Origin: Hysterangium stoloniferum
Taxonomy: Eukaryota > Basidiomycota > Agaricomycetes > Hysterangiales > Hysterangiaceae
Reading direction: 5' to 3'
Length of the DNA: 64,000 nt
NCBI GenBank assembly: GCA_015178975.1
Contig: WHVD01000173.1
Span: forward strand, 1-64,000
Shown: piece after piece, positions 1 to 64,000 of the stretch
How the letters are laid out: the number at the start of each line of letters is the position of its first letter
How positions within the stretch are numbered: position 1 is the first letter of the stretch
The notes under the pieces: model-generated
Databases searched by the model: none
Told to the model about the DNA's origin: nothing
What the model saw: only the letters and a program-made list of their open reading frames with translations
Position numbers and translations under genes: made by a program

Positions 1-35
1 CAACCCAGGTAAATTCACTACCAGACTCGTAGATT

Positions 36-218
36 TTAAGTGAGATTCCATGGGCTTGTTTCTCCCATTGCAAACCAGCCCTCTTCTTCTTTGAGACGAG
101 CCATTGAATGAGGAAATTGTTCACCCAAGGGTATACGAAGTGGACGTTTTAGCATTACTACCATGTGACCCACAAGTGTCATCGGATTGAGATTATTAAT
201 GACGGCCAAAATTCCCAC
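36..218 (-). pseudogene. Possible exon of an unrecognised gene at the window edge
   Basis: An open minus-strand stretch of 60 codons with coding-like composition (hydrophobic start, then a segment rich in Arg, Glu and Pro). It ends in a stop near position 36. No domain is recognisable and no splice partner can be assigned because the window begins here. It could be an exon of a decayed gene or chance. Confidence is low. Confidence 0.25.
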
Positions 219-219
219 A

Positions 220-870
220 GAAATTGCGCAGCAAATTACTTGGAATGTTTTTCAGTAATCTCACCCTCTTTTACATGAATTGTATTAACTTATATATCCC
301 AACATTCATTCACCATCTGCTACATTGTAGCTATGCAGCCATTTTTTGGCCTCGAAATTTTGAAACATCTTACATAATCATACATAAAATTGCAACTATC
401 CAGTCCTTTTATCAAGTCCCATCAATTGGTCAAGCTCCAAGCGCCATTCGAGCTTCACGAATGAGGTAGAGAGGAAGCGCCTGTGGGATGACAACTCGCC
501 ATGTCCACTCTTGAAGACGAACCCCTCTGAGATGGGCGTCAACGCAGGGCACGTGCCCCTGTACTAGTGCCCACACACCAGCCTCCATACCCTTCTTTCC
601 ATGTCAGATGGTGACCTCTTCTCTTTGCGGATCTCCTTGAATGATCACAGTAATCTTTCATCCCATCCAGAAGAACATCTCCCATCTGTTTCCCAAAATT
701 TTGCGAATGTAGTCATCTCTATCAACCTCATCCAGGCCAATTTACACCATTCACTGCCAAAGACAGAGCGGGGTCCTTCCTACCATTGTATGAGCCACAG
801 ACACTGTGGGACAACGTCCTAAAGGATATAAATAGGTGAGTTTTCCTTCAGGCATTTCTCATGACTTTCT
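220..870. other. Stretch without a supported gene
   Basis: Only short open stretches occur here, without motif or consistent splice signals. I see no repeat or transposon end. Confidence 0.4.
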
Positions 871-3800
871 GTGACTATTAGGATCCTTGACAGTTCAGGC
901 AAAAAGGAAAGGCCAAAGAAGGGTTTTGGTAGTCAAGATTGGAGTCTCATCTCTTCTGATCGTGCTGATTGGTCAAGGTGGTTCCAACATGAGAGCAGTG
1001 GATCTACAGTGACTGCTAATTTGGTCGCCCAGGAGGACGTTCAGGAGGAGCAAATGGTGGTGGTCCCCACAGTGATGGATGAGCGCTTATTGGCTAAAGG
1101 GCAGGAGACAGACGCATTTTATGGTATGGTTGGCATGTTGCCCAGAATTGAAAACAATTCTCCCAAGAGAAGTTTGGAACCCGAAAAAACATTGGCAGAA
1201 GAGAATTGTCCCCTTCCCTCTCCCCCAACGAACCTCGGGTGTGATAGCATAGGCCATGAACTGTCCAAAGGACCCAAGAGGAAGAAACAGAAGACAAATA
1301 GTCAACAAAGTCCACCAGCAAGGACTCTAATACAAGATGTAGTACTGCCAACAACTCGTAGAGGCATTGGGCCGGGCAACCACCTCCACTGGAGCCTCAC
1401 ATTCTCTGGGTTCTGGCAGTATGGAAAAAACTGACTAATAATGGGAATCAGTATAGAGAAGAAGCTTCAAGACAATGGGCTGCACGGGTGATGCTTGCAT
1501 TGAAAATTAATGCAGAGGAATGTACAAAAGAAGACCTTGGAAAATATATGAATGATCACACGGAGGCTTTGCAAGAGTCTAAATCGGACGACCAAAGGCC
1601 ACTCTTACAAAGGCTGAGCGCCCTGACCGACTTGTCTGATGGAATTGAGTTGTGGAAGATGGGATGCTTGGTTAGACTGGGTCTAGAATTTTATGAGTGA
1701 GGCCACTCCCATTCTGTTTTGTCACCTATCTGAGTTCATGTTAGTCTACACAAAGGCGTAAAATCTAAACAGGGTATTTATAAAGAATGGAGTGACCGAT
1801 ACAGAGTAAAAAAGGAGTTGGTGAAGGCACTCTGTGGTGAGGCAGAGATTCTCCTATATTTGGTTCAGGCTGGTAAGGTTGAAATCTTTTAACAATGAAA
1901 TGAGGATTAATTTGGGATGTAGGAAGTATACATATTACATACTTGTTGTTGAAAAATGATCTGTGGAAGACTATCAAAAAGCAAACGGTCTTTAGATTGT
2001 TCTACGAACTGGGGAATATGCTTTTAAGCCCCCATGAGGATCGACGGTGAGGGATAGGATGAAAGCATGTCCATTCTAATTAATCTTTTTGTGCAGATCC
2101 AAGCATTAACCATGCAAGAAATGTGATTGTGGAAGGAATCAAATACATGTCATCTCAAACTCAAATATACGTCCTCAGGGGGTTGGCATTGATTGGAATA
2201 ACCTAGTTGAATGTGATTCTATTTTAAAGAGTTGCGTAAAAGCAAAGTGAGTGAAACTTTGGTCGAGGAAATTCATTTTGAGCTTTACGAGATGAAATTG
2301 GAATCACAGTTACTTTCACCTATGCAAACGATCAGATGTGTGGCCCTCTAGACTAGGCCAGTGGTGGAGACAGAGAGGAGAGAGCGACCTGAGATGAGTA
2401 TGATGATGGGTCTTTAATTCCTGTTCCTATATTAGAATTGTTCATGGAAAAGCTAATTGGGGGAATTCAGTTTCATGGAATTTAGCTTCCACGAGTTCAG
2501 ATTCAGGAGATTCAGGTTCCGGGAATTCAGGTCAAGTCGACGCTTCAAGTGTGAGATAGTGCACTGTCCAATCACAAACAAGGAAGGGAAGTACTCTGAG
2601 AAAATCTGGGCATCAAAGACAGAGCATCAGCGCGCTCTGGCATCCAATGCCACTAGGATAAAGGATATCTCAGAGCTCAATGAATGGGTGTGGATTCCCT
2701 TTTCAGTAGTGGTTTAATTCGATCTCTAATTAGGGAGACAGTACAAAGGCCAGGAAGCCAGACGGGGATGTCAAATAATAAAGAATACGTTTGGATCAGC
2801 TCGGAGATGATAGCAAGGTAAGAAGAGCGTGTGTGGCTATTGGAACAATTGCTGATGTGATTTCAGGAACCATTTTCAAATTGTCAGCCCACAAGGTGTG
2901 GAAATTATGGTACTTGCTGCAGAAACAGTGCCCAGGGAAAAGATGGACCTGTATGAGAATGTGGCATTATGCTTTTCAAGCGATACTCGGAGCCATTCAA
3001 CAGTCAAGTGGCAAACTACAGTCGTGGGGCAGTGCATTGGAGTGTATACCATAGATACGGAGAACGGGTAAGTGGCCTTCCCTGAGAGCTTCATATGGCA
3101 AGGGCTTAATGAATCTGTAGGAGATGGGGCTCCAGCTGGAATTCCAGGGGAGCTTCTGATGAAAAGAAAAACAAAAACACGTGGAAATAATGGCATCAGT
3201 CGCTCAAAGACTGCCATACCCCAGTCGAGAGGCATTGTCAGCCAAGGCTATAATGTCTGAATTAAAACCGATCATGGATAAATTTTTGGCACCAGTACTG
3301 GAGGTGTGTGTAAAAATTAATGGGTAGGAGTCGATTAGAATTAAACTGAGAGCCAATCAGGTCAAAGAATATTTCCCGGATGAATGTAAAATCCTGATGG
3401 AATGTGCCGACAGAATACCAGGAGGACATGTTCTTTTCGGTTGGCCATTTACCAGAGCTGTGGTGAATTTTGGGTGTGTGACGACATGCCACAAGGATAA
3501 AATGGATGCGAAATCACTAATCTCACTTACATACCATTTGGACCTAGTCAGGAAGAAAGACCTTGGGAGGGGGGAGCCATATGCTTTCCGGAATTGGGAT
3601 TAGTGATAGAGTTGCAAAGCTGTCAGACTATAGCATTTCGAGCCCACAGACAGCCACATTTCAACCTGCATGCGAGGGGAAGGAGGAACTCCTTGGTTCT
3701 TTCTACAGAAGAAGCGATTGTTAAAAATATTGCAGATCGTAACGGATGGGTAAATCACGTGCAGACTGGAGAAGAGGACTCGGGGAGTGTATCATGGTAG
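871..3800 (+). pseudogene. Decayed multi-exon gene with HxD...H...R dioxygenase-like domain
   Basis: Several collinear plus-strand coding segments belong together. 871-1430 has a basic nuclear-localisation-like patch (KRKKQK). 1450-1700 is a helical segment rich in Leu and Asp. Further segments lie at about 2560-2700, 2800-3070 and 3397-3800. The last shows His-Lys-Asp after a VTTC strand (about 3490-3498), then GLVIEL, a distal His pair (RAH..PHFN, about 3645-3660) and an Arg in RRNSLVLS. That is the order expected of an Fe(II)/2-oxoglutarate dioxygenase double-stranded beta helix (HxD...H...R). The frame changes between the HKD part and the distal His part (near 3510-3590), and stops fall between segments, so the gene is probably dead. 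I recall similar proteins in Agaricomycetes but cannot name the family. A TET/JBP-like affiliation is only a possibility. A JmjC relic follows directly. Confidence 0.5.
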
Positions 3801-4189
3801 ATTTATATATATGTAGATGGTTTAAAGAACTGGTTGTTTTTTCCCATGTGGAATACCCAATACCTTCTATTGAACATATTATACATATATCCCCCTTTTG
3901 ACATTTTAAGCTTATACTTACGTGCCTTGGTTACTCTGGTAGTAGCTAGTGATCTGTTGCATGATGAGCACATTGGAATTGGTAATGATTCTATGATATT
4001 CTCTCTAAGAACTCTGAATTCTACATTACTACTACTAAACACGCACAGTCATGTGCGACTCACTTATCTGGCCGATTTTTAAATCTCCACCAACATCACT
4101 CCGCACCTTTTGGAAATCTATCCATCCACCCAGTTTTCAGAATACATGGTAGACCCAGTAAGGATTCGCTTCTTGGTAACATTGTTCAT

Positions 4190-7100
4190 ATGTCTATATA
4201 CCTGTCCTTTCAGCAGAACCTGTATATCAAGTACCTTCCCTATACAATTCAGGCTGCCAATGGTGTTTTCTACGCGGAGATTTTCAGTGTGGCATTCTGG
4301 AAGGAGCAGCCTAAAGGCACACTATTTGTTACTGTGCTTCAGAATAGAGCTGTACAAAGGAAGATGAGACTGAGCTTGTCAATTCTATTGAAGAAATGCG
4401 GCCGTATATTGGATCAGATTGAAGATGACCTGAGATTTAATCGTAAATTCAGGAGTAAGGCTGGACTTGGCTCTTTTAAAGCACACACCTCTCTCCCCAA
4501 AGGTCATTCCACCACTTGGCTCTTCTTGATGCTTTTTACGGACCGTATACTCTGGGCAAGTTCTGGTGACCCTATTCCTCAGAATGTCCAATTGCATGAA
4601 CATCCCCATAGTCAAAGTTACAAGAAAAGTAGCAGAGTTGACATCTTCACAGAGGAGATGTATCTAGGGTCTGACAATGTTAATCAAAAAGACGTAGTCC
4701 AGGACTTCCTCTCTTCCATAGACGATATGGCCGAGAACCTCCTTGATGGTGATGAGCAGGAATCAAACATGGTATTATTAAATCAGGAAATTTCAAATTC
4801 TGGAGACCATCTTCCGATTGGAGATGAAAACTACAAGATGCACAGCGGTATAATATGGTACTCTGTCCGATTACAGGCCAGGGCTCACGTCACCAATGTG
4901 GCTGGAAACTGTTTTTGGTTGGCATCCTCTGTAGAGTTTTTATTAAGAGTGAGTATTCGTGCTTTTTGTAACTTAGATCTAGATTTAATCTTTTCTTTTC
5001 TTGCAGTCATTGGACAATGACTATGTGACAAATTTTCACCAGTTATTACCGTGAGTGCATGGGCATTTGGACTGTTTCCATTTTCTAATCCTTGATCATA
5101 GGAAAATTATGCCCTGCACACAAATCAATGATTTCATTAGAACACTTTTAGACAGCAAGACATCTCCCAATCTGAAATTCCCAGTATGCATGGCATTGGC
5201 AAATAGCCCAGTATTTATCTTGGACCGTTGCTGTTGCCTACAAAAGTTCCATCAATCCAATAAATTCCCCATGATGCATAAGCTCACTGAAGTGAGTAAT
5301 TTTCCTAGATGGTATATTATGAAAGTGACTGTTCATTAGTATGCACTTTCCACACCCCAACCAAAATCAAGGATGATTTTGGATACTGAGCGCACCATAT
5401 GGTGTTTAGTGTCTCAGATATTGGGCTACCTTCAAGACCCCTGTCTAGTAGCAAATGAACCTGAAAATGCCATCTGCACACAGGGTACTCAGGTGGTGTC
5501 CCAGATGATTGGGAAAACTGTTCGAGATTCGATATCTACCGTTAACTTTGAGGTTCATTTCACTCGTGAGCCTTGGCCTCATGCAGGAGAGCTGAGGGCT
5601 AGGAGACTAGAAAACTCACAAGTTTTGACTGCCTCCCACTCTACCAAAGCATCTATTCTCCCACCGTTGGCTGCCCCACAGGTGTTATCATCGGACGAGG
5701 ATGATTCTCCCACAGATGCTTTCACTCCCCCAGATGAACCTTCTCCTCCTGGCATTCCTTCTCCCAGTATTCCTTCTCCCAATGTTCCTTCTCCCAATGT
5801 TCCTTCTCCCAATGTTCCTTCTCCCAATGTTCCTTCTCCTGGTCTTCCTTCCCCCAGTGTTTCTTCTACCCCCCCAACTCCCCCCATGCCCTATCTCCCT
5901 CCAATGTTTCATCCCTTCTCTGTACACCTCCCCCTGACTCATCAGCTCTCCAAGAGTGTGAAAATCCCACTGCTTTGCCTGCACCCGATGACGATGGTGA
6001 TGGTGTCTCACCAGCAGTCGAGGAAGACCAGGACATGGATGTAGAATCTGAAAAGGATATCCCATCCACTGTGGAGGACGTTGAATGGGAGGAGCAGCAA
6101 CCTGAAGGTCCTACTGCTCTTCCTGCACCTAATGACGATGGTGCTCCTCCCAGTGTTCCTTCTACCCCGCTCACTCCTCCCCACCATGCCCCGTCTCCTT
6201 CCAACAATATCTCCTCTCCTCCCTGTGCATCTCCCCATGACTCATCAGCTCTCCGAGAGTCTGAAAATCCCACTGCTCTGTCTACACCCAATGACGATGA
6301 TAATGGCGTCGGATTGGCAGTCAAGGAACACCAGGACCACCATGTGGGATCTGAAGAGGATGTACCGTCCACCATGCAGAATACTGCATCTGAGGGTGAA
6401 CTGGTGGAACAGCTACAATCAGGCCAGCTTTCATCTCCCAATACTCTTGCACAGCAGTTAGAGTTACATCTAGGGAAACGAAAACGGGATGAAACTGGTT
6501 GGATAGCCTTGTTCCCTGTCATTTATTTTTGGCGGCTTACTTTGATATTCATTAGATTTGGATTCCACTTCTGAACTCACCGCTTTGCTTGATGAGGAGG
6601 ATAATTTGGAACCCAGTAACAATGATGCACCGCAAATAGGTGATGACGGTCAGGGAACAGTCTTGCCAAAGCCCAGTCTACATCCATGCAAAAGGTTCAA
6701 GCCACATACATCATACACCCCAAGAAAAGTGGGCTACAACTGGCACCTGAACATCAACTTGAAGGACTTGTCGGAAAGCAAACTGCCTGTAAGTATATTT
6801 CCAGATTGTGCATTTGTATTTTCTAGGAATCTCAATGTATAATGGGGTGCGGTGGTCAGGTTCAAATGAAATCTGGCAAGAAACCAGGGGTGGAATCTTA
6901 TGTATTCAAGACGTTTGTCAATGATGGAAATGGTGTTTACCGGTAAGTGGAGGGGAAATATGAATTAGAGTGGTTTGAAGGGTTGGTAAGTCCTTGCTAT
7001 GCTATGGGCTTCAGTTCCTCGAATATGGGTTGAGGTTCTATTTACTTTAGGAAACAGATCGGAAAGTTTTTGAGGACTTGATTAAGAATTCGCAACCCCC

Positions 7101-8636
7101 CCACTTTTATGACCCAAGCACTATGTCTGGCACCATCCCCATGGACTGTACCTGCTTCCCTGCATCGTGGTTAGAAGCTGTTATGGATAATGACGAGTCC
7201 ATGGACATATTACTGGAGAAAGTGTCCATTTTTAGTGACAGGGTGATTATGATCCCTAATCCAAAACGATGGCATGACTTCTTCAAGGATTGGCTGCATA
7301 AGAGTTTTGACATTCGACGATTGGCTCTCCACCAAGGTGTAGATATTCATATGGGACGGGAGGTTCATGGTAAGTATTAGCTCCTTATTCTGGTTCTGCT
7401 GTATGGTGTTATACTTACACATTGGAATTATAGCTCTTTACGAGTGTGAGTAAAGTGATCGGAGAGCTCACATGTATAAAGCCTCACTCATTCAAGTCTT
7501 TGATGGGAAGAGAAAGGCAATGAATTTTCTGGATATTCCAACAGCAGTTTCATTGCATCTGCCTGACATTTTACCATGAGTTCTCGCTGAGCTTGAGACA
7601 TGATAGGCTCCTTCTAAAGGTAGGCATCATTCCAGTATAATTTCATATGATATCTTGGCTGGGAATCGTGCTATGAATGACATGGTAGGATTTCCACAAT
7701 ATATATGACTAGATGGAGGCTTTGTGCAACTGAGGGAGCTCTTTCGAGAGCACACATTGATGCCAGGAAATTTGGTACTTGGATCCATATGGTGCATGGC
7801 ACAAAGCTATGGGTTGTTATATCAGGGGACATTGTAGAAACTTCACTGGAGGACCTGGACTATACGGCACATAAATGGACATACTATCTTCTGGAACCAG
7901 GAGACCAGTTGTGAGTGCCTGCTCATCTCGATTCCACACGCTCCCTCCTCCACTTTGGTTCTGATTTGTGTTTCCAGGTTCATGCCGGCTGGCACAATTC
8001 ACGCAGTGATGACATTGAATGACTCTTGGGTGGAAGGGGGGCATTTTTACGGGCGAAACTCTCTGCATTGGTCATTCTCAGCTGGCCTGTGAGAACATTG
8101 TCAAGGGCTTACCGATTGCAACACAGAGCATCCAGAATCTGAATACATCCTGCATGCATTATTAGAGACGTACCATGGAATACTGCTGTCCTATTTCCCT
8201 GATATACAGCAGGTGGGAGCGGAAGTCTGTCGTAAGTAGCATAGTTGAGTCCTGATTGGCACCTCATCCTCACAGTGGGGGATGGGCAGGGGATTCAAAT
8301 CCAAGAGCATACGAAGAAGTGTTAAATCATTGGCCACCCCTGGAGGAGCTCGCATATCTTCTGATCATGACAGGACATGCACACCACTTTGAGCCAGAGG
8401 CCATGGAAGGGGAGACTTATCATTGTTCTCAGGTTATTATCCTGACACAGGAAAAGAGCTTGGAACGAATCTTTAGCATTTTCAATTTCTGCCCAGAAAT
8501 TAAGAATCAGGTTCGACGGATTGAACGTGAAATGAGTGGGTATTTGAATTTGACGGGGGATAAGACACTTGACAGCTTATGTGATGCGGAGGGAGTACTT
8601 ATCACTCGGGATGAAATGGACCTAGATGTGATTTGA
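4190..8636 (+). pseudogene. Decayed JmjC-domain protein gene
   Basis: Collinear coding segments joined by GT-AG introns (for example 4951-5007, 6789-6826 and 7911-7977). The N-terminal part is acidic, followed by a long Pro/Ser-rich acidic linker (about 5640-6490), then the catalytic part. The first metal site is HID in AHIDARKFG (about 7753-7761), followed by GTKLWVV. The distal His is in PAGTIHAV (about 8000), followed by EGGHFY. This HxD...H arrangement is that of JmjC Fe(II)/2-oxoglutarate dioxygenases, some of which demethylate histones. The 8256-8636 segment is a helical C-terminal tail. Signs of decay: a one-base frame change in the C-run near 5879-5890, a stop near 7451, two more near 7580-7605, and a TGA near 8090. 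Plural JmjC paralogues are common in Agaricomycetes. Substrate unknown. Confidence 0.6.
5757..5850 (+). repeat. 15-bp tandem repeat coding Pro-Ser-Pro-Asn-Val
   Basis: The unit CCTTCTCCCAATGTT repeats about four times perfectly, with degenerate copies on both sides, inside the Pro-rich linker of the JmjC relic. The period is a multiple of three, so the frame is kept and the peptide PSPNV is iterated. Confidence 0.85.
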
Positions 8637-8639
8637 TTA

Positions 8640-9149
8640 GTAACCCCAGCCTGAGGGCATTTTTCTGTATGTATTATGGGACCGTTTGAAAACCAAGCCT
8701 TTGAGATTGTGACCGTGAAACTAAGGCCCAAGATCAAATGTCAGGGTGAGAATCATAGGTCACCATGGGCAGCTGTCCTGCCCTTCTTGCTGTGGAGAAA
8801 TATATGATTGACCCTTATGTATGATAGTGTTCTTTTAAGCACTACGGCAAGTACCAGAAGTTGAGTTGAATGGATATTAATAAAAAATAAAACAATGAGC
8901 TTTTTCATATCACTGCGACTTGTAGTAATTTCTTTCATGTCCCAGGCCTCATCCAGAGAAACCAAACAAAGCAATAATTAATATTTAAATAATAGATTAT
9001 TATTATCTAAAAACCAGCTGATATCATGTCACGTGACCTCCCGGTCACTTCTGCCTGCTACCACGTCTAATCAACTACAGCTCCCTCCTGATACCCAGCG
9101 GTCTTTATCCCTGCAGTCTGCTACCCTAATCATGAACCAAGAACTGTAC
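8640..9149. other. Intergenic, AT-rich, no gene seen
   Basis: The stretch follows the JmjC relic. It contains an AT-rich block (about 8970-9010) that could serve 3'-end formation, but no recognisable coding sequence or transposon end. Confidence 0.4.
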
Positions 9150-10740
9150 TGTGTACAACTGCGAGACTCACATCTCTTGAAAGGGAGCAGAAGCAATATT
9201 GTGAGGTGTTAAAGAATACTACTATCTCCCTAATCTTCATGGCGGTCCAGTGGGGCCTGCCAAAGTTTGACATTGAATTGGCTATCACCCTACTGGGAAC
9301 AATTGCTGAAACCTCTAATCCACCTCTCCTGCCCAACCTAAAAAGCATTGACTATGGTTTGCAAGTGTATTGTCAAGAACAATGAACTCTTCACCTTATC
9401 GGGTGAATGTTTACAAAAAGAATCATTTTCAGAGATTCAGAGCATTTGTAAGTTTCTATTATATTTCTCTTGTGCCATTTGTCCTCATTGCCCTTGCACT
9501 ACTGATATTAGAGATGCTGCAACCTGTGACTGCCCGACATCCGGGTAACCAGCCATAATCAATGCCAGTTATGGACTCAAAGCAGTTGGAGTTGTGGGGA
9601 TGAACCGAGGTAATTTATTATTTGCAGAACAGCTGCGTATTCTGAAACAATTTTTCACTGAAGGGACTTCAGAAACCTCCATTGGTTAACAGTTTATAGA
9701 AGTGAAATGTCTCACTTGCCCCGCAAGCTTTCATCTCAAGCTTTACATGAAGTATTGCTTCCAGTGGAAGTAAGTGCTCGTCAAGATGCTAAGGGGTATT
9801 ACAGGGTATACCTGTCGACTATTCAGAGCTCGGGTAAGGGAAATGCCCATCAGATTGCAGAGGTACTCTTTATACTATTCAATAAGGTTATCACGTATTT
9901 TTACTTGATGTCTAGCTCGGAAAAAGCAATGTATTCGTGGTACATCAGACTTTGTGGGATACCACCGATAAAGCATTTTCCCTTTGGGAAGACATTCCCA
10001 CTGATATGTTATCTACTTAGAACATGAATGACTCCATGGAGTAAAACATGCAGCAAAGGACTTGTTGCAGCACAGTTTGGATGTCAATGTTCAAAACACT
10101 GCAGTACAATCCAAGAGATTTACACCACAAAACGTGATGGTCACGGTCGGATCACCTTCCCACAATCTGTGGTCACATGGAAGAATGAGTTTGGTTCATT
10201 TGTGCTTAGGTGAGAGGATTTTTTCACACAGGTGCAGAATATGTTCAATGAGGTACGTTCAATGTCAATGTAGTTCATTTTTGGAAATAATCCTTGACTT
10301 CAGAATTGATCAAGAGACAGCAGTAAATGTGTGCAAATTTTGTGACTGGGCAGAGTTCAAGAAACAGATGGATAAGTACTGTGAGGTAGTCACTGATGAA
10401 ACCTGCCGTTTTGCTCCTTTTGTGGATCTGGTCAAGTGTATTTTTGACCAAATAGGTATGAAAGAAATACAACTGTGTTCCAATGATTGGACCTGGCTCT
10501 GGGGATCATATGCGGCTTGTAAAGTGGGAATAATCATGGCATGTATATGAGCTTCACTCTCGGCAAGAAGTGTAGGACGGGTGCCTATGGGGCCTTTCTT
10601 TCCCAGCACTCAGAAGTTGGCTTTGCAGGAATAACGGGCATAATCCTGGCGTCTATTTCCCCCAACCGCTCGCTACAACTAGTCCCTGTGGCGGCCACCT
10701 TGGATACCTTCACATTCCGTCCGTTAATATAAGGTGCCAA
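9150..10740 (+). pseudogene. Unrecognised decayed multi-exon gene
   Basis: At least four coding-like plus-strand segments occur at about 9160-9390, 9545-9690, 9707-9860 and 10305-10550. A plausible intron (about 9863-9916) carries GT and AG ends. The segments contain several frame changes and stops, and the 10305-10550 part is Cys- and Trp-rich. I do not recognise a domain. It may be a dead host gene or an uncharacterised transposon gene. Confidence 0.35.
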
Positions 10741-11022
10741 GCACAATACAAATTTATGCATTGGTTTTTGCCTTTTTTGATTGGGAAACCAGATGAAAGG
10801 CTAACAAAGGATTTATGGACAGGACAAGAATCTGAATTGTCACAAAATGCTCAGACCTCTAATATTGAGCTGAGATAAAGAACTAGATCAGTCTTCCCCT
10901 GCATTTTCATGGGAGAGGCTAAGTGATTGATTAGGGTTCTTGATCCACCATTTCCACAACCTCCCAGATCTATGTTTTGATGTACTATAGATCTCCGAGG
11001 TGTTCCTGCACCATCCTCACTC
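10741..11022. other. Stretch expected to hold the missing N-terminus of the next gene
   Basis: The membrane protein family encoded downstream normally has an additional N-terminal helix. No convincing upstream exon is visible here: stops interrupt the frame above 11023 and no clear donor was found. Confidence 0.3.
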
Positions 11023-12118
11023 ATGATGTTTTTTGGTACATTCCACCTCGCAGTCGACTTGGTTCGTGTCTTGGAAGGCTTCATCTCTCAAAGGGAAGCC
11101 GTCGGCGGTGCAGTCGTGTACTTTGCACGTCTTTACGAATGGAGCCAACTCCTCAAGACCGCCATCTTCACAATTCAGACTGTCCTGGCTGATTCCTTTG
11201 CAGTGAGTGTCTCATCCCTTCATCCATCATTCTCAATTAACTCTCCTGCTTCCACAGACATACCATTGCTGGGTCGTGTGGAACTGTTCCTGGGCTGTTA
11301 TCATTCCAGCTCTTTGTGTTATTGGCACTTTGAGTACGTCCTATGATCCTATTTCATCTCAAGCTCTGATCACACCCCTCTTCCTTCTTAGTCGTGGGCA
11401 TTGGTGTTGTTCACGGCTGTGCCATCCCCAAGAATGGCGATGTGTTCGCAAGCACCCTCTCTGGTTGGATCACCTCCTTCTTCGTCCTGACTCTCGCCAC
11501 AAACGTTATTTGCACCTGTGAGCCGTGTTCCTTTATTTCTAGTAGCACATTTCACTGACAGGGTTGCTTGTTTACTCTAGCACTCATTGCGGGTCGCATC
11601 TGGTTTACTACTCGCAAAGTGGCTCACTTCAGCGGTCAACAAACTCTTATGCCTGTGGTCATCATCGTCGTTGAGTCTGGGTTTATCTACTCTGCATCAT
11701 GTATCACTCTCCTTGTGGTGTACCTCATCGGAAGCAATGAACAATACCCGGCTTTGGATGGGGTAAGCCCCCATTCTTTAATATGCAATAATGTCCTAAG
11801 ACTTTCCTTTTTTCTAGACTTTCCCCATTATTTTCCATCGTTTTCAACCTCATTATTGTTCGTATTGCCCTGGGCATTGCACATGGGGGCGCATCAGGCA
11901 TGCAAACCACCAACCCTCCTTCAGCTATTGGAGACAATGCCCATTCATTCGCATCCCACCACAACAACTCTCAGTTTCCCATGAAACCCCTTGCCGTTCC
12001 CGTCACCCAATTGGTATCAAAGGAGACTGATACACCGGTCAAGGAGAGGGATGAGGATAGTTTCACGACAGATGAGGGAAGGGAGAGGAAGGAGAGGGGA
12101 AGCTGGAATGCTGTTTGA
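11023..12118 (+). CDS. Multi-exon, multi-helix integral membrane protein (basidiomycete family)
   Basis: Five exons can be read: 11023-11202, 11258-11333, 11392-11517, 11581-11762 and a last exon ending at the TGA of 12118. The first three introns have GT-AG ends and keep the frame. The last junction is uncertain: the acceptor at 11817 breaks the frame, whereas AG at 11800 keeps it but leaves an intron of only 38 nt. The product has about five hydrophobic helices, including segments around YHCWVVW, the SFFVLTLATNVIC helix and a helix with ESGFIYSASCITLLVVYL. An acidic, basic-ended C-terminal tail follows. Small membrane proteins of this type form large unnamed families in Agaricomycetes. Ligand and role are unknown. 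The N-terminal helix is not found, so the start is provisional. Confidence 0.65.
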
Positions 12119-13382
12119 TTTTACTAAATGTTCTTGAAGAGATAAGAGGGGGGGGAAGCTTTTAGACTCATCCAACACTCCAGTCGTTTTTCACTCGCAA
12201 AGCCACCATGCGTCGCTCACTTTCCATTTGCTTGCCTTGCTTTCACATACCATACAGTGCATCAATACCATCCCATTCCATTCTGCAGCTACTCCCACAT
12301 TACTCTGATTTCCCTCCTTCATGTTCTCTTTCTCTCCCCACCCGTCCTGCCGCCTACACACCTACCATAAAACATGTACCATCAAACAATCCCAACAACG
12401 CCTTTGCACTCCTTTCCTTGTACCCATTCCTCAATCGCACTCCTAACACACTCCTTCGGTCTACCAAAAGTATTCATTTTACATACTTATACTGATGCGT
12501 AGATAGAATTGGGACATTTGATTGGTTTTTGTAGTCTCGGTCTACATGCACATTGCGAGATTTGGTGATTTGGTGGAGTGTGGATGTTGGTCATACCCCA
12601 CCTAATCCCTTGTTATCCTTTCTACATAGTAGTGGGGTTTGTATCCATAGTTGTATATGTTTGTATTCCTTTTTTGCTGAATACGATTGAATTGATATTT
12701 GCGCTTAAATCAATTAAACACAGTCCAGTTTAGTGAACCAGTTTTGAGTTGTACGTTCAAGCCTTTGACACAGGCGCATCCTCTTCCTTGAATGCCACTC
12801 AGATGCGGCATTCAGTCTCCCTCATTATCATAGTATCAGCGTTCAAGTAAGGCTATTATTATCCAGCTAAGACATAGCCATTGAGGTACATCTGCAGGAA
12901 CAACTACCACTTGACATTAAATACTATACCCTCGTCACTTTCATTTCGTTGTCCATGCTCATTATGAAACATGATGCTAAGCACGAGCTGTCAGCGTCAA
13001 GCTCACCGAACATCACGATCACAATCATGTGTATATAATCAAGTACATATGGAAAAAGCTCTTCGCCCAGATTTATTTCATTCGAAACCCATTTAGCACC
13101 TTCATTCTACGCCTCTCGGGAAATTGAGGATCAGGCTTCAAAATGTCATCTGTCGATTTCTTCTACACGTCCATTTGTGTGCAATGATCCCAGGGTATTG
13201 ATGGCTGACACATTTGTGATCTTAATGCCATTGAACCAGACAATATCAAGCTGATGTCTTCAGGATATTGATGGGTGGACATCACAAATCTGCTTTTGAG
13301 ATAGCTTGTAGGTATTGTAGATGTACAAGAGATGTATCAAAATCTGGATATCACTCGAAGACTATCACTAATATACAACACC
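12119..13382. other. Long intergenic stretch, no supported gene
   Basis: The first part follows the membrane protein gene and is C- and T-rich (about 12180-12480), then AT-rich. An open stretch at 12208-12495 has low-complexity composition and no motif. No terminal repeats or splice-supported exons were found. Confidence 0.4.
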
Positions 13383-14522
13383 TTAAAGTGTCTCAAGTCC
13401 TGGACTCTTTGTCAATAATCCCTCCTCAGGCACCTCCTCTGGGATTGTTGGTAAGTCAGCTTGCTTCCCTTTCTTTGACTTCTGGTTCTTAGCACAGGTG
13501 GCCTTTGCTTTGGCTCTCGATTCCAGCCACTTAGGCTGTCCAATTTCACGAGCCTATGCTGCAAATTTCTTGTGTTCAGCTAGTCGGTCATGGAAATAGT
13601 ATTTGGGTTTCCAGAGATCACTTGGCAGAGTCTCCCTAATAAGGTGTGCATTGTGGAGTGCATGCATATTCAGAATCCACCATGAATGGTCAGCATGAAT
13701 GACTGCAGTGTGTGTTCTGGAAGTCATGTCCCTGCCTTGCTTCACAGGAATATCAGCGACTGAGCATTTCAAGTTATCACAGTTATGTTGGGCATTGAAG
13801 ATAAAAAGAACTGCCTAAAAAACTTAGAATTACATCACAAGGTAAATTAGAAGGGACAGACCATGGGCAAAATTGCTTTCACAATGGCGGTTTGTGTTAA
13901 TATAGGGATGTTAAGTCGGTGACCAGCTCCTGCTGCAATGTTGAATTGCTCAATGATAACAATTGTGGAATCCTTCTTTGTGGAAGCATCTTCTTTGGCA
14001 GCAAGAATCCGGTAAATACGACCAGTAAGAACAATATGAGTTGAATGAACCTTTTAAATTTGTATGAGTTAAAAGCCTTGCTTGATATGAAAAACCCTGA
14101 ATGGCTCACTGTGACACCTTGTAATTTGGACTCAAAGAAATCCCAAGAACCTGGTTTGCAGATATCATGGGACGGAGAGACAATGAACTTGCACTGGACC
14201 CAGCTTTTAACCATAGCATGGTGAGGTAAGTGAATGGATGAAAGCTGAGCCAGCACATTTGCCCATGCACTGGGATTCTCTTTCTTTATGGAATGAGATT
14301 TAACATAGCCTACAGATAGGAATTTTAGTGACAATAAAGTGAGACTAGAGCACTAAGTAGGTGTCAAGTACTTACCAGCTGCAAGAGTTGAGAAATCTGC
14401 CCAACCCAGACGACACTGCAGTGCCTTGTTGTTTTGGAGGAAGTTTCTAACCTTATCCCCAGCCTGAATGTATCTATCACCACTATTCCACCACCCACCA
14501 CTCACTTGGTGCTTGAAGTGCT
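13383..14522 (-). pseudogene. 3' part of a conserved uncharacterised agaricomycete gene, truncated by Gyp-1
   Basis: Minus-strand exons run from about 14522 (LGWADFSTLAA, donor GTAAGT near 14373) through 14334-13890 and 13772-13554 to a stop at 13383. Recognisable stretches include SPSHDICKPGSWDFFESKL, FNIAAGAGHRLNIPILTQT and a C-terminal tail rich in Lys and Glu. I recall the same blocks in unnamed agaricomycete proteins, but their function is not known to me. Damage: a frame change after the SKAFNSYKF segment, a TAG near 13558 (probably CAG once), and loss of everything upstream of about 14522, where gypsy gag sequence begins on the opposite strand. Confidence 0.45.
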
Positions 14523-15292
14523 CCATATCAGTTTTAGCGGGATTTCCAAGGAAGAGCCGCTCTGGCTTGAAAATTGGGAGGCTTTTGTTGAGGAGCTTGA
14601 AACCAAATTTGGCCCATATGACCCGACAGGAGAAGCCGAGAATAGTCTCACAAATCTTCGTATGAAGGACACACAGTGCATCACGGACTACATTGTCCAA
14701 TTCATAATCTTGCAGCTCGTTGTCAGTGGGGCGATCCCGCTCTCCGCCACCAATTCTATGCCAGTCTGCTGTCCCGCCTTAAAGACGAAGTCTTGAAAGG
14801 AGAAGATCGCAAGCCAAAACCTTGTCCTGTATGCGCCTCAAAGCTCAAAACACGGATGCACGTTATTGGGAACATCATGCGGAAGTTGCCTGCGAGACCT
14901 CCGCAGACAAAGTAAACAAGTCCACGACCAATAAAAACAACAACAATAATTCGTCAACCAGCAACCAGAACTCCACACAATCCAACAAGAAGAACAATAA
15001 AAAGTCTTCAAACAACAACAACAACAAGGACAATAAGGACAATAACAAGGGTCAACAGTCCGGCAAGCAAGCCGGAAAACCTAACCTCTCAGGCAAACCC
15101 GATGGCAAATTGACCCCACAGGAAAGACAACGTCGTATGGACAACAACCTCTGTCTCTTGTGCGGGAAACCCGGTCATCGAGTCCCAGAATGTCCGCTGG
15201 CAAAAGCAAACTCTTCAAAGGGTCGAACAGCCAAGGCCTCCATGGAAACCCCGTCAAAGGACAAACCGGCTTCCGACTCGAAAAAAGAGTAA
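14523..15292 (+). pseudogene. gag: Gyp-1 gag, C-terminal part with zinc knuckle
   Basis: The segment starts in the capsid-like region (PLWLENWEAFVEEL, then FGPYDPTGEAE and DYIVQF). It continues through an Asn/Lys-rich low-complexity stretch to a perfect CCHC zinc knuckle (CLLCGKPGHRVPEC, about 15160-15200). Gag forms the particle and binds element RNA. The frame changes twice near 14700-14900. The first half is absent. It overlaps the start of the pol frame, as is usual in gypsy elements. Confidence 0.85.
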
Positions 15293-15396
15293 GCAACCCT
15301 GCGGACTCCGTGCGGGTTGGGGGTTGCGTTGCCTCTCCGCGCATTCAAGAGTTTACTCGCCTCAACACATCTGCTCTTTCACATTCTGATTCATTT

Positions 15397-17361
15397 TTCA
15401 TTAAACTTATGTCTAATATGATTCCGAAATTTGTTTTTTCAGCTCTCATAGATTCCGGCTCGACTCATTGTTTTTTAGATACAAAACTCACGCAAAACAA
15501 TTCTTTGTCAACTTATTCAATAAATCCTATCACACTCCGCCTCTTCGATGGCACAAGTAATTTGGTTGTTACCCAAGCTTGTGATTTACCCATCAGTTTC
15601 CCATGTGGAACATCTCAATTGGTCACTTTCTATGTGACCCAGTTAGACTCAAGTTGCTCGGTGGTCCTAGGACATAACTGGCTTACCCGCTACAATCCGT
15701 TGATTGACTGGATAGCTAACAGTATAACATTCCGGACTCCCACAGCAGCCGAGGAAACTGCGCCTGACCCGGCCTCCACGGCACCCATGGCCTTCCCGGC
15801 ACCTGCAGTCTCGAGGACTCCTGTGATCCCTATGGCACCAATGGCTTCCCTGGAACCCACAGCACCTCCATCCATTTCTCTGATTAATGCTGCAGCTTTT
15901 ATTAGGGCTTCAAAAATGGATGGGTCCCAGGTGTTCACTATCAACTTACAAATTGATGAAGCAACTGGACATTTTTCAACCCCGGTATCTGAATCTGAGC
16001 AAGCCGCTGACCTAGAAGGTGTCCCGGAGAAATATCATGACTTCATGGATGTTTTTAGCAAGCGGAAAGCTGACCGGCTTCTGCCTCACAGAGAATACGA
16101 CTTAAAAATCGATCTTGAAGATGGCGCTCAGCCACCCCTAGGGCATATTTACCCGCTGTCGTCCATGGAACTTTCCATAATCCGCGATTTCCTGGATGAA
16201 CATTTGTCCATAGGTTTTATCTGACCCTCAAAGTCTCATTTTGGAGCACCTGTTCTGTTTGTCAGAAAAAAGGATGGATCCCTTCGACTATGTGTTGATT
16301 TTAGAGGACTCAATGCTGTCACCAAGAAGGATAAATATCCACTACCACTTATATCTGATCTGCTCAATGCTCCGCGGAATGCCCGGATTTACACCAACAT
16401 AGATCTCAAGCACGCCTATCATTTGGTCCAGATTGCCGTGGGCGATGAATGGAAAACCACTTTTAGAACCCGATATGGGGCCTTTGAGTGGCTGGTGATC
16501 CCCTTTGGACTCTCCAATGCTCTGTCTGTTTTTCAGCATTTTCTCAACGACATGCTCGATGTATGCATCATTGTTTACTTGGACGACATTCTTATCTCCT
16601 CTGAGAATCCCACGGAACATGACAAACAAGTCCATGAAGTTCTCCAGAGGCTCAGACAACATGGTTTATTCACAAATGGTAAAAAATGTACTTTTGACAC
16701 GGACTCCGTGGAATACCTAGGTTTCATGATGGGACCCAATGGACTCTGCATGGATGAAACTAAAGTCCAAGTCATCAAAGATTGGCCCGAACCCCGAAAA
16801 GTTAAAGATATACAATCCTTCCTCGGCTTTGCCAATTTTTACCGACATTTTATCTGTGGATATTCCGACATCACGGTACCCCTTACCCATCTTACATGTA
16901 AGGGTACTCCATGGAATTTTAACAATAAGTGTCAAAAAGCTTTCAATATTTTAAAAAATTCTTTTTCTACAGCTCCTATTCTGTCGCATTGGAAACCAGA
17001 CTTCCCACTCATTGTTGAAATGGACGCCTTGGATTATGCACTTGGAGCCATTTTGTCTATCCAGGACTCCGATGGAGAAGTCCACCGCGTGGCTTTTCTG
17101 TCCTGGACTTTTACTGGAGCAGAGCTATGATAAAGAACTTCTGGCAATCTTTTCAGCTTTCAAAGCATGGCGACACTATTTGGAAGGTTCAGGAGCTCCT
17201 ATTGACATTGTAACAGATCACAAAAACCTGGAATACTTTTCTACCACAAAAATTTTGACCCGCCGGCAGGCTTGCTGGTCTAAATATCTATCTGCTTTCA
17301 ACATGATTATCTGCTTTCGACCCGGCCATCTCAGCGGCAAACCCGACACTTTAACTAGATG
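15397..17361 (+). pseudogene. pol: Gyp-1 pol: aspartic protease, reverse transcriptase, RNase H
   Basis: The protease shows the catalytic Asp in IDSGSTH (15451-15453) followed by SVVLGHNWL. The RT shows the catalytic YLDD at 16576-16587 and the motifs PFGLSNA and EYLGF. RNase H follows, with [10 protein letters not shown] and TDHKNLEYF. These make the DNA copy of the element and mature its proteins. A TGA at 16222 replaces what other RTs of the family have as Arg in an IRPS motif, and another TGA lies at 17360. A frame change with a short deletion interrupts RNase H near 17125. The RT is closely related to fragments in Gyp-2 and Gyp-3. Confidence 0.9.
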
Positions 17362-17362
17362 A

Positions 17363-17955
17363 TGGGATGTCTATCCTAAAGAGGGGAGCAACGACTATGC
17401 AACAGTAAATCCGCACAACCTGAAACCTATTTTCACGAATCAACAACTTACCGCATTGGTCTGCGCAACTTTCCTCATCAATCCCATTGTCCATGGAATT
17501 ATCATTATGGATATCAAGAAGTTACATCAAGATATTCTATTGGCAATTCCTCTAGACCCAGTTACTAAAGCTCACCTTGACAATCCCGTGGACCCCAGTC
17601 AACCCTGGTGGTCTCTTGATCAACATGGTTTCATTAGACTTGACGATCACATCTATGTACCAGACTCTGATGGCCTCCGCCTTAGGATCCTTCAATACAA
17701 ACATGATCATCCACTCTCAGGGCATTTCAGGTACAACAAAACTCTATCATTAATAAGAAGAGAATACACTTGGCCCGGACTCCGTGGATTCGTTAAGCAC
17801 TATTGTAAATCTTGCACTACTTGTCCCCGCTCGAAATCTCAGTGACACAAGCCATACGGCCTTTTGAAACAACTCCCAGTACTGGAACACCTGTGGAATT
17901 CTATCTCTATGGATTTCATTGAACATCTACCGGATTCCAAAGGCTTTTGTGCTAT
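17363..17955 (+). pseudogene. Gyp-1 integrase, N-terminal half
   Basis: It contains the linker YPKEGSNDYATVN and the zinc-binding HHCC region (HDHPLSGHF, then CKSCTTC), followed by the beginning of the catalytic core ([12 protein letters not shown], first catalytic Asp). A TGA at 17843 interrupts it. The core is cut at 17955 by a solo LTR and resumes at 19232. Confidence 0.85.
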
Positions 17956-18227
17956 TGTGATGTATCTAGTATATATTCACGAATTTTCCCTTAATTTTCC
18001 AGAATTTATTTCAATTTATTTTATTCTATTCTATTTTATTTATTAATTCAAGAATTAGGCTATTTTCCTTTTAACTTCGAATACTCAAAGCTTCGAATGA
18101 CATCATATTATGTAATCGAAGCCTAGAGCGGTCGAAATATAAGTATAATAAAGCCGGGTTATCTGATTTCGAGAGACCGGGTTTTTATTATATTATATTA
18201 GTACATATATGCGCATTATTATCGCGC

Positions 18228-18266
18228 GATCACGTGACATCACGTGACGACGACGTCACGACGTGT
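18228..18266 (+). promoter_or_regulatory. E-box / CRE-like cluster in solo LTR
   Basis: Two CACGTGAC motifs 10 bp apart are followed by GACGACGTCAC, so bHLH- and bZIP-type palindromes lie next to each other about 260 bp upstream of a TATA box. This is typical of a U3 promoter region. The binding proteins are inferred only from the motif type. Confidence 0.5.
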
Positions 18267-18517
18267 TTACAAATCATCGCGAGTAGTTTTCGCAGCCGCC
18301 CGGCCACGTTTATTTCCGTTTCGGCGCCACGGCTTATTTTGCTTCCACCCTCGGCCATCTCGGGTTTATTCTCTGACTCGACCGGTTCGGATCTTCGGTT
18401 CGGATCTTCGAGTCGGGTGATAGCTATGACATCATAGCGGAATTATAGAAACTTTTAGAAGCTTCCAATAATTTCCTAATTAGTTATTTAGCTATTATTA
18501 AGCAAAAATCTCTACAT

Positions 18518-18525
18518 GTATAAAA
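18518..18525 (+). promoter_or_regulatory. TATA box of solo LTR
   Basis: TATAAAAG is followed by a plausible leader beginning near 18550. If used, the R-U5 part is unusually long (about 680 bp). Confidence 0.6.
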
Positions 18526-19236
18526 GGAGGCCTAAATCACTGAATAAATAACAACAACTACTTTACTACTATCAACAGCACCAGCTCATAAGCTTATCTA
18601 ATCATCCTAAGGACAAAAATAGCCTTAGTCTGATTTACTAACTGCAAGCACCTACACTTGCAGCATTTTGAACTCTTTCTCAGCAACTCTTGAACTTAGC
18701 TAATTCATCTAAGTTCCCTCAGCTTCCCGGAAAACCTTTAGGCTTACTAATCACTTAAGTAAATCTAAATTCTCATTACTGAAATCCCTGCCCGTTTAGA
18801 TTATTCAAGAGCCCATTTTAACAGCACAGTTAATCGATCTTTAAACAAACGCTTGGATATTCGACTCTCAGACAATCTCTCTATTTATAAATTATTTAAC
18901 AGCTTGTTAAATCTTTATAAATAGTAAACTAAAAGGCTACAAGAAAGCGAAGGCTTACGACAAGTTTCCGCCAACTTATTGCACATACATTCAGCTCCCG
19001 AACCTTTATTCTCAAAGAGAACTTAACTTTCGTAGAGCACATCACTACAAGTTCATCTGAATTTGTCAAGAGACCAAACAAATATTGACTTTAGTTGTTT
19101 AAGCTTAATAGCGCAGCTAATTAATCTATCAGTATTTAAATTACTGGACCTTTATTTGTTTATTTCTTGAATCCCTTGCCGTGTCAACGCTTGTTAATTA
19201 TTTGAGAGAGTAAATAGCCGGATACCTTACAGCTAT

Positions 19237-20132
19237 TCTAGTTGTTGTTGACAGATTCTCAAAACAAGGTATATTCATCCCTACTTATGACACAATTACG
19301 TCCGTGCAGTTAGCAGAACTTTTCATTATCCACGTATTTTCCAAGCATGGAGTTCCATCCCACGTGACTTCCGATCAAGGATCAGAGTTTGTGTCTCACT
19401 TCTTTAGATCCCTCGGAAAATCCTTGGACATGACATTACATTTCACGTCCGGACATCACCTGGAAGGTGACAGACAAACCGAACACGTAAACCAGACATT
19501 GGAACAATACCTCCGCGTATATTGCAACTATCAACAGGACAATTGGAAATCCTTGTTACCACTTGCAGAGTTTGCTTACAACAATGCACCCTCGGCCACT
19601 ACTGGTGTTTCCCCGTTCTTTGCAAATAAAGGATATAATCCAAATATTACAGTACATCCAGAACGAAACCTCGCCTCTGTTCGTGCTCAAGAGTTCACCA
19701 CGGACCTCCACGAGCTCCACGAGGAACTCCGGACTGCAATATTTAGGTCCATTTGAAATTATCGCACAAGTAGGTTCAGTCTCTTGGACTCTACGGCTTC
19801 CAGATAGCATGCGCACGGTACACCCGGTATTTCATGTTTCTATGCTAGAACCTTGTACTGCTAACACTATCGCAGATTGCGTGCAATCTCTGCCTCCTCT
19901 GGTCATCATTGATGGAGAACCCGAGTTTGAAATCTCACAGATTTTAGATTCAAAAATAGACAAGCGTCGACACACTTGTAAACTGCTTTACTTGGTGAAG
20001 TGGGCGGGTTATGAGGGCACCAATGAAGAAACCTCATGGATTTTGGCCATGGAACTCGGTAATGCCACGGAAATCATTACTGACTTTCATACAGCTTACC
20101 CACTCAAACCTGGATCATTATCATCTCTATGA
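19237..20132 (+). pseudogene. Gyp-1 integrase C-terminal half and chromodomain
   Basis: The integrase core resumes with VDRFSKQGIFIPT, the second catalytic Asp in TSDQGSEF and the Glu region around HVNQTLEQYLRVY. A deletion near 19738 removes the linker after the core and changes the frame. Then come YLGPFEI, HPVFHVSML and the chromodomain (about 19915-20130), with FEISQILDSK, LVKWAGYEG and ETSW supplying the aromatic cage residues. Chromodomains of chromoviruses direct integration to modified chromatin. The stop is at 20130-20132. Confidence 0.9.
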
Positions 20133-20331
20133 CCGCACTCCACGGACCCCGTGTTACGTTTGGACTCATTTTCATTATTCCCTGTCACCCTATGTCTCTC
20201 TTTGCTTTTACAGGTTCTGACATGTCTTGTCAAGTCCTTAAGCGGACCCTCCACGGACTTTGGCTTTGACTTGGATTCTTATGTTTTCTCACGCTTTACT
20301 TTTATGTTCAAATTAATATCAAGTTTTATTA

Positions 20332-21338
20332 TTATTCTTCATCTACATTGATGGGGCTATCTTTTTTCCCCGCCTCTTTTTCTGCCTCAGCTTTTCCCGC
20401 CTCATTCATCTCCTTGGGTAGCTCCGTGACCTCCACGGGCACCTCCTCCTCATCTGAACTGGCCTCCTCAGAACTCCTGTCCTCCGGCTTGTCATATACA
20501 AGGCCAGCATACTCCATCAGGAATTTGAAGTGGTCCCCGCGGATTGTGTGGAGATTGTTCGCCATAATGACGCTGACTTTGTTGCTCTTCCAGAGCAACT
20601 TGTTTTGGGCTTCAATGCCCTTGGCGATCCGTCCCAAGGCTTCCTCCAGACCGGAGTACCCATCCGACCCGCCATTCTCCCGTGAACCGGACCCTGCGGC
20701 CTGCTCGTGAACAAGCAAGCACCTCGCCGTGCACTGGTAACACCCCAGGCCCTGGCCGGACTTCCGATTGCACTCAGTGTTCCGGTCATTACAACCAGAA
20801 CACCGTGGGTCGTTCTGAGCCAGTAGGCAGACTGGCACCGCCTTCCTTGCTTTCTGTTGATACGGTTAGCTCCACGGTATACCCACGGACCCGAGACTCA
20901 CCTTGTTAGGGCTTTCTGGCTCCCCCTCGGACTCAGACTCGACTTCTGCCGCCTTGCACTGAAAATGCCAAGTCAAAAAAAAAAAGTGACAAGTTGATCT
21001 ATGGGACTTACCTTTCCTGCAACAACTGCGGCTCTGTCCGTGGCCACCCGGGCTTTCTCTGCCACCACCCTGGCCTTCTCTGCGGCCACCCGTGCAGCCT
21101 CCTCCTCCTCCCTCTGCTTCTGCCTTGCAGCCTCTTCCTCCACAGCCATGGCCGCCTGGTATTCCCTATTCAGGGCCTCCTCAACCTCCCAGGCTTCTTG
21201 CTCTGCCTCTTCTCGCTGTCAACATTGCTCATCCTGCTGCACCAAGATTTGGGCAGTGGACAGCAGTGCCCAGTACTGACTGCCCATGGAGGGCCCAGCG
21301 GTTGGCATAGGCTTGCGCGGCATGGGCTTTGGTCCCAT
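20332..21338 (-). pseudogene. Antisense Zn2Cys6 gene of Gyp-1 (two introns)
   Basis: The gene lies on the strand opposite to Gyp-1, between chromodomain and 3' LTR. Exon 1 is 21338-21012, exon 2 is 20958-20902 and exon 3 is 20853-20332. The introns have GTAAGT/TTTTCAG and GTGAGT/CAACAG ends, both phase 0, giving 301 codons. Order: a start rich in Pro and Met, a Glu/Ala/Arg-rich probable coiled coil, then the cysteines CX2CX6CX9CX2CX3C (20802-20719), then an acidic helical tail. Copy 2 in Gyp-6 has the canonical last spacing (X6), so this copy probably lost 9 bp. A TGA at 21221-21219 interrupts exon 1. A TATATAAA-type box lies about 50 bp upstream. The family resemblance is to Gal4-type zinc clusters, which bind DNA. 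Regulation of the element, or an antisense-RNA role, is inference. Confidence 0.72.
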
Positions 21339-21535
21339 GTTATCGATGATGGGGGTAATAAAGAAGAAGAAATTCCTATTTTTTCAAATTTATATATAGG
21401 CTCGTCACATTTGAACCTTACCTTCCGGATCACATGACTCTTTGACACATACGTGTAACCGACATGACTTTTGACACATGCGCGTAGCCGACAAGAACCT
21501 TATCTAGGTCTAGAGCCTCTTTGGGACTTTGGCAT

Positions 21536-21548
21536 AAAGGGAGGGTAC
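21536..21548 (+). other. Polypurine tract of Gyp-1
   Basis: AAAGGGAGGGTAC lies directly before the 3' LTR, at the place where plus-strand DNA synthesis is primed. The same GGGTAC junction precedes the LTR at 41758, and its complement follows the LTR of Gyp-6. Confidence 0.8.
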
Positions 21549-22388
21549 TGTTACGACCAGACAATCCTGCCAGACTCCGGGCACTAACCCGTACGCCCCC
21601 ACATGCTACAAGCACCAATTGTCTGTTTATAGGATTTCCTGCCCAGACTCCGTTACGTCAAGACTTGTTACATTTGACCTCATTACGACACATATCAGTC
21701 ACTGGACTTCCCCTGGACTCCGTCTCTGTCTATGTCCATCTTCATCCCACGCATCAGTAACGGGACCCCACTCAGAATCCCGTCACCACTCTAATCGAGC
21801 CCCATTCCCATTTTAGTCAAATGACCTGTCACGATTTAGGACTCCGCTCCCGCTCCATTTCCCGTTATGGGTTATGCTTTGTCATTATTTGGACTCCGCT
21901 CCGTTCCATCCCGTTCCTAACACCAATTTGGTGTTTACTATTCCCGTTTTATGTTTTGTTAGTTTTGTTTTGTCATTACTGGATTTGGTATGTCATTCAC
22001 TCCATGGTCTATATAAACTGCCAGATGTTGTACATACAATCTAGTCAGAAAATTAGCTTAGATTCCCCCCAGTAATCTAATAACATTTTCCGCTCTAAAA
22101 CCTTACTTGATTCACATCGCTTTCACTAGTCGGAGCCCATGGGCTCCGGCGCATCTATCTCTCTCAACTCTCTCGACTCATGACCCACGACCTCCGACTT
22201 ATGACCCACGACCCCCGGCTTACAACCTATGACCCACAAACCCTGCCCGGACTCCCCGGGATCCCCATCTGCCTGTTTGAAATTGGACAACACGATCTAG
22301 TGAGGGCGCAGCCTATAAGCTGAAGCCAAGTCCTACTGGATATCCCACGGGTTTCTCCGGAAACCCGCCCTGTGTGTGTATCCTAACA
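21549..22388 (+). repeat. 3' LTR of Gyp-1 (840 bp)
   Basis: TGTTACGACC at the start and CCTAACA at the end. It contains CTATATAAAC (about 22009-22018) as a TATA-like box and the conserved block ATAAGCTGAAGCCAA (about 22315-22329). It is related to the LTRs at 52625-53446 and 59310-60122. It abuts Gyp-2 integrase sequence on the right (AGAGT at 22389-22393 would be the target duplicate). No left partner is present. Confidence 0.92.
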
Positions 22389-24291
22389 AGAGTGTGGACA
22401 AGTAATGCAAGATTTACAACAGTGCTCAACAAAATCTCGGAGTCTGGGCCAAGTGTATTCTCTTCTTATTAATGATAGGGTTTTGTTGAAACCAAAATGT
22501 CCCAAGAGTGGATGGTCATGTTTGTACTGGAGAATCCTGAGGCAGAGGCCATTGGAGTGCAGTACATAGGAGGATAACCCAAAACTTTTAAAAGTTATTT
22601 ATCCACTAAAGTATATATAATTATATTGTTTGTTGTAAAATTAATATTTAATCAAATTCAGTCTATCAGATGACATTCTGGAGAATAACAAAATATTTAT
22701 ATTTATCTTGTATCTGACAAAAGTTAGTCAAACAGACATATATGGATTATCCTTTTGGGGATAAATTCCACAACAAGGATTGGTTGGCCAGATAGTTCTG
22801 GTTAACTTTCTAAACCAAATAAATTTAAATTATATGAACTACATTTGAAAGTTTGCATAATATACAAGAGAATACATCTCATTCCAATGATTAAGTCATA
22901 ACCCAAATAATTTTGGTTAACTATAATGTTTGTGGATATTTTAAAAGTCACAGAGATACTAGAGAATGCATCTCATCCCAAAGATTAAGTCATAACCCGA
23001 GTAATTTTGGTTAACTATAATGTTTGTGGACATTTTAAAAGTCACAGAGATACTAGAGAATGCATTTTATCCCAAAGATTAAGTCATAACCCAAATAATT
23101 TTGGTTAACCATGACATTTATGCATATTTTAAAAGAGCATACAAGTCTTAAAGATGAAATTTTGGGGTAATGAGATATAAACTCCTAAAACATGTAGTCA
23201 TAGCCAGAGTAAATAGTCTCACTTAAACATATGAGGACTTTTCCATAAAATTTTGCATATTCAATGAGGTGTGACTATCCTCCATATGTATATACAATTG
23301 TCAAGTCTAATGAAACCATGCTGGTCAAGAGACCCCCAGCGTTGACTGGGGTCCATGTGATTGTCAAGGTGTGATTTGGTTATTGGATCTAGTGGAATTG
23401 CCCATAGAATATCTTAATGTAGTTTCTCATGTCCATAACAATAATTCCACAGATGATGAGATGGATGAGAAAAGTTGCACAGACTGATGCGGTATGCTGT
23501 TGATTCATGAAAATGGGTTTCAAGTTATGGGGGTTTACTGTGGCATAGTTGTTACTCCCTTCTTTAGGATAGATGTCCCATTGTCTAGTCAAAGTGTCAG
23601 ATTTGGTGCCAAGGTGGCAGGTTGAAAACAGACAATCATATTAAAGGCTGATAGGTACATATTCAGACCAATGGGCCTGCCAGTGGGTCAAGAGTTTCAT
23701 AGTTGAAAAGTATTCCATGTTTTTATAATCTGTTACAATGTCAATCAGAATTCCCGAGCCCTCCAAATAGTGTCACCATGATTTGAAAGCTGCAAAAATT
23801 GCGAGTTCCTTGTCATGGACATCATAATTAAGCTCTGGTCCAGTGAAAGTCTGGGATAGAAAAGCCACAGGGTGGACTTCTGCATTGGAGTCCTGGATAG
23901 ACAGAATGGCTCCAAGTGCATAGTCTGAGGCATCTGTCTTAACAATGAGCAGAATGTCCAGTTTCCAGAATTGGAGCTGAAGAAAAAGAATCTTTTAAAA
24001 GATTGAAAGCTTTTCAACACTTATCATCAACATTCCACTGGTCACCCTTGCATGTAAGATGAGTAAGGGGAACTGTGATCTTGGAATACCTGTGGATAAA
24101 CTGTCAGTAAAAGTTGGTAAAGCTGAGGAAAGATTGTATATCTTTGACTTTTCCAGGTTCTGGCCAATCTTTGATGACTTGTACTTTGGCTTCATCCATA
24201 TGGAGTCTGTCAGGTCCCATTATGAAACCTAGATACTCCACGGAGTCTTTGTCAAAAGTACATTCTTTACCATTTGCAAATAGACCATATC
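22389..24291 (-). pseudogene. Gyp-2 pol fragment: RT thumb, RNase H, integrase N-terminus
   Basis: From 24291 downward the frame reads GLFANGKECTF and DSVEYLGF. Interrupted RNase H segments (about 24190-23745) and the integrase linker YPKEGSNNYATVN (about 23570) follow. After a TIR element come the zinc region (KHDHPLLGHF) and a CXXC, ending at 22389. It lacks protease, RT fingers/palm with the catalytic YxDD, and the integrase core. Multiple frame changes occur. Collinear with Gyp-1 throughout. Confidence 0.85.
22569..23283. mobile_element. TIR element 1 (715 bp) in Gyp-2 integrase
   Basis: The ends are GGAGGATAAC and its approximate complement (GACTATCCTCC), flanked by the 3-bp duplication ATA (TAT on the other strand). 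The interior is AT-rich, has no ORF, and carries three diverged tandem copies of about 106 bp (22880-23110, with the phrase TAATTTTGGTTAAC). Short TIRs, no coding capacity and 3-bp duplications suggest a MITE, perhaps PIF/Harbinger-like. Confidence 0.7.
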
Positions 24292-25459
24292 CTGAATCAG
24301 GTGAGTCTGTGCTCCTTCTACTGATTTCCGAATTGGTGGATATACTGCTGGCTGAATCATCTGATCCATCACTACTAGAAGGGCTGCTTGAGTCGGATGG
24401 TGGTCTGAACTTTCCTTGCCCTCCTACTGCAAAGTACCCACCATCAGGCACTGGTGAGGGTTCTCGTACATACTGGTTCGTCACATTCTTATCCATCTGC
24501 TTTCTCAGCAACTGACAATTTCGCTTCTTGCTCTCCCCACCAGTGTTTAAACTCGGGAAAGCTTTATTAGGTTTCTTTAAGGGACGTTCGCCCTCCATTC
24601 TCTCCTTTCCCTTAGGGGACTGGGTTGACAACTTGTTTTCAGATCCAGCTGCTTTTGGAGTCTCTAACCTAGAGGAGGATGGTTCGGTTGTCATGGGTTC
24701 ATTTTCGTCTACCTCAATGACAATGGCACTTAGATTTAGAGAGACATGGGGAAAAGTAACTGGACTCTCCAACCCTCTAATCGTTCTCCTGGCTTTAGGT
24801 AAGGTCCATGTTTCTGGTAGCGGCCCCAACTGATCTTTGTCAGACTCCGAACAATCGGACCATCTAAACTGAGCAGCCTGGCTGCGCTCAAGTGCCATAT
24901 CCTTGGACACTCCCTCCTGTCTTTCATTGTCATCGCCACTGCTCTCCCTTTCAAACCACTCTGGAAAAAAGAGCGACTCTGGGTGGATGAGAGGTTTCTC
25001 CTTTTGCAGCATCCTCTGGAAGGTCTTTCGAGGGGCTGCTAGCTCTTCGGAATACAATAGGTTATACTGGTATGTCCAGTTATGAAGACTAACCAGAGTA
25101 CGGGGGTATTCATTCATGAGGGGAAAAGGAGCTCTCTCTCTCCCACTTTCAGACAATTCTTTCGAGGCTTCACTACTGGGAGCATGGTCATTTCCACCAG
25201 ACGTGGCCATCAAGGAATCAGAGGTTATTGTCGATACCTCTTCCATCTTGGCATCACGGTCCATCCTTCCCTCTCCCCCCTGATGAGTAGGGAGGATTGG
25301 TTCGGGGCCCATGGCATTCAGAGGCGAAGAAGTACTACTCACCGATGCAATGGCCGGATCGTCTACTACCACCATTTTTCGAACAATTCTCTTGCTCCAC
25401 ACGGGGATTGCGCTTCGGACTGTGCCTCAGCGAGTGACGGGTTGATTAATCTCGGACAT
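24292..25459 (-). pseudogene. Gyp-2 gag-like ORF of a second gypsy lineage
   Basis: The start ATG is at 25459. TGA at 25429-25427 (codon 11, between Arg and Gly) is followed by an open frame that runs straight into RT at 24292. The protein is hydrophilic, with a Trp-containing segment (LHNWTYQYNLLY), a Pro/Lys-rich middle and a Ser/Asp-rich tail (SSSPSSSDGSDDSASS). This is the composition of gag N-terminal regions of some agaricomycete gypsy elements. No zinc knuckle is present. The in-frame fusion to a Gyp-1-type RT is the striking feature. Confidence 0.6.
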
Positions 25460-25462
25460 TAT

Positions 25463-26137
25463 GGAGGGTGTTTATAATTACTATAATCTCAAATATTTAC
25501 TAATAAAAGTCTTATTTTTACAAAACTCCATCTTTAAATAGTGATATCTATTCTGAAACAATTATATCATCAAAAAACAACCATTAGAAATAGTTCTCCA
25601 TATTACATCTTATACAACCCATAGTTATTTAACAAATTCCATTGTATATAATTTCCTTCCTTTTACAGATTCCTACTAATACTTTTATTAGTACTTTGTT
25701 TTTTAAAAGTTGTAATGAAGTTATTTCCATGTAAAATATGTAAAATATTATTGGAAATTTTTCATACCACAGCTGTCTTTATTAAGTAAAACCCCCTATA
25801 TATTCTGGGTATGTTGAATCAAGTAGAAATCTGTTTAGATTGACAGATCTATTCCGAAGTAATACATATGTATTTAGAGGTGCCAATGATATACATATGC
25901 ATGGAATGGACTATTTAAAGGTATATATTTTTTAAAAGTATTAGTGTTTCAAACTACTAATTGTTTTTATTGTCTACTTGTGTCCAGAAAGATTCATTAG
26001 TTTGTAATGTATGAGAGAGTTTAAAACTTTTTGAAAGTTTTAAAAACCAAATTATGTTTGAATCACATCCCAGATGTTTAAATGACCTTTAGAGTATATT
26101 AGAATTTGGTATACTTAATAGTTTTCAGATATCCTCC
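25463..26137. mobile_element. TIR element 2 (675 bp)
   Basis: It begins GGAGGGTG and ends ATATCCTCC, with TAT on both sides (25460-25462 and 26138-26140). It is AT-rich and non-coding. The stretch 25470-26137 is about 95 percent like 35952-36613 by eye. It shares the end motif TATCCTCC and the TAT duplication with TIR element 1 but not the interior. Confidence 0.72.
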
Positions 26138-26464
26138 TATGGTGGTATTGGTAGGTATTTGGTTTGGTTGTGTGCACACATGTTATTGTTAAACCTAGTG
26201 GGTGATCAGTCCACTAGTAGAAAATATAAAAGAATACGAAATTGAAGACAAGATACTCAAAAAGTGTAAGGTTCGGGTTTAAAGATAGCATAATCCTTCG
26301 GTTTGAGCTTCTTATGAAGAGGAATGAACAGAGTAGGAATAGGCTCCAATTCGAAATAACTACTGTAGCTAATGGGTGGCTTCCCTATTTATGCTAGCAT
26401 TCGTAGACTAAACCCCCTAACGACAGATAATAGAAATGAAACAGTGTAATGATCGGAAAATTAT
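26138..26464. other. Spacer between TIR element 2 and the NLR-like gene
   Basis: No coding sequence or repeat ends recognised. It includes the region just past the stop codon (26465) of the minus-strand WD40 gene and so probably its 3' untranslated part. Confidence 0.35.
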
Positions 26465-27031
26465 CTACCCTCTCTTTACCCCCTGAGACAATGGCGGTAG
26501 ACCACTCTGTGCCAAGTCCGCCACCAGGTCTGGTCCCGTTACACCCGTCACCGCATCCCAGAGCCGGACGGTGTTGTCAACAGAACCGGACACAATGCGA
26601 GTCCCGTCCGGCGAAAACAAAACCGAACAAATGCAAGACGTGTGTCCCTCGAATGGCTCCTGCAATGGCTCTCCTGTCGCCACATCCCAGAGCCGAACAG
26701 TGATGTCATCAGAACTGGACACGATCCAAATCCCATCCGGCGAAAATGATACCAAAGAAACCGAATCCGTGTGTCCCTCCAATGGCTCCTGCAACGGCTC
26801 TCCCTTCGCCGCATCCCAGAGCTGGACAGTGCGGTCATCAGAACTGGACACGATGCGAGTCCCGTCCGGGGAAAATGAGACCGAAGTAACTGAATCCATG
26901 TGTCCCTGCAAAGGTTCCTGTAACGGCTTTCCCGTCGCCGCATCCCAGAGCCGGATGGTGTTCTCACAAGAACTGGACACGATTCGAGTCCTGTCTGGTG
27001 AAAATGAGACCAAAGAAACCCAAGATGTGTG

Positions 27032-27415
27032 TGTTAGAAAGTAAGACTAATAATAAACTCAGTCTCATATATGGGTATAACGGACTAATATATAAAATAC
27101 TTAATAATAAACTAAAGTACATGTAAGTATACCAAAATGCATAAATTAAAGTAAAGTGGCTCACCTCAGTCTTGTATATGGGTATAACGGACTGAGGTGT
27201 GGATACGTTCTGGCTACAGTATATATACTGAATATATCAATTAGTGATAGGAACAAAGGAAATATTGAGTAAGGGGAATATGAGATAAAGAGAGCAACGA
27301 GACATGCGGCTACACCTTGGTTCCTTATGTGTCCACGTGGTCTCTTATTACTTCGACCCTGCGTACTCTTGTTCATCCAAATATAGCAAGGGAGGTTCTA
27401 CGGTGTTATCCAACA
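27032..27415. mobile_element. 384-bp LTR-like insert in a WD40 repeat
   Basis: The ends are TGTTAG...CCAACA. The flanks share TGTG (27028-27031 and 27416-27419). Removing the insert and one TGTG recreates the WD-repeat sequence found in all sibling repeats. No ORF of note. Two internal copies of a TATGGGTATAACGGACT phrase occur (about 27075 and 27180). It is a solo LTR or short non-autonomous retroelement. Confidence 0.78.
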
Positions 27416-27783
27416 TGTGTCCCTGGAACGGCTCCTGCAATGGCATTCCCGTCGCCACATCCCAGAGCCGGACAGTGTTGTCAAAAGATCCGGACACGAT
27501 GCGAGCTGACTAATTGGTGCCATCACCTATAGCTTGCAATCAACCTTAATGTATGATGGGGGGGAGGAGGAGGATTGCCTGTCCTCTCACCAGCAGACAA
27601 ACAGCCCGAGTGTGAGATGGAGGAACATGCCACTTCCCACCTACCACACACAGTCGGCTTGTTCCTACCTCCATGCCAACTCCCCCAAAATAAATAAACA
27701 TAATGGTGTAATAGTATAAGCAGAAGCAGTGAGATAAAAAAAAAAAAAGAAAAAAAGAGTTTAAAAACTACATCCCGGCAACA

Positions 27784-29001
27784 TCACAGTACGGAAAGTA
27801 GCCATGGCAGAGCATAAATCTCGTCACAATGCCGCCAATAAGCTAAAAAGGCGGAAGAAGTCCATCGGCCTATTGACATTACAATAAAAGGGTCAACACC
27901 CATCAGAAGAAGATGAGTAGTGCCTCCAATGCGAAATGCATGACCCTTGCATAGGGGCAAACCAACGAGTGTCCAGATTTCATAACAACGTTCCGAAAAC
28001 CACGATTTGCACATTGGCGCGTAGCCAGTGGGAGTTTTCCACACAAAAAGGGGGGCATCGGTTGGAATGTCATTATTGACATGAAAATGTGCAAGGAGAG
28101 CATGGTAGGGACTAGTATCGTCACCAGTATCAGTATTGTTAATATCATCACCACGGCGAAGGTGAGTTTTGGACCATGGAATATGAAATTTTGCGAAAGC
28201 AATGTTCGTGGAAGTAACCCCCATAGAAAAAGGAACACTGCGAGAGACGTGAAAGATAGGGTCAAAATTCCCCATGGCCTTAATCGTGAGTTCACCAAGG
28301 CGACAGGAAGACCAGAATGCAACACATGCTACAGCAAACACAGCAACATCAAATGAATCACGAAGATCTAAATGATGGGCCAGAGCCCACACATGTGCGA
28401 TGGTCAGAGCTTCATGTTTGGGTAAGAAGGCGGAATCTGGAGTGAGACGTGTAATGCCTTTGATAGTTCGGGTTAACAAAGCACCACCCAACCAAGGGGC
28501 CCCATTGAGGACATGCCAAAAGTGAATCCCTTGAAGCCACTTTTTGATCGTACCACCCCCAACTAAGCCAGCCCCACGGGATGTAACAAAAAGGGAAAGG
28601 AGATCCTCAGAAGCTGGCATTCAATCAGTCTCGGAGATGCCAGCATTATCGCAAAAATTTGTGAAGTGAAGCAAACCCGCCACATAGCCAGCGAGGGAAT
28701 CATCTGTTAAGGATGACAACATGACTGAACGCCACTGTGCAATCAAAGCTGTAGAAAAACGTGTGGAGAGATGAGCATGATGTGTGATTGCGAAAGGAGT
28801 GAGCCATGTCAGAAACTGATCTTTGGCAAGGACATGTGGGCGAAGAATTGAAGGAGAGATCGTTGAGAAGGGATCAGTGGAATATTGGGGCCGTTGAAAG
28901 CGAACCAGTGAGTGCGGCAAGGAGGGAGTGGCCCCAACTCCCGCTGTCTCATATGTTGCAGCACATGCACACACACGTGCACCAGCAATGGAACTAGACA
29001 T
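27784..29001 (-). pseudogene. Tyrosine recombinase of the DIRS-like element
   Basis: The frame runs from 29001 to 27784 and is interrupted only by TGA at 28623-28621, after which it continues without a shift. The C-terminal catalytic signature is visible: Arg in CRLGELT, HAFR (HxxR), GRW at the second His/Trp position and the nucleophile Tyr in AYWRHCDE. The protein would be about 405 residues. It should circularise and integrate the DNA copy. The first 8 nt overlap the end of the pol frame (stop at 28994), suggesting coupled expression. TGA in place of an Arg codon (CGA) would explain the break. Confidence 0.88.
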
Positions 29002-32000
29002 AAAGGAGGTAAGGGGCTAGCTCTGGTGGGAGCTGAAACTGAGGATGCAACCTCTCAACTTGTGAACCAAAAATGCCATGGGAAATCAGGTCAGCCAAAT
29101 TGTCAGTAGAGGGAACATAGAGAGGGGAGACAGTGTTATTCATGGGGACAAGAGAAGCTGCCATACATCTGACAGAATCATTGCATTGCAGATTGCGCGA
29201 ACGACCCCGGTCGAAAGCCCCGATAACACCAGTGTTATCGCTATGAATAATAAATTCAGTGTTAGTATAAGACAGGTGATCCAGCCAGTGGAGAGCGAGT
29301 TCCAGCGCAATGCATTCTCCCCACCCAATGTCCCGCCCATGTGAAGCCCAACCCTCCTGCAAATGCCAGGCTGCCCATTTCGAGCCCACAACGAGGCCAA
29401 TACCCCAAGAAGGGGAAGCATCGACATAAATATGCAAGTCCAGAACCACACGAGGTAAGAGGGAATGTGTCAGGGCTGGACGTGTGAGCACATCACGCCA
29501 CCAGTGCAAATCAGCAATTAAAGACGGTGACACATGATGATGGGAAAAATTATTTGGAAAGCGAGAGATGAAGGAGGTCAATGTAACAAGATATGAGTGG
29601 CCAGTGGTGAAAATAAAGGTAAGATGCTGCAAGGAACCATGGAGGGACATCGCCTGTGGACGAGTAACCGTCATGTTAGCGGCAAGCAAAAACTGTTCAA
29701 GCTTCGCCTGATGCTTAAGGCATTTCTTCTCAGGGAGAGAAACTGTGCGGTTCTGCAAGTCCCACACGAAGCCAGCATAAGTCACAGTTGAAGCAAAATC
29801 CTGGCCTTTGGATTGGATATCATGCAAAGGGATACCCAGTGATTGGGTATAGGACAAAATATCGGCAAGTGAGTGGTGAAATACATAGGATATGCCATTT
29901 GGGTGGGATAAGGAGTGTGAGGGCTCCCTAAAAAGGGCGAAATCATCCACCCACTTTGCCACGAAGGCCAGAAAATAGTGCACGAGCAGATCACAAGTGG
30001 CATCGGCAACCTTGCCCTGAATGCCCGTTGCAGAAGTGAGACCAAATGGTGTGCAATGGTCAATATAAATAGCATTGTCAAACATGCATGCAATGTAACA
30101 TTTGTGGGCGGGAAGAATAGGAGAGTTGCGAAAAGCATCCCTAACATCCAGGGCAGCACCTTCTGTGCCTGGTGGACATGTAGAAACCTGAAACTTATAA
30201 GTATAATGTATCATATGCAATGGTAATGCTGCCATGAAGACCCAATGGCAACATCAACGTGCCCATAGTGGCTCAACATCAACGTGCCCAGATAGGCTCA
30301 ACATCAACATGCCTATTGGCTCAACATCAACGTGCCCATAATGGCTCAACATCAACGTGCCCATATTGGCTCAACATCAACGTGCCCACATTGGCTCAAC
30401 ACCAACATATCAATAACAGCTCCAACGAGAAGTGTACAAATGAAGACAATAAGAAGATAAGAAGAGCTTACATATTGTGCAACTGCTGCCGCAGTGTACC
30501 ACTTAGTAGGCCAATCAACTGCATTAATCCACGAGTTAGTTGAATAACCCGAAGAATCTTTCTTGCTAAGATGACAAATCATCTGCAAATTTGTTGACCC
30601 AGGCTTGGCAATCAGACCAAGGGGTGCAGTGCGAAAATGTCCACCAAAAATTGTATGTGCAACCTCAATCGAAAAAGGACCAGACATCCAGCCAAGGTGA
30701 ATCTCGTCCTGCAAATGTTGCAAAAGAAATCGAGGATCCAAGCCAGCAGAAGGAAGATTAGGCAGAATAAAGGTGGATGTAAGGGGAGGGGGATTACCAA
30801 TGGGTGGACCATGAATCATATCATAAACGAGAGTAGGGTAACGAGTGGACAAGCCTGCATCAAGCAAAGCTCTATGCCATGCGTCCGGCACATATGGCGT
30901 TGGTAAAAAAAGGCGTAAACAATTAGTTGCGGGGACAGGTCTGTGCAGGATGCGTGGTGTCACCACAGAGAGAGCAAGTGTGGGATGGGTCACCTGACCC
31001 CCGCTGCTCACAGGCCCCACGGGAATTGTACCCAACACAGAGCTCCACGCCGGAACCCTGTCGCAGGAACCGACCTCCCCGCCACTCAGCAATGATGGGC
31101 CAGTCCGGGCGAAATGCGAGTTGTGCGCTCCACAATGGATACAGGAACCCGTCGGCGCCTTTGCAGTGGATGCTGAGGCCCGAAAGGAATCACCACGATA
31201 CAGATGGTATGTATTCCCCATGGTGCGGCGGGATATGTCAGAAAGGGTGGTATCACTACTCCGTGCAGCAGGTGTGGGCGATGCAGCATGCACATTACGC
31301 GGTACCACCTGTAATGAAACACCAGGCTGGGCAGGAAGGCCTTGGCGTGCATGCTGCCACTCTAAAGACAAAATATAGAACATGTCAGAGGGATCAGGCA
31401 CCGTAGGTGATGTTGAATTCCACTGCATTCGCAATGCTTTGTCCATCTCAAACCAAGCAGGAAACCACAAAGCAAAGTCGGGACCTGCCTGCATTTTGTC
31501 ACAATGTTTGTACCAACCTTGAGCGGCCGGCCCGTCACCACACGTATCTCGTATAATGGATAACCAATTGGCATGGGCTTGTAAGAAATCCACAGCGGTA
31601 AGCGATGCCTCTGAAGGAAAAGCCGCGGTATCGAGGAAATATTCGCCCACCCCATTCCCAACCGAGATTCTAGAATACTTAAGATCGACATTTCCACAAA
31701 CCCGCTGCAAGGATCTTGTAGTTAACATAGACAAAGGAATATATACCTTCTTGAAAGCCATATGTAAGATCTGGTTGGGAATGGATGCCAGATCCAATTC
31801 CAGCTTGTTATGCCGGATTTCATCGAAGTCGTAAATTGGGAGTGCTTTTGAATAATCCACAGTCCTATATTTACTAGATGTGGAAGAAGATGCATTAGCT
31901 AATGCTAATAACAAGTCAGGTCCACCCTTGTTGATGGCAGCCATTAGAGGTGCGGTAATGCCTGCTGGTATGAGAAGCGAGGGGGGGAATCCGCCAACAT

Positions 32001-32466
32001 CCCTGTTGTTAACCTGTTCTGACATGTTCTGTTCAGATACTAAGCTGCTCGACCCGACCCTTCTTTCAGGTGGGTCCTGTCCCGTTTCTATGCTCATACC
32101 CCTGTTCCCTGCTGTGGGCATGACCACACTACGCAAAGCTCCTTCAGAAGGCACGGCCTCCAATGCCTCATCAGCGTCCACCTCTGACCTTCCCTCTGCT
32201 CTCAGCGAGGCCCGGACCTTGTTTCGGTCCCGTTTTTCATCGTTCGCTCTGACGATAGCGTCCCGCATTGCATTGAAAAGGCTTTCGACAGAATTGAAAT
32301 TCTCGGCAACTGGTGCCTCCTCAACATTTGGAAGTCCGGTCCTTCCAGGCAGTGAAGGGGAACCTGCCCCTCCACTGGAGGTGTCGTCCACCCGAGGTAT
32401 AGCTGGAGGTAAACCTTGCCCCCTTACAGAGGGAGGTCTTGAATTCTTTCCACGAGTCGAAGCCAT
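28994..32466 (-). CDS. gag-RT-RNase H polyprotein of the DIRS-like element, one intron
   Basis: Exon 1 is 32466-30472 (665 codons) and exon 2 is 30187-28994, joined by a 284-nt intron with GTAAGC at 30471 and TTTCAG at 30188. The phase is 0 on both sides, giving about 1062 residues. The gag half is Ser/Pro/Glu-rich, then helical. A Cys/His cluster (CIHCGAHNSHFA) lies near 31135. The RT has PGSTNLQMICHLS, then ALDVRDAFRNSPI, FGLTSAT and the active-site motif VDDF. RNase H has YVDASPSWGIG, a GE in GWGECIALE and HSDNTG. The frame is open end to end, so this gene may be functional. Without the intron model, the RT would be broken in two. Confidence 0.82.
30188..30471 (-). other. Spliceosomal intron in the DIRS-like RT
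   Basis: GTAAGC...TTTCAG with exact in-frame joining (Gln-Tyr before, Val-Ser-Thr after). It is longer than host introns here because it carries a tandem array. The unspliced reading adds a frame without RT character and then a stop. Confidence 0.75.
30248..30412. repeat. 25-bp minisatellite inside the DIRS intron
   Basis: About 6.5 copies of a 25-bp unit beginning AACATCAACGTGCCCATA. One copy is 23 bp and the last is truncated. Confidence 0.92.
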
Positions 32467-34372
32467 GTATATATGCCAAAAAAAAAACGAAGTATAAGCA
32501 GTTCAAACACGAACTGCCGTCGATAGACCACTTTTAAAAGATTCTACTCGAGCAGACGAGTAGGTAGTATGTTGTCTGAAGTAGGTGCCTTGTTTCCACC
32601 TTAGTCAGCACCTTCTGATCCCGAAACTCTCCTTGTTCGCAGCGGGTTCAGTAAGTATAGTCCCGTCCGGCGAAAACGAGACCGAAGAAACCCAAGACAT
32701 GTGTCCCTGGAACGGCTCCTGCAACGGCTTTCCCGTCGCCGCATCCCAGAGTCGGACTGTGTTGTCCTCACCGCATCCCAGAGCCGGATGGTCTTGTCAC
32801 CAGAACCAGACACGATCCGAGTCCCGTCCGGCGAAAACGAGACCGAAGAAACCCAAGACGTGTGTCCCTCCAACGGCTCCTGCAACGTTTTCCCGTCACC
32901 GCATCCCAGAGCCGGATGGTATTGTCAGAAGAACCGGACACGATCCGAGTCCCGTCCGGCGAAAACGAGACCGAACAAACGCAAGACGTGTGTCCCTCGA
33001 ACGGCTCCTGCAATGGCTCTCCCGTCGCCGCATCCCAGAGCCGGATGGTATTGTCAGAAGAACCGGACACGATCCGAGTCCCGTCCGGCGAAAACGAGAC
33101 TGAATCAACCGAATCCGTGTGTCCCTGGAACAGCTCCCACAACGGCATTCCCGTCGCCGCATCCCAGAGCCGGACAGTGCTGTCATCAGAACCGGACACG
33201 ATCCAAATCCCGTCCGGGGAAAATGATACCGAAGAAACCGAATCCGTGTGTCCCTCCAACGACTCCTGCAACGGCTTTCCCGTCACCGCATCCCAGAGTC
33301 GGACTGTGTTGTCCTCAGAACCAGACACGATGCGAGTCCCGTCCGGCGAAAATGAGACCGACCAAACCCAATCCCTGTGCCCGCGAATTACACTTTGATG
33401 AACCGGCCAGTTGATATTATTCCAAGAAGCCAATTGAAGAGTATTAGGATATTTTTCATTGAATTTGCGTGATATAATGGAGTTACTTGGCGACCACGGA
33501 AGTGCTGACAGGTATAGGTGCGGAGTGCTGTATGCAATTGCAACACCAAACACCTGAATGAATCTGACAACATCTGATACAGTGGAAGCAGCATCTTCAT
33601 ATCCAGCATGCTCCTACCATGATCCATTAACATCTTCCATTGTTTCCATTATTAAATGATAAAAAAGCAATGGAATTACTTCTAACAAAATAAATCAAAC
33701 TATTCTTAATCACTAACCTTTAGCCACCCAGTTATTCGCAGAAGTTCTAAATCTGTGCTACTTGTCAGAGCATCGACCAGGCTGAGTGCTTCGAGCCAAA
33801 ATAGTATACGTTCATCATTAATGAATGATACCACTTCCTCAACCAGGCATTTTTCGAGAGCAATTCTTTCCTCCTCATTTACGGTTCCATCGCGCGGTGT
33901 TTCCAGAATATGTTTCATCCAGAACCGACATGAATATGATAGGTGAGGGGAGATCCATCTCTTCACGCTTTCTCGCAGGCCCGGAATCTGTGCATTAGGG
34001 TAGTACGACGAGCCTATCCCACAAATGTTAACACAAAGACCACCAGCCATAACTCGCAACGAGGCGAATGCAAGGTAATATTGCACCTTTGAGACATCAA
34101 CAAAAAATTCTTTACTAAGATTTTGATCTGTGAGGAAGTCACGAAATGATGCATGAAGAGGTCGGATAGTGGAAGCTGAGTCTGTTACCCCACTCAGAAG
34201 GGAGCCCATGTGTTTCACCACCAACTCCACGTCATAACGGTCATTTATGTTTGGGAATTCGAGTCGCATGCTATTTAAAGCAATTAGGGGAAGATGTTCG
34301 GCTGCGCCAAGCACTTGACTCATCACTGAACGGAACCTTGACAGGAATTCTGAACGATTCCGAAACTCGACT

Positions 34373-34600
34373 CAAGTGTCCGGGAGGCATGGGAAAGTGC
34401 CACGCAGGGTGTCGCGGCTGTGTTGCAAAGGCTGGAAACCTCCGCTCAGAGCGGGTCATGGTAAAGCGCCGCACAGGGTGTGGCGACCGCCGCGACCACC
34501 TCAAAATGCCCTCAAAGATGTATTTACTTAGCATAAAATAGATATAGGTTTGTATATATTCTTCATAATATCTCAATCTGTGCATTGAGGCCCTGTTAAT
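34373..34600. other. GC-rich junction upstream of the NLR remnant
   Basis: Two imperfect copies of a 30-bp phrase (around 34394-34425 and 34458-34490, with CGCAGGGTGT) lie here. They are not part of the NLR frame and mark where the NACHT half was lost. The remainder is AT-rich. Confidence 0.4.
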
Positions 34601-35292
34601 TTACTTTAAGACTGGGTTTTGATGTTTGAAACTGTGAATTAGCCCCTCCCCTAATAGCATTAAAATGGTATTTTGAGAATTGCCATTCAAAATATAGCTA
34701 TTTTTTAGTTTGAAGCCAAAATTTATATTTGTTGCAATTGTCCATTTTTTGTGGTATCTCTCATACCTCTCCACCTTTTTCCACAATCACTTCCTTCCAT
34801 CTGACCCAAGTGATTGATTTTGGTCTCATCAGAGAATACAACTCTCTTCCAGTCTTCCAGAGTGTATTCCTGATGTCTCTCTGCCCACTGTAGCCTCTCC
34901 CTTTTGTAATATTGTCTCAGAACAAAGCATTTCTTCTTTACCACAGGTTTTAGGCCAGCCTTGTGTAAAGCAGAACAAACAGTCTGGGAGGAGAGGGTCT
35001 TATGTATTTGTGACATTCTGAAGAGACTTGGTAACTTGCACTGTATGTCAGCTTTCTGCTTCCAAATGAGATGCTTGGCATAGCTGATATCAGTAGATGT
35101 AGGCTTAGTTGGATGACCACCAGAAGACTTGCAAGCCTCAAAACAATATTTAAAAAATATTTTTGAGATATTTCCAATACTAACAACAGTGGTCTGATGA
35201 ATAGAGTGCCCAGAGACATTAGAGAGGAGCAGAGTAATAATATGTTTATAAATAGCAGGGAGAAGAGTGTGCATAGTAAGTTGTTGGGACAA
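34601..35292 (-). pseudogene. Tc1/mariner transposase remnant
   Basis: From 35292 the protein shows a helix-turn-helix region (STDISYAKHLIW, SSQTVCSALHKAGL), then WAERHQEYTLEDWKRVVFSDETKI, in which the Asp of FSDE is the first catalytic residue of the Tc1 DDE core. A frame change near 34800 leads to VWKKVERYER, and the rest of the core (second Asp and third acid) is missing. It therefore cannot be active. Terminal inverted repeats were not found. Confidence 0.8.
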
Positions 35293-35951
35293 GCATGCTA
35301 AAAGACATTGTATTGATACTTTAATATGAACAAATCATGTGACTTTGGGGTTTAAGATTTAGGGTTTAGAGTATGGAAACAGAGTTATGTGATTATAAAT
35401 ATTTTTAGACCACTTCTTTGCTACTGTGAATCTTCACAACAAAACTGTTAGCATATAAAAGCTTCATTAATCATATTATTACATAGCCATCAATGGATAT
35501 ATTATCTAATGATTATATAATCAAAATTTAGTGATATTAGAGCTTCTTTCATAATTTACAAGCCTGGGAACCATTGCTATGCTGCAGGTTGGTCACTTCA
35601 TGACCTACCCCACTGCTTTCCTACAGGCTCTGGCTTATTGGAGGGCTTTGTCCCCAAAGCCCTCCCATATTGACAACTCTTAAGTATTCTTCAACCTTCA
35701 GAAAGAAATGGAACAGTCCAGAGAGCCATGGAATAGTTGTTAGTCCTCATTGTTTTGGGCCCTCACAACCTGTTTCTACCTTGTTGACCCCTGACATTGG
35801 TTCCCCAGGCTATGGACCAACACCTCAGCATCCTGAAAAATTGGTTTGCTGTGTGTTACTCCTTTACCATTCTGTTTCCTTCAATGTTAGGATCCATATC
35901 TCTTTCAAACCCCCACAACTCATTCCTACTCTGACACACCTTTCCAACATT
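35293..35951. other. Non-coding stretch with strong hairpins
   Basis: No gene. It contains an 11-bp stem hairpin at 35640-35665 and a second near-perfect hairpin at about 35588-35612. The 35575-35700 block is a diverged relative of 50130-50215. Confidence 0.6.
35640..35665. repeat. Hairpin (11-bp stem, TCCC loop)
   Basis: GGAGGGCTTTG pairs with CAAAGCCCTCC. It corresponds in position to the GGGGGC/GCCCCC hairpin at 50160-50180, but the stem sequence differs on both sides. Confidence 0.8.
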
Positions 35952-36613
35952 GTTTATAATTACTATAATCTCAAATATTTACTAATAAAAGTCTTATTTT
36001 TACAAAACTCCATCTTTAAATAGTGATATCTATTCTGAAACATATCATCAAAAAACAACCATCAGAAATAGTTCTCCATATTACATCATATACAACCCAT
36101 AGTTATTTAACAAATTCCATTGTATATAATTTCCTTTCTTTTACAGATGCCTACTAATACTTTTATTAGTACTTTGTTTTTTAAAATTTGCAATGTAGTT
36201 ATTTCCATGTAAAATATGTAAAATATTATTGGAAAATTTTCATACCACAGCTGTCTTTATTAAGTAAAACCCCTATATATTTTGGGTATGTTGAATCAAG
36301 TAGAAATCTGTTCAGATTGACAGATCCATTCCAAAGTAATACATATGGATTTAGAGGTGCCAATGATATACATATGTATGGAATGGACTATTTAAAGGTA
36401 TCTATTTTTTAAAAGTATTAGTATTTCAAACTACTAATTTTTTTATTGTCTACTCATATCCGGAAAGATTCTTTAGTTTGTAATGTACAAGAGAGTTTAA
36501 AACTTTCAAAGAGTTTTAAAAACCAAATTATGTTTGAATCACATTCTAGATGTTTAAGTGACCTTTAGAGTATATTAGAATTTGGTATACTTAATAGTTT
36601 TCACATATCCTCC
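35952..36613. mobile_element. TIR element copy 3 (left end missing)
   Basis: It is close to TIR element 2 from TGTTTATAATTAC to ATATCCTCC. The GGAGGG left end is absent, and the two flanks do not match each other. The right flank is truncated gypsy LTR. Confidence 0.8.
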
Positions 36614-37265
36614 TTATAGGCTGCACCCTCACTAGATTTTTGTGTCCAATATCAAGCAGGCTAGTGGGGAACCCATGGGTTCCATGTCGGATGGTGAGAT
36701 GAGGTAATGAGTTGAGGTTGGGAGGCTCATGGAGGGCAGTCAGTTGAAGGTAAGTTGGACAGCCTGCAGGCCCTAAGATGATGAGAGCAGTGTTCTACAG
36801 ATAGATTTGAGAGAGGAAATAAGGTGGGTATATGCTAAGGGTGTAGTCAAATCTAGTTGATTTTCTGACCAGATTGTAAGTACAAGCATTGTTAGACTAT
36901 ATACATAGACTTGGAATGTATGCTATACCAAATCTGGTAATAATGATGAGCAAAACAGGTAATCATGAAACAAGAGTAGTAAATGCCAAACTTGGTGTTA
37001 GGGATGGAATCGGATGGAAGCAGGGATCAAAACATGACAGGGCATATAACCATAACCAGGAATGGGGTTCAGATAGAGGGGTATGGGATGTCCAGGTGGG
37101 GTCCAGTGACTGGTACATGAGACACAGTGTTGGTCATAGACAGGTTTGTTGTATGGATTGTCCAGCAGGAACTCCAGTCAACTGTGTAGACTTGGTGGGA
37201 ATAGAGAGTTGGGTGCATATACATAGAATGGAGTCTGGGTCCCAGCAGGTTTTCCAGTCCTAACA
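36614..37265 (-). repeat. Truncated gypsy LTR
   Basis: Read on the minus strand it begins TGTTAGGAC at 37265, passes a CTATGTATATAG promoter-like region, and ends within the conserved GGTGCAGCCTATAAG block at 36614, where the TIR element joins it. Confidence 0.82.
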
Positions 37266-38220
37266 CATTCCATATTCAATGTACATAGTTGAAGAAATAT
37301 TTGATTATTATTTGACAACTAACAAGAAAATCCATGTCAATCCTAAACATAGAAAAGGGACTTCTATTGTTCACTGGATCCTGACTTAGTGGATCCCAAC
37401 TCTGCTGCCTGTTTGGATTCTCAAATGATTTCTGTTGAAATCAAGGCCCTATATGTATTTTATTTATCAGTCAACAGGCAAGTACTGTAATAAAAGACAA
37501 AGATTAACTTACCTCACTCTCATATGTTAGGATAGCGGATTGAGGAAAACCTGAATGCGGTCTGATGTATATACCCTAGATGATTAATCGTATATAAGCA
37601 ATAAAATGTGAGACGTAAGATCAGGGGGCACATATATGCAAACCATCAAGTGCGTTAACCTTGTATGACATCTGTCATCGCTTTAATGCCGGCTGCATAT
37701 ATGCGTGTATGCGGTGTCGTTTTCATCAACAATTTCAACTCTTTCAATGATTCAATCGATGGTTGGCGGAGTCTAGGTAAAATAAGCCTCTACTAAGGAT
37801 TTTAAAATTCCTTGGAACTGAGGTTTTTTCCTATAAAGTACTGCTTTCGTACCTTTCTTTCCCAGACTTATATTTTGCTGACGTTACTGTAGTTCTTCTA
37901 TTCGTAATAAAAATTCAATATAATCCTCGACTTGTGAAGTTCTGTTTGATGATTACTATTTTGTCAACCTCCAAACACAAGTTTCCGAATTAAGTGCCTA
38001 TAGTCATATATCATCAGAACATGTAGAATTCCACCAACATAAGCGCGGGGGAATAAAGTTCGTACCGCCTTCGTTTATTCCAGCGCTTTCCACTGAGATT
38101 GTTTGGCTATTACAGAATTCGATGGGAATAGCATCTGATATCGATGATCATACGTTTAAGTAGATAGCCCTGTAAAGAGAATGAGTTACTAAGGCAAGGC
38201 TCTTTGGTAGTTCTCTTGCC
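37266..38220. other. Upstream region of the membrane glycoprotein gene
   Basis: No gene. The 37495-37600 part resembles the 384-bp LTR-like insert in arrangement (CCTCACTCTCATATG..., a repeated GGATAGCGGATTGAGG phrase), so it may be an old relative. The last 200 bp should hold the promoter of the gene starting at 38221. I see no clear TATA box. Confidence 0.4.
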
Positions 38221-40035
38221 ATGAATTCTTACAACCCTGTACCGTTAACGCACACCCTGGACAGCGAACAGCAAGGACAACGCAACGTATGTTGATTTTG
38301 GAATTTTCTTTGACATATCTGCTGACCTTGCATACTGTAACTTGATGGTTTTCAGTCTAACCAATCATCGAGAAACGTGCTAGCCAGTCAGCGATTTCAG
38401 CAGAAAGGAGAACGGGATCTGCACCCCTTGAGCCTCGTGGTTTTAGTCATATGGACCTCGTACATTGTAGCGACCATTTTCCTCCTCGAGAAGGCCGCCG
38501 CCGCCGCCCCCCGCAGCGTTGATCAGCCTTGGATATTCAACGTTCTGCCAACCATAATGCTCACTTTCTTCGCCCAAGGTCACATATCTGTTACTACCCT
38601 ACATCTGTCTCGAGTCGGTGTTTCGGCGATTCAGCAGGAGAGCACAGCCCCGCACTCCTGGGCCGAGCTCTTCTGGCTGGCTGACCACTCATGGTCTGGT
38701 CCCATCGGATTCACAAGTGTTGTGATCACCATGATCAAATGGAGGATCCGTGCATCTTTAACATTTTTCATCTTTGCATTCACGTGTATGGTAGCCCTTG
38801 CCACGCCCGTGATACTCTCCCATGCTTATGCTGTCGGGCCCGTCGATGTAACGGTTAACACCACAATCACCCCAAATACATTGTCTCTAAATGAGATAAC
38901 GAATATAGACGATATTATACAAACGGGGACAGGCATTAGCTCATGGGCCACCGGTCTATCCGTGTTTGACATTTACAATACTAGTATATTCACTCCAGAA
39001 GGATCGTCACGAGAGGTTCCCAATGACTTCTTTTTTGCCGGTAATATCCTAGATTCGAATACCACGCTGCCAGGATTACGACTTCAAGGGGGCTGCGAAC
39101 CATTCAATGGGGTTTCAATAGCTGTTGAGCAAAATAGGACGCTCTTCCAGGACTTTTGTAGCAATTCTTTCTCCGAGTACTCCTGGAGCGTATATGCTCA
39201 AAACGTCAGCGTCCAACCAGATAATGTAACCATCACGTTCCTCTCTTGTACAAACGCAATGGAGCCCACGACCTACATCGGCGTCATCCCACATTTTAAC
39301 GCCACAGCTTACATCTCCCTTCAGACCAACAATGGAACTGTACATACTAGTGGTACGATAAAGTGTCAATCACTCTTATCGTTCGGTATTGCATCATTAT
39401 GGGGAACTCAGGGGACCTATAACTCATTTCGAGACCTTCATGACCTTCCTTACAACAACAGTCAAGCACAGGAAGATGTAATTATTATAGACCCCCTCGG
39501 AAGTACGCTTTATGGCCTCATGGGTGAAATGGGTACCCAAAATGTGAATTGCGACGACCATTGGTGTGGCAAAGATAACACCCAATCAATACTGCTTAAA
39601 CAGCTAGGATATAATAGTACCGCTTTTCGTAGCTACATTCAGCCGAATCTTGACATTTTCGCGGAACGGATATGGCTCGGTGTTGCGCATATGACAGCGG
39701 GGCTTGGTTTACTATTTCGTTCATCAGACACAGCTTACCCCGCAGTAGTTCGGCACGCAACATCGGGACGAACGCGCTCAGGTCAATTCGTCGTTGGGTC
39801 GTATGTATTGCTGGCCTTGTGGATGTCTGGGTTGATATATGTTTCCATTAGGAGTTACCGTTTGTCTATCAACTCTAGCCTAGGAAGTTATGTTGCCGCT
39901 CGTTTGCATGCGGAAGATACTCGTTTATATGCAGGAGATGAGCCACTGTGGGATAGCCGACCTCACTCTGGTGAACTATCCGGCGATGGACAACTTAGTA
40001 GGCCGTTCGTATCTGAAAGCTGGATTGGGAGGTGA
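38221..40035 (+). CDS. Membrane glycoprotein of unknown function, intact
   Basis: Exon 1 is 38221-38286 (22 codons from ATG). The intron 38287-38355 has GTATGT/TTTCAG ends, phase 0. Exon 2 is 38356-40035, giving 581 residues. Hydrophobic helices lie near the N-terminus (LSLVVLVIWTSYIVATIFLL; LPTIMLTFFAQG; SLTFFIFAFTCMVALATPV). A large polar domain of about 300 residues with some ten Asn-X-Ser/Thr sequons and several Cys follows. Near the C-terminus is a helix (FVVGSYVLLALWMSGLIYV), then a cytosolic tail. I infer a plasma-membrane or secretory-pathway protein with an extracellular glycosylated domain. No named domain is recognised. No stops or frame changes, and codon use resembles a live host gene, unlike its surroundings. 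Confidence 0.85.
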
Positions 40036-41757
40036 CTCGGACAGGATGTAGCCAAAGACAGGCCTTGGCAATGGACTTTTTAATTTGGACAATTGTAACC
40101 TCTAATTAGTTTACTAGAAGATATCTGTGGATGGCGGAGAAATGTTTAAAAGCATTGTAATACAGACGCCAGGTCTAGTTAAGATTGGAAAAACCATGAG
40201 AATTGTGTCATAACAGACAGACACCTGATCCATGTTGGGTAGGAAATATTCAGGCGGTACCGGTACTTATTATGGATTGTAGATGACAAACGATCTTTGA
40301 ACAAAAGAGGCACTTTTATCTTATACTATAATTAGCAAACAATAGTTGATGAAGCAAGCTTCCTGTGCGGACGAAATCGGCCCGGTGTAGTAGCTGGTCA
40401 AGTTAAAAAGCCATTGTCAACTTTGGAGTTTGAAGTTGGGCTCGTTCTTACCAGTGCCTCAGTACGCGATTCACCATGATATGGTATTCCTCCGAGACAT
40501 GATCCAGCTTCGCAGCCGCCACGTGAAGAACATAGAGCACCATCTGCTCAAGGAATTCATAAAAACTCCCCCAAATATAGAGTGTTGTACCATCTGCTTC
40601 CTTTTGTGTCCTTATGAGTCTCCTGACCCGGAAGGTTGTCTGGTTGTCTTTTATCTCTATACCTTATTGACTTCTTAGTGTATTTGCAACTAATATATAT
40701 TAGAAAACTGAATGGTGTCTCTGTGTAAGGGGACCCTCTGTTTAGACCCCTCAGAGCATTGTTGTAAGCCCCCATTCCCAAGAACACCATCAATTCTTCC
40801 AAACCATGGCTTTGTCAGCTTATTGAAGCCTCCCCTGAGTCCACTGTCCAATCCCTTGTTGGAATAAAATCTGGAAGCTCACAATAAGCAGAAGCAAAGA
40901 TGAATGTGATTTCCATTTGACCTCTGTCTTGTAGGAGGCAAATGGATAGGAGTAATACTCCTTGTGATTTGAAGCAGCTTGCACACCCGGCAATGGAGCA
41001 TATGAATGACTGATTATATGTGCATCTGTGGTTCTGCTCCAACCAGATGCTGCATGCATGGGTGTTGGTGAAGCTATCACCCCATCTGTCTGCAATCCAA
41101 GTGCCCAACTGAAGCAAAAATGCCTGCCATTGGAAGTGGCAAGGGCTTGCTTATTTTGGCATGCTGTGCAATTGGGATGGCATTCTTTCCTGCCATCATG
41201 ATGCACTCCACACTGAAAACAGTGTGATGTGTCACTCTCATTTCAAGATTTCTTCCATGGTGATGCTGGTTGGGCCAGTGTTCTGGCTGACCATGGGCAC
41301 TCAGGTGGTGTGACTGCGGTGCAGTTGCCCTTGAAGAACGTAGAACAGCCCACATTGCAATAATCATCAGCATTTTGGGATCCAAGCAGTCCATGTCGTG
41401 AGTATGTAAGTTGTGTGTGGTTGCTGTCTGTTGTTGAACATCATAGTCCATGGAATCCTCCCAGCCGTGTGACTTTGCAATCAGTGTCATGGTGGAATGA
41501 TGTGCTGCAAGTGCAATGGCTCTACTATTACCACCATAAAACTTTGGTGCAGTTGACTGCTGCTGCCACAGCCACTATCCAGTTGCCTATACTGATGATC
41601 TTTCATTTCATGTGCTAGCCCCTTGGCCATGATACCACTTGTTGGAAAAAAGGTAAATTCCTCTGCACCCCTCACTTCCTTTTGCCATGCTTCAAGGTGA
41701 GTGATATATGAGGAAAGTAGTGGAGGCTCTTAAGGCCCTTTCACTTGAGGGGGTACT
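40036..41757. other. Stretch with no assignable gene between host gene and LTR
   Basis: It contains the 3' region of the glycoprotein gene. 40815-41680 has open minus-strand segments, with a Cys/His-rich stretch (CFQCGVHHDGRKEC) that I cannot assign. A polypurine-like GAGGGGGTAC at 41748-41757 abuts the LTR start, so the right part may be the 3' end of a lost gypsy element. Confidence 0.35.
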
Positions 41758-42772
41758 ATTACAATCCATTCCTGGATATTTCAATATTCTGATATAACCT
41801 TCTGTTCTCAAATATTCCAATATTCTGATGTATTCTCCATTTCTGGAAGCCAACTAATCTCTGGACATACCAAACTTCACCCTTGTTCTGTATTTGGTAA
41901 CATGTCTGTTGACAAGTATTCTTTTGTTTGTTTATTATGTTCCCAATTCAGAACTTTTATCCTAATCCATGCTTATTGTGATCACAATCTGTAGTACAAT
42001 AGCCAGAGAGTCTATGTATATTAGTTTCTGCACATTTGTACTTACACCTCAGATCTGATATTGACTTAGTTAGCTTATTCCTCTTCTCTCTCTGTATGCT
42101 CAGTATTTGGAACTCTTCAGATATCCATAAGCTTACTGATGTATACCTTCATGGCAATCAAACCCCGTTTATGCCCCTGTCAAGTTATGCTCATACCATC
42201 TGGTTATGCTTTGATATGTCCCCTTTTTTATGATGATCTGTTTTACACTATGTTTTACATATGCCTGTATAAACTTGTAACTCTTGGACCATTCCCTTTT
42301 CTTGTAATTCTGCTCTCAGTTAATCACAGCTTCCAATCTTATCGTAACCTTCCAGTTCCTAGTCAAGTTTAGTTGTCACTAGTGGACATTCCTGCTCTTA
42401 CCTTAGTTAGTACTTTGAGACACCAATAATTAGTATTTAAGTCCAACTGTAATGTAGCTACAAGGCAATCAGAATATTGACTGAGATACCCCTCTAGTCT
42501 CTGACCCCGCTATCTGTTCATGACCTTCACATCCCAATGCTACCTGACTTATGACTTTATTTATATTCACAACCTCGACCCTGCTCCCATTACTTGTCAC
42601 TTTGGTGTCTGACCATTACCTATGACTCGGCCTCCAATACAATCATGTATATTTTCCGGCCAAAATTTAAGGACACTAGATGGCATTGCTTGGGCACAGC
42701 ACATAAGCTGAAGCCAAGTCCTTCTGTTCAGCCCCCATCAGGCTGCTGACATTAGTCAGTTTCTCATTCTTA
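41758..42772 (+). repeat. Gypsy LTR of Gyp-3
   Basis: It begins TATTACAATCC after GGGTAC and ends CTTAACA. It contains the block ATAAGCTGAAGCCAA (about 42703-42717) and a TATTTAAG promoter-like box (about 42434). It is diverged from the Gyp-1 LTR. Gag starts 40 bp downstream, so it acts as a 5' LTR here. Confidence 0.72.
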
Positions 42773-42811
42773 ACAGTATATTCTGATTTCACACTTGCAT
42801 TTTCCATCAAT

Positions 42812-44115
42812 CATGCCTCCAAGGAAGAACGATGCCAAGCCAAGTGGCAAAGCAGAATCCTCCACCCTCTGATCTCCATTCCTGTATACAGCCTGAGCTA
42901 CTCTGAAAACCCCTCAGCCAGAATCCTTTAAAGCAGCCCACTTCGTGGAAATCACTGGTGAGGCTGAGGAAGAACCCAAAGCACCTGAAGAGGTCAATGA
43001 TCAGTCAACCCCCAGAAACCCGAGAGAATCTCAACCCGAAGTTAATGACCAGTTTATACCTCAAGCCAGTGGTCCCACAAAGTCCACAAAACAAAAACCA
43101 GAATTCAATCCTGATGAAGCATGAGAATTGTTCTCAGGAACCTTGGGATCCCTTTCTGATGTCTTGAAAAACAATGCCAAGGAAAATGAACCCAGGCAAA
43201 CCCGAGTTAACAAACCTGAGCCATTTACCAGCTCAAACCCGAAAAAATTGCCAACATTTCTTATGCAATCTCAATTCAACTTTTGGGACCACCCAGGTGC
43301 CTTTGCGACAGATGACTGAGAGGTAAATTTTGCACTCTCTTACCTCAAGGATTCTGCAGCAGCCTGGTTTGAACCCATATTCTCTGGCCTCACTTCTGAA
43401 GAATGTGATTGGCTCCATGATTGGGATGCTTTCATTGAGGAACTCAAAACAAACTTTGGCCCCTATGACCAAACTGGTGATGCCAAGGCTGCACTTTCTA
43501 ATCTCAAAATGAAAGACACTCAACACATTACCAACTACATCATCCAGTTCAACAACCTCACCACATGTTGTGACTGGGGTGACACAGCCCTCTATTACCA
43601 GTTCTACTCTGGCCTTCTGTCCCACCTCAAAGACAAAGTTTCCAAAGGAGAGACCAGTAAGCCAAAGACTCTCCCTCTCATGCATCTAAAGACCCAAAAT
43701 GCGGATGCCCGATACTGGGAATGATGCTCAGAAATCAGTTGTGAAAATCCATCGGACAAAAAATCATTGGACAACAAGAATGCCAACAGATCTGGGAATC
43801 AAAATACCAACAATACCAGCAACCCAAACTCTGATAAGAAGTCCAACAACAAGGGTTCCAATGACAAAAAGGCAAAGGCAAATAGTCGAGTAAGTCTCAA
43901 GACAAGGACATACCCGACCTTACTGGCAAACTCGGCTCCAATGGCAAGCTAACTCCACAAGAAAAGCAATGCCAAATGGACAACAATCTGTGTCTATTAT
44001 GCGCAGATCCTGGACACCGAGTTGCCACTTGCCTGAAGGCCACAAAAGCCCAATCAGCCAATGTGGCCATGACGTCGCAACTGGCCAAGCTGGCTGCTGA
44101 GCTGAAAAAATATTA
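42812..44115 (+). pseudogene. gag: Gyp-3 gag
   Basis: The start is ATG at 42812. Frames change several times and stops occur near 42870, 43122 and 43319. Capsid-type motifs are present (YLKDSAAAWFEP, DWDAFIEELKTNFGPYDQTGDA, YIIQFNNL). The CCHC zinc knuckle (CLLCADPGHRVATC) is near 43995-44035. It resembles the Gyp-1 and Gyp-5 gags but is well diverged. No protease follows. Confidence 0.85.
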
Positions 44116-44145
44116 GGCAACTCTCTGGATTCTGTGTGGTAGAAA

Positions 44146-44530
44146 CATGGTTTATTCGCGAATGGTAAAAAATGTACTTTTGACATGGACTCCGTGGAAT
44201 ACCTGGGTTTCATGATGGGACCCAACAGACTCTGCATGGATGAAACTAAAGTGCAAGTCATCAAATATTGGCCCGAACCCTGAAAGGTTAAAGATATACA
44301 ATCCTTCCTTGGATTTGCCAATTTTTACCGACATTTTATCTGTGGATATTCCGACATCACGGTACCCCTTACCCATCTTACGTGTAAGGGTACTCCGTGG
44401 AATTTTAACGATAAGTGTCAAAAAGCTTTCAATCTTTTAAAAAATTATTTTTCCTCAGCTCCTATTCTGTTGCATTTGAAACTGAACTTCCCGCTCATTG
44501 TCGAAACGGATGCCTCGGACTATGCACTTG
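44146..44530 (+). pseudogene. RT fragment joined to Gyp-3 gag
   Basis: The sequence from HGLFANGKKCTF to DYAL is nearly identical to Gyp-1 16652-17045, far closer than the two gags are. A TGA at about 44282 lies in PEP*KV. It ends in mid RNase H at 44530, where unrelated AT-rich repeats begin. Confidence 0.88.
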
Positions 44531-45720
44531 ATGGAAATGCCAGTATATAGGTTCAGTTAAATATTGAGTTTATGGTATGAGCCACAGGGAGAGACCCTGA
44601 GATTCCATGGGATGACCCACAGAGTTAAATATTGAGATTTTATGAGATGACCAAGAGAGTGAAGCCATGGGATGAACTACAGAGTAAAATCATGACATTC
44701 ACAATATTAGTATATATAGTATAATCTCAGGATATTTAAGCATATAACACAGAGGAAGATATCGAGATCCCATGGGATGACCAGTAGAGCAAAATATCAG
44801 GATTACATAGGATGAACCACAACGTGAAATCTTAAGATTTGTAAAATAGGCATATAGAGCATAATCTGGAGCCATTTAAGTATATAGTGTAACTGGAAGT
44901 CAGTGCAGACAAACACTACCAACAGAGTCCATCTGCAAGACAGTATATTCATGGTAGACAGCAGGTCTGAGAATAGAGATGACAGAACTTAGTGCATGAG
45001 TGGCTATGTGAAAGTTGCACTACAGTGATGATGAAATTGGATACTGATGCCAGAATGAGATATGAGTTGTTTTCATGATGGAATATAGTCTGTGGCATTT
45101 CACAAAGTGAACTTGCCAGTTCCCCTATTTGTTTACTTGCAGAACAGTGCAGTTATGTATTTCATACATGAATGATTCAAAAATTGCTTCCAAGTTTCAC
45201 CAATAGGGTAATTGTAAATGGGATAATAGCTGGTAGTTTGTACACTATTTTCAGTGAGTGGGGAATCTCCTCAAGTGTTTGGATCTCTTCCACAACTCTA
45301 CCTCATCCACCCAATTCCAAGTGAAGAAGGATGTAGATCACCTATCCATTTTTTTAATAGAGAACCTGGGGGGAAAAGCTTGGCAGGGAAGCACAGCAGC
45401 GAAAGATTAATAGCACTCCAATTTGACAATTCTAGCCTCCAGGTGATCTATACCATGGCATAGCACCCTCTGGCAACATCGCCCACATCAGTGGATGTCT
45501 GAGCTATTGGGCTTGTGATGCCTACATACATATGTATGAATGAAAAATGTCTGCACAAGGTACTACTAATTCAATTAACACAAATTAGAAACTATTATCT
45601 GGATAAGACTATTTTCTTGATTCCTCATAATACCCCTCTGCAATTTCTGCCAGATTCCTAAAAAGGAGCATCTGACAGCGAGCAAAGGCTGCTGCCCCAC
45701 AAGTGACATTGTTATTCCAT
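44531..45720. other. Non-coding stretch with diverged tandem repeats
   Basis: 44560-44890 carries irregular repeats of about 55-60 bp with the phrases GGATGACC and TAAATATTGAGAT or similar. The rest has no gene or transposon end that I can identify. The KDZ element probably begins in this region. Confidence 0.4.
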
Positions 45721-46121
45721 TCTTCTAATCCTTGTCATCCTTTCCAAATATTTTCCAGGTATCTGAATGTTTTTCCAATCCATTCTCCTTCAGCACCCAG
45801 TAAATGTACCTCCTCATCCCATCTGGCATGGCTAGCCTTTGCATGCACCCACTCAATATGAATAACAAGGTGTCTGTTATAAAAATGCAGTTTATGGTCC
45901 AACAACTCTCACCTTCTGTTCTCCACCTATCCACAGCCCCCGGAATCTCACTTGGACCTTTCATCATTAAATGTGACCTCCAACTTCCAAAACCAAGCCA
46001 ATTTACATTTGCCCTTCCCACCACTTGCTGCTTTGGCCTCAGCCATCTCACCTCTTTTTCCCCATGTCTGATGGTCATCCATCCATTCTGACAGCATAAT
46101 GCAATCAGTCAGATAGTTCTT

Positions 46122-48441
46122 TCAGCTGAGACCATGCACTGTTAGTCTCTGGAATTTATGTGTTCCCTTGTAAATGCTCCAATGCTTTGTACGATTGTTG
46201 ATAGACCTCCTTCCATTTCTGGCTTGGATTGTTGCTCTGGCTACCTGAGTTTCTGACCGTGTATAAACCCTATTACCACTACCCTCCACTGCACTGTAAT
46301 TTTGGCAGATTAAAAATGACTTTAACCCTAATGCTGTATGCACTTTCTTCAATGCATCTTGGGCTTGTCCAATTCGCAATTGTTGTTCCACAATAGCTAG
46401 TGCTTCGAGCCCTAACCTCCTTTGCGACTCACAAGGAAAATCTGATGGGAGTCCTAAAAGAGCATTTTCAGGATCCATCACTTGGCATGAAGTCGTTGAG
46501 GCTCTGAAACCACATATCCACTGAATGGCTCATTTTGCGTCTGGATTCCAGCAGTTCAGCCTTCTGTCCATCAGTGACCATGTGCATCTTTCTGATACGA
46601 ACCATCTGTCTATAGATAATATTATTAGGCCAACATCTTTGACGACTAATAATTTTCTGTCTTACTGGCACATTTCAATGTCTATTCCCATATTGATCCC
46701 TACACTTCTCAACAACCTAACTGAATGTGGAATGTGTAAGTGTGCTGAGTTTCTAATGGATGATTGGCCTTCTGCTGCTTCTTCTTCTTGTAGATTTTTC
46801 AGGATTGCCATCTGTGAAGGTGATTCAATAACACGGGGCCTGTACTGACTGCCATTAGACTCCACTGACTCCTTAGTGAGTTTCGCAACCGGGTCTATGC
46901 CCATGGCCTCCTCGAGAGCTTCCAATGTCTCACATTTTCTTGCACACATAGCCTGCCCTATCCGGAAAGCCTTTAAGACTCAGATACTTTTGGAGTGTGT
47001 CAATTAATATTATATATCCCAATTGTCATTACTCACTCTCCCCAGTTGCGTTTCTCCAGTTCCAATCTCACATGGCATTGTTTATTGTGTCATGATGATG
47101 ACCAAATCCCATTTCATGAATCGAGGTTGCCATCACCCCTAAGCCTGCCCAATTACTTTCCACCAACTCTCCACAAGTGCAGCCCACATTCTTTGTCCAA
47201 TTGAATGAAGATTTTTCCACACACCCCTGAATATGTGCTGCAAGATGGAATTTTGGGACAAGCCAAACCACGATTAATGTTAAAAACAGTGATTGTTCAG
47301 TGGGTGTGATCAGTGGCCAAGACCTCTCTGCAATTCATTCCATGAAATTAATATGATACTTGCAGGCAATATCATATGAAATGATGATGCAATGTAAACC
47401 CATCCACATAATCCAGAGAAGTACTTGCACAAGTGCAAAATCGAAGTTCACAAATCTAGGTGAGATCAAATCTCGCAACCACTTGCTGATACCTAGGAGC
47501 TCACCTTTCCCCCTTTGCTAAGTCAACTGTACCACCTTTGAAAAATGCACCGCTTCTGGCACAACTGATTGAGATTAAACCAGTACATGGCCTATTCGTG
47601 GATTGACCTGACCTGGCTGCATCTCCAGCATGGAATCCTTGGCATGTTATATCCTTGGCTTTACTCAAGTATGTATCATCTGATCACACCAAATTGAGCA
47701 CTCACAGATGTATCATTATCTGCCCCTCCCCGCACCTGACAAAAACCCTTATATTTGTCATTTTCCGCATAGAATGCACCATCACCAAATAGTGATGGGT
47801 CTGAATCCTCCCCACCACCTTTATTATTAGGGTGCAAACACATGTTCCCATCTCCACCAAGGAAAATATTTTAAATCACTGTTAGAAACACAAGTAAGTC
47901 ATCAGAAATTGATTCTATAAAAAATACTCCCACATCTGGGTCTTCCCTCCAATTCTTAGGAATATTGATTCCCGGCATAGGACATGATACACAGTCCATC
48001 CCTATACCGATAACAGGAGAGTCAGCATTCAGTGATGTTATGCCAGCACATTTCCATGCACAAACTGCCCTTCATTGGCATTGAATCTGGTTGAATTGGT
48101 GATAAACATCCTATAATGATGAGCAATGTAAGTTGCATCCCAGCACCAACTTTGAAATCAGAGCTCACCTGCACATTCCTTGAGTCTGCATTATCTGTTA
48201 ACCATTCCATAGTTCCACAAAAATCCCATGGAGTTAACCGTCCTACCAGGTTAAGTATATGAAATAATTTCATGACACGAAATGTGAATGCAGGCACTGG
48301 ATAAAGGGTAGTTGCTGGGATGAGGGCTACATTGAGGAGTTGGTCAAGAAAACATGGAGAGTTGAAATTATTGGCAAGGGCAAATGTGGGTGATAAAAAC
48401 TGGGCCTTCCATACAAGGCAGCATTTAGCTTGAAAGCACAC
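46122..48441 (-). pseudogene. KDZ-family transposase (degenerate)
   Basis: Minus strand in order: an N-terminal cysteine-cluster-associated helical part (48441-48022; AFTFRVMKLFHILNLVGR), DGN motif with the first catalytic Asp (about 47855), a Cys-rich stretch, SYDIACKYHINF with the second Asp (about 47370), VPKFHLAAH, and CGELVESNWAGLG with the catalytic Glu (about 47190). The helical C-terminal region (ETLEALEEAMGIDP; RRLGLEALAIVEQQLRIGQAQDAL, continued to 46122) follows. This succession is diagnostic of Kyakuja-Dileera-Zisupton transposases, which are abundant in Agaricomycetes. Frame changes separate most blocks and some stops are present. 46078-45725 may hold a further piece. A Ulp1-like protease gene is divergent from it. 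Confidence 0.85.
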
Positions 48442-48583
48442 TGTTCATACCTCTGACTCTCAATGTCAATATCACAGGATCTAAATGAAGAATGGTATGT
48501 CTATCCTTGTTAATTCACTTGTTTGCTCTATATGTTTACACCTCAATAGCAGGATTGTGACTATTAGCATGAAATTGCCATAC

Positions 48584-49310
48584 TTGTTACATAATGGGGA
48601 AGGTGTCATTAGACTTAGGCAGAAGGATTTGGAATGCTTTCAGCCAGGGTTTTGGTTCAATGATATTCTCATGGATTTTGGACTTGAGCAAGAGTGTCTA
48701 AACTCCCCATGTGCACAGCCAGCTGAATTTTCTCACATGAAATCAAAGTGTTTGGATGAAAAAGTATCTTGTTTCCCACTTGGGCCACCTAACAGTGTGG
48801 ACATTCTCTACATTCTTCTATTCATTCCTTGGTAAAAAATTGCAATCTGAAATTGCTCACTGGACCAAAGAGAGTGGTATTTTCAAGTTCGATTTCATTG
48901 TTATCCCTGTCCACCTTGAGAATCACTGGATGGCCATTGTTATTGTCAATCCTGCTGCCATACTAAGTGTTGGTTCCGATCCAAACCAGTAAGGATATTT
49001 TAATACTTGTTATGCCTTTTTTCATGAGCTTTTATAAGGTGTCATATCATTTCCATGGATTCCTTAGCTTTACCAAGATGGGAGATGCATTTACATGTCA
49101 CAGAGTGGCTTTGTGGTGAGGCTAAACAGAAATACCTGGACTGCCCTTGGTCTGAACCTGAGTGTCAAGTAACCAAAGGAGGTTCCAGAGCTCTGACCAA
49201 ATCAGCAGACCTGCTAACATCTCTTTCAAACAGATGCCACAACAACTGAACTCAAGTGACTGTGGTCCCTACTCTCTGTACAACATCTCACACTTTATTC
49301 ATCATCACAA
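48584..49310 (+). pseudogene. Ulp1/SENP-like C48 cysteine protease (degenerate)
   Basis: The coding segments read IRLRQKDLECFQPGFWFNDILMDF, then (after a frame change near 48790) FYSFLGKKL. Next comes FIVIPVHLENHWMAIVIVNP, with the catalytic His at about 48923. After an intron (48989-49038) there is a DSL-type segment and finally QQLNSSDCGPYSLYN, with the oxyanion Gln and the nucleophile Cys (49261). This order is that of Ulp1-type SUMO/ubiquitin-like-protein proteases. It lies head-to-head with the KDZ transposase, about 140 bp apart, so it may be a second gene of the same transposon. Frame changes and stops suggest loss of function. Confidence 0.75.
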
Positions 49311-49653
49311 ATAAATTATTGATGCTGTCAATGTGGTATGACCTTTCACTCTTTCAAAATTCAACCAATTCTTCTCCTCTGCTCTCAACACCAGAACTCC
49401 CCACTCTCTCCTAAACGGTTCTGCGAGATTTGGAGACAAGGCCTTGTGCCACATTATCACTCTATGCTGCATGCATCAGCAGAGATCTGGCTATGTTCAC
49501 CCTAGTTCTCTCTTTTTTTTGAAACTCACCTAATCCTTCTCCTCTGATTTCAACACCAGAACCCCCCACTCTCTCCTAAATGGTTCTGTGATATTTGGAG
49601 ACAAGACCTTGTGCCACATTATCACTCTACACAAGACCTTGTGGCACATTAGG
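49311..49653. repeat. About 90-bp direct duplication
   Basis: 49375-49470 and 49538-49630 are near copies (CACTCTCTCCTAAA, GGAGACAAG, CTTGTGCCACATTATCAC), followed by a third partial copy of CAAGACCTTGTGGCACATT. No gene. Confidence 0.8.
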
Positions 49654-50043
49654 TGTTATGACCGGAATTCCCACTGGACTCCAGGTACCAACCTATATGC
49701 ACCCACACCCTGTATGCACCAATTATCAGTTTACTGGAATACCTGCCAGACTCTGTACATCAGACTTGTCCACATTTGACCTTCATTACTTCATGTATCA
49801 GTCACTGGAATACCCACCAGACTCCGTCTCTGTCTATCCCCGACCTGTCCCATGCATCAGTCACTGGACCCGCTCGGATTACCTGTCATCCCTCTAACTG
49901 AGCCCCATTCCTGTTATGAACATATGACCTGTCACAATTCAGACTCCGCTCTCACCCCATTCCCATTTACAGTCTAATGACCTGTCACATTTCGGACTCT
50001 GCCCCACTCCATTCCATCCCTAACACCAAATCTGGTGTTTACT
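49654..50043 (+). repeat. Truncated gypsy LTR (5' part)
   Basis: It begins TGTTATGACCGGAATTCCC, very close to the solo LTR at 52625, and stops after TAACACCAAATCTGGTGTTTA, where GC-rich unrelated sequence begins. Confidence 0.85.
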
Positions 50044-50045
50044 TA

Positions 50046-50220
50046 TCGCGCCCTCACGAACACGGCCTGCGGCGCCTAAGAACGCCCACAGACCCACCAT
50101 GCTCCTTTCACTTATTTGACAAGCTTAGGAACCCTTGCTACGCTGCGGGCTCCAGCTTGTTGGGGGGCGAAGCCCCCCAAACCCCCCCGCGTCAACAACT
50201 TTTAAGTATTTCTGAGGCTC
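50046..50220. repeat. GC-rich dispersed block with hairpin
   Basis: It contains the hairpin GGGGGGCGAAGCCCCCC (50162-50178) between CTACGCTGCGGGCTCCAGC and GTCAACAACTTTTAAGTAT. A diverged relative lies at 35575-35700. I infer a terminal piece of an unidentified repeat family. Confidence 0.6.
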
Positions 50221-50227
50221 ATTGTTT

Positions 50228-50490
50228 GAATGGAAAGTGTTCTAAGAACGGAAAGTGTTCTAAGAACGGAAAGTGTTCTAAGAACGGAAAGTGTTCTAAG
50301 AACGGAAAGTGTTCTAAGAACGGAAAGTGTTCTAAGAACGGAAAGTGTTCTAAGAACGGAAAGTGTTCTAAGAACGGAAAGTGTTCTAAGAACGGAAAGT
50401 GTTCTAAGAACGGAAAGTGTTCTAAGAACAGAAAGTGTTCTAAGAACAGAAAGTGTTCTAAGAGCAGAAAGTGTTCTAAGAATGGAAACA
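50228..50490. repeat. 18-bp minisatellite A
   Basis: About 14 tandem copies of GAAAGTGTTCTAAGAACG, nearly perfect at the left and more varied at the right. Period 18 leaves several frames open. These are not genes. Confidence 0.95.
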
Positions 50491-50519
50491 TCAGTCACAA
50501 ATGGAAGCCACAGCCCCAA

Positions 50520-51115
50520 AAGAAAACAATGGTTACAAAAGGAGACAAAGGTTACAAAAGGAAACAACAGTTACAAAAGGAAACAACGGTTACAAAGGAA
50601 ACAATGGTTACAAAAGGAAACAACAGTTACAATGGAGACAATGGTTACAAAAGGAAACAACAGTTACACAGGAAACAACAGTTACACAGGAAACAACAGT
50701 TACACAGGAAACAACAGTTACACAGGAAACAACAGTTACACAGGAAACAACAGTTACACAGGAAACAACAGTTACACAGGAAACAACAGTTACACAGGAA
50801 ACAACAGTTACACAGGAAACAACAGTTACACAGGAAACAACAGTTACACAGGAAACAACGGTTACAAAAGGAGACAAAGGTTACAAAGGAAACAATGCTT
50901 ACAAAGGAGACAATGGTTACAAAATGAAACAACGGTTACAAAATGAAACAACGGTTACAAAGGAAACAACAGTTACAAAGGCAACAATGGTTACAAAGGA
51001 AACAACAGTTACACAGGAAACAACAGTTACAAAAGGAGACAAAGGTTACAAAGGAAACAATGGTTACAAAGGAGACAATGGTCACAAAAGGAAACAATGG
51101 TTACAAATGGAAAGA
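50520..51115. repeat. 18-bp minisatellite B
   Basis: About 30 copies of an 18-bp unit such as AGTTACACAGGAAACAAC. A homogeneous core (50655-50850) is flanked by varied copies (AAAGGAGACAAAGGTTAC). It lies about 30 bp from minisatellite A. Confidence 0.95.
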
Positions 51116-51438
51116 GTGGTTAAATTGACTCTCAACTGCAAGTAATTACTGTGGTCACTCAATTTATTTATTTTGATTTAACATATTTTATTTTGATTTA
51201 TTGAATTTTATTTTATTTTATTGTTTTTCATTTCAATTTATTTTATTTTTAAACATTTTACATTCATGTATTATATTTTATTTGAATTATTCTGATTTTA
51301 TTGAGGCCGATCAGAGGGAGATGGAGGAAGAAGGAAACAGTACACACAGCAGCTGGACAAAGAGAGAAGGAAATAGTACACACACTCACTGAAGAAAGGG
51401 TACACAGGCCACCTGGAGGAAAGAGAGGGCTGGTCAGA
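51116..51438. other. AT-rich low-complexity spacer
   Basis: TTTTATTT-type runs (51150-51300), then a purine-rich stretch with a repeated GTACACACA phrase. No gene. Confidence 0.5.
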
Positions 51439-51750
51439 GTGTCACGAATCGATTATTCTTCGATAAAGTCGAATAATATTCTACTAATCGAACTCAAAAG
51501 CCTCGTTCGATGAAGTATATATTCGCCCTGTCGATGAAGTAAGAGGCTATTACCAGTCGCGAGAACTCACGGAAGTATTTGTCGAAGAAGTTACGACAAA
51601 GTAGATTACTAATATCACTAATATACAGATATTTCGACTGACTTCCCTTGCTCCTTTTGTAGCCATGGGAATTTGAGGCAAAATCGGACAATGCGTAATT
51701 TTTCGGTTTTGTCGAACTTTTGTCGAATTTTGCTAATTCGTTTTTTCCAG

Positions 51751-52195
51751 TTGCACAATGTGTTTCAACACAAATTTTGTGTGTAAGAAAAGTAACGCGT
51801 CGTCGAATTGTGATCAGTGCAATCGATTGCATCGGGCCTGTTATTGGACCGTAAATAGGCCAGCCGGAAAACCACGTCGAAATGGAAAGAAGAGTCGAAA
51901 TGTGATCGAAGAATCGGAAGATGAAGACAAAAATGGTAGTCCAGAAATTTGAAAGCTTGGGCAAAGGAAAAATAATCGTCGCAACGTCACATCGAGAATG
52001 TCAAATTTTTCTAGACGGTCGAGAAGGTCAGAACATCGGTTGGATAAGGACTTGGAGAAAGAAATAAAATTGATTGGCGAAAGGATGTCAAAATGTAGTG
52101 AAGAGACTGATATTAGTGTGAATAGTGGAAGATTTAGGAGGGCGTGGTTTGATAAGATGGAGGAATTGAGAGCGGAAGGAATTGAAGATTTGTAG
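51751..52195 (+). pseudogene. Antisense Zn2Cys6 gene of Gyp-4
   Basis: The exon follows a TTTTTTCCAG acceptor at 51750. The cysteines read CX2CX6CX8CX2CX6C (51752-51841), a complete Gal4-type binuclear zinc cluster, followed by a basic segment (KPRRNGKKSRN), an acidic stretch and a Lys/Arg/Glu-rich helical C-terminus ending at 52195. One in-frame TGA at 51950-51952 interrupts it (CGA to TGA would explain it), and the frame continues unchanged. The first exon was not found; ATG at about 51664 is followed by a stop. It occupies the same place and orientation relative to the chromodomain as the genes in Gyp-1 and Gyp-6. Confidence 0.68.
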
Positions 52196-52300
52196 ATACT
52201 TAAAATTTTGATTAATTGATGTTTTTTGCGTTTTGATGTTTTTTTCGATTTTGTCGAATAGATGTTGAAGTAAGTGTTGAAAGATAGTTGAATGAAATTT

Positions 52301-52505
52301 TTAATGTCGTGGAAGATTTGGATATTTTTGATGAAATTCTTCGATAAGGTCGAAAGCATGTTCGAGATCTTGAGAGCCTAACCATGAAGTTTCTTCATCT
52401 GTTCCTTCGTAACCTAACCAAGCAACTAAATATTGTAATGAATCTTTATATCTTTTATCGAATTTTGAATCCAAAATTTCTCGAATTTCATATTCGGGTT
52501 GTGGC
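52301..52505 (-). pseudogene. Gyp-4 chromodomain
   Basis: The frame reads EYEIREILDSKFDK, YLVAWLGYEG and ETSWLG, then a helix and stop at 52301. The aromatic cage positions (Tyr, Trp, Trp) are kept. It is clearly diverged from the Gyp-1 chromodomain. Upstream integrase is missing. Confidence 0.85.
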
Positions 52506-52624
52506 TTCTTAATGTATGTTATCTATATAATTGATAGTGATGGGTTTTTTTCCTGCCTGGGTCCATGTGCTGTGTGCTGTGTATAGTGTATCATTGTTTC
52601 TGGTCATAGGGAAAAGAGGATAAT

Positions 52625-53446
52625 TGTTATGACCGGAATTCCCACCAGACTCTGGGCACTAACTTATACACACCCGCACCCTATACGCACCAATTGTCAG
52701 TTTACCAGAATTCCCACTGGACTCTGTACATCAGACTTGTCTATGTTTGACTTCATTACATTGGTGTTTCAGTCACTGGAATACCCACTGGACTCTGTCC
52801 CTGTCTATGTCCGACCCCATCCCACACATCAGTCACTGGACCCCTCTCAGAATACCCGTCATCCCTCTAACTGAGCCCCATTCCCATTTTAGTAAATGAC
52901 CTGTCACAATTCAGACTCCGCTCCTGCTCTGTTTCCCGTTATGGTTTATGATTTGTCATGATTTGGACTCTGCTCTGTTCCATCCCATTCCTAACACCAA
53001 ATTTGGTGTTTACTATTCCCATTTTATGTTTTGCTAGTTTCGTTTCATTATTACTGGATTTGGTATGTCATTCACTCCACGGTCTATATAGTCTGGCAGA
53101 TGTTGTATATACAATCCAGTCAGAAAATCAGCTTAGATTCCCCCAGTAATCTAATACATTTTCCACTCTAAACTCCTACTTGAAATACATGCTCACGCTA
53201 GTTGGAGCCCATGGGCTCTGGCGCATCTATCTCTCTTATTTATCTCGACTCCCGACCTCTTGACCCACGACCTCTCACCTCCGACCTCTTGACCCACGAA
53301 CCCCGCCCAGACTCCCTGGGATTCCCGTCCACCTGTCTGAAATTGGACAACATGATCTCATGAGGGTGCAGCCTATAAGCTGAAGCCAAGTCCTACTGGA
53401 TATTCTGCAGATTTCTCTGGAAACCCGCCATGTACGTACCCTAACA
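52625..53446 (+). mobile_element. Solo gypsy LTR (822 bp)
   Basis: TGTTATGACC...CCCTAACA with a perfect 5-bp duplication ATAAT at 52620-52624 and 53447-53451. It belongs to the Gyp-1 LTR family and includes the ATAAGCTGAAGCCAA block (53375-53389) and a TATA-like CTATATAG. Confidence 0.93.
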
Positions 53447-53451
53447 ATAAT

Positions 53452-53800
53452 AGAAATTTTGGAGGTTTTTACATAGGTAGTGCCACAAAAAGTCACAAAG
53501 TATCATGTTGCAAAGTATCGCAAAAAGTTGCAAAGTCACAAAGTGTCACACAAAGTCACAAAGTATTGCAAAAACTCACAAAGTGTTGCAAAAACTTGCA
53601 AAGTGTCACAAAAACTCACAGAGTGTCACAAAAACTCACATCATTAAATTTTAAATTTCATTATGGTTTTCTTCTGGACAAAACCTTAAGAAAACTTTGT
53701 CTTCTCACAAGATTTTTTCAGACAGGAAATCACAGTTTTCACTCAATTCCCTGAGGGGCAAAATTGAGTGGAAATATGTAGTTTTTAATTAATTTCTCTA
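53452..53800. repeat. Irregular tandem repeats (CACAAAGTGTCACAAAAACT type)
   Basis: 53488-53645 consists of variable 10-20-bp units mixing CACAAAGT, GTTGCAAA and GTCACAAA. The rest is unique AT-rich sequence. No gene. Confidence 0.8.
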
Positions 53801-53991
53801 AGCACATTATTACAGTTTCCATATTAAGGACTTCCGAGTGTTTGCATAGAGGTGCAACACATAAGCTGAAGCCAACATCCTGACCCTCTCTGATAGTTTC
53901 TGAGGTCCTGGTGACTTTCCAATAGCTCTGGAATAGATTCCTGACACATCACTTAACAGTATATCAGATCTCCATTCTGCAACTCACTCAT

Positions 53992-54503
53992 CATGGGTCC
54001 CAAATGCAAAGCTGCTGAAGGATCATCTCAACTTCAATCCTCATTTCAACTTTACACCACCCAACCCAAAACACCAACTCAGCTGATAGTATCAGCTTCC
54101 ATCAAAGAATTTACCAAGGTAGCAAAGGATCCCGATGCTCCTTACACTCCCAATGTTTCTGACAATGATGGAGAAGAACAGCCAGACAAATTGAAAAAGA
54201 AATCCACTGATGACCCAACTGAAATGATGTCTGTCAACTCCATTGTGAAATTTGCTGACTATTTGAAATCTGCTGAGGAAAGCAAAGAATCTTCCTATAC
54301 TTGAGTTAAAGAACACAAATCATTTACCAGCAAGGATCTGAAAAAATTGAAGAATTTCCTTCTCCAATGCTGTTTCAGTTTCTGTGATCAACCTGCTGCA
54401 TTTAAATCTGACAGTCAAAAAGTCAATTTCACACTCTCATATCTCAAGGATACCACTCAGGATTGGTTTGAACCCAGACTTTCCAGAATATCTGATGAGA
54501 CAC
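53992..54503 (+). pseudogene. gag: Gyp-5 gag, first part
   Basis: ATG at 53992. A stop at 54302 is followed by a continued frame with FTLSYLKDTTQDWFEP, the conserved capsid motif. It is interrupted at 54503 by R1 and resumes at 56871. Confidence 0.85.
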
Positions 54504-56865
54504 TGTAATGTATTAGCCTTATTTTGAAAAAAGGAGTCCAATACTCTATCAAAATGTGCAAGTACTCAATTCACTGCAAGGTAAAATAATTTAAGTATTT
54601 GATATTAATCAGTGGCAGCCTGAATCGACTTAGAACCCTGAAGTCAAGAGTTTACTTGAATATATGTATGTATACACCCTACTTTGCAAAGAAGGTTTTG
54701 AGAGCTGCTTTTCCAAGCTCTTATTTTTCAGTGAAAACAACTACTAAAATATGAATAACAATTTACTGATTACGAAACTAGATTCTACTTCAATTCTAGC
54801 TAATTTACAAATATTTTATACTATTTAACAAACAGTGAAATTATTTATAAATAGATCAAAAGGTTAGATATAGAATAAAACTGTAATCCCGTCGTCAATT
54901 GGGATCACTGGCGGTCACACGAGTTGACAGGACCACGTTGTATTGTCTAGAACTGAGACGAGATACAGGATGTTACAGCGTACGGTAAGGTAAGAGAAGG
55001 AAAACTACCTAGGCTTTATATGCTATGATCACGTGGTAGAACAAAGGGAGTGGAACAAGGGAGTGGAACAAAAGGACAATGAGAACAAAGGAGTGGAACA
55101 AAAGGAATGAGTAAGACTGGGGCGCCAGGCTTACACCCCTCCCCACACAAAAACAAACCAACTACTCCAAATAACTAGAACTAAAAAATTTCATGCACGC
55201 AAGGCTGGATTGTCACACTCACGACCCTCCCCACACAAAAGCCAACCCACTACCCCAAATTCAACCCTGTTGGACCTCCTCTGTCAATGTGGAGCCTCAG
55301 GCGGCGGAGTCCGTGAATCCGGTCCAGAAAAACGTGCGATGATGACGGAAATTTGACACGGCGATTAAAAGGTGAGCTAATATTTAAAAAAACCGATTTG
55401 CGATCACATTGGCACTAGTGAGGCCAGTCAGGTACGTCCACGACTGACATGCGTGGTCCAACCCGCATCGGTGAGGACCTTCCAGCCCATGCAATTTGCA
55501 TTCTGGGTTGGCGGTGCTTGCGCGCGAGTGTACTCAGGGGCGCTCGACGACGGGCGTGTGGGAGCACGCGTACGTGTGCAAGGGTGCGCAGTGGCGGGGC
55601 GGCGCGGTGGCGCGTACGTGTGGGGTGCGCGTGCGAGGGTGCGGGGGCGTGCGGGAGCGCGCGTACGTGTGCAAGGGTGCGCAGCGGCGGGGCGGTGCGG
55701 TGGCGCGTACGTGTGGGGGGTGCGCGTGCGAGGGTGCGCGGCGGTGTATATGTGCACGGGGAGCACGTGCAAGGGTGCGCAGCGGCACGGTATACGCGAG
55801 GTTGCAGGGCGTGTACGGGACAAGGGAGTGTGGAGCGCTAGGGAATGTGAACGAGCGGTCTGACGAGTGAACTGAGGTACAGCGGTGTCGTCCAGAATGC
55901 AGAGTAAAATAAAAGAATGGCCGATGTCAAAAAAAAAGTGTAATCCCGTCGTCAATTGGGATCACTGGCGGTCACACGAGTTGACAGGACCACGTTGTAT
56001 TGTCTAGAACTGAGACGAGATACAGGATGTTACAGCGTACGGTAAGGTAAGAGAAGGAAAACTACCTAGGCTTTATATGCTATGATCACGTGGTAGAACA
56101 AAGGGAGTGGAACAAGGGAGTGGAACAAAAGGACAATGAGAACAAAGGAGTGGAACAAAAGGAATGAGTAAGACTGGGGCACCAGGCTTACAAAAACACT
56201 ATTTGGCTAATATTTACACTAACCTACAGGCTCTACTGTGATATTCACTTATCAAGATCTTAATGTAATCTTAATGATCTTGCAAAGATATTCTCAGTAT
56301 TTATTCATGCCTAAAACTGGGAGAAACTAGAAAAGTATTCTAATCTCTAAATAACTGTTAACAATTCTGTAGTAATTTATTAATTACTAATTGAAAGCCA
56401 ACAACTCACACTGAGGTGGAAGATTTGTCCAACAGCCCAGATTGGGGTGAAATTTAACTGCTTGGTGCAGTGACATGCAGATATGGTGATAAATAGGTTG
56501 ATAAAAGTTACATTTTCATGGCTGGAGCAGAGCTCCTTATATACAGTACACTGAGGTCTGAGATATTTTGTACTTGCATTCTGTGACTGTCACCTGTTGT
56601 TATCAGTATTCCTGTGTATCATGTAATAAGTGCCAGCTGGCTGGTTTGAACATATATAGTTAAAAAAAGAATAAAAAGGTAGAAATTTTGTAGTTCCTTC
56701 AATTTTTCAGATAGAAATACAAAATAAATTGCATATTTTTGAGATAAATGAAAGGAATATTGTACAATTTTATCATCATGATATAAGTACATTTAAAGAG
56801 CCTTTTTAGCAATTTCATTTTTGGAAAATTTGAAAAAAATAGAAAAAACTTTAAAATACATAACA
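54504..56865 (+). mobile_element. R1: LTR-like repeat in Gyp-5 gag
   Basis: The ends TGTAATG...CATAACA are flanked by GACAC (54499-54503) and GATAC (56866-56870), a 5-bp duplication with one change. Removing it joins gag in frame. It has a TATATACAGTA promoter-like box (about 56535). About 1050 bp without the nested TRIM. R2 at 62402 is a relative. Confidence 0.8.
54883..56192 (+). mobile_element. TRIM-type miniature LTR retrotransposon (1310 bp)
   Basis: Two nearly identical direct repeats, 54883-55135 and 55939-56192 (TGTAATCCC...GGCTTACA), flank an 803-bp interior. The duplication AAAAC is perfect at 54878-54882 and 56193-56197. The interior has no retroviral gene. It holds GC-rich subrepeats of about 110 bp (55550-55790) with GCGCGTACGTGTG and an A-rich run before the second LTR. 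The near-identity of the LTRs indicates a recent insertion. Confidence 0.93.
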
Positions 56866-56870
56866 GATAC

Positions 56871-57330
56871 CCATATGGCTTGATGACTGGGATGCATTTG
56901 TCAAAGAACTGAAAACTAATTTTGGACCTTATGATCAATCCAGAAAAGCATAAAATGAACTAATGATACTCAAGATAAAGGACAACCAACAAGTATCCAA
57001 TTATCTTGTCAAGTTCAATACTCTTGCTGCACATTGTGGTTGGAACAACTCTGCCCTCAGGCATCATTTCTATGTATATGGGACTTCTGTCATGGCTGAA
57101 AGACAACATCTGCAAAGAAGGAAAGCCAAAAATCTTCCAACTCATGCAGATAAAAGTGTAGAAATCTGATGCTCACTATTGGGAATGAAAAGGGGTAATT
57201 TCCTCAGAAAATTTGACAGAACATTCTCAACACAATATGGCATTGACTAGTAAGTCTTCTGGCAACAACTCTGGCAATAATACCAGCAAATCAAATTCTG
57301 ATTGGAAGAAAGACAAGAAATCTAACAAGG
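56871..57330 (+). pseudogene. Gyp-5 gag, second part
   Basis: It resumes with WLDDWDAFVKELKTNFGPYDQS and VSNYLVKFNTLAAHCGW, then an Asn/Ser/Lys-rich segment. A TAA at about 56950 and further frame changes occur. The zinc knuckle is not readable. Confidence 0.82.
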
Positions 57331-57429
57331 AAAAACAGTCAACTTCTGATAGACATTTCCCATTTGTTGGGTTCTAATGGTAAACTCACCCCAAATCAAA
57401 AAAAGAGTAAGTAACCCTCTGGATACTGC

Positions 57430-57892
57430 ATAGACAGAGGATTGTGTTGACTCTCTCAATGTTTCTGAGATTATCCCTCTCAATGCTTGTGCTTTTTCTA
57501 ACCCTGACTCATTATTTGTAAAACTCATTTCTGACTTCCTTGGAAATTTAGTGTTCCAGGCTCTGATAGAGTCTGGCTCCACACACTGTTTTGTAGATAC
57601 CACCTTTGCCAAGAAACATAATCTGAAACTCCATTATGTTCCCACAATCTCTTTGCATCTGTTTGATGGCACTAGCAATACAGCAATTACTCAAGCCTGT
57701 GATATGTCTATCCAGTTCCTATGTGGAACATCCCAGATAGTTACTTTTTTTGTAACACAGCTGGACTCTAATTGTTCAGTCATTCTTGGATACAACTGGC
57801 TCACCTGGTATAATCCATTGATTGACTGGGGTAGCATAAATTTCTGGATTCCCAACACTTTCATTCCTCCTGCAGCATCTAATCTGGCCTGA
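57430..57892 (+). pseudogene. Gyp-5 aspartic protease with Asp-to-Glu change
   Basis: It is collinear with the Gyp-1 protease (FVDTTFAKKHNL, LFDGTSNTAITQACD, SVILGYNWLTWYNPLIDW). The active-site Asp codon is GAG (Glu) at 57569-57571 instead of GAT, so ESGSTH replaces DSGSTH. A TGA at 57890 ends the frame. Confidence 0.85.
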
Positions 57893-58079
57893 GCCTCTTC
57901 AGTCTCAACAGCATTGCTGGCTTCTACTGAAACCTCATCATCCCAATATTTTCTAAACCAACTCCACAGTAATACTTGGGTCCAGTTTTGATACTTGAAC
58001 CTGTTGCCAGGAACCATAAAACCTGCCGGCCTCTGGGCCCCCAGACCCCGTCCGACATGCTCCTGACCCTCTATATTGT

Positions 58080-58710
58080 ATAGTTACAACCGGAGTTCCT
58101 GCTGAAGCCTGCATGACAACTTGTTTATGCCTGACTCTCTGTATGCACCCATCCTATCTGTACCCAACTCTCTATGCCCTATTGGACAACCTGCCAGGAC
58201 CCGGACTCCACCCTATATACACCTGACTCTCTGTATCTCACGGACCAGTCACTGGACCCTGACCGGACTCCCCAGAACCCCTCTAACAGAGCCCCATTCC
58301 ATTATGGTCTAATGACCTGTCATGATTCATTCTCTGCTCCTGTTCCATTCCATCCCTAATGCCCAGTTTAGTATTTACTTGTTTCATTTTATGTTTAATA
58401 GTTCTGCCCCTCATTAATACCAGATTTGGTATTATTACATTTCAAAGTCTATATAAGTCTGCTACATTCATGTACTTAGAATCCAGTTTCAATCTCGAAC
58501 ATGTTTGACCCTTGAACAAGTTACACCCCTGATCCAGTCTCTGCTCCTCTCGTCTGTCTGCATGCTCAATTCCCAGAACTCCCACAGGAACTCCGAAATC
58601 TATATCTCCTTGTATGCATTCTGTCAGTTTGAAATATGGACATGCAAATGAGTGTACGAGGGTGCAGCCTATAAGCTGAAGCCAAGTCCATCTCAGCCAC
58701 CACATACTTT
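58080..58710 (+). repeat. Diverged gypsy LTR at the right of Gyp-5
   Basis: It begins near TAGTTACAACCGGAGTTCC and contains the TCTATATAAG box (58448) and the block ATAAGCTGAAGCCAA (58671-58685). The right end with TAACA is missing. Confidence 0.68.
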
Positions 58711-58936
58711 CTGGTAATTATTCTGATACCATGTTCCTTGTACTAATATCCCTTGAACTTTCCCCAGACCTAGTACCCGGGGACTCCCATGGGACATTTC
58801 CCGGAAAAAAGTGTGTGTTTGGAATAATTACCAGAAACACTCCATGGGACTTCCTCGGAGTTTATATCTTTGTTTGGAACTTAACACCTGTGTTAACATG
58901 CTGTTAGATCAGTCCCCAGTCCTCATCATGACAGCA
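58711..58936. other. Spacer, no gene seen
   Basis: It includes a pair of inverted phrases, TTTCTGGTAATTATTC (58709) and GAATAATTACCAGAAA (58821), which could form a 16-bp stem with a 96-bp loop. Confidence 0.6.
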
Positions 58937-59309
58937 TTATGGGCTGAGGATGTATGTGATGTTGGTAGACCCTCCTGGAATCGTAACAATAGTTGGTGGA
59001 AACAAGATAGGGATGACATCAATATACACACTGTGCAATACTTTGAGTGTTCCAACTTTACAATCCCTTTGTATTTGTATTCCTAGTATTTCTTTCATAT
59101 CCCCTAAGTTGGTCATAGTGAAATTCCTGTTTAATTCTGGTTTAATTATTCCCATGCTCTCCTGTTTATTTGAAAATAATCCTAGATCATCCACATAAGT
59201 GGCAATGACCTCAATATTCAGTCCATTGACCTGATGAAGATACATTCATCAGCAACACTTTGAGTATATCCCAAATTGAGTTATGTCTTCTTTAGGCAAT
59301 GATGCCAAG
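58937..59309 (-). pseudogene. Ty1/copia reverse transcriptase fragment
   Basis: Minus strand: SVADECIFIR-like start, VIATYVDDLGLFSN with the active-site YVDD, FTMTNLGDMKEILGIQIQRD and Y in the following strand. These are the copia RT blocks in order. The fragment is cut on the upstream side by the LTR of Gyp-6 at 59310. No other copia part remains nearby. Confidence 0.85.
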
Positions 59310-60122
59310 TGTTAGGGTACGTACATGGCAGGTTTCCGGAGAAACCCGTGGGATATCCGGTAGACTTGGCTTCAGCTTATAGGCTGTGCCCTCGTGAGAT
59401 TGTGTTGTCCAATTTCAGACAGACGGGAATCCTGGGGAGTCTGGGTGGGGTTCATGGGTCGTGGGGTTGTAGGTCAGAGGTCATGGGTCGAGAGGTCGTG
59501 AGTCGAGATAAATAAGAGAGATAGATGTGCTGGAGCCCATGGGCTCTGACTAGCGGTGTAATTCAAGTAGGAGTTTAGAGCAGAAAATGTATTAGATTAC
59601 TGGGGGGAATCTAAGCTGATTTTCTGACTGGATTGTATGTACAACATCTGCCAGACTATATAGACCATGGAATGAAAGACATACCAAATCCAGTAATGAT
59701 GAAATGAAACTAGCAAAACATGAAATGAGAATAGTAAACACCAAATTTGGTGTTAGGAATGGGATGGAACAGAGAGGAGTCCAAATCGTGACAAATCATA
59801 AACCATAACGGGAGATGGAGTGGGAGTGGAGTCCAAATCATGACAGGTCATTTGACTAAAATGGGAACAGGGCTCTGTTAGAGGGATGATGGGTTTTCTG
59901 AGCGGGGTCCGGTGACTGACATGTGGGACAAGGTTGGACATAGACAGGGATGGAGTCTGGTGGGTATTCCAGTGACTGATACACAATGTAATGAAGTCGA
60001 ATGTAGACAGGTCTGACGTACGGAGTCTGGTGGGAATTCCGGTAAACTGACAATTGGTGCATATAGGGTGTGGGTGCGTATAAGTTAATGCCCAGAGTCC
60101 AGTGGGAATTCCAGTTGTAATA
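59310..60122 (-). repeat. 3' LTR of Gyp-6 (813 bp)
   Basis: Read on the minus strand it starts TATTACAACTGGAATTCCC and ends CCCTAACA. The block complementary to ATAAGCTGAAGCCAA lies at about 59365-59380. It belongs to the same family as the LTRs at 21549 and 52625. Confidence 0.9.
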
Positions 60123-60140
60123 GTACCCTCCCTTTATGCC
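60123..60140 (-). other. Polypurine tract of Gyp-6
   Basis: The complement GGCATAAAGGGAGGGTAC matches that of Gyp-1 exactly over the last 18 bases. Confidence 0.8.
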
Positions 60141-60267
60141 GAAGTCCCAAAGAGGCTCTAGACCTCAATAAGGTTCTTGTTGGCTACGTGCATGTGTCAA
60201 AGTCATGTCAGTTACATGTATGTGTCAAAGAGTCATGTGATCTGAAAGGTAAGGTTCAGACATGATG

Positions 60268-60330
60268 TGCCTATATAAAAATTTGAAAAAATGAAAATTT
60301 CTTCTTCTTTATTACCCCCATCTCACCATA
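60268..60330 (+). promoter_or_regulatory. Antisense promoter region of Gyp-6
   Basis: TATATAAAAATTTG (60271) lies about 60 bp before the ATG of the antisense gene. The Gyp-1 copy has TATATATAAATTTG at the corresponding place, followed in both by TTTCTTCTTCTTTATTACCC and the ATG. Confidence 0.65.
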
Positions 60331-61923
60331 ATGGGACCCAAGCCAATTCCAAGAAGACCCATGCCAACTGCCAGGCCCTCCACGGGCACTCCATATCGGG
60401 CGCCACTCAGCGTGGCCCAATTACTGGCACAGTGAGAGGAAGGAACAGCACTGTCAATGTGAAGAGGCAGAAAAGGAGGTGAGGGAGGTGGAGGAAGCCC
60501 TAGACAGGGAATACAAGGTGGCCTTGACTGCAGAGGAAGAGGCAGAGAGGCAGAGGAAGAGAGATGAGGAGGAGGCTGTGCGAGTGGCCATGGAAAAAGC
60601 CTGGGTGGCTATGGACAGGGCCGTGGGTGCCGTGGGAAAGGAAAGTCCCAATGATTCAATTTGTTGAACTTGACTGACTTGTATTTTCAGTGCAAAGTGA
60701 CAGAGGTGGAGTCGGAGTCCAAGGGGAGCCAGAGAGCCCCCAGAAGGTACATAAGTCTTGGGTCTGTGGGATATCCAGGGAAACTGACCATGATCAACAG
60801 AAAGCAAGGAAGGTGGCACCAGTCCACCTACTGATACAGAATGACCCGCAGTGTTCTGGTTGCAATGACTGGAACACCGAGTGTAATCGGAAGTCTGGGT
60901 GGGGACTGGGGTGCTACCAGTGCATTCACCTCAAGGCAAGGTGCTCGCTCGTCCACAAGCAACCCATGGGGTCTGGGGCACAGGGCGTTAGCGGGACAGG
61001 TGGGATGACCAGGTTGGACGATGTGTTGGGTTGGATCACTGAGGGCATAGAGGCCCAGAATGAGTTGCTCCAAAAAAGCAACAAGGTTCAAATTGTGGTG
61101 GCGAATGAACTCCATGGGCTCCACTTGGAGTTTTGGAAATTCCTCGCAGAGTTCGGCAGATACATATATGAGGAGCTCCAAGCCAGGAGTTCCGAGGATG
61201 CTGGGTTGGATGAGGATGAGGTGCCCGCAGATGTAGTGGAGCTTCCTCAAGTGTGAGAGGTACGGCGAAATATACTCAGGAAATATAGTCTGGATGAGCT
61301 CATACTATATTCCCTTTATTATTTCTACTCTCTCTATTTTATTATACACTTATAATTAGTTCGACGACCTATGTATGTGGTACATCAACTCTTGTGGGCG
61401 CATACACGCCAGACTTATGTATTCTAGCACCTGTAGTTAAAACTCAGACACCTTTTACCTCACAACCACGATTTACCCAGACACACAGTTAGTGTCCTGT
61501 AAGTTGTGATTGAGGTATCGTCTCGACCATCACAGATGGGTTTCAACTATCTACATAATCTTAGTTTCGAACTGCACCAGTTGAAACCCCATTTATATCT
61601 CAATCCGCACAGACCACATCCACGCTATTCTACCATTTGACTCTCGTTACTCTTGTCTACACTCGAGCAGTCACTCAGAATTGCACCTAACGGTCGATTC
61701 CTTTATCTCATTATAGCTATCTACTCTACCTTAGATAGTTACTTCACTCAGACATATTGAACCAAATAGTCAATACTTGTTCAGCGTGTATTGAACTTAG
61801 ACAGTCAATACAACTACGTGTCATACCTAAATGGTCGATATTCTTCGTATATAGAACAGTTAGAACTTCCACCACTCTTCACATAAAGAGATGGCTGAGG
61901 TTGGGCAAAACATAGCCCCATAA
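60331..61923 (+). pseudogene. Antisense Zn2Cys6 gene of Gyp-6 (two introns)
   Basis: Exon 1 is 60331-60640. Intron 1 is 60641-60690; its donor is now GAAAGT where Gyp-1 has GTAAGT. Exon 2 is 60691-60746, intron 2 is 60747-60800 (GTACAT/CAACAG), and exon 3 runs from 60801. Exon 3 is interrupted by a solo LTR (61252-61883) and reaches TAA at 61921. The zinc cluster is canonical, CX2CX6CX9CX2CX6C (60852-60944). It is preceded by a Glu/Arg-rich probable coiled coil and followed by a helical segment and an acidic tail. A one-base loss in a G-run near 60723, the donor change and a frame break near 60430 make it inactive. Its structure is otherwise collinear with the Gyp-1 copy, including both intron positions. 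Confidence 0.75.
61252..61883. mobile_element. Solo LTR (632 bp) in the antisense gene
   Basis: TGTGAGAGG...CTCTTCACA, flanked by TCAAG (61247-61251) and TAAAG (61884-61888), a 5-bp duplication with one change. Excision restores the reading frame of the antisense gene. It is unlike the other LTRs in the window. Confidence 0.85.
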
Positions 61924-62129
61924 ATGTAGATTGAAAATAAAATAAAAGTTTCATAATTTCTTTTTGAAAGTAAAAGTAAAGTGTGAAAAAAACATAAGAT
62001 CAAAGTCTGCAGGAAATCCACTTAAGGACTTGAAAGTCATGTCAGAACCTGTAAAAGCAAAGAGAGGCATAGGGTGACAGGGAATAATGAAAATGAGTCC
62101 AAACGTAACACAGGGTCCATGGAGTGCGG
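61924..62129. other. Gyp-6 3' untranslated segment
   Basis: It matches Gyp-1 20133-20345 in order and sequence. No gene of its own. Confidence 0.7.
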
Positions 62130-62401
62130 TCAGAGAGATGATAGTGGTCTGGGTTTAAGTGGGTAAGCTGTATGAAAGTCAGTAACAATTTCTGTGGCAT
62201 TACCGAGTTCTGTGGCCAAAATCGATGAAGTTTCTTCATCAGTGCCCTCATAACCCACCCACTTGACCACGTAAAGCAATTTACAAGTGCGTGGACACTT
62301 GTCAATTTTCGAATCTAAAATTTGTGAGATTTCAAACTCTGGTTCTCCATCAAGAATGACCGGGGTGGAGATTGCACGCGATCTGGGATAGTGTTAGCAG
62401 T
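62130..62401 (-). pseudogene. Gyp-6 chromodomain
   Basis: Minus strand: GEPEFEISQILDSK, a CKLLYVVKWVGYEG core and EETS, ending PLSSL and stop at 62130. Trp of the ETSW motif has become Ser. Upstream integrase is lost at the R2 junction. Confidence 0.87.
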
Positions 62402-62989
62402 TGTGATGTATTAGCTTTATTTTAATACTATTTTCCGAAAAAGGAGTCCAATGCTCTATCAAAATGTGCAAATACTCAATTCACTGCAAGGTAAAATAAT
62501 TTAAGTATTTGATATTAATCAGTGGCAGCCTAAATAGACTTAGAACCCCTGAAGTCAAGAGTTTACTTGAATATATGCACCCTACTTCGCAAAGAAGGTT
62601 TTGAGAGCTGCTTGTGCAAGCTTGTTCTTTTTCTGTAAAAACACTACTAAAATATGAATAACAATTCACTGATTCCAAAACTAGATTCGACTTCGATTCT
62701 AGCTAGTTTATATATATTTTATACTATTTATCAAACAGTAAAAATATTAATAAACAGGTCAAAAGATTAGATATAGAATAAAACACTATTTGGCTAATAT
62801 GTGCTTTATTTACACTAACCTACAGGGTCTACTGTGATACTAACTTATCAGGATCTTAATGTAGTCTTAAGGATTCTGCAAGAATATTCTCAGTATTTGT
62901 TTATGCCAAAAACTGGGTAGAAATTAGAATATATGTATTTCTAATCTCAATATAACCTAAAATATTTATTACTTTAACTGATAACCAAC

Positions 62990-63225
62990 AACTCAACTAG
63001 AGGTGGATTAGTAATAAAGGATAGCCAGCTACTCAACTAAGAGGTGGCAAAAGGGGAACAAGTTGTTTGTCAGAACCTCAACTAGAGGTGACAAGGGGGT
63101 AGGATTATTATGTCAGAAGCTCAACTAGAGGTGACAATGGATCCTGAGATAGCTTAGGTCAGCAGCTCAACTAGAGGTGACTAAGTGTTTGTATATATTT
63201 ATCCAACAGCCCAACTAGGGGTGGA
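62990..63225. repeat. Tandem CTCAACTAGAGGTG array in R2
   Basis: Six spaced copies of a phrase such as CTCAACTAGAGGTGAC with variable spacers of 20-40 bp. R1 has only two equivalents (56400-56455). Confidence 0.85.
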
Positions 63226-63540
63226 ATATAACTGCTGATGCAGTGGCACACTGATGTGGTGTAGTAAATGGGTTAAAATAAGTTATATTTCAGTGGTGGA
63301 GCAGAGCTCCTTATATACAGTAAAATCTAAGACATGGGAGAATGTTCTAGCTACTTGTTTTACCTATTTTTAGCTATTTTACCTGGAATCTGCTGGAATA
63401 TTCCAGGAGTTTCTACTACTTTCCATTGTAGCATATATGCTGATGTAATATTCTCACGTGTCGCGAAGTTGCTGATTTCGTGCACGTGCTGATTACATAA
63501 TTTTCCCGCGCGTGTCGCGTTTGTGACAAGTCGTCGCATT

Positions 63541-63945
63541 TTGTGACGACGGTCACTTGTTGTGACGACAGTCACCGTTGTGATGACAGTCACCGTTGTG
63601 ACAACAGTCACCGTTGTGACAATAGTCACCGTTGTGACAATAGTCACCGTTGTGACAATAGTCACCGTTGTGACGACAGTCACCGTTGTGACGACAGTCA
63701 CCGTTATGACGAAGGTCACCGTTGTGACGACAGTCACCGTTGTGACGACAGTCACCGTTGTGACGACAGTCACCGTTGTGACAAAGGTCACCGTTGTGAC
63801 AAAGGTCACCGTTGTGACAAAGGTCACCGTTGTGACAAAGGTCACCGTTGTGACAAAGGTCACCGTTGTGACAAAGGTCACCGTTGTGACAAAGGTCACC
63901 GTTGTGACGAATGTCACTGTTGTGACGAATGTCACCTTTTGTGAC
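63541..63945. repeat. 18-bp minisatellite C with palindromic core
   Basis: About 22 copies of GTGACAAAGGTCACCGTT and variants (GACGACAGTCACC). Each unit has GTGAC and GTCAC arms. R1 has one such unit (TGTGACTGTCACC, about 56582) at the same place. Confidence 0.95.
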
Positions 63946-64000
63946 AAATATTCCTGCGCGTTGTGCAATAAGCGCCAGAAGGCCGACTTCGAAGAAGGTT

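Follow-up and report, generated by a model that had tools for sequence, protein, structure and literature searches.

A predicted intron-containing gene for a zinc-cluster-like protein lies antisense to a Ty3/gypsy chromovirus of Hysterangium stoloniferum

HBZ of HTLV-1, a retrovirus of people, is encoded by a spliced antisense transcript and is a bZIP protein with a helical dimerisation part. The protein is described as nuclear, with a role in the virus cycle (PMC11963269), and the HTLV antisense promoter is placed inside the LTR (PMC7264820). In plants, the antisense ORFs of Retand are described as having a TRP28 domain and predicted DNA binding (PMC11963269). Across Retand, Grande, and RIRE2, some products are nuclear or predicted to bind DNA, as proposed for the gene described here, and Grande has its own upstream promoter; Retand is described as a non-chromovirus, and TRP28 is said to occur only in flowering-plant proteins (PMC11963269, PMC7264820). 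The nearest precedent in the literature searched is fungal. It is brtn, the antisense gene of the Boty elements of Botrytis and Sclerotinia, listed among antisense ORFs between pol and the 3′ LTR (PMC7264820; further sources are PMC8365987 and PMC5987419), and the Boty polyprotein has a CHROMO domain (PMC4227169). Compared by description only, Boty and the element reported here are both fungal CHROMO elements with an extra gene antisense to gag-pol, but the host of Boty is an ascomycete and the host here is a basidiomycete. An earlier note on this DNA knew of no fungal chromovirus with an antisense zinc-cluster gene. Its claim is weakened by Boty, a fungal CHROMO element with an antisense gene; no zinc-cluster-like or spliced antisense gene of a fungal element was noticed in the open-access full-text literature searched, as far as its available text goes. 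A term search of the available text of PMC3411680 and PMC2864245 returned no mention of antisense, and a figure legend in PMC2864245 refers to further ORFs, of unknown function, in the elements described there. The Hysterangium gene is a variant, new within the known kind of antisense accessory genes of LTR elements. It differs from the plant antisense ORFs in its six-cysteine cluster, its two conserved introns, and its conflicting gene and LTR trees.

We analyzed a stretch of 64,000 nucleotides from contig WHVD01000173.1 of H. stoloniferum, here called the window. The antisense gene as first noticed (copy 1) and the element around it are laid out as follows.

16225..17130, plus strand: pol piece with reverse transcriptase / RNase H, copy 1 element; RVT_1 108.3 bits, lies between stops
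19926..20129, plus strand: chromodomain ending pol, copy 1 element; Pfam Chromo 32.8 bits, cut-off 25.1
20332..21338, minus strand: antisense gene copy 1, a pseudogene; spliced frame of 302 codons including the stop, TGA at codon 40
20332..20853, minus strand: exon 3, with cysteine cluster, C-terminal helix, acidic tail, and stop
20719..20802, minus strand: six-cysteine cluster; last loop 9 nt shorter in copy 1
20854..20901, minus strand: intron 2, 48 nt, GTGAGT...CAACAG
20902..20958, minus strand: exon 2, 57 nt, acidic/serine stretch; the NLS-like basic stretch spans the intron-2 junction
20959..21011, minus strand: intron 1, 53 nt, GTAAGT...TTTCAG
21012..21338, minus strand: exon 1, N-terminus and E/A/R-rich probable coiled coil; in-frame TGA at 21219-21221
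21389..21400, minus strand: TATA-like box of the antisense gene
21434..21492, minus strand: tandem 29/30-bp repeat upstream of the TATA box, inside the segment that is best conserved of those measured in the 3′ part of the element
21536..21548, plus strand: polypurine tract of the copy 1 element, called by eye
21549..22388, plus strand: 3′ LTR of the copy 1 element, 87.7% identity to the LTR of locus L031

The earlier note had read this region as a spliced antisense gene between the chromodomain and the 3′ LTR, directed away from the LTR. The placement is correct, with the chromodomain ending at 20129 and the LTR beginning at 21549. The gene model is correct in part: a TATA-like box, an ATG (21336-21338), two phase-0 GT-AG introns, and a stop (20332-20334, minus strand) are all present, but the frame is not open, as TGA stands at codon 40. 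The last cysteine loop of copy 1 is also shortened to C-x3-C, compared with C-x6-C, 9 nt longer, in the other aligned copies that have the cluster. We rejected the short loop as a family trait, as relatives of the same type have C-x6-C and the 9-nt deletion looks private to copy 1. Because of the TGA and the shortened loop, copy 1 could not make the full protein as modeled. The reported copy is a fossil; the gene itself is real.

The element around copy 1 has decayed as well, with stops in pol and a 1.27-kb insert near 17966-19242. Both RVT_1 and RT_RNaseH_2 (61.1 bits) exceed their Pfam cut-offs within 16225-17127, and the integrase piece upstream of the chromodomain scores just below its own (rve 31.8, cut-off 32.6). 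No 5′ LTR was found in a self-comparison of 13000-22800; the 3′ LTR is the only one found. The insert is AT-rich, splits the integrase, is flanked by what may be a 5-bp duplication (CTAGT), and may be a solo LTR of another family.

We then searched the window's own genome (111 Mb in 554 contigs) for further copies. With exon 3 of copy 2, a second copy in the window, as query, there were 1456 first-look candidates; the 150 best were scored, and 150/150 match (weakest listed E value 5.8e-69). Exon 3 of copy 1 gave 1028 candidates and at least 150 scored matches; 19 copies have one identical score in this search, a sign of recent amplification. These counts are lower bounds because the genome searches score the best 150 candidates. 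The copies sampled below come from lists ranked by similarity to copy 2, to copy 1, or to the copy 1 chromodomain, and are not a random sample. The same antisense position, which the earlier note had proposed looking for in other elements, recurs between pol and the 3′ LTR in all five long loci examined (L031-L034 and L069). By eye, we also picked, among the best 150 chromodomain matches, 14 chromodomain ends for which no gene hit had been listed. Downstream of 13 of these 14 there is at least a piece of exon 3, antisense in 13/13; several of these matches are interrupted, partial, or displaced, and the remaining flank holds only the first 15 codons.

Locus L031 reads as a young full element in which gag, pol, and the antisense gene are all open. 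Its LTRs (677-1497 and 7955-8775) are identical over 821 bp with TGTTA..TAACA ends, and it has a polypurine tract and, by eye, a 5-bp target duplication. The open frames are 437 codons for gag and 1304 codons for pol, counted stop to stop. The antisense gene is intact between the end of pol (6548) and the 3′ LTR (7955); its exons measure 327, 57, and 501 nt, both introns are 49 nt long, and 294 codons precede the stop. In L032, whose LTRs are 99.6% identical, the antisense gene is likewise intact. Of the features of a chromovirus, RT/RNase H and a C-terminal chromodomain are found in the window, and paired LTRs and a target duplication are found in L031; we class the element as a Ty3/gypsy chromovirus on these sequence features. 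The only relatives returned by protein searches are P0001-P0003, hypothetical proteins of H. stoloniferum that are pieces of the antisense gene, one of which matches the window's genome at 99% over 137 residues. Three word-based protein searches, one of which scored the 7995 candidates sharing the most words, found no homologue outside H. stoloniferum. A scan of viral contigs gave 25 pattern matches, none of them a relative.

Next, we compared the gene model across copies. Among 68 copies considered, 56 span the gene and 12 do not; L010 (the same place as L034) was omitted, and L067 is without exon 3. The ATG is kept in 55/56. Intron 1 has its GT donor in 54/56 copies and its AG acceptor in 54/56, and intron 2 in 56/56 and 55/56, respectively. 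Branch-like motifs (CTAAC, CTGAC, or CTGAT; counted without a shuffled control) are present in intron 1 of 38/56 and intron 2 of 55/56 copies, and an A(A/T)TAAA hexamer lies within 90 nt past the stop in 42/56, likewise without a shuffled control. The TATA region is conserved among copies. A deposited gene prediction, P0002, cuts intron 1 at identical sites, though the sequence there is 30 nt and open, and uses the identical intron-2 donor. The gene is predicted to be intron-containing on this evidence. Thirty of the 56 copies have no frameshift in any exon, and 27 of these keep the cysteine pattern; copy 1, with its C-x3-C loop, is among the other three. The frame is fully intact in 7/56 and broken in 49/56 under the aligned model, in which exon edges come from the alignment and some frameshifts may be over-called.

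The intact copies allow a view of selection on the frame. The earlier note had made much depend on whether other members carry the ORF under purifying selection, and the result favors the gene: dN/dS is 0.14-0.30 in 15/15 pairs of six intact copies (L031, L020, L030, L057, L037, and L042), with bootstrap upper limits of at most 0.41. These are Nei-Gojobori estimates rather than a codon model, and L032 was omitted as near-identical to L031. Exon 1 (0.13-0.27) and exon 3 (0.11-0.33) are each low in the intact pairs. CpG decay was rejected as the cause, as the values are 0.10-0.28 after dropping codons with CpG-type changes. A set of 30 pairs, most including a broken copy, gave 0.14-0.32. One frame antisense to the gene is also low (0.15-0.49 over 30 pairs; for L031 and L020, 0.15 compared with 0.14 for the gene), which we attribute to its third positions coinciding with those of the gene. 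At frame-discriminating sites, the gene frame does better than each of the other five in 6/6 pairs, with ratios of 1.9-13.2, in a test that used six copies, four of them broken. We therefore rejected a coding frame on the element's sense strand, as the discordant sites favor the gene frame in all six pairs. Together, these values indicate that the antisense frame is under purifying selection. With the antisense position shared by the five long loci and a conserved TATA region of its own, this selection supports the gene as part of the element.

The predicted product is 288-313 residues long across copies. Its N-terminal start is rich in proline; towards the C-terminus there follow a probable coiled coil rich in Glu/Ala/Arg, an NLS-like stretch (KRK..SPQKKARK), the cysteine cluster, a long helix, and an acidic tail; the coiled coil and the NLS-like stretch were both called by eye. 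Zn2Cys6 clusters have the spacing C-x2-C-x6-C-x5-12-C-x2-C-x6-8-C, and the cluster of this family, C-x2-C-x6-C-x9-C-x2-C-x6-C, fits within that range. The pattern had been called Gal4-type in the earlier note, and the spacing fits, but other properties of fungal Zn2Cys6 proteins (PF00172) do not carry over. The cluster lies mid-protein, and the best Zn_clus score, 20.3 bits in L033, is below the Pfam gathering cut-off of 21. At E ≤ 1, Zn_clus matches 17/33 exon-3 products and gives no match for 16/33; the copy 1 product has no Zn_clus match. Furthermore, the loop between cysteines 2 and 3 is NDRNTE, which is not basic, compared with RRRRIK- or RKQKSR-like loops in seven aligned host clusters. 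Because the cut-off is missed and the basic loop is absent, the Gal4-type label is only partly earned; we describe the product as zinc-cluster-like rather than as a Zn2Cys6 member. A profile comparison with the seven host clusters (12 Zn_clus loci were fetched, 7 with a cluster readable by pattern) aligned all six cysteines with a score of 20.0 and a probability of 43%, compared with at most 15.1 and 7.5% in 30 column-shuffled controls. An AlphaFold2 model of the exon-3 product alone was poor (mean pLDDT 48.4), placing a helix behind each pair of cysteines and another at residues 69-123, and Foldseek gave no match with this model. The best hit of a PDB sequence search was a helix-only match to talin (E value 0.12). 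Weak Pfam matches (AvrD, TAF4, and others) were under the cut-off where a cut-off was shown and were taken as chance.

We also compared how fast the parts of the element diverge. With near-identical L032 set aside, L031 was aligned with W1, L069, L033, L034, and W2. Identity is 84-99% per window of pol, 92-99% in the DNA upstream of the gene, 75-94% in the LTR, and 74-80% in exons 1 and 3. Over 18 copies covering all segments (L010 and L032 left out), mean identity to L031 is highest in the 136 bp upstream of the gene (7807-7942) at 94.3%, followed by the pol end (92.3%), the TATA/5′ leader (90.7%), the rest of the LTR (89.4%), the gap between pol and the gene (87.9%), the U3 start (83.0%), the coding exons (81.7%), and the introns (81.4%). 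The upstream segment exceeds U3, the LTR rest, introns, and exons in 18/18 copies and the pol end in 16/18. The exons are below pol and the LTR rest in 18/18, below the U3 start in 10/18, and below the introns in 8/18. The gene body is about as divergent as the U3 start, belongs to the parts of the 3′ end that diverge fastest, and lies beside the best-conserved segment measured there. The contrast is most marked in copies such as L069 and W1, whose U3 is 91-94% identical to L031 while their gene is 74-80% identical. Mere element age was rejected as the cause, as L031 and L069 differ with a dS of 0.19 in pol and 0.73 in exon 3; L031 and the window copy give 0.15-0.19 in pol and 0.75 in exon 3. 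The U3 start itself (L031 7955-8200 and counterparts) falls into two classes, about 87-100% or 74-80% identical to L031, in a comparison that left out L010; these classes do not match the types of the antisense gene.

Trees of gene and LTR conflict. In the LTR tree (26 copies), L031, L020, L027, L028, L030, L069, W1, L023, and L003 form one clade (100/100), and in the pol tree (20 copies, without W1 and L003), the other seven of this clade stay together (94/97). The gene tree (26 copies) places L003 and L023 elsewhere and puts L069 and W1 on a branch of length 0.31. The group of L031, L020, L027, L028, L030, L069, W1, and L023, chosen after seeing the identity table, is rejected by the gene tree (p-AU 0.001) and not by the LTR tree (0.298). 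Conversely, L015 groups with the L031 type in the gene tree (84/85), a placement rejected in the LTR tree (p-AU 1e-110). Because the trees conflict, we infer that gene alleles have been exchanged between LTR backbones; recombination, as template switching would allow, is the simplest reading. Between two allele types, identity is 90% in the cluster, 75-79% in the N-terminus and the NLS/acidic stretch, and 60-63% in the linker, coiled coil, C-helix, and tail. The core of the tandem 29/30-bp upstream repeat, TTTGACACAT, is present in L031 only there. We hypothesize that a conserved contact surface, a conserved site, and diverged helical parts fit a regulator with a shared target and an unshared pairing partner.

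The likeliest role of the antisense product, to which we give a probability of roughly 55%, is that of a self-encoded nuclear regulator. Beyond gag and pol, the element would encode an accessory protein, whose own antisense transcription unit lies between the pol end and the 3′ LTR. A Pol II transcript would start beside the 3′ LTR and then be spliced and translated. The protein could enter the nucleus through its NLS-like stretch, dimerize through its helical parts, and, by means of the cysteine cluster, act on the DNA of the element itself, the conserved tandem repeat upstream of the TATA box being the candidate target site. Its effect would be to tune expression of both the antisense gene and the element, as antisense regulators do in retroviruses. 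Introns can persist in such a retroelement because of the antisense orientation: the genomic RNA is the opposite strand, with no splice sites there. More speculatively, and in our view rather doubtfully, the gene could be a swappable specificity module: elements nearly alike in pol, LTR, and upstream site would carry functional, anciently diverged alleles of the regulator that share a conserved DNA contact and differ in their dimerization parts, so that by exchanging alleles an element would escape cross-repression from resident copies. If true, such a module would be a copy-number or superinfection control system of a retrotransposon.

The product could instead be a non-regulatory accessory protein of the replication cycle, with the cluster as a nucleic-acid or protein contact in genomic RNA or cDNA handling, nuclear import, or integration. 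We consider this unlikely but still a serious contender: a cluster that never reaches Zn_clus and is without the host-type basic loop would suit it, the probable coiled coils and acidic tail are compatible with scaffolding, and plant antisense ORFs are likewise described as having unknown functions (PMC7264820), whereas a separate, conserved TATA promoter and an NLS-like stretch fit a nuclear regulator better, as does upstream DNA that is better conserved than any other segment measured in the 3′ part. Selection on the protein bears most on a further reading, that the antisense transcript itself is functional by pairing with the sense RNA, feeding small-RNA silencing, or disturbing the element's 3′ end. 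Convergent RNA from the conserved promoter would overlap the element RNA, and such control has been proposed for other retroelements (PMC7264820). However, the dN/dS values in all 15 intact pairs and the frame preference point to selection on the protein, which makes the transcript improbable as the main function, though RNA may act additionally.

That the gene was captured from the host and still serves it, or did so recently, is very improbable. The introns, the TATA box, and the zinc-cluster-like domain do resemble a cellular gene, and the genome has 52 places with Zn_clus at E ≤ 0.01, a profile of seven of which aligns with the product at all six cysteines. None of the 52, compared by eye, overlaps a listed antisense-gene place, however, and among the copies examined, no copy outside the element was recognized. 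At least part of the gene accompanies 13 of the 14 sampled pol ends, and the alleles have diverged inside the element family. Ancient capture is possible as the gene's origin. Finally, a spurious, composition-driven antisense ORF of a Glu/Ala-rich region may be set aside, for although copy 1 is broken and long sense frames also cross the region, such a chance frame is refuted by the kept splice sites, the purifying selection, and the frame preference.

The self-encoded regulator, our preferred reading, has a functional parallel outside fungi. Like HBZ, the Hysterangium gene would be transcribed antisense from a retroelement's 3′ end and would give a nuclear regulatory product with a helical part. 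The two differ in that HBZ is a bZIP protein with its promoter inside the LTR, and the product here has a cysteine cluster. We know of no sequence relation between them. If borne out, the regulator would connect the retrotransposons of fungi with the HBZ-like control of retroviruses. The antisense genes carried by LTR retrotransposons have so far been functionally unexplained; the present case combines selection, two introns, a cluster, a bounded upstream site, and inferred allele swaps, from which concrete predictions follow as to which DNA is bound and which alleles cross-dimerize. The predicted introns would show that spliced genes can survive in an element copied through RNA, provided that they lie on the opposite strand.

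The window holds a second copy of the gene, in a second element of reverse orientation, with the gene order as in the copy 1 element.

59310..60110, minus strand: 3′ LTR of the copy 2 element, 81.6% identity to the L031 LTR across the match
60182..60285, plus strand: upstream repeats and TATA-like box of copy 2
60331..61256, plus strand: antisense gene copy 2

Copy 2 is damaged by frameshifts in exons 1 and 2 and by a change of the intron-1 donor from GT to GA, and its cluster is intact (C-x2-C-x6-C-x9-C-x2-C-x6-C). Two more LTR matches of the same family were seen without an adjoining element: a full-length one at 52625-53446 (plus strand, 81.6% identity to the L031 LTR), which is probably solo, and a partial one at 49654-50043 (plus strand, 73.6%). 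At 54874-56192, two 262-bp direct repeats, 99% identical, surround ~0.8 kb with a GC-rich core (56% GC at 55-56 kb); the arrangement resembles that of a small non-autonomous LTR element. Tandem repeats of 18 bp form long arrays at 50174-51145 and 63505-63990. Two blocks of 129-bp tandem repeats (43 codons), at 26509-27505 and 32598-33449, are presumably of the kind seen in WD40-type repeat genes.
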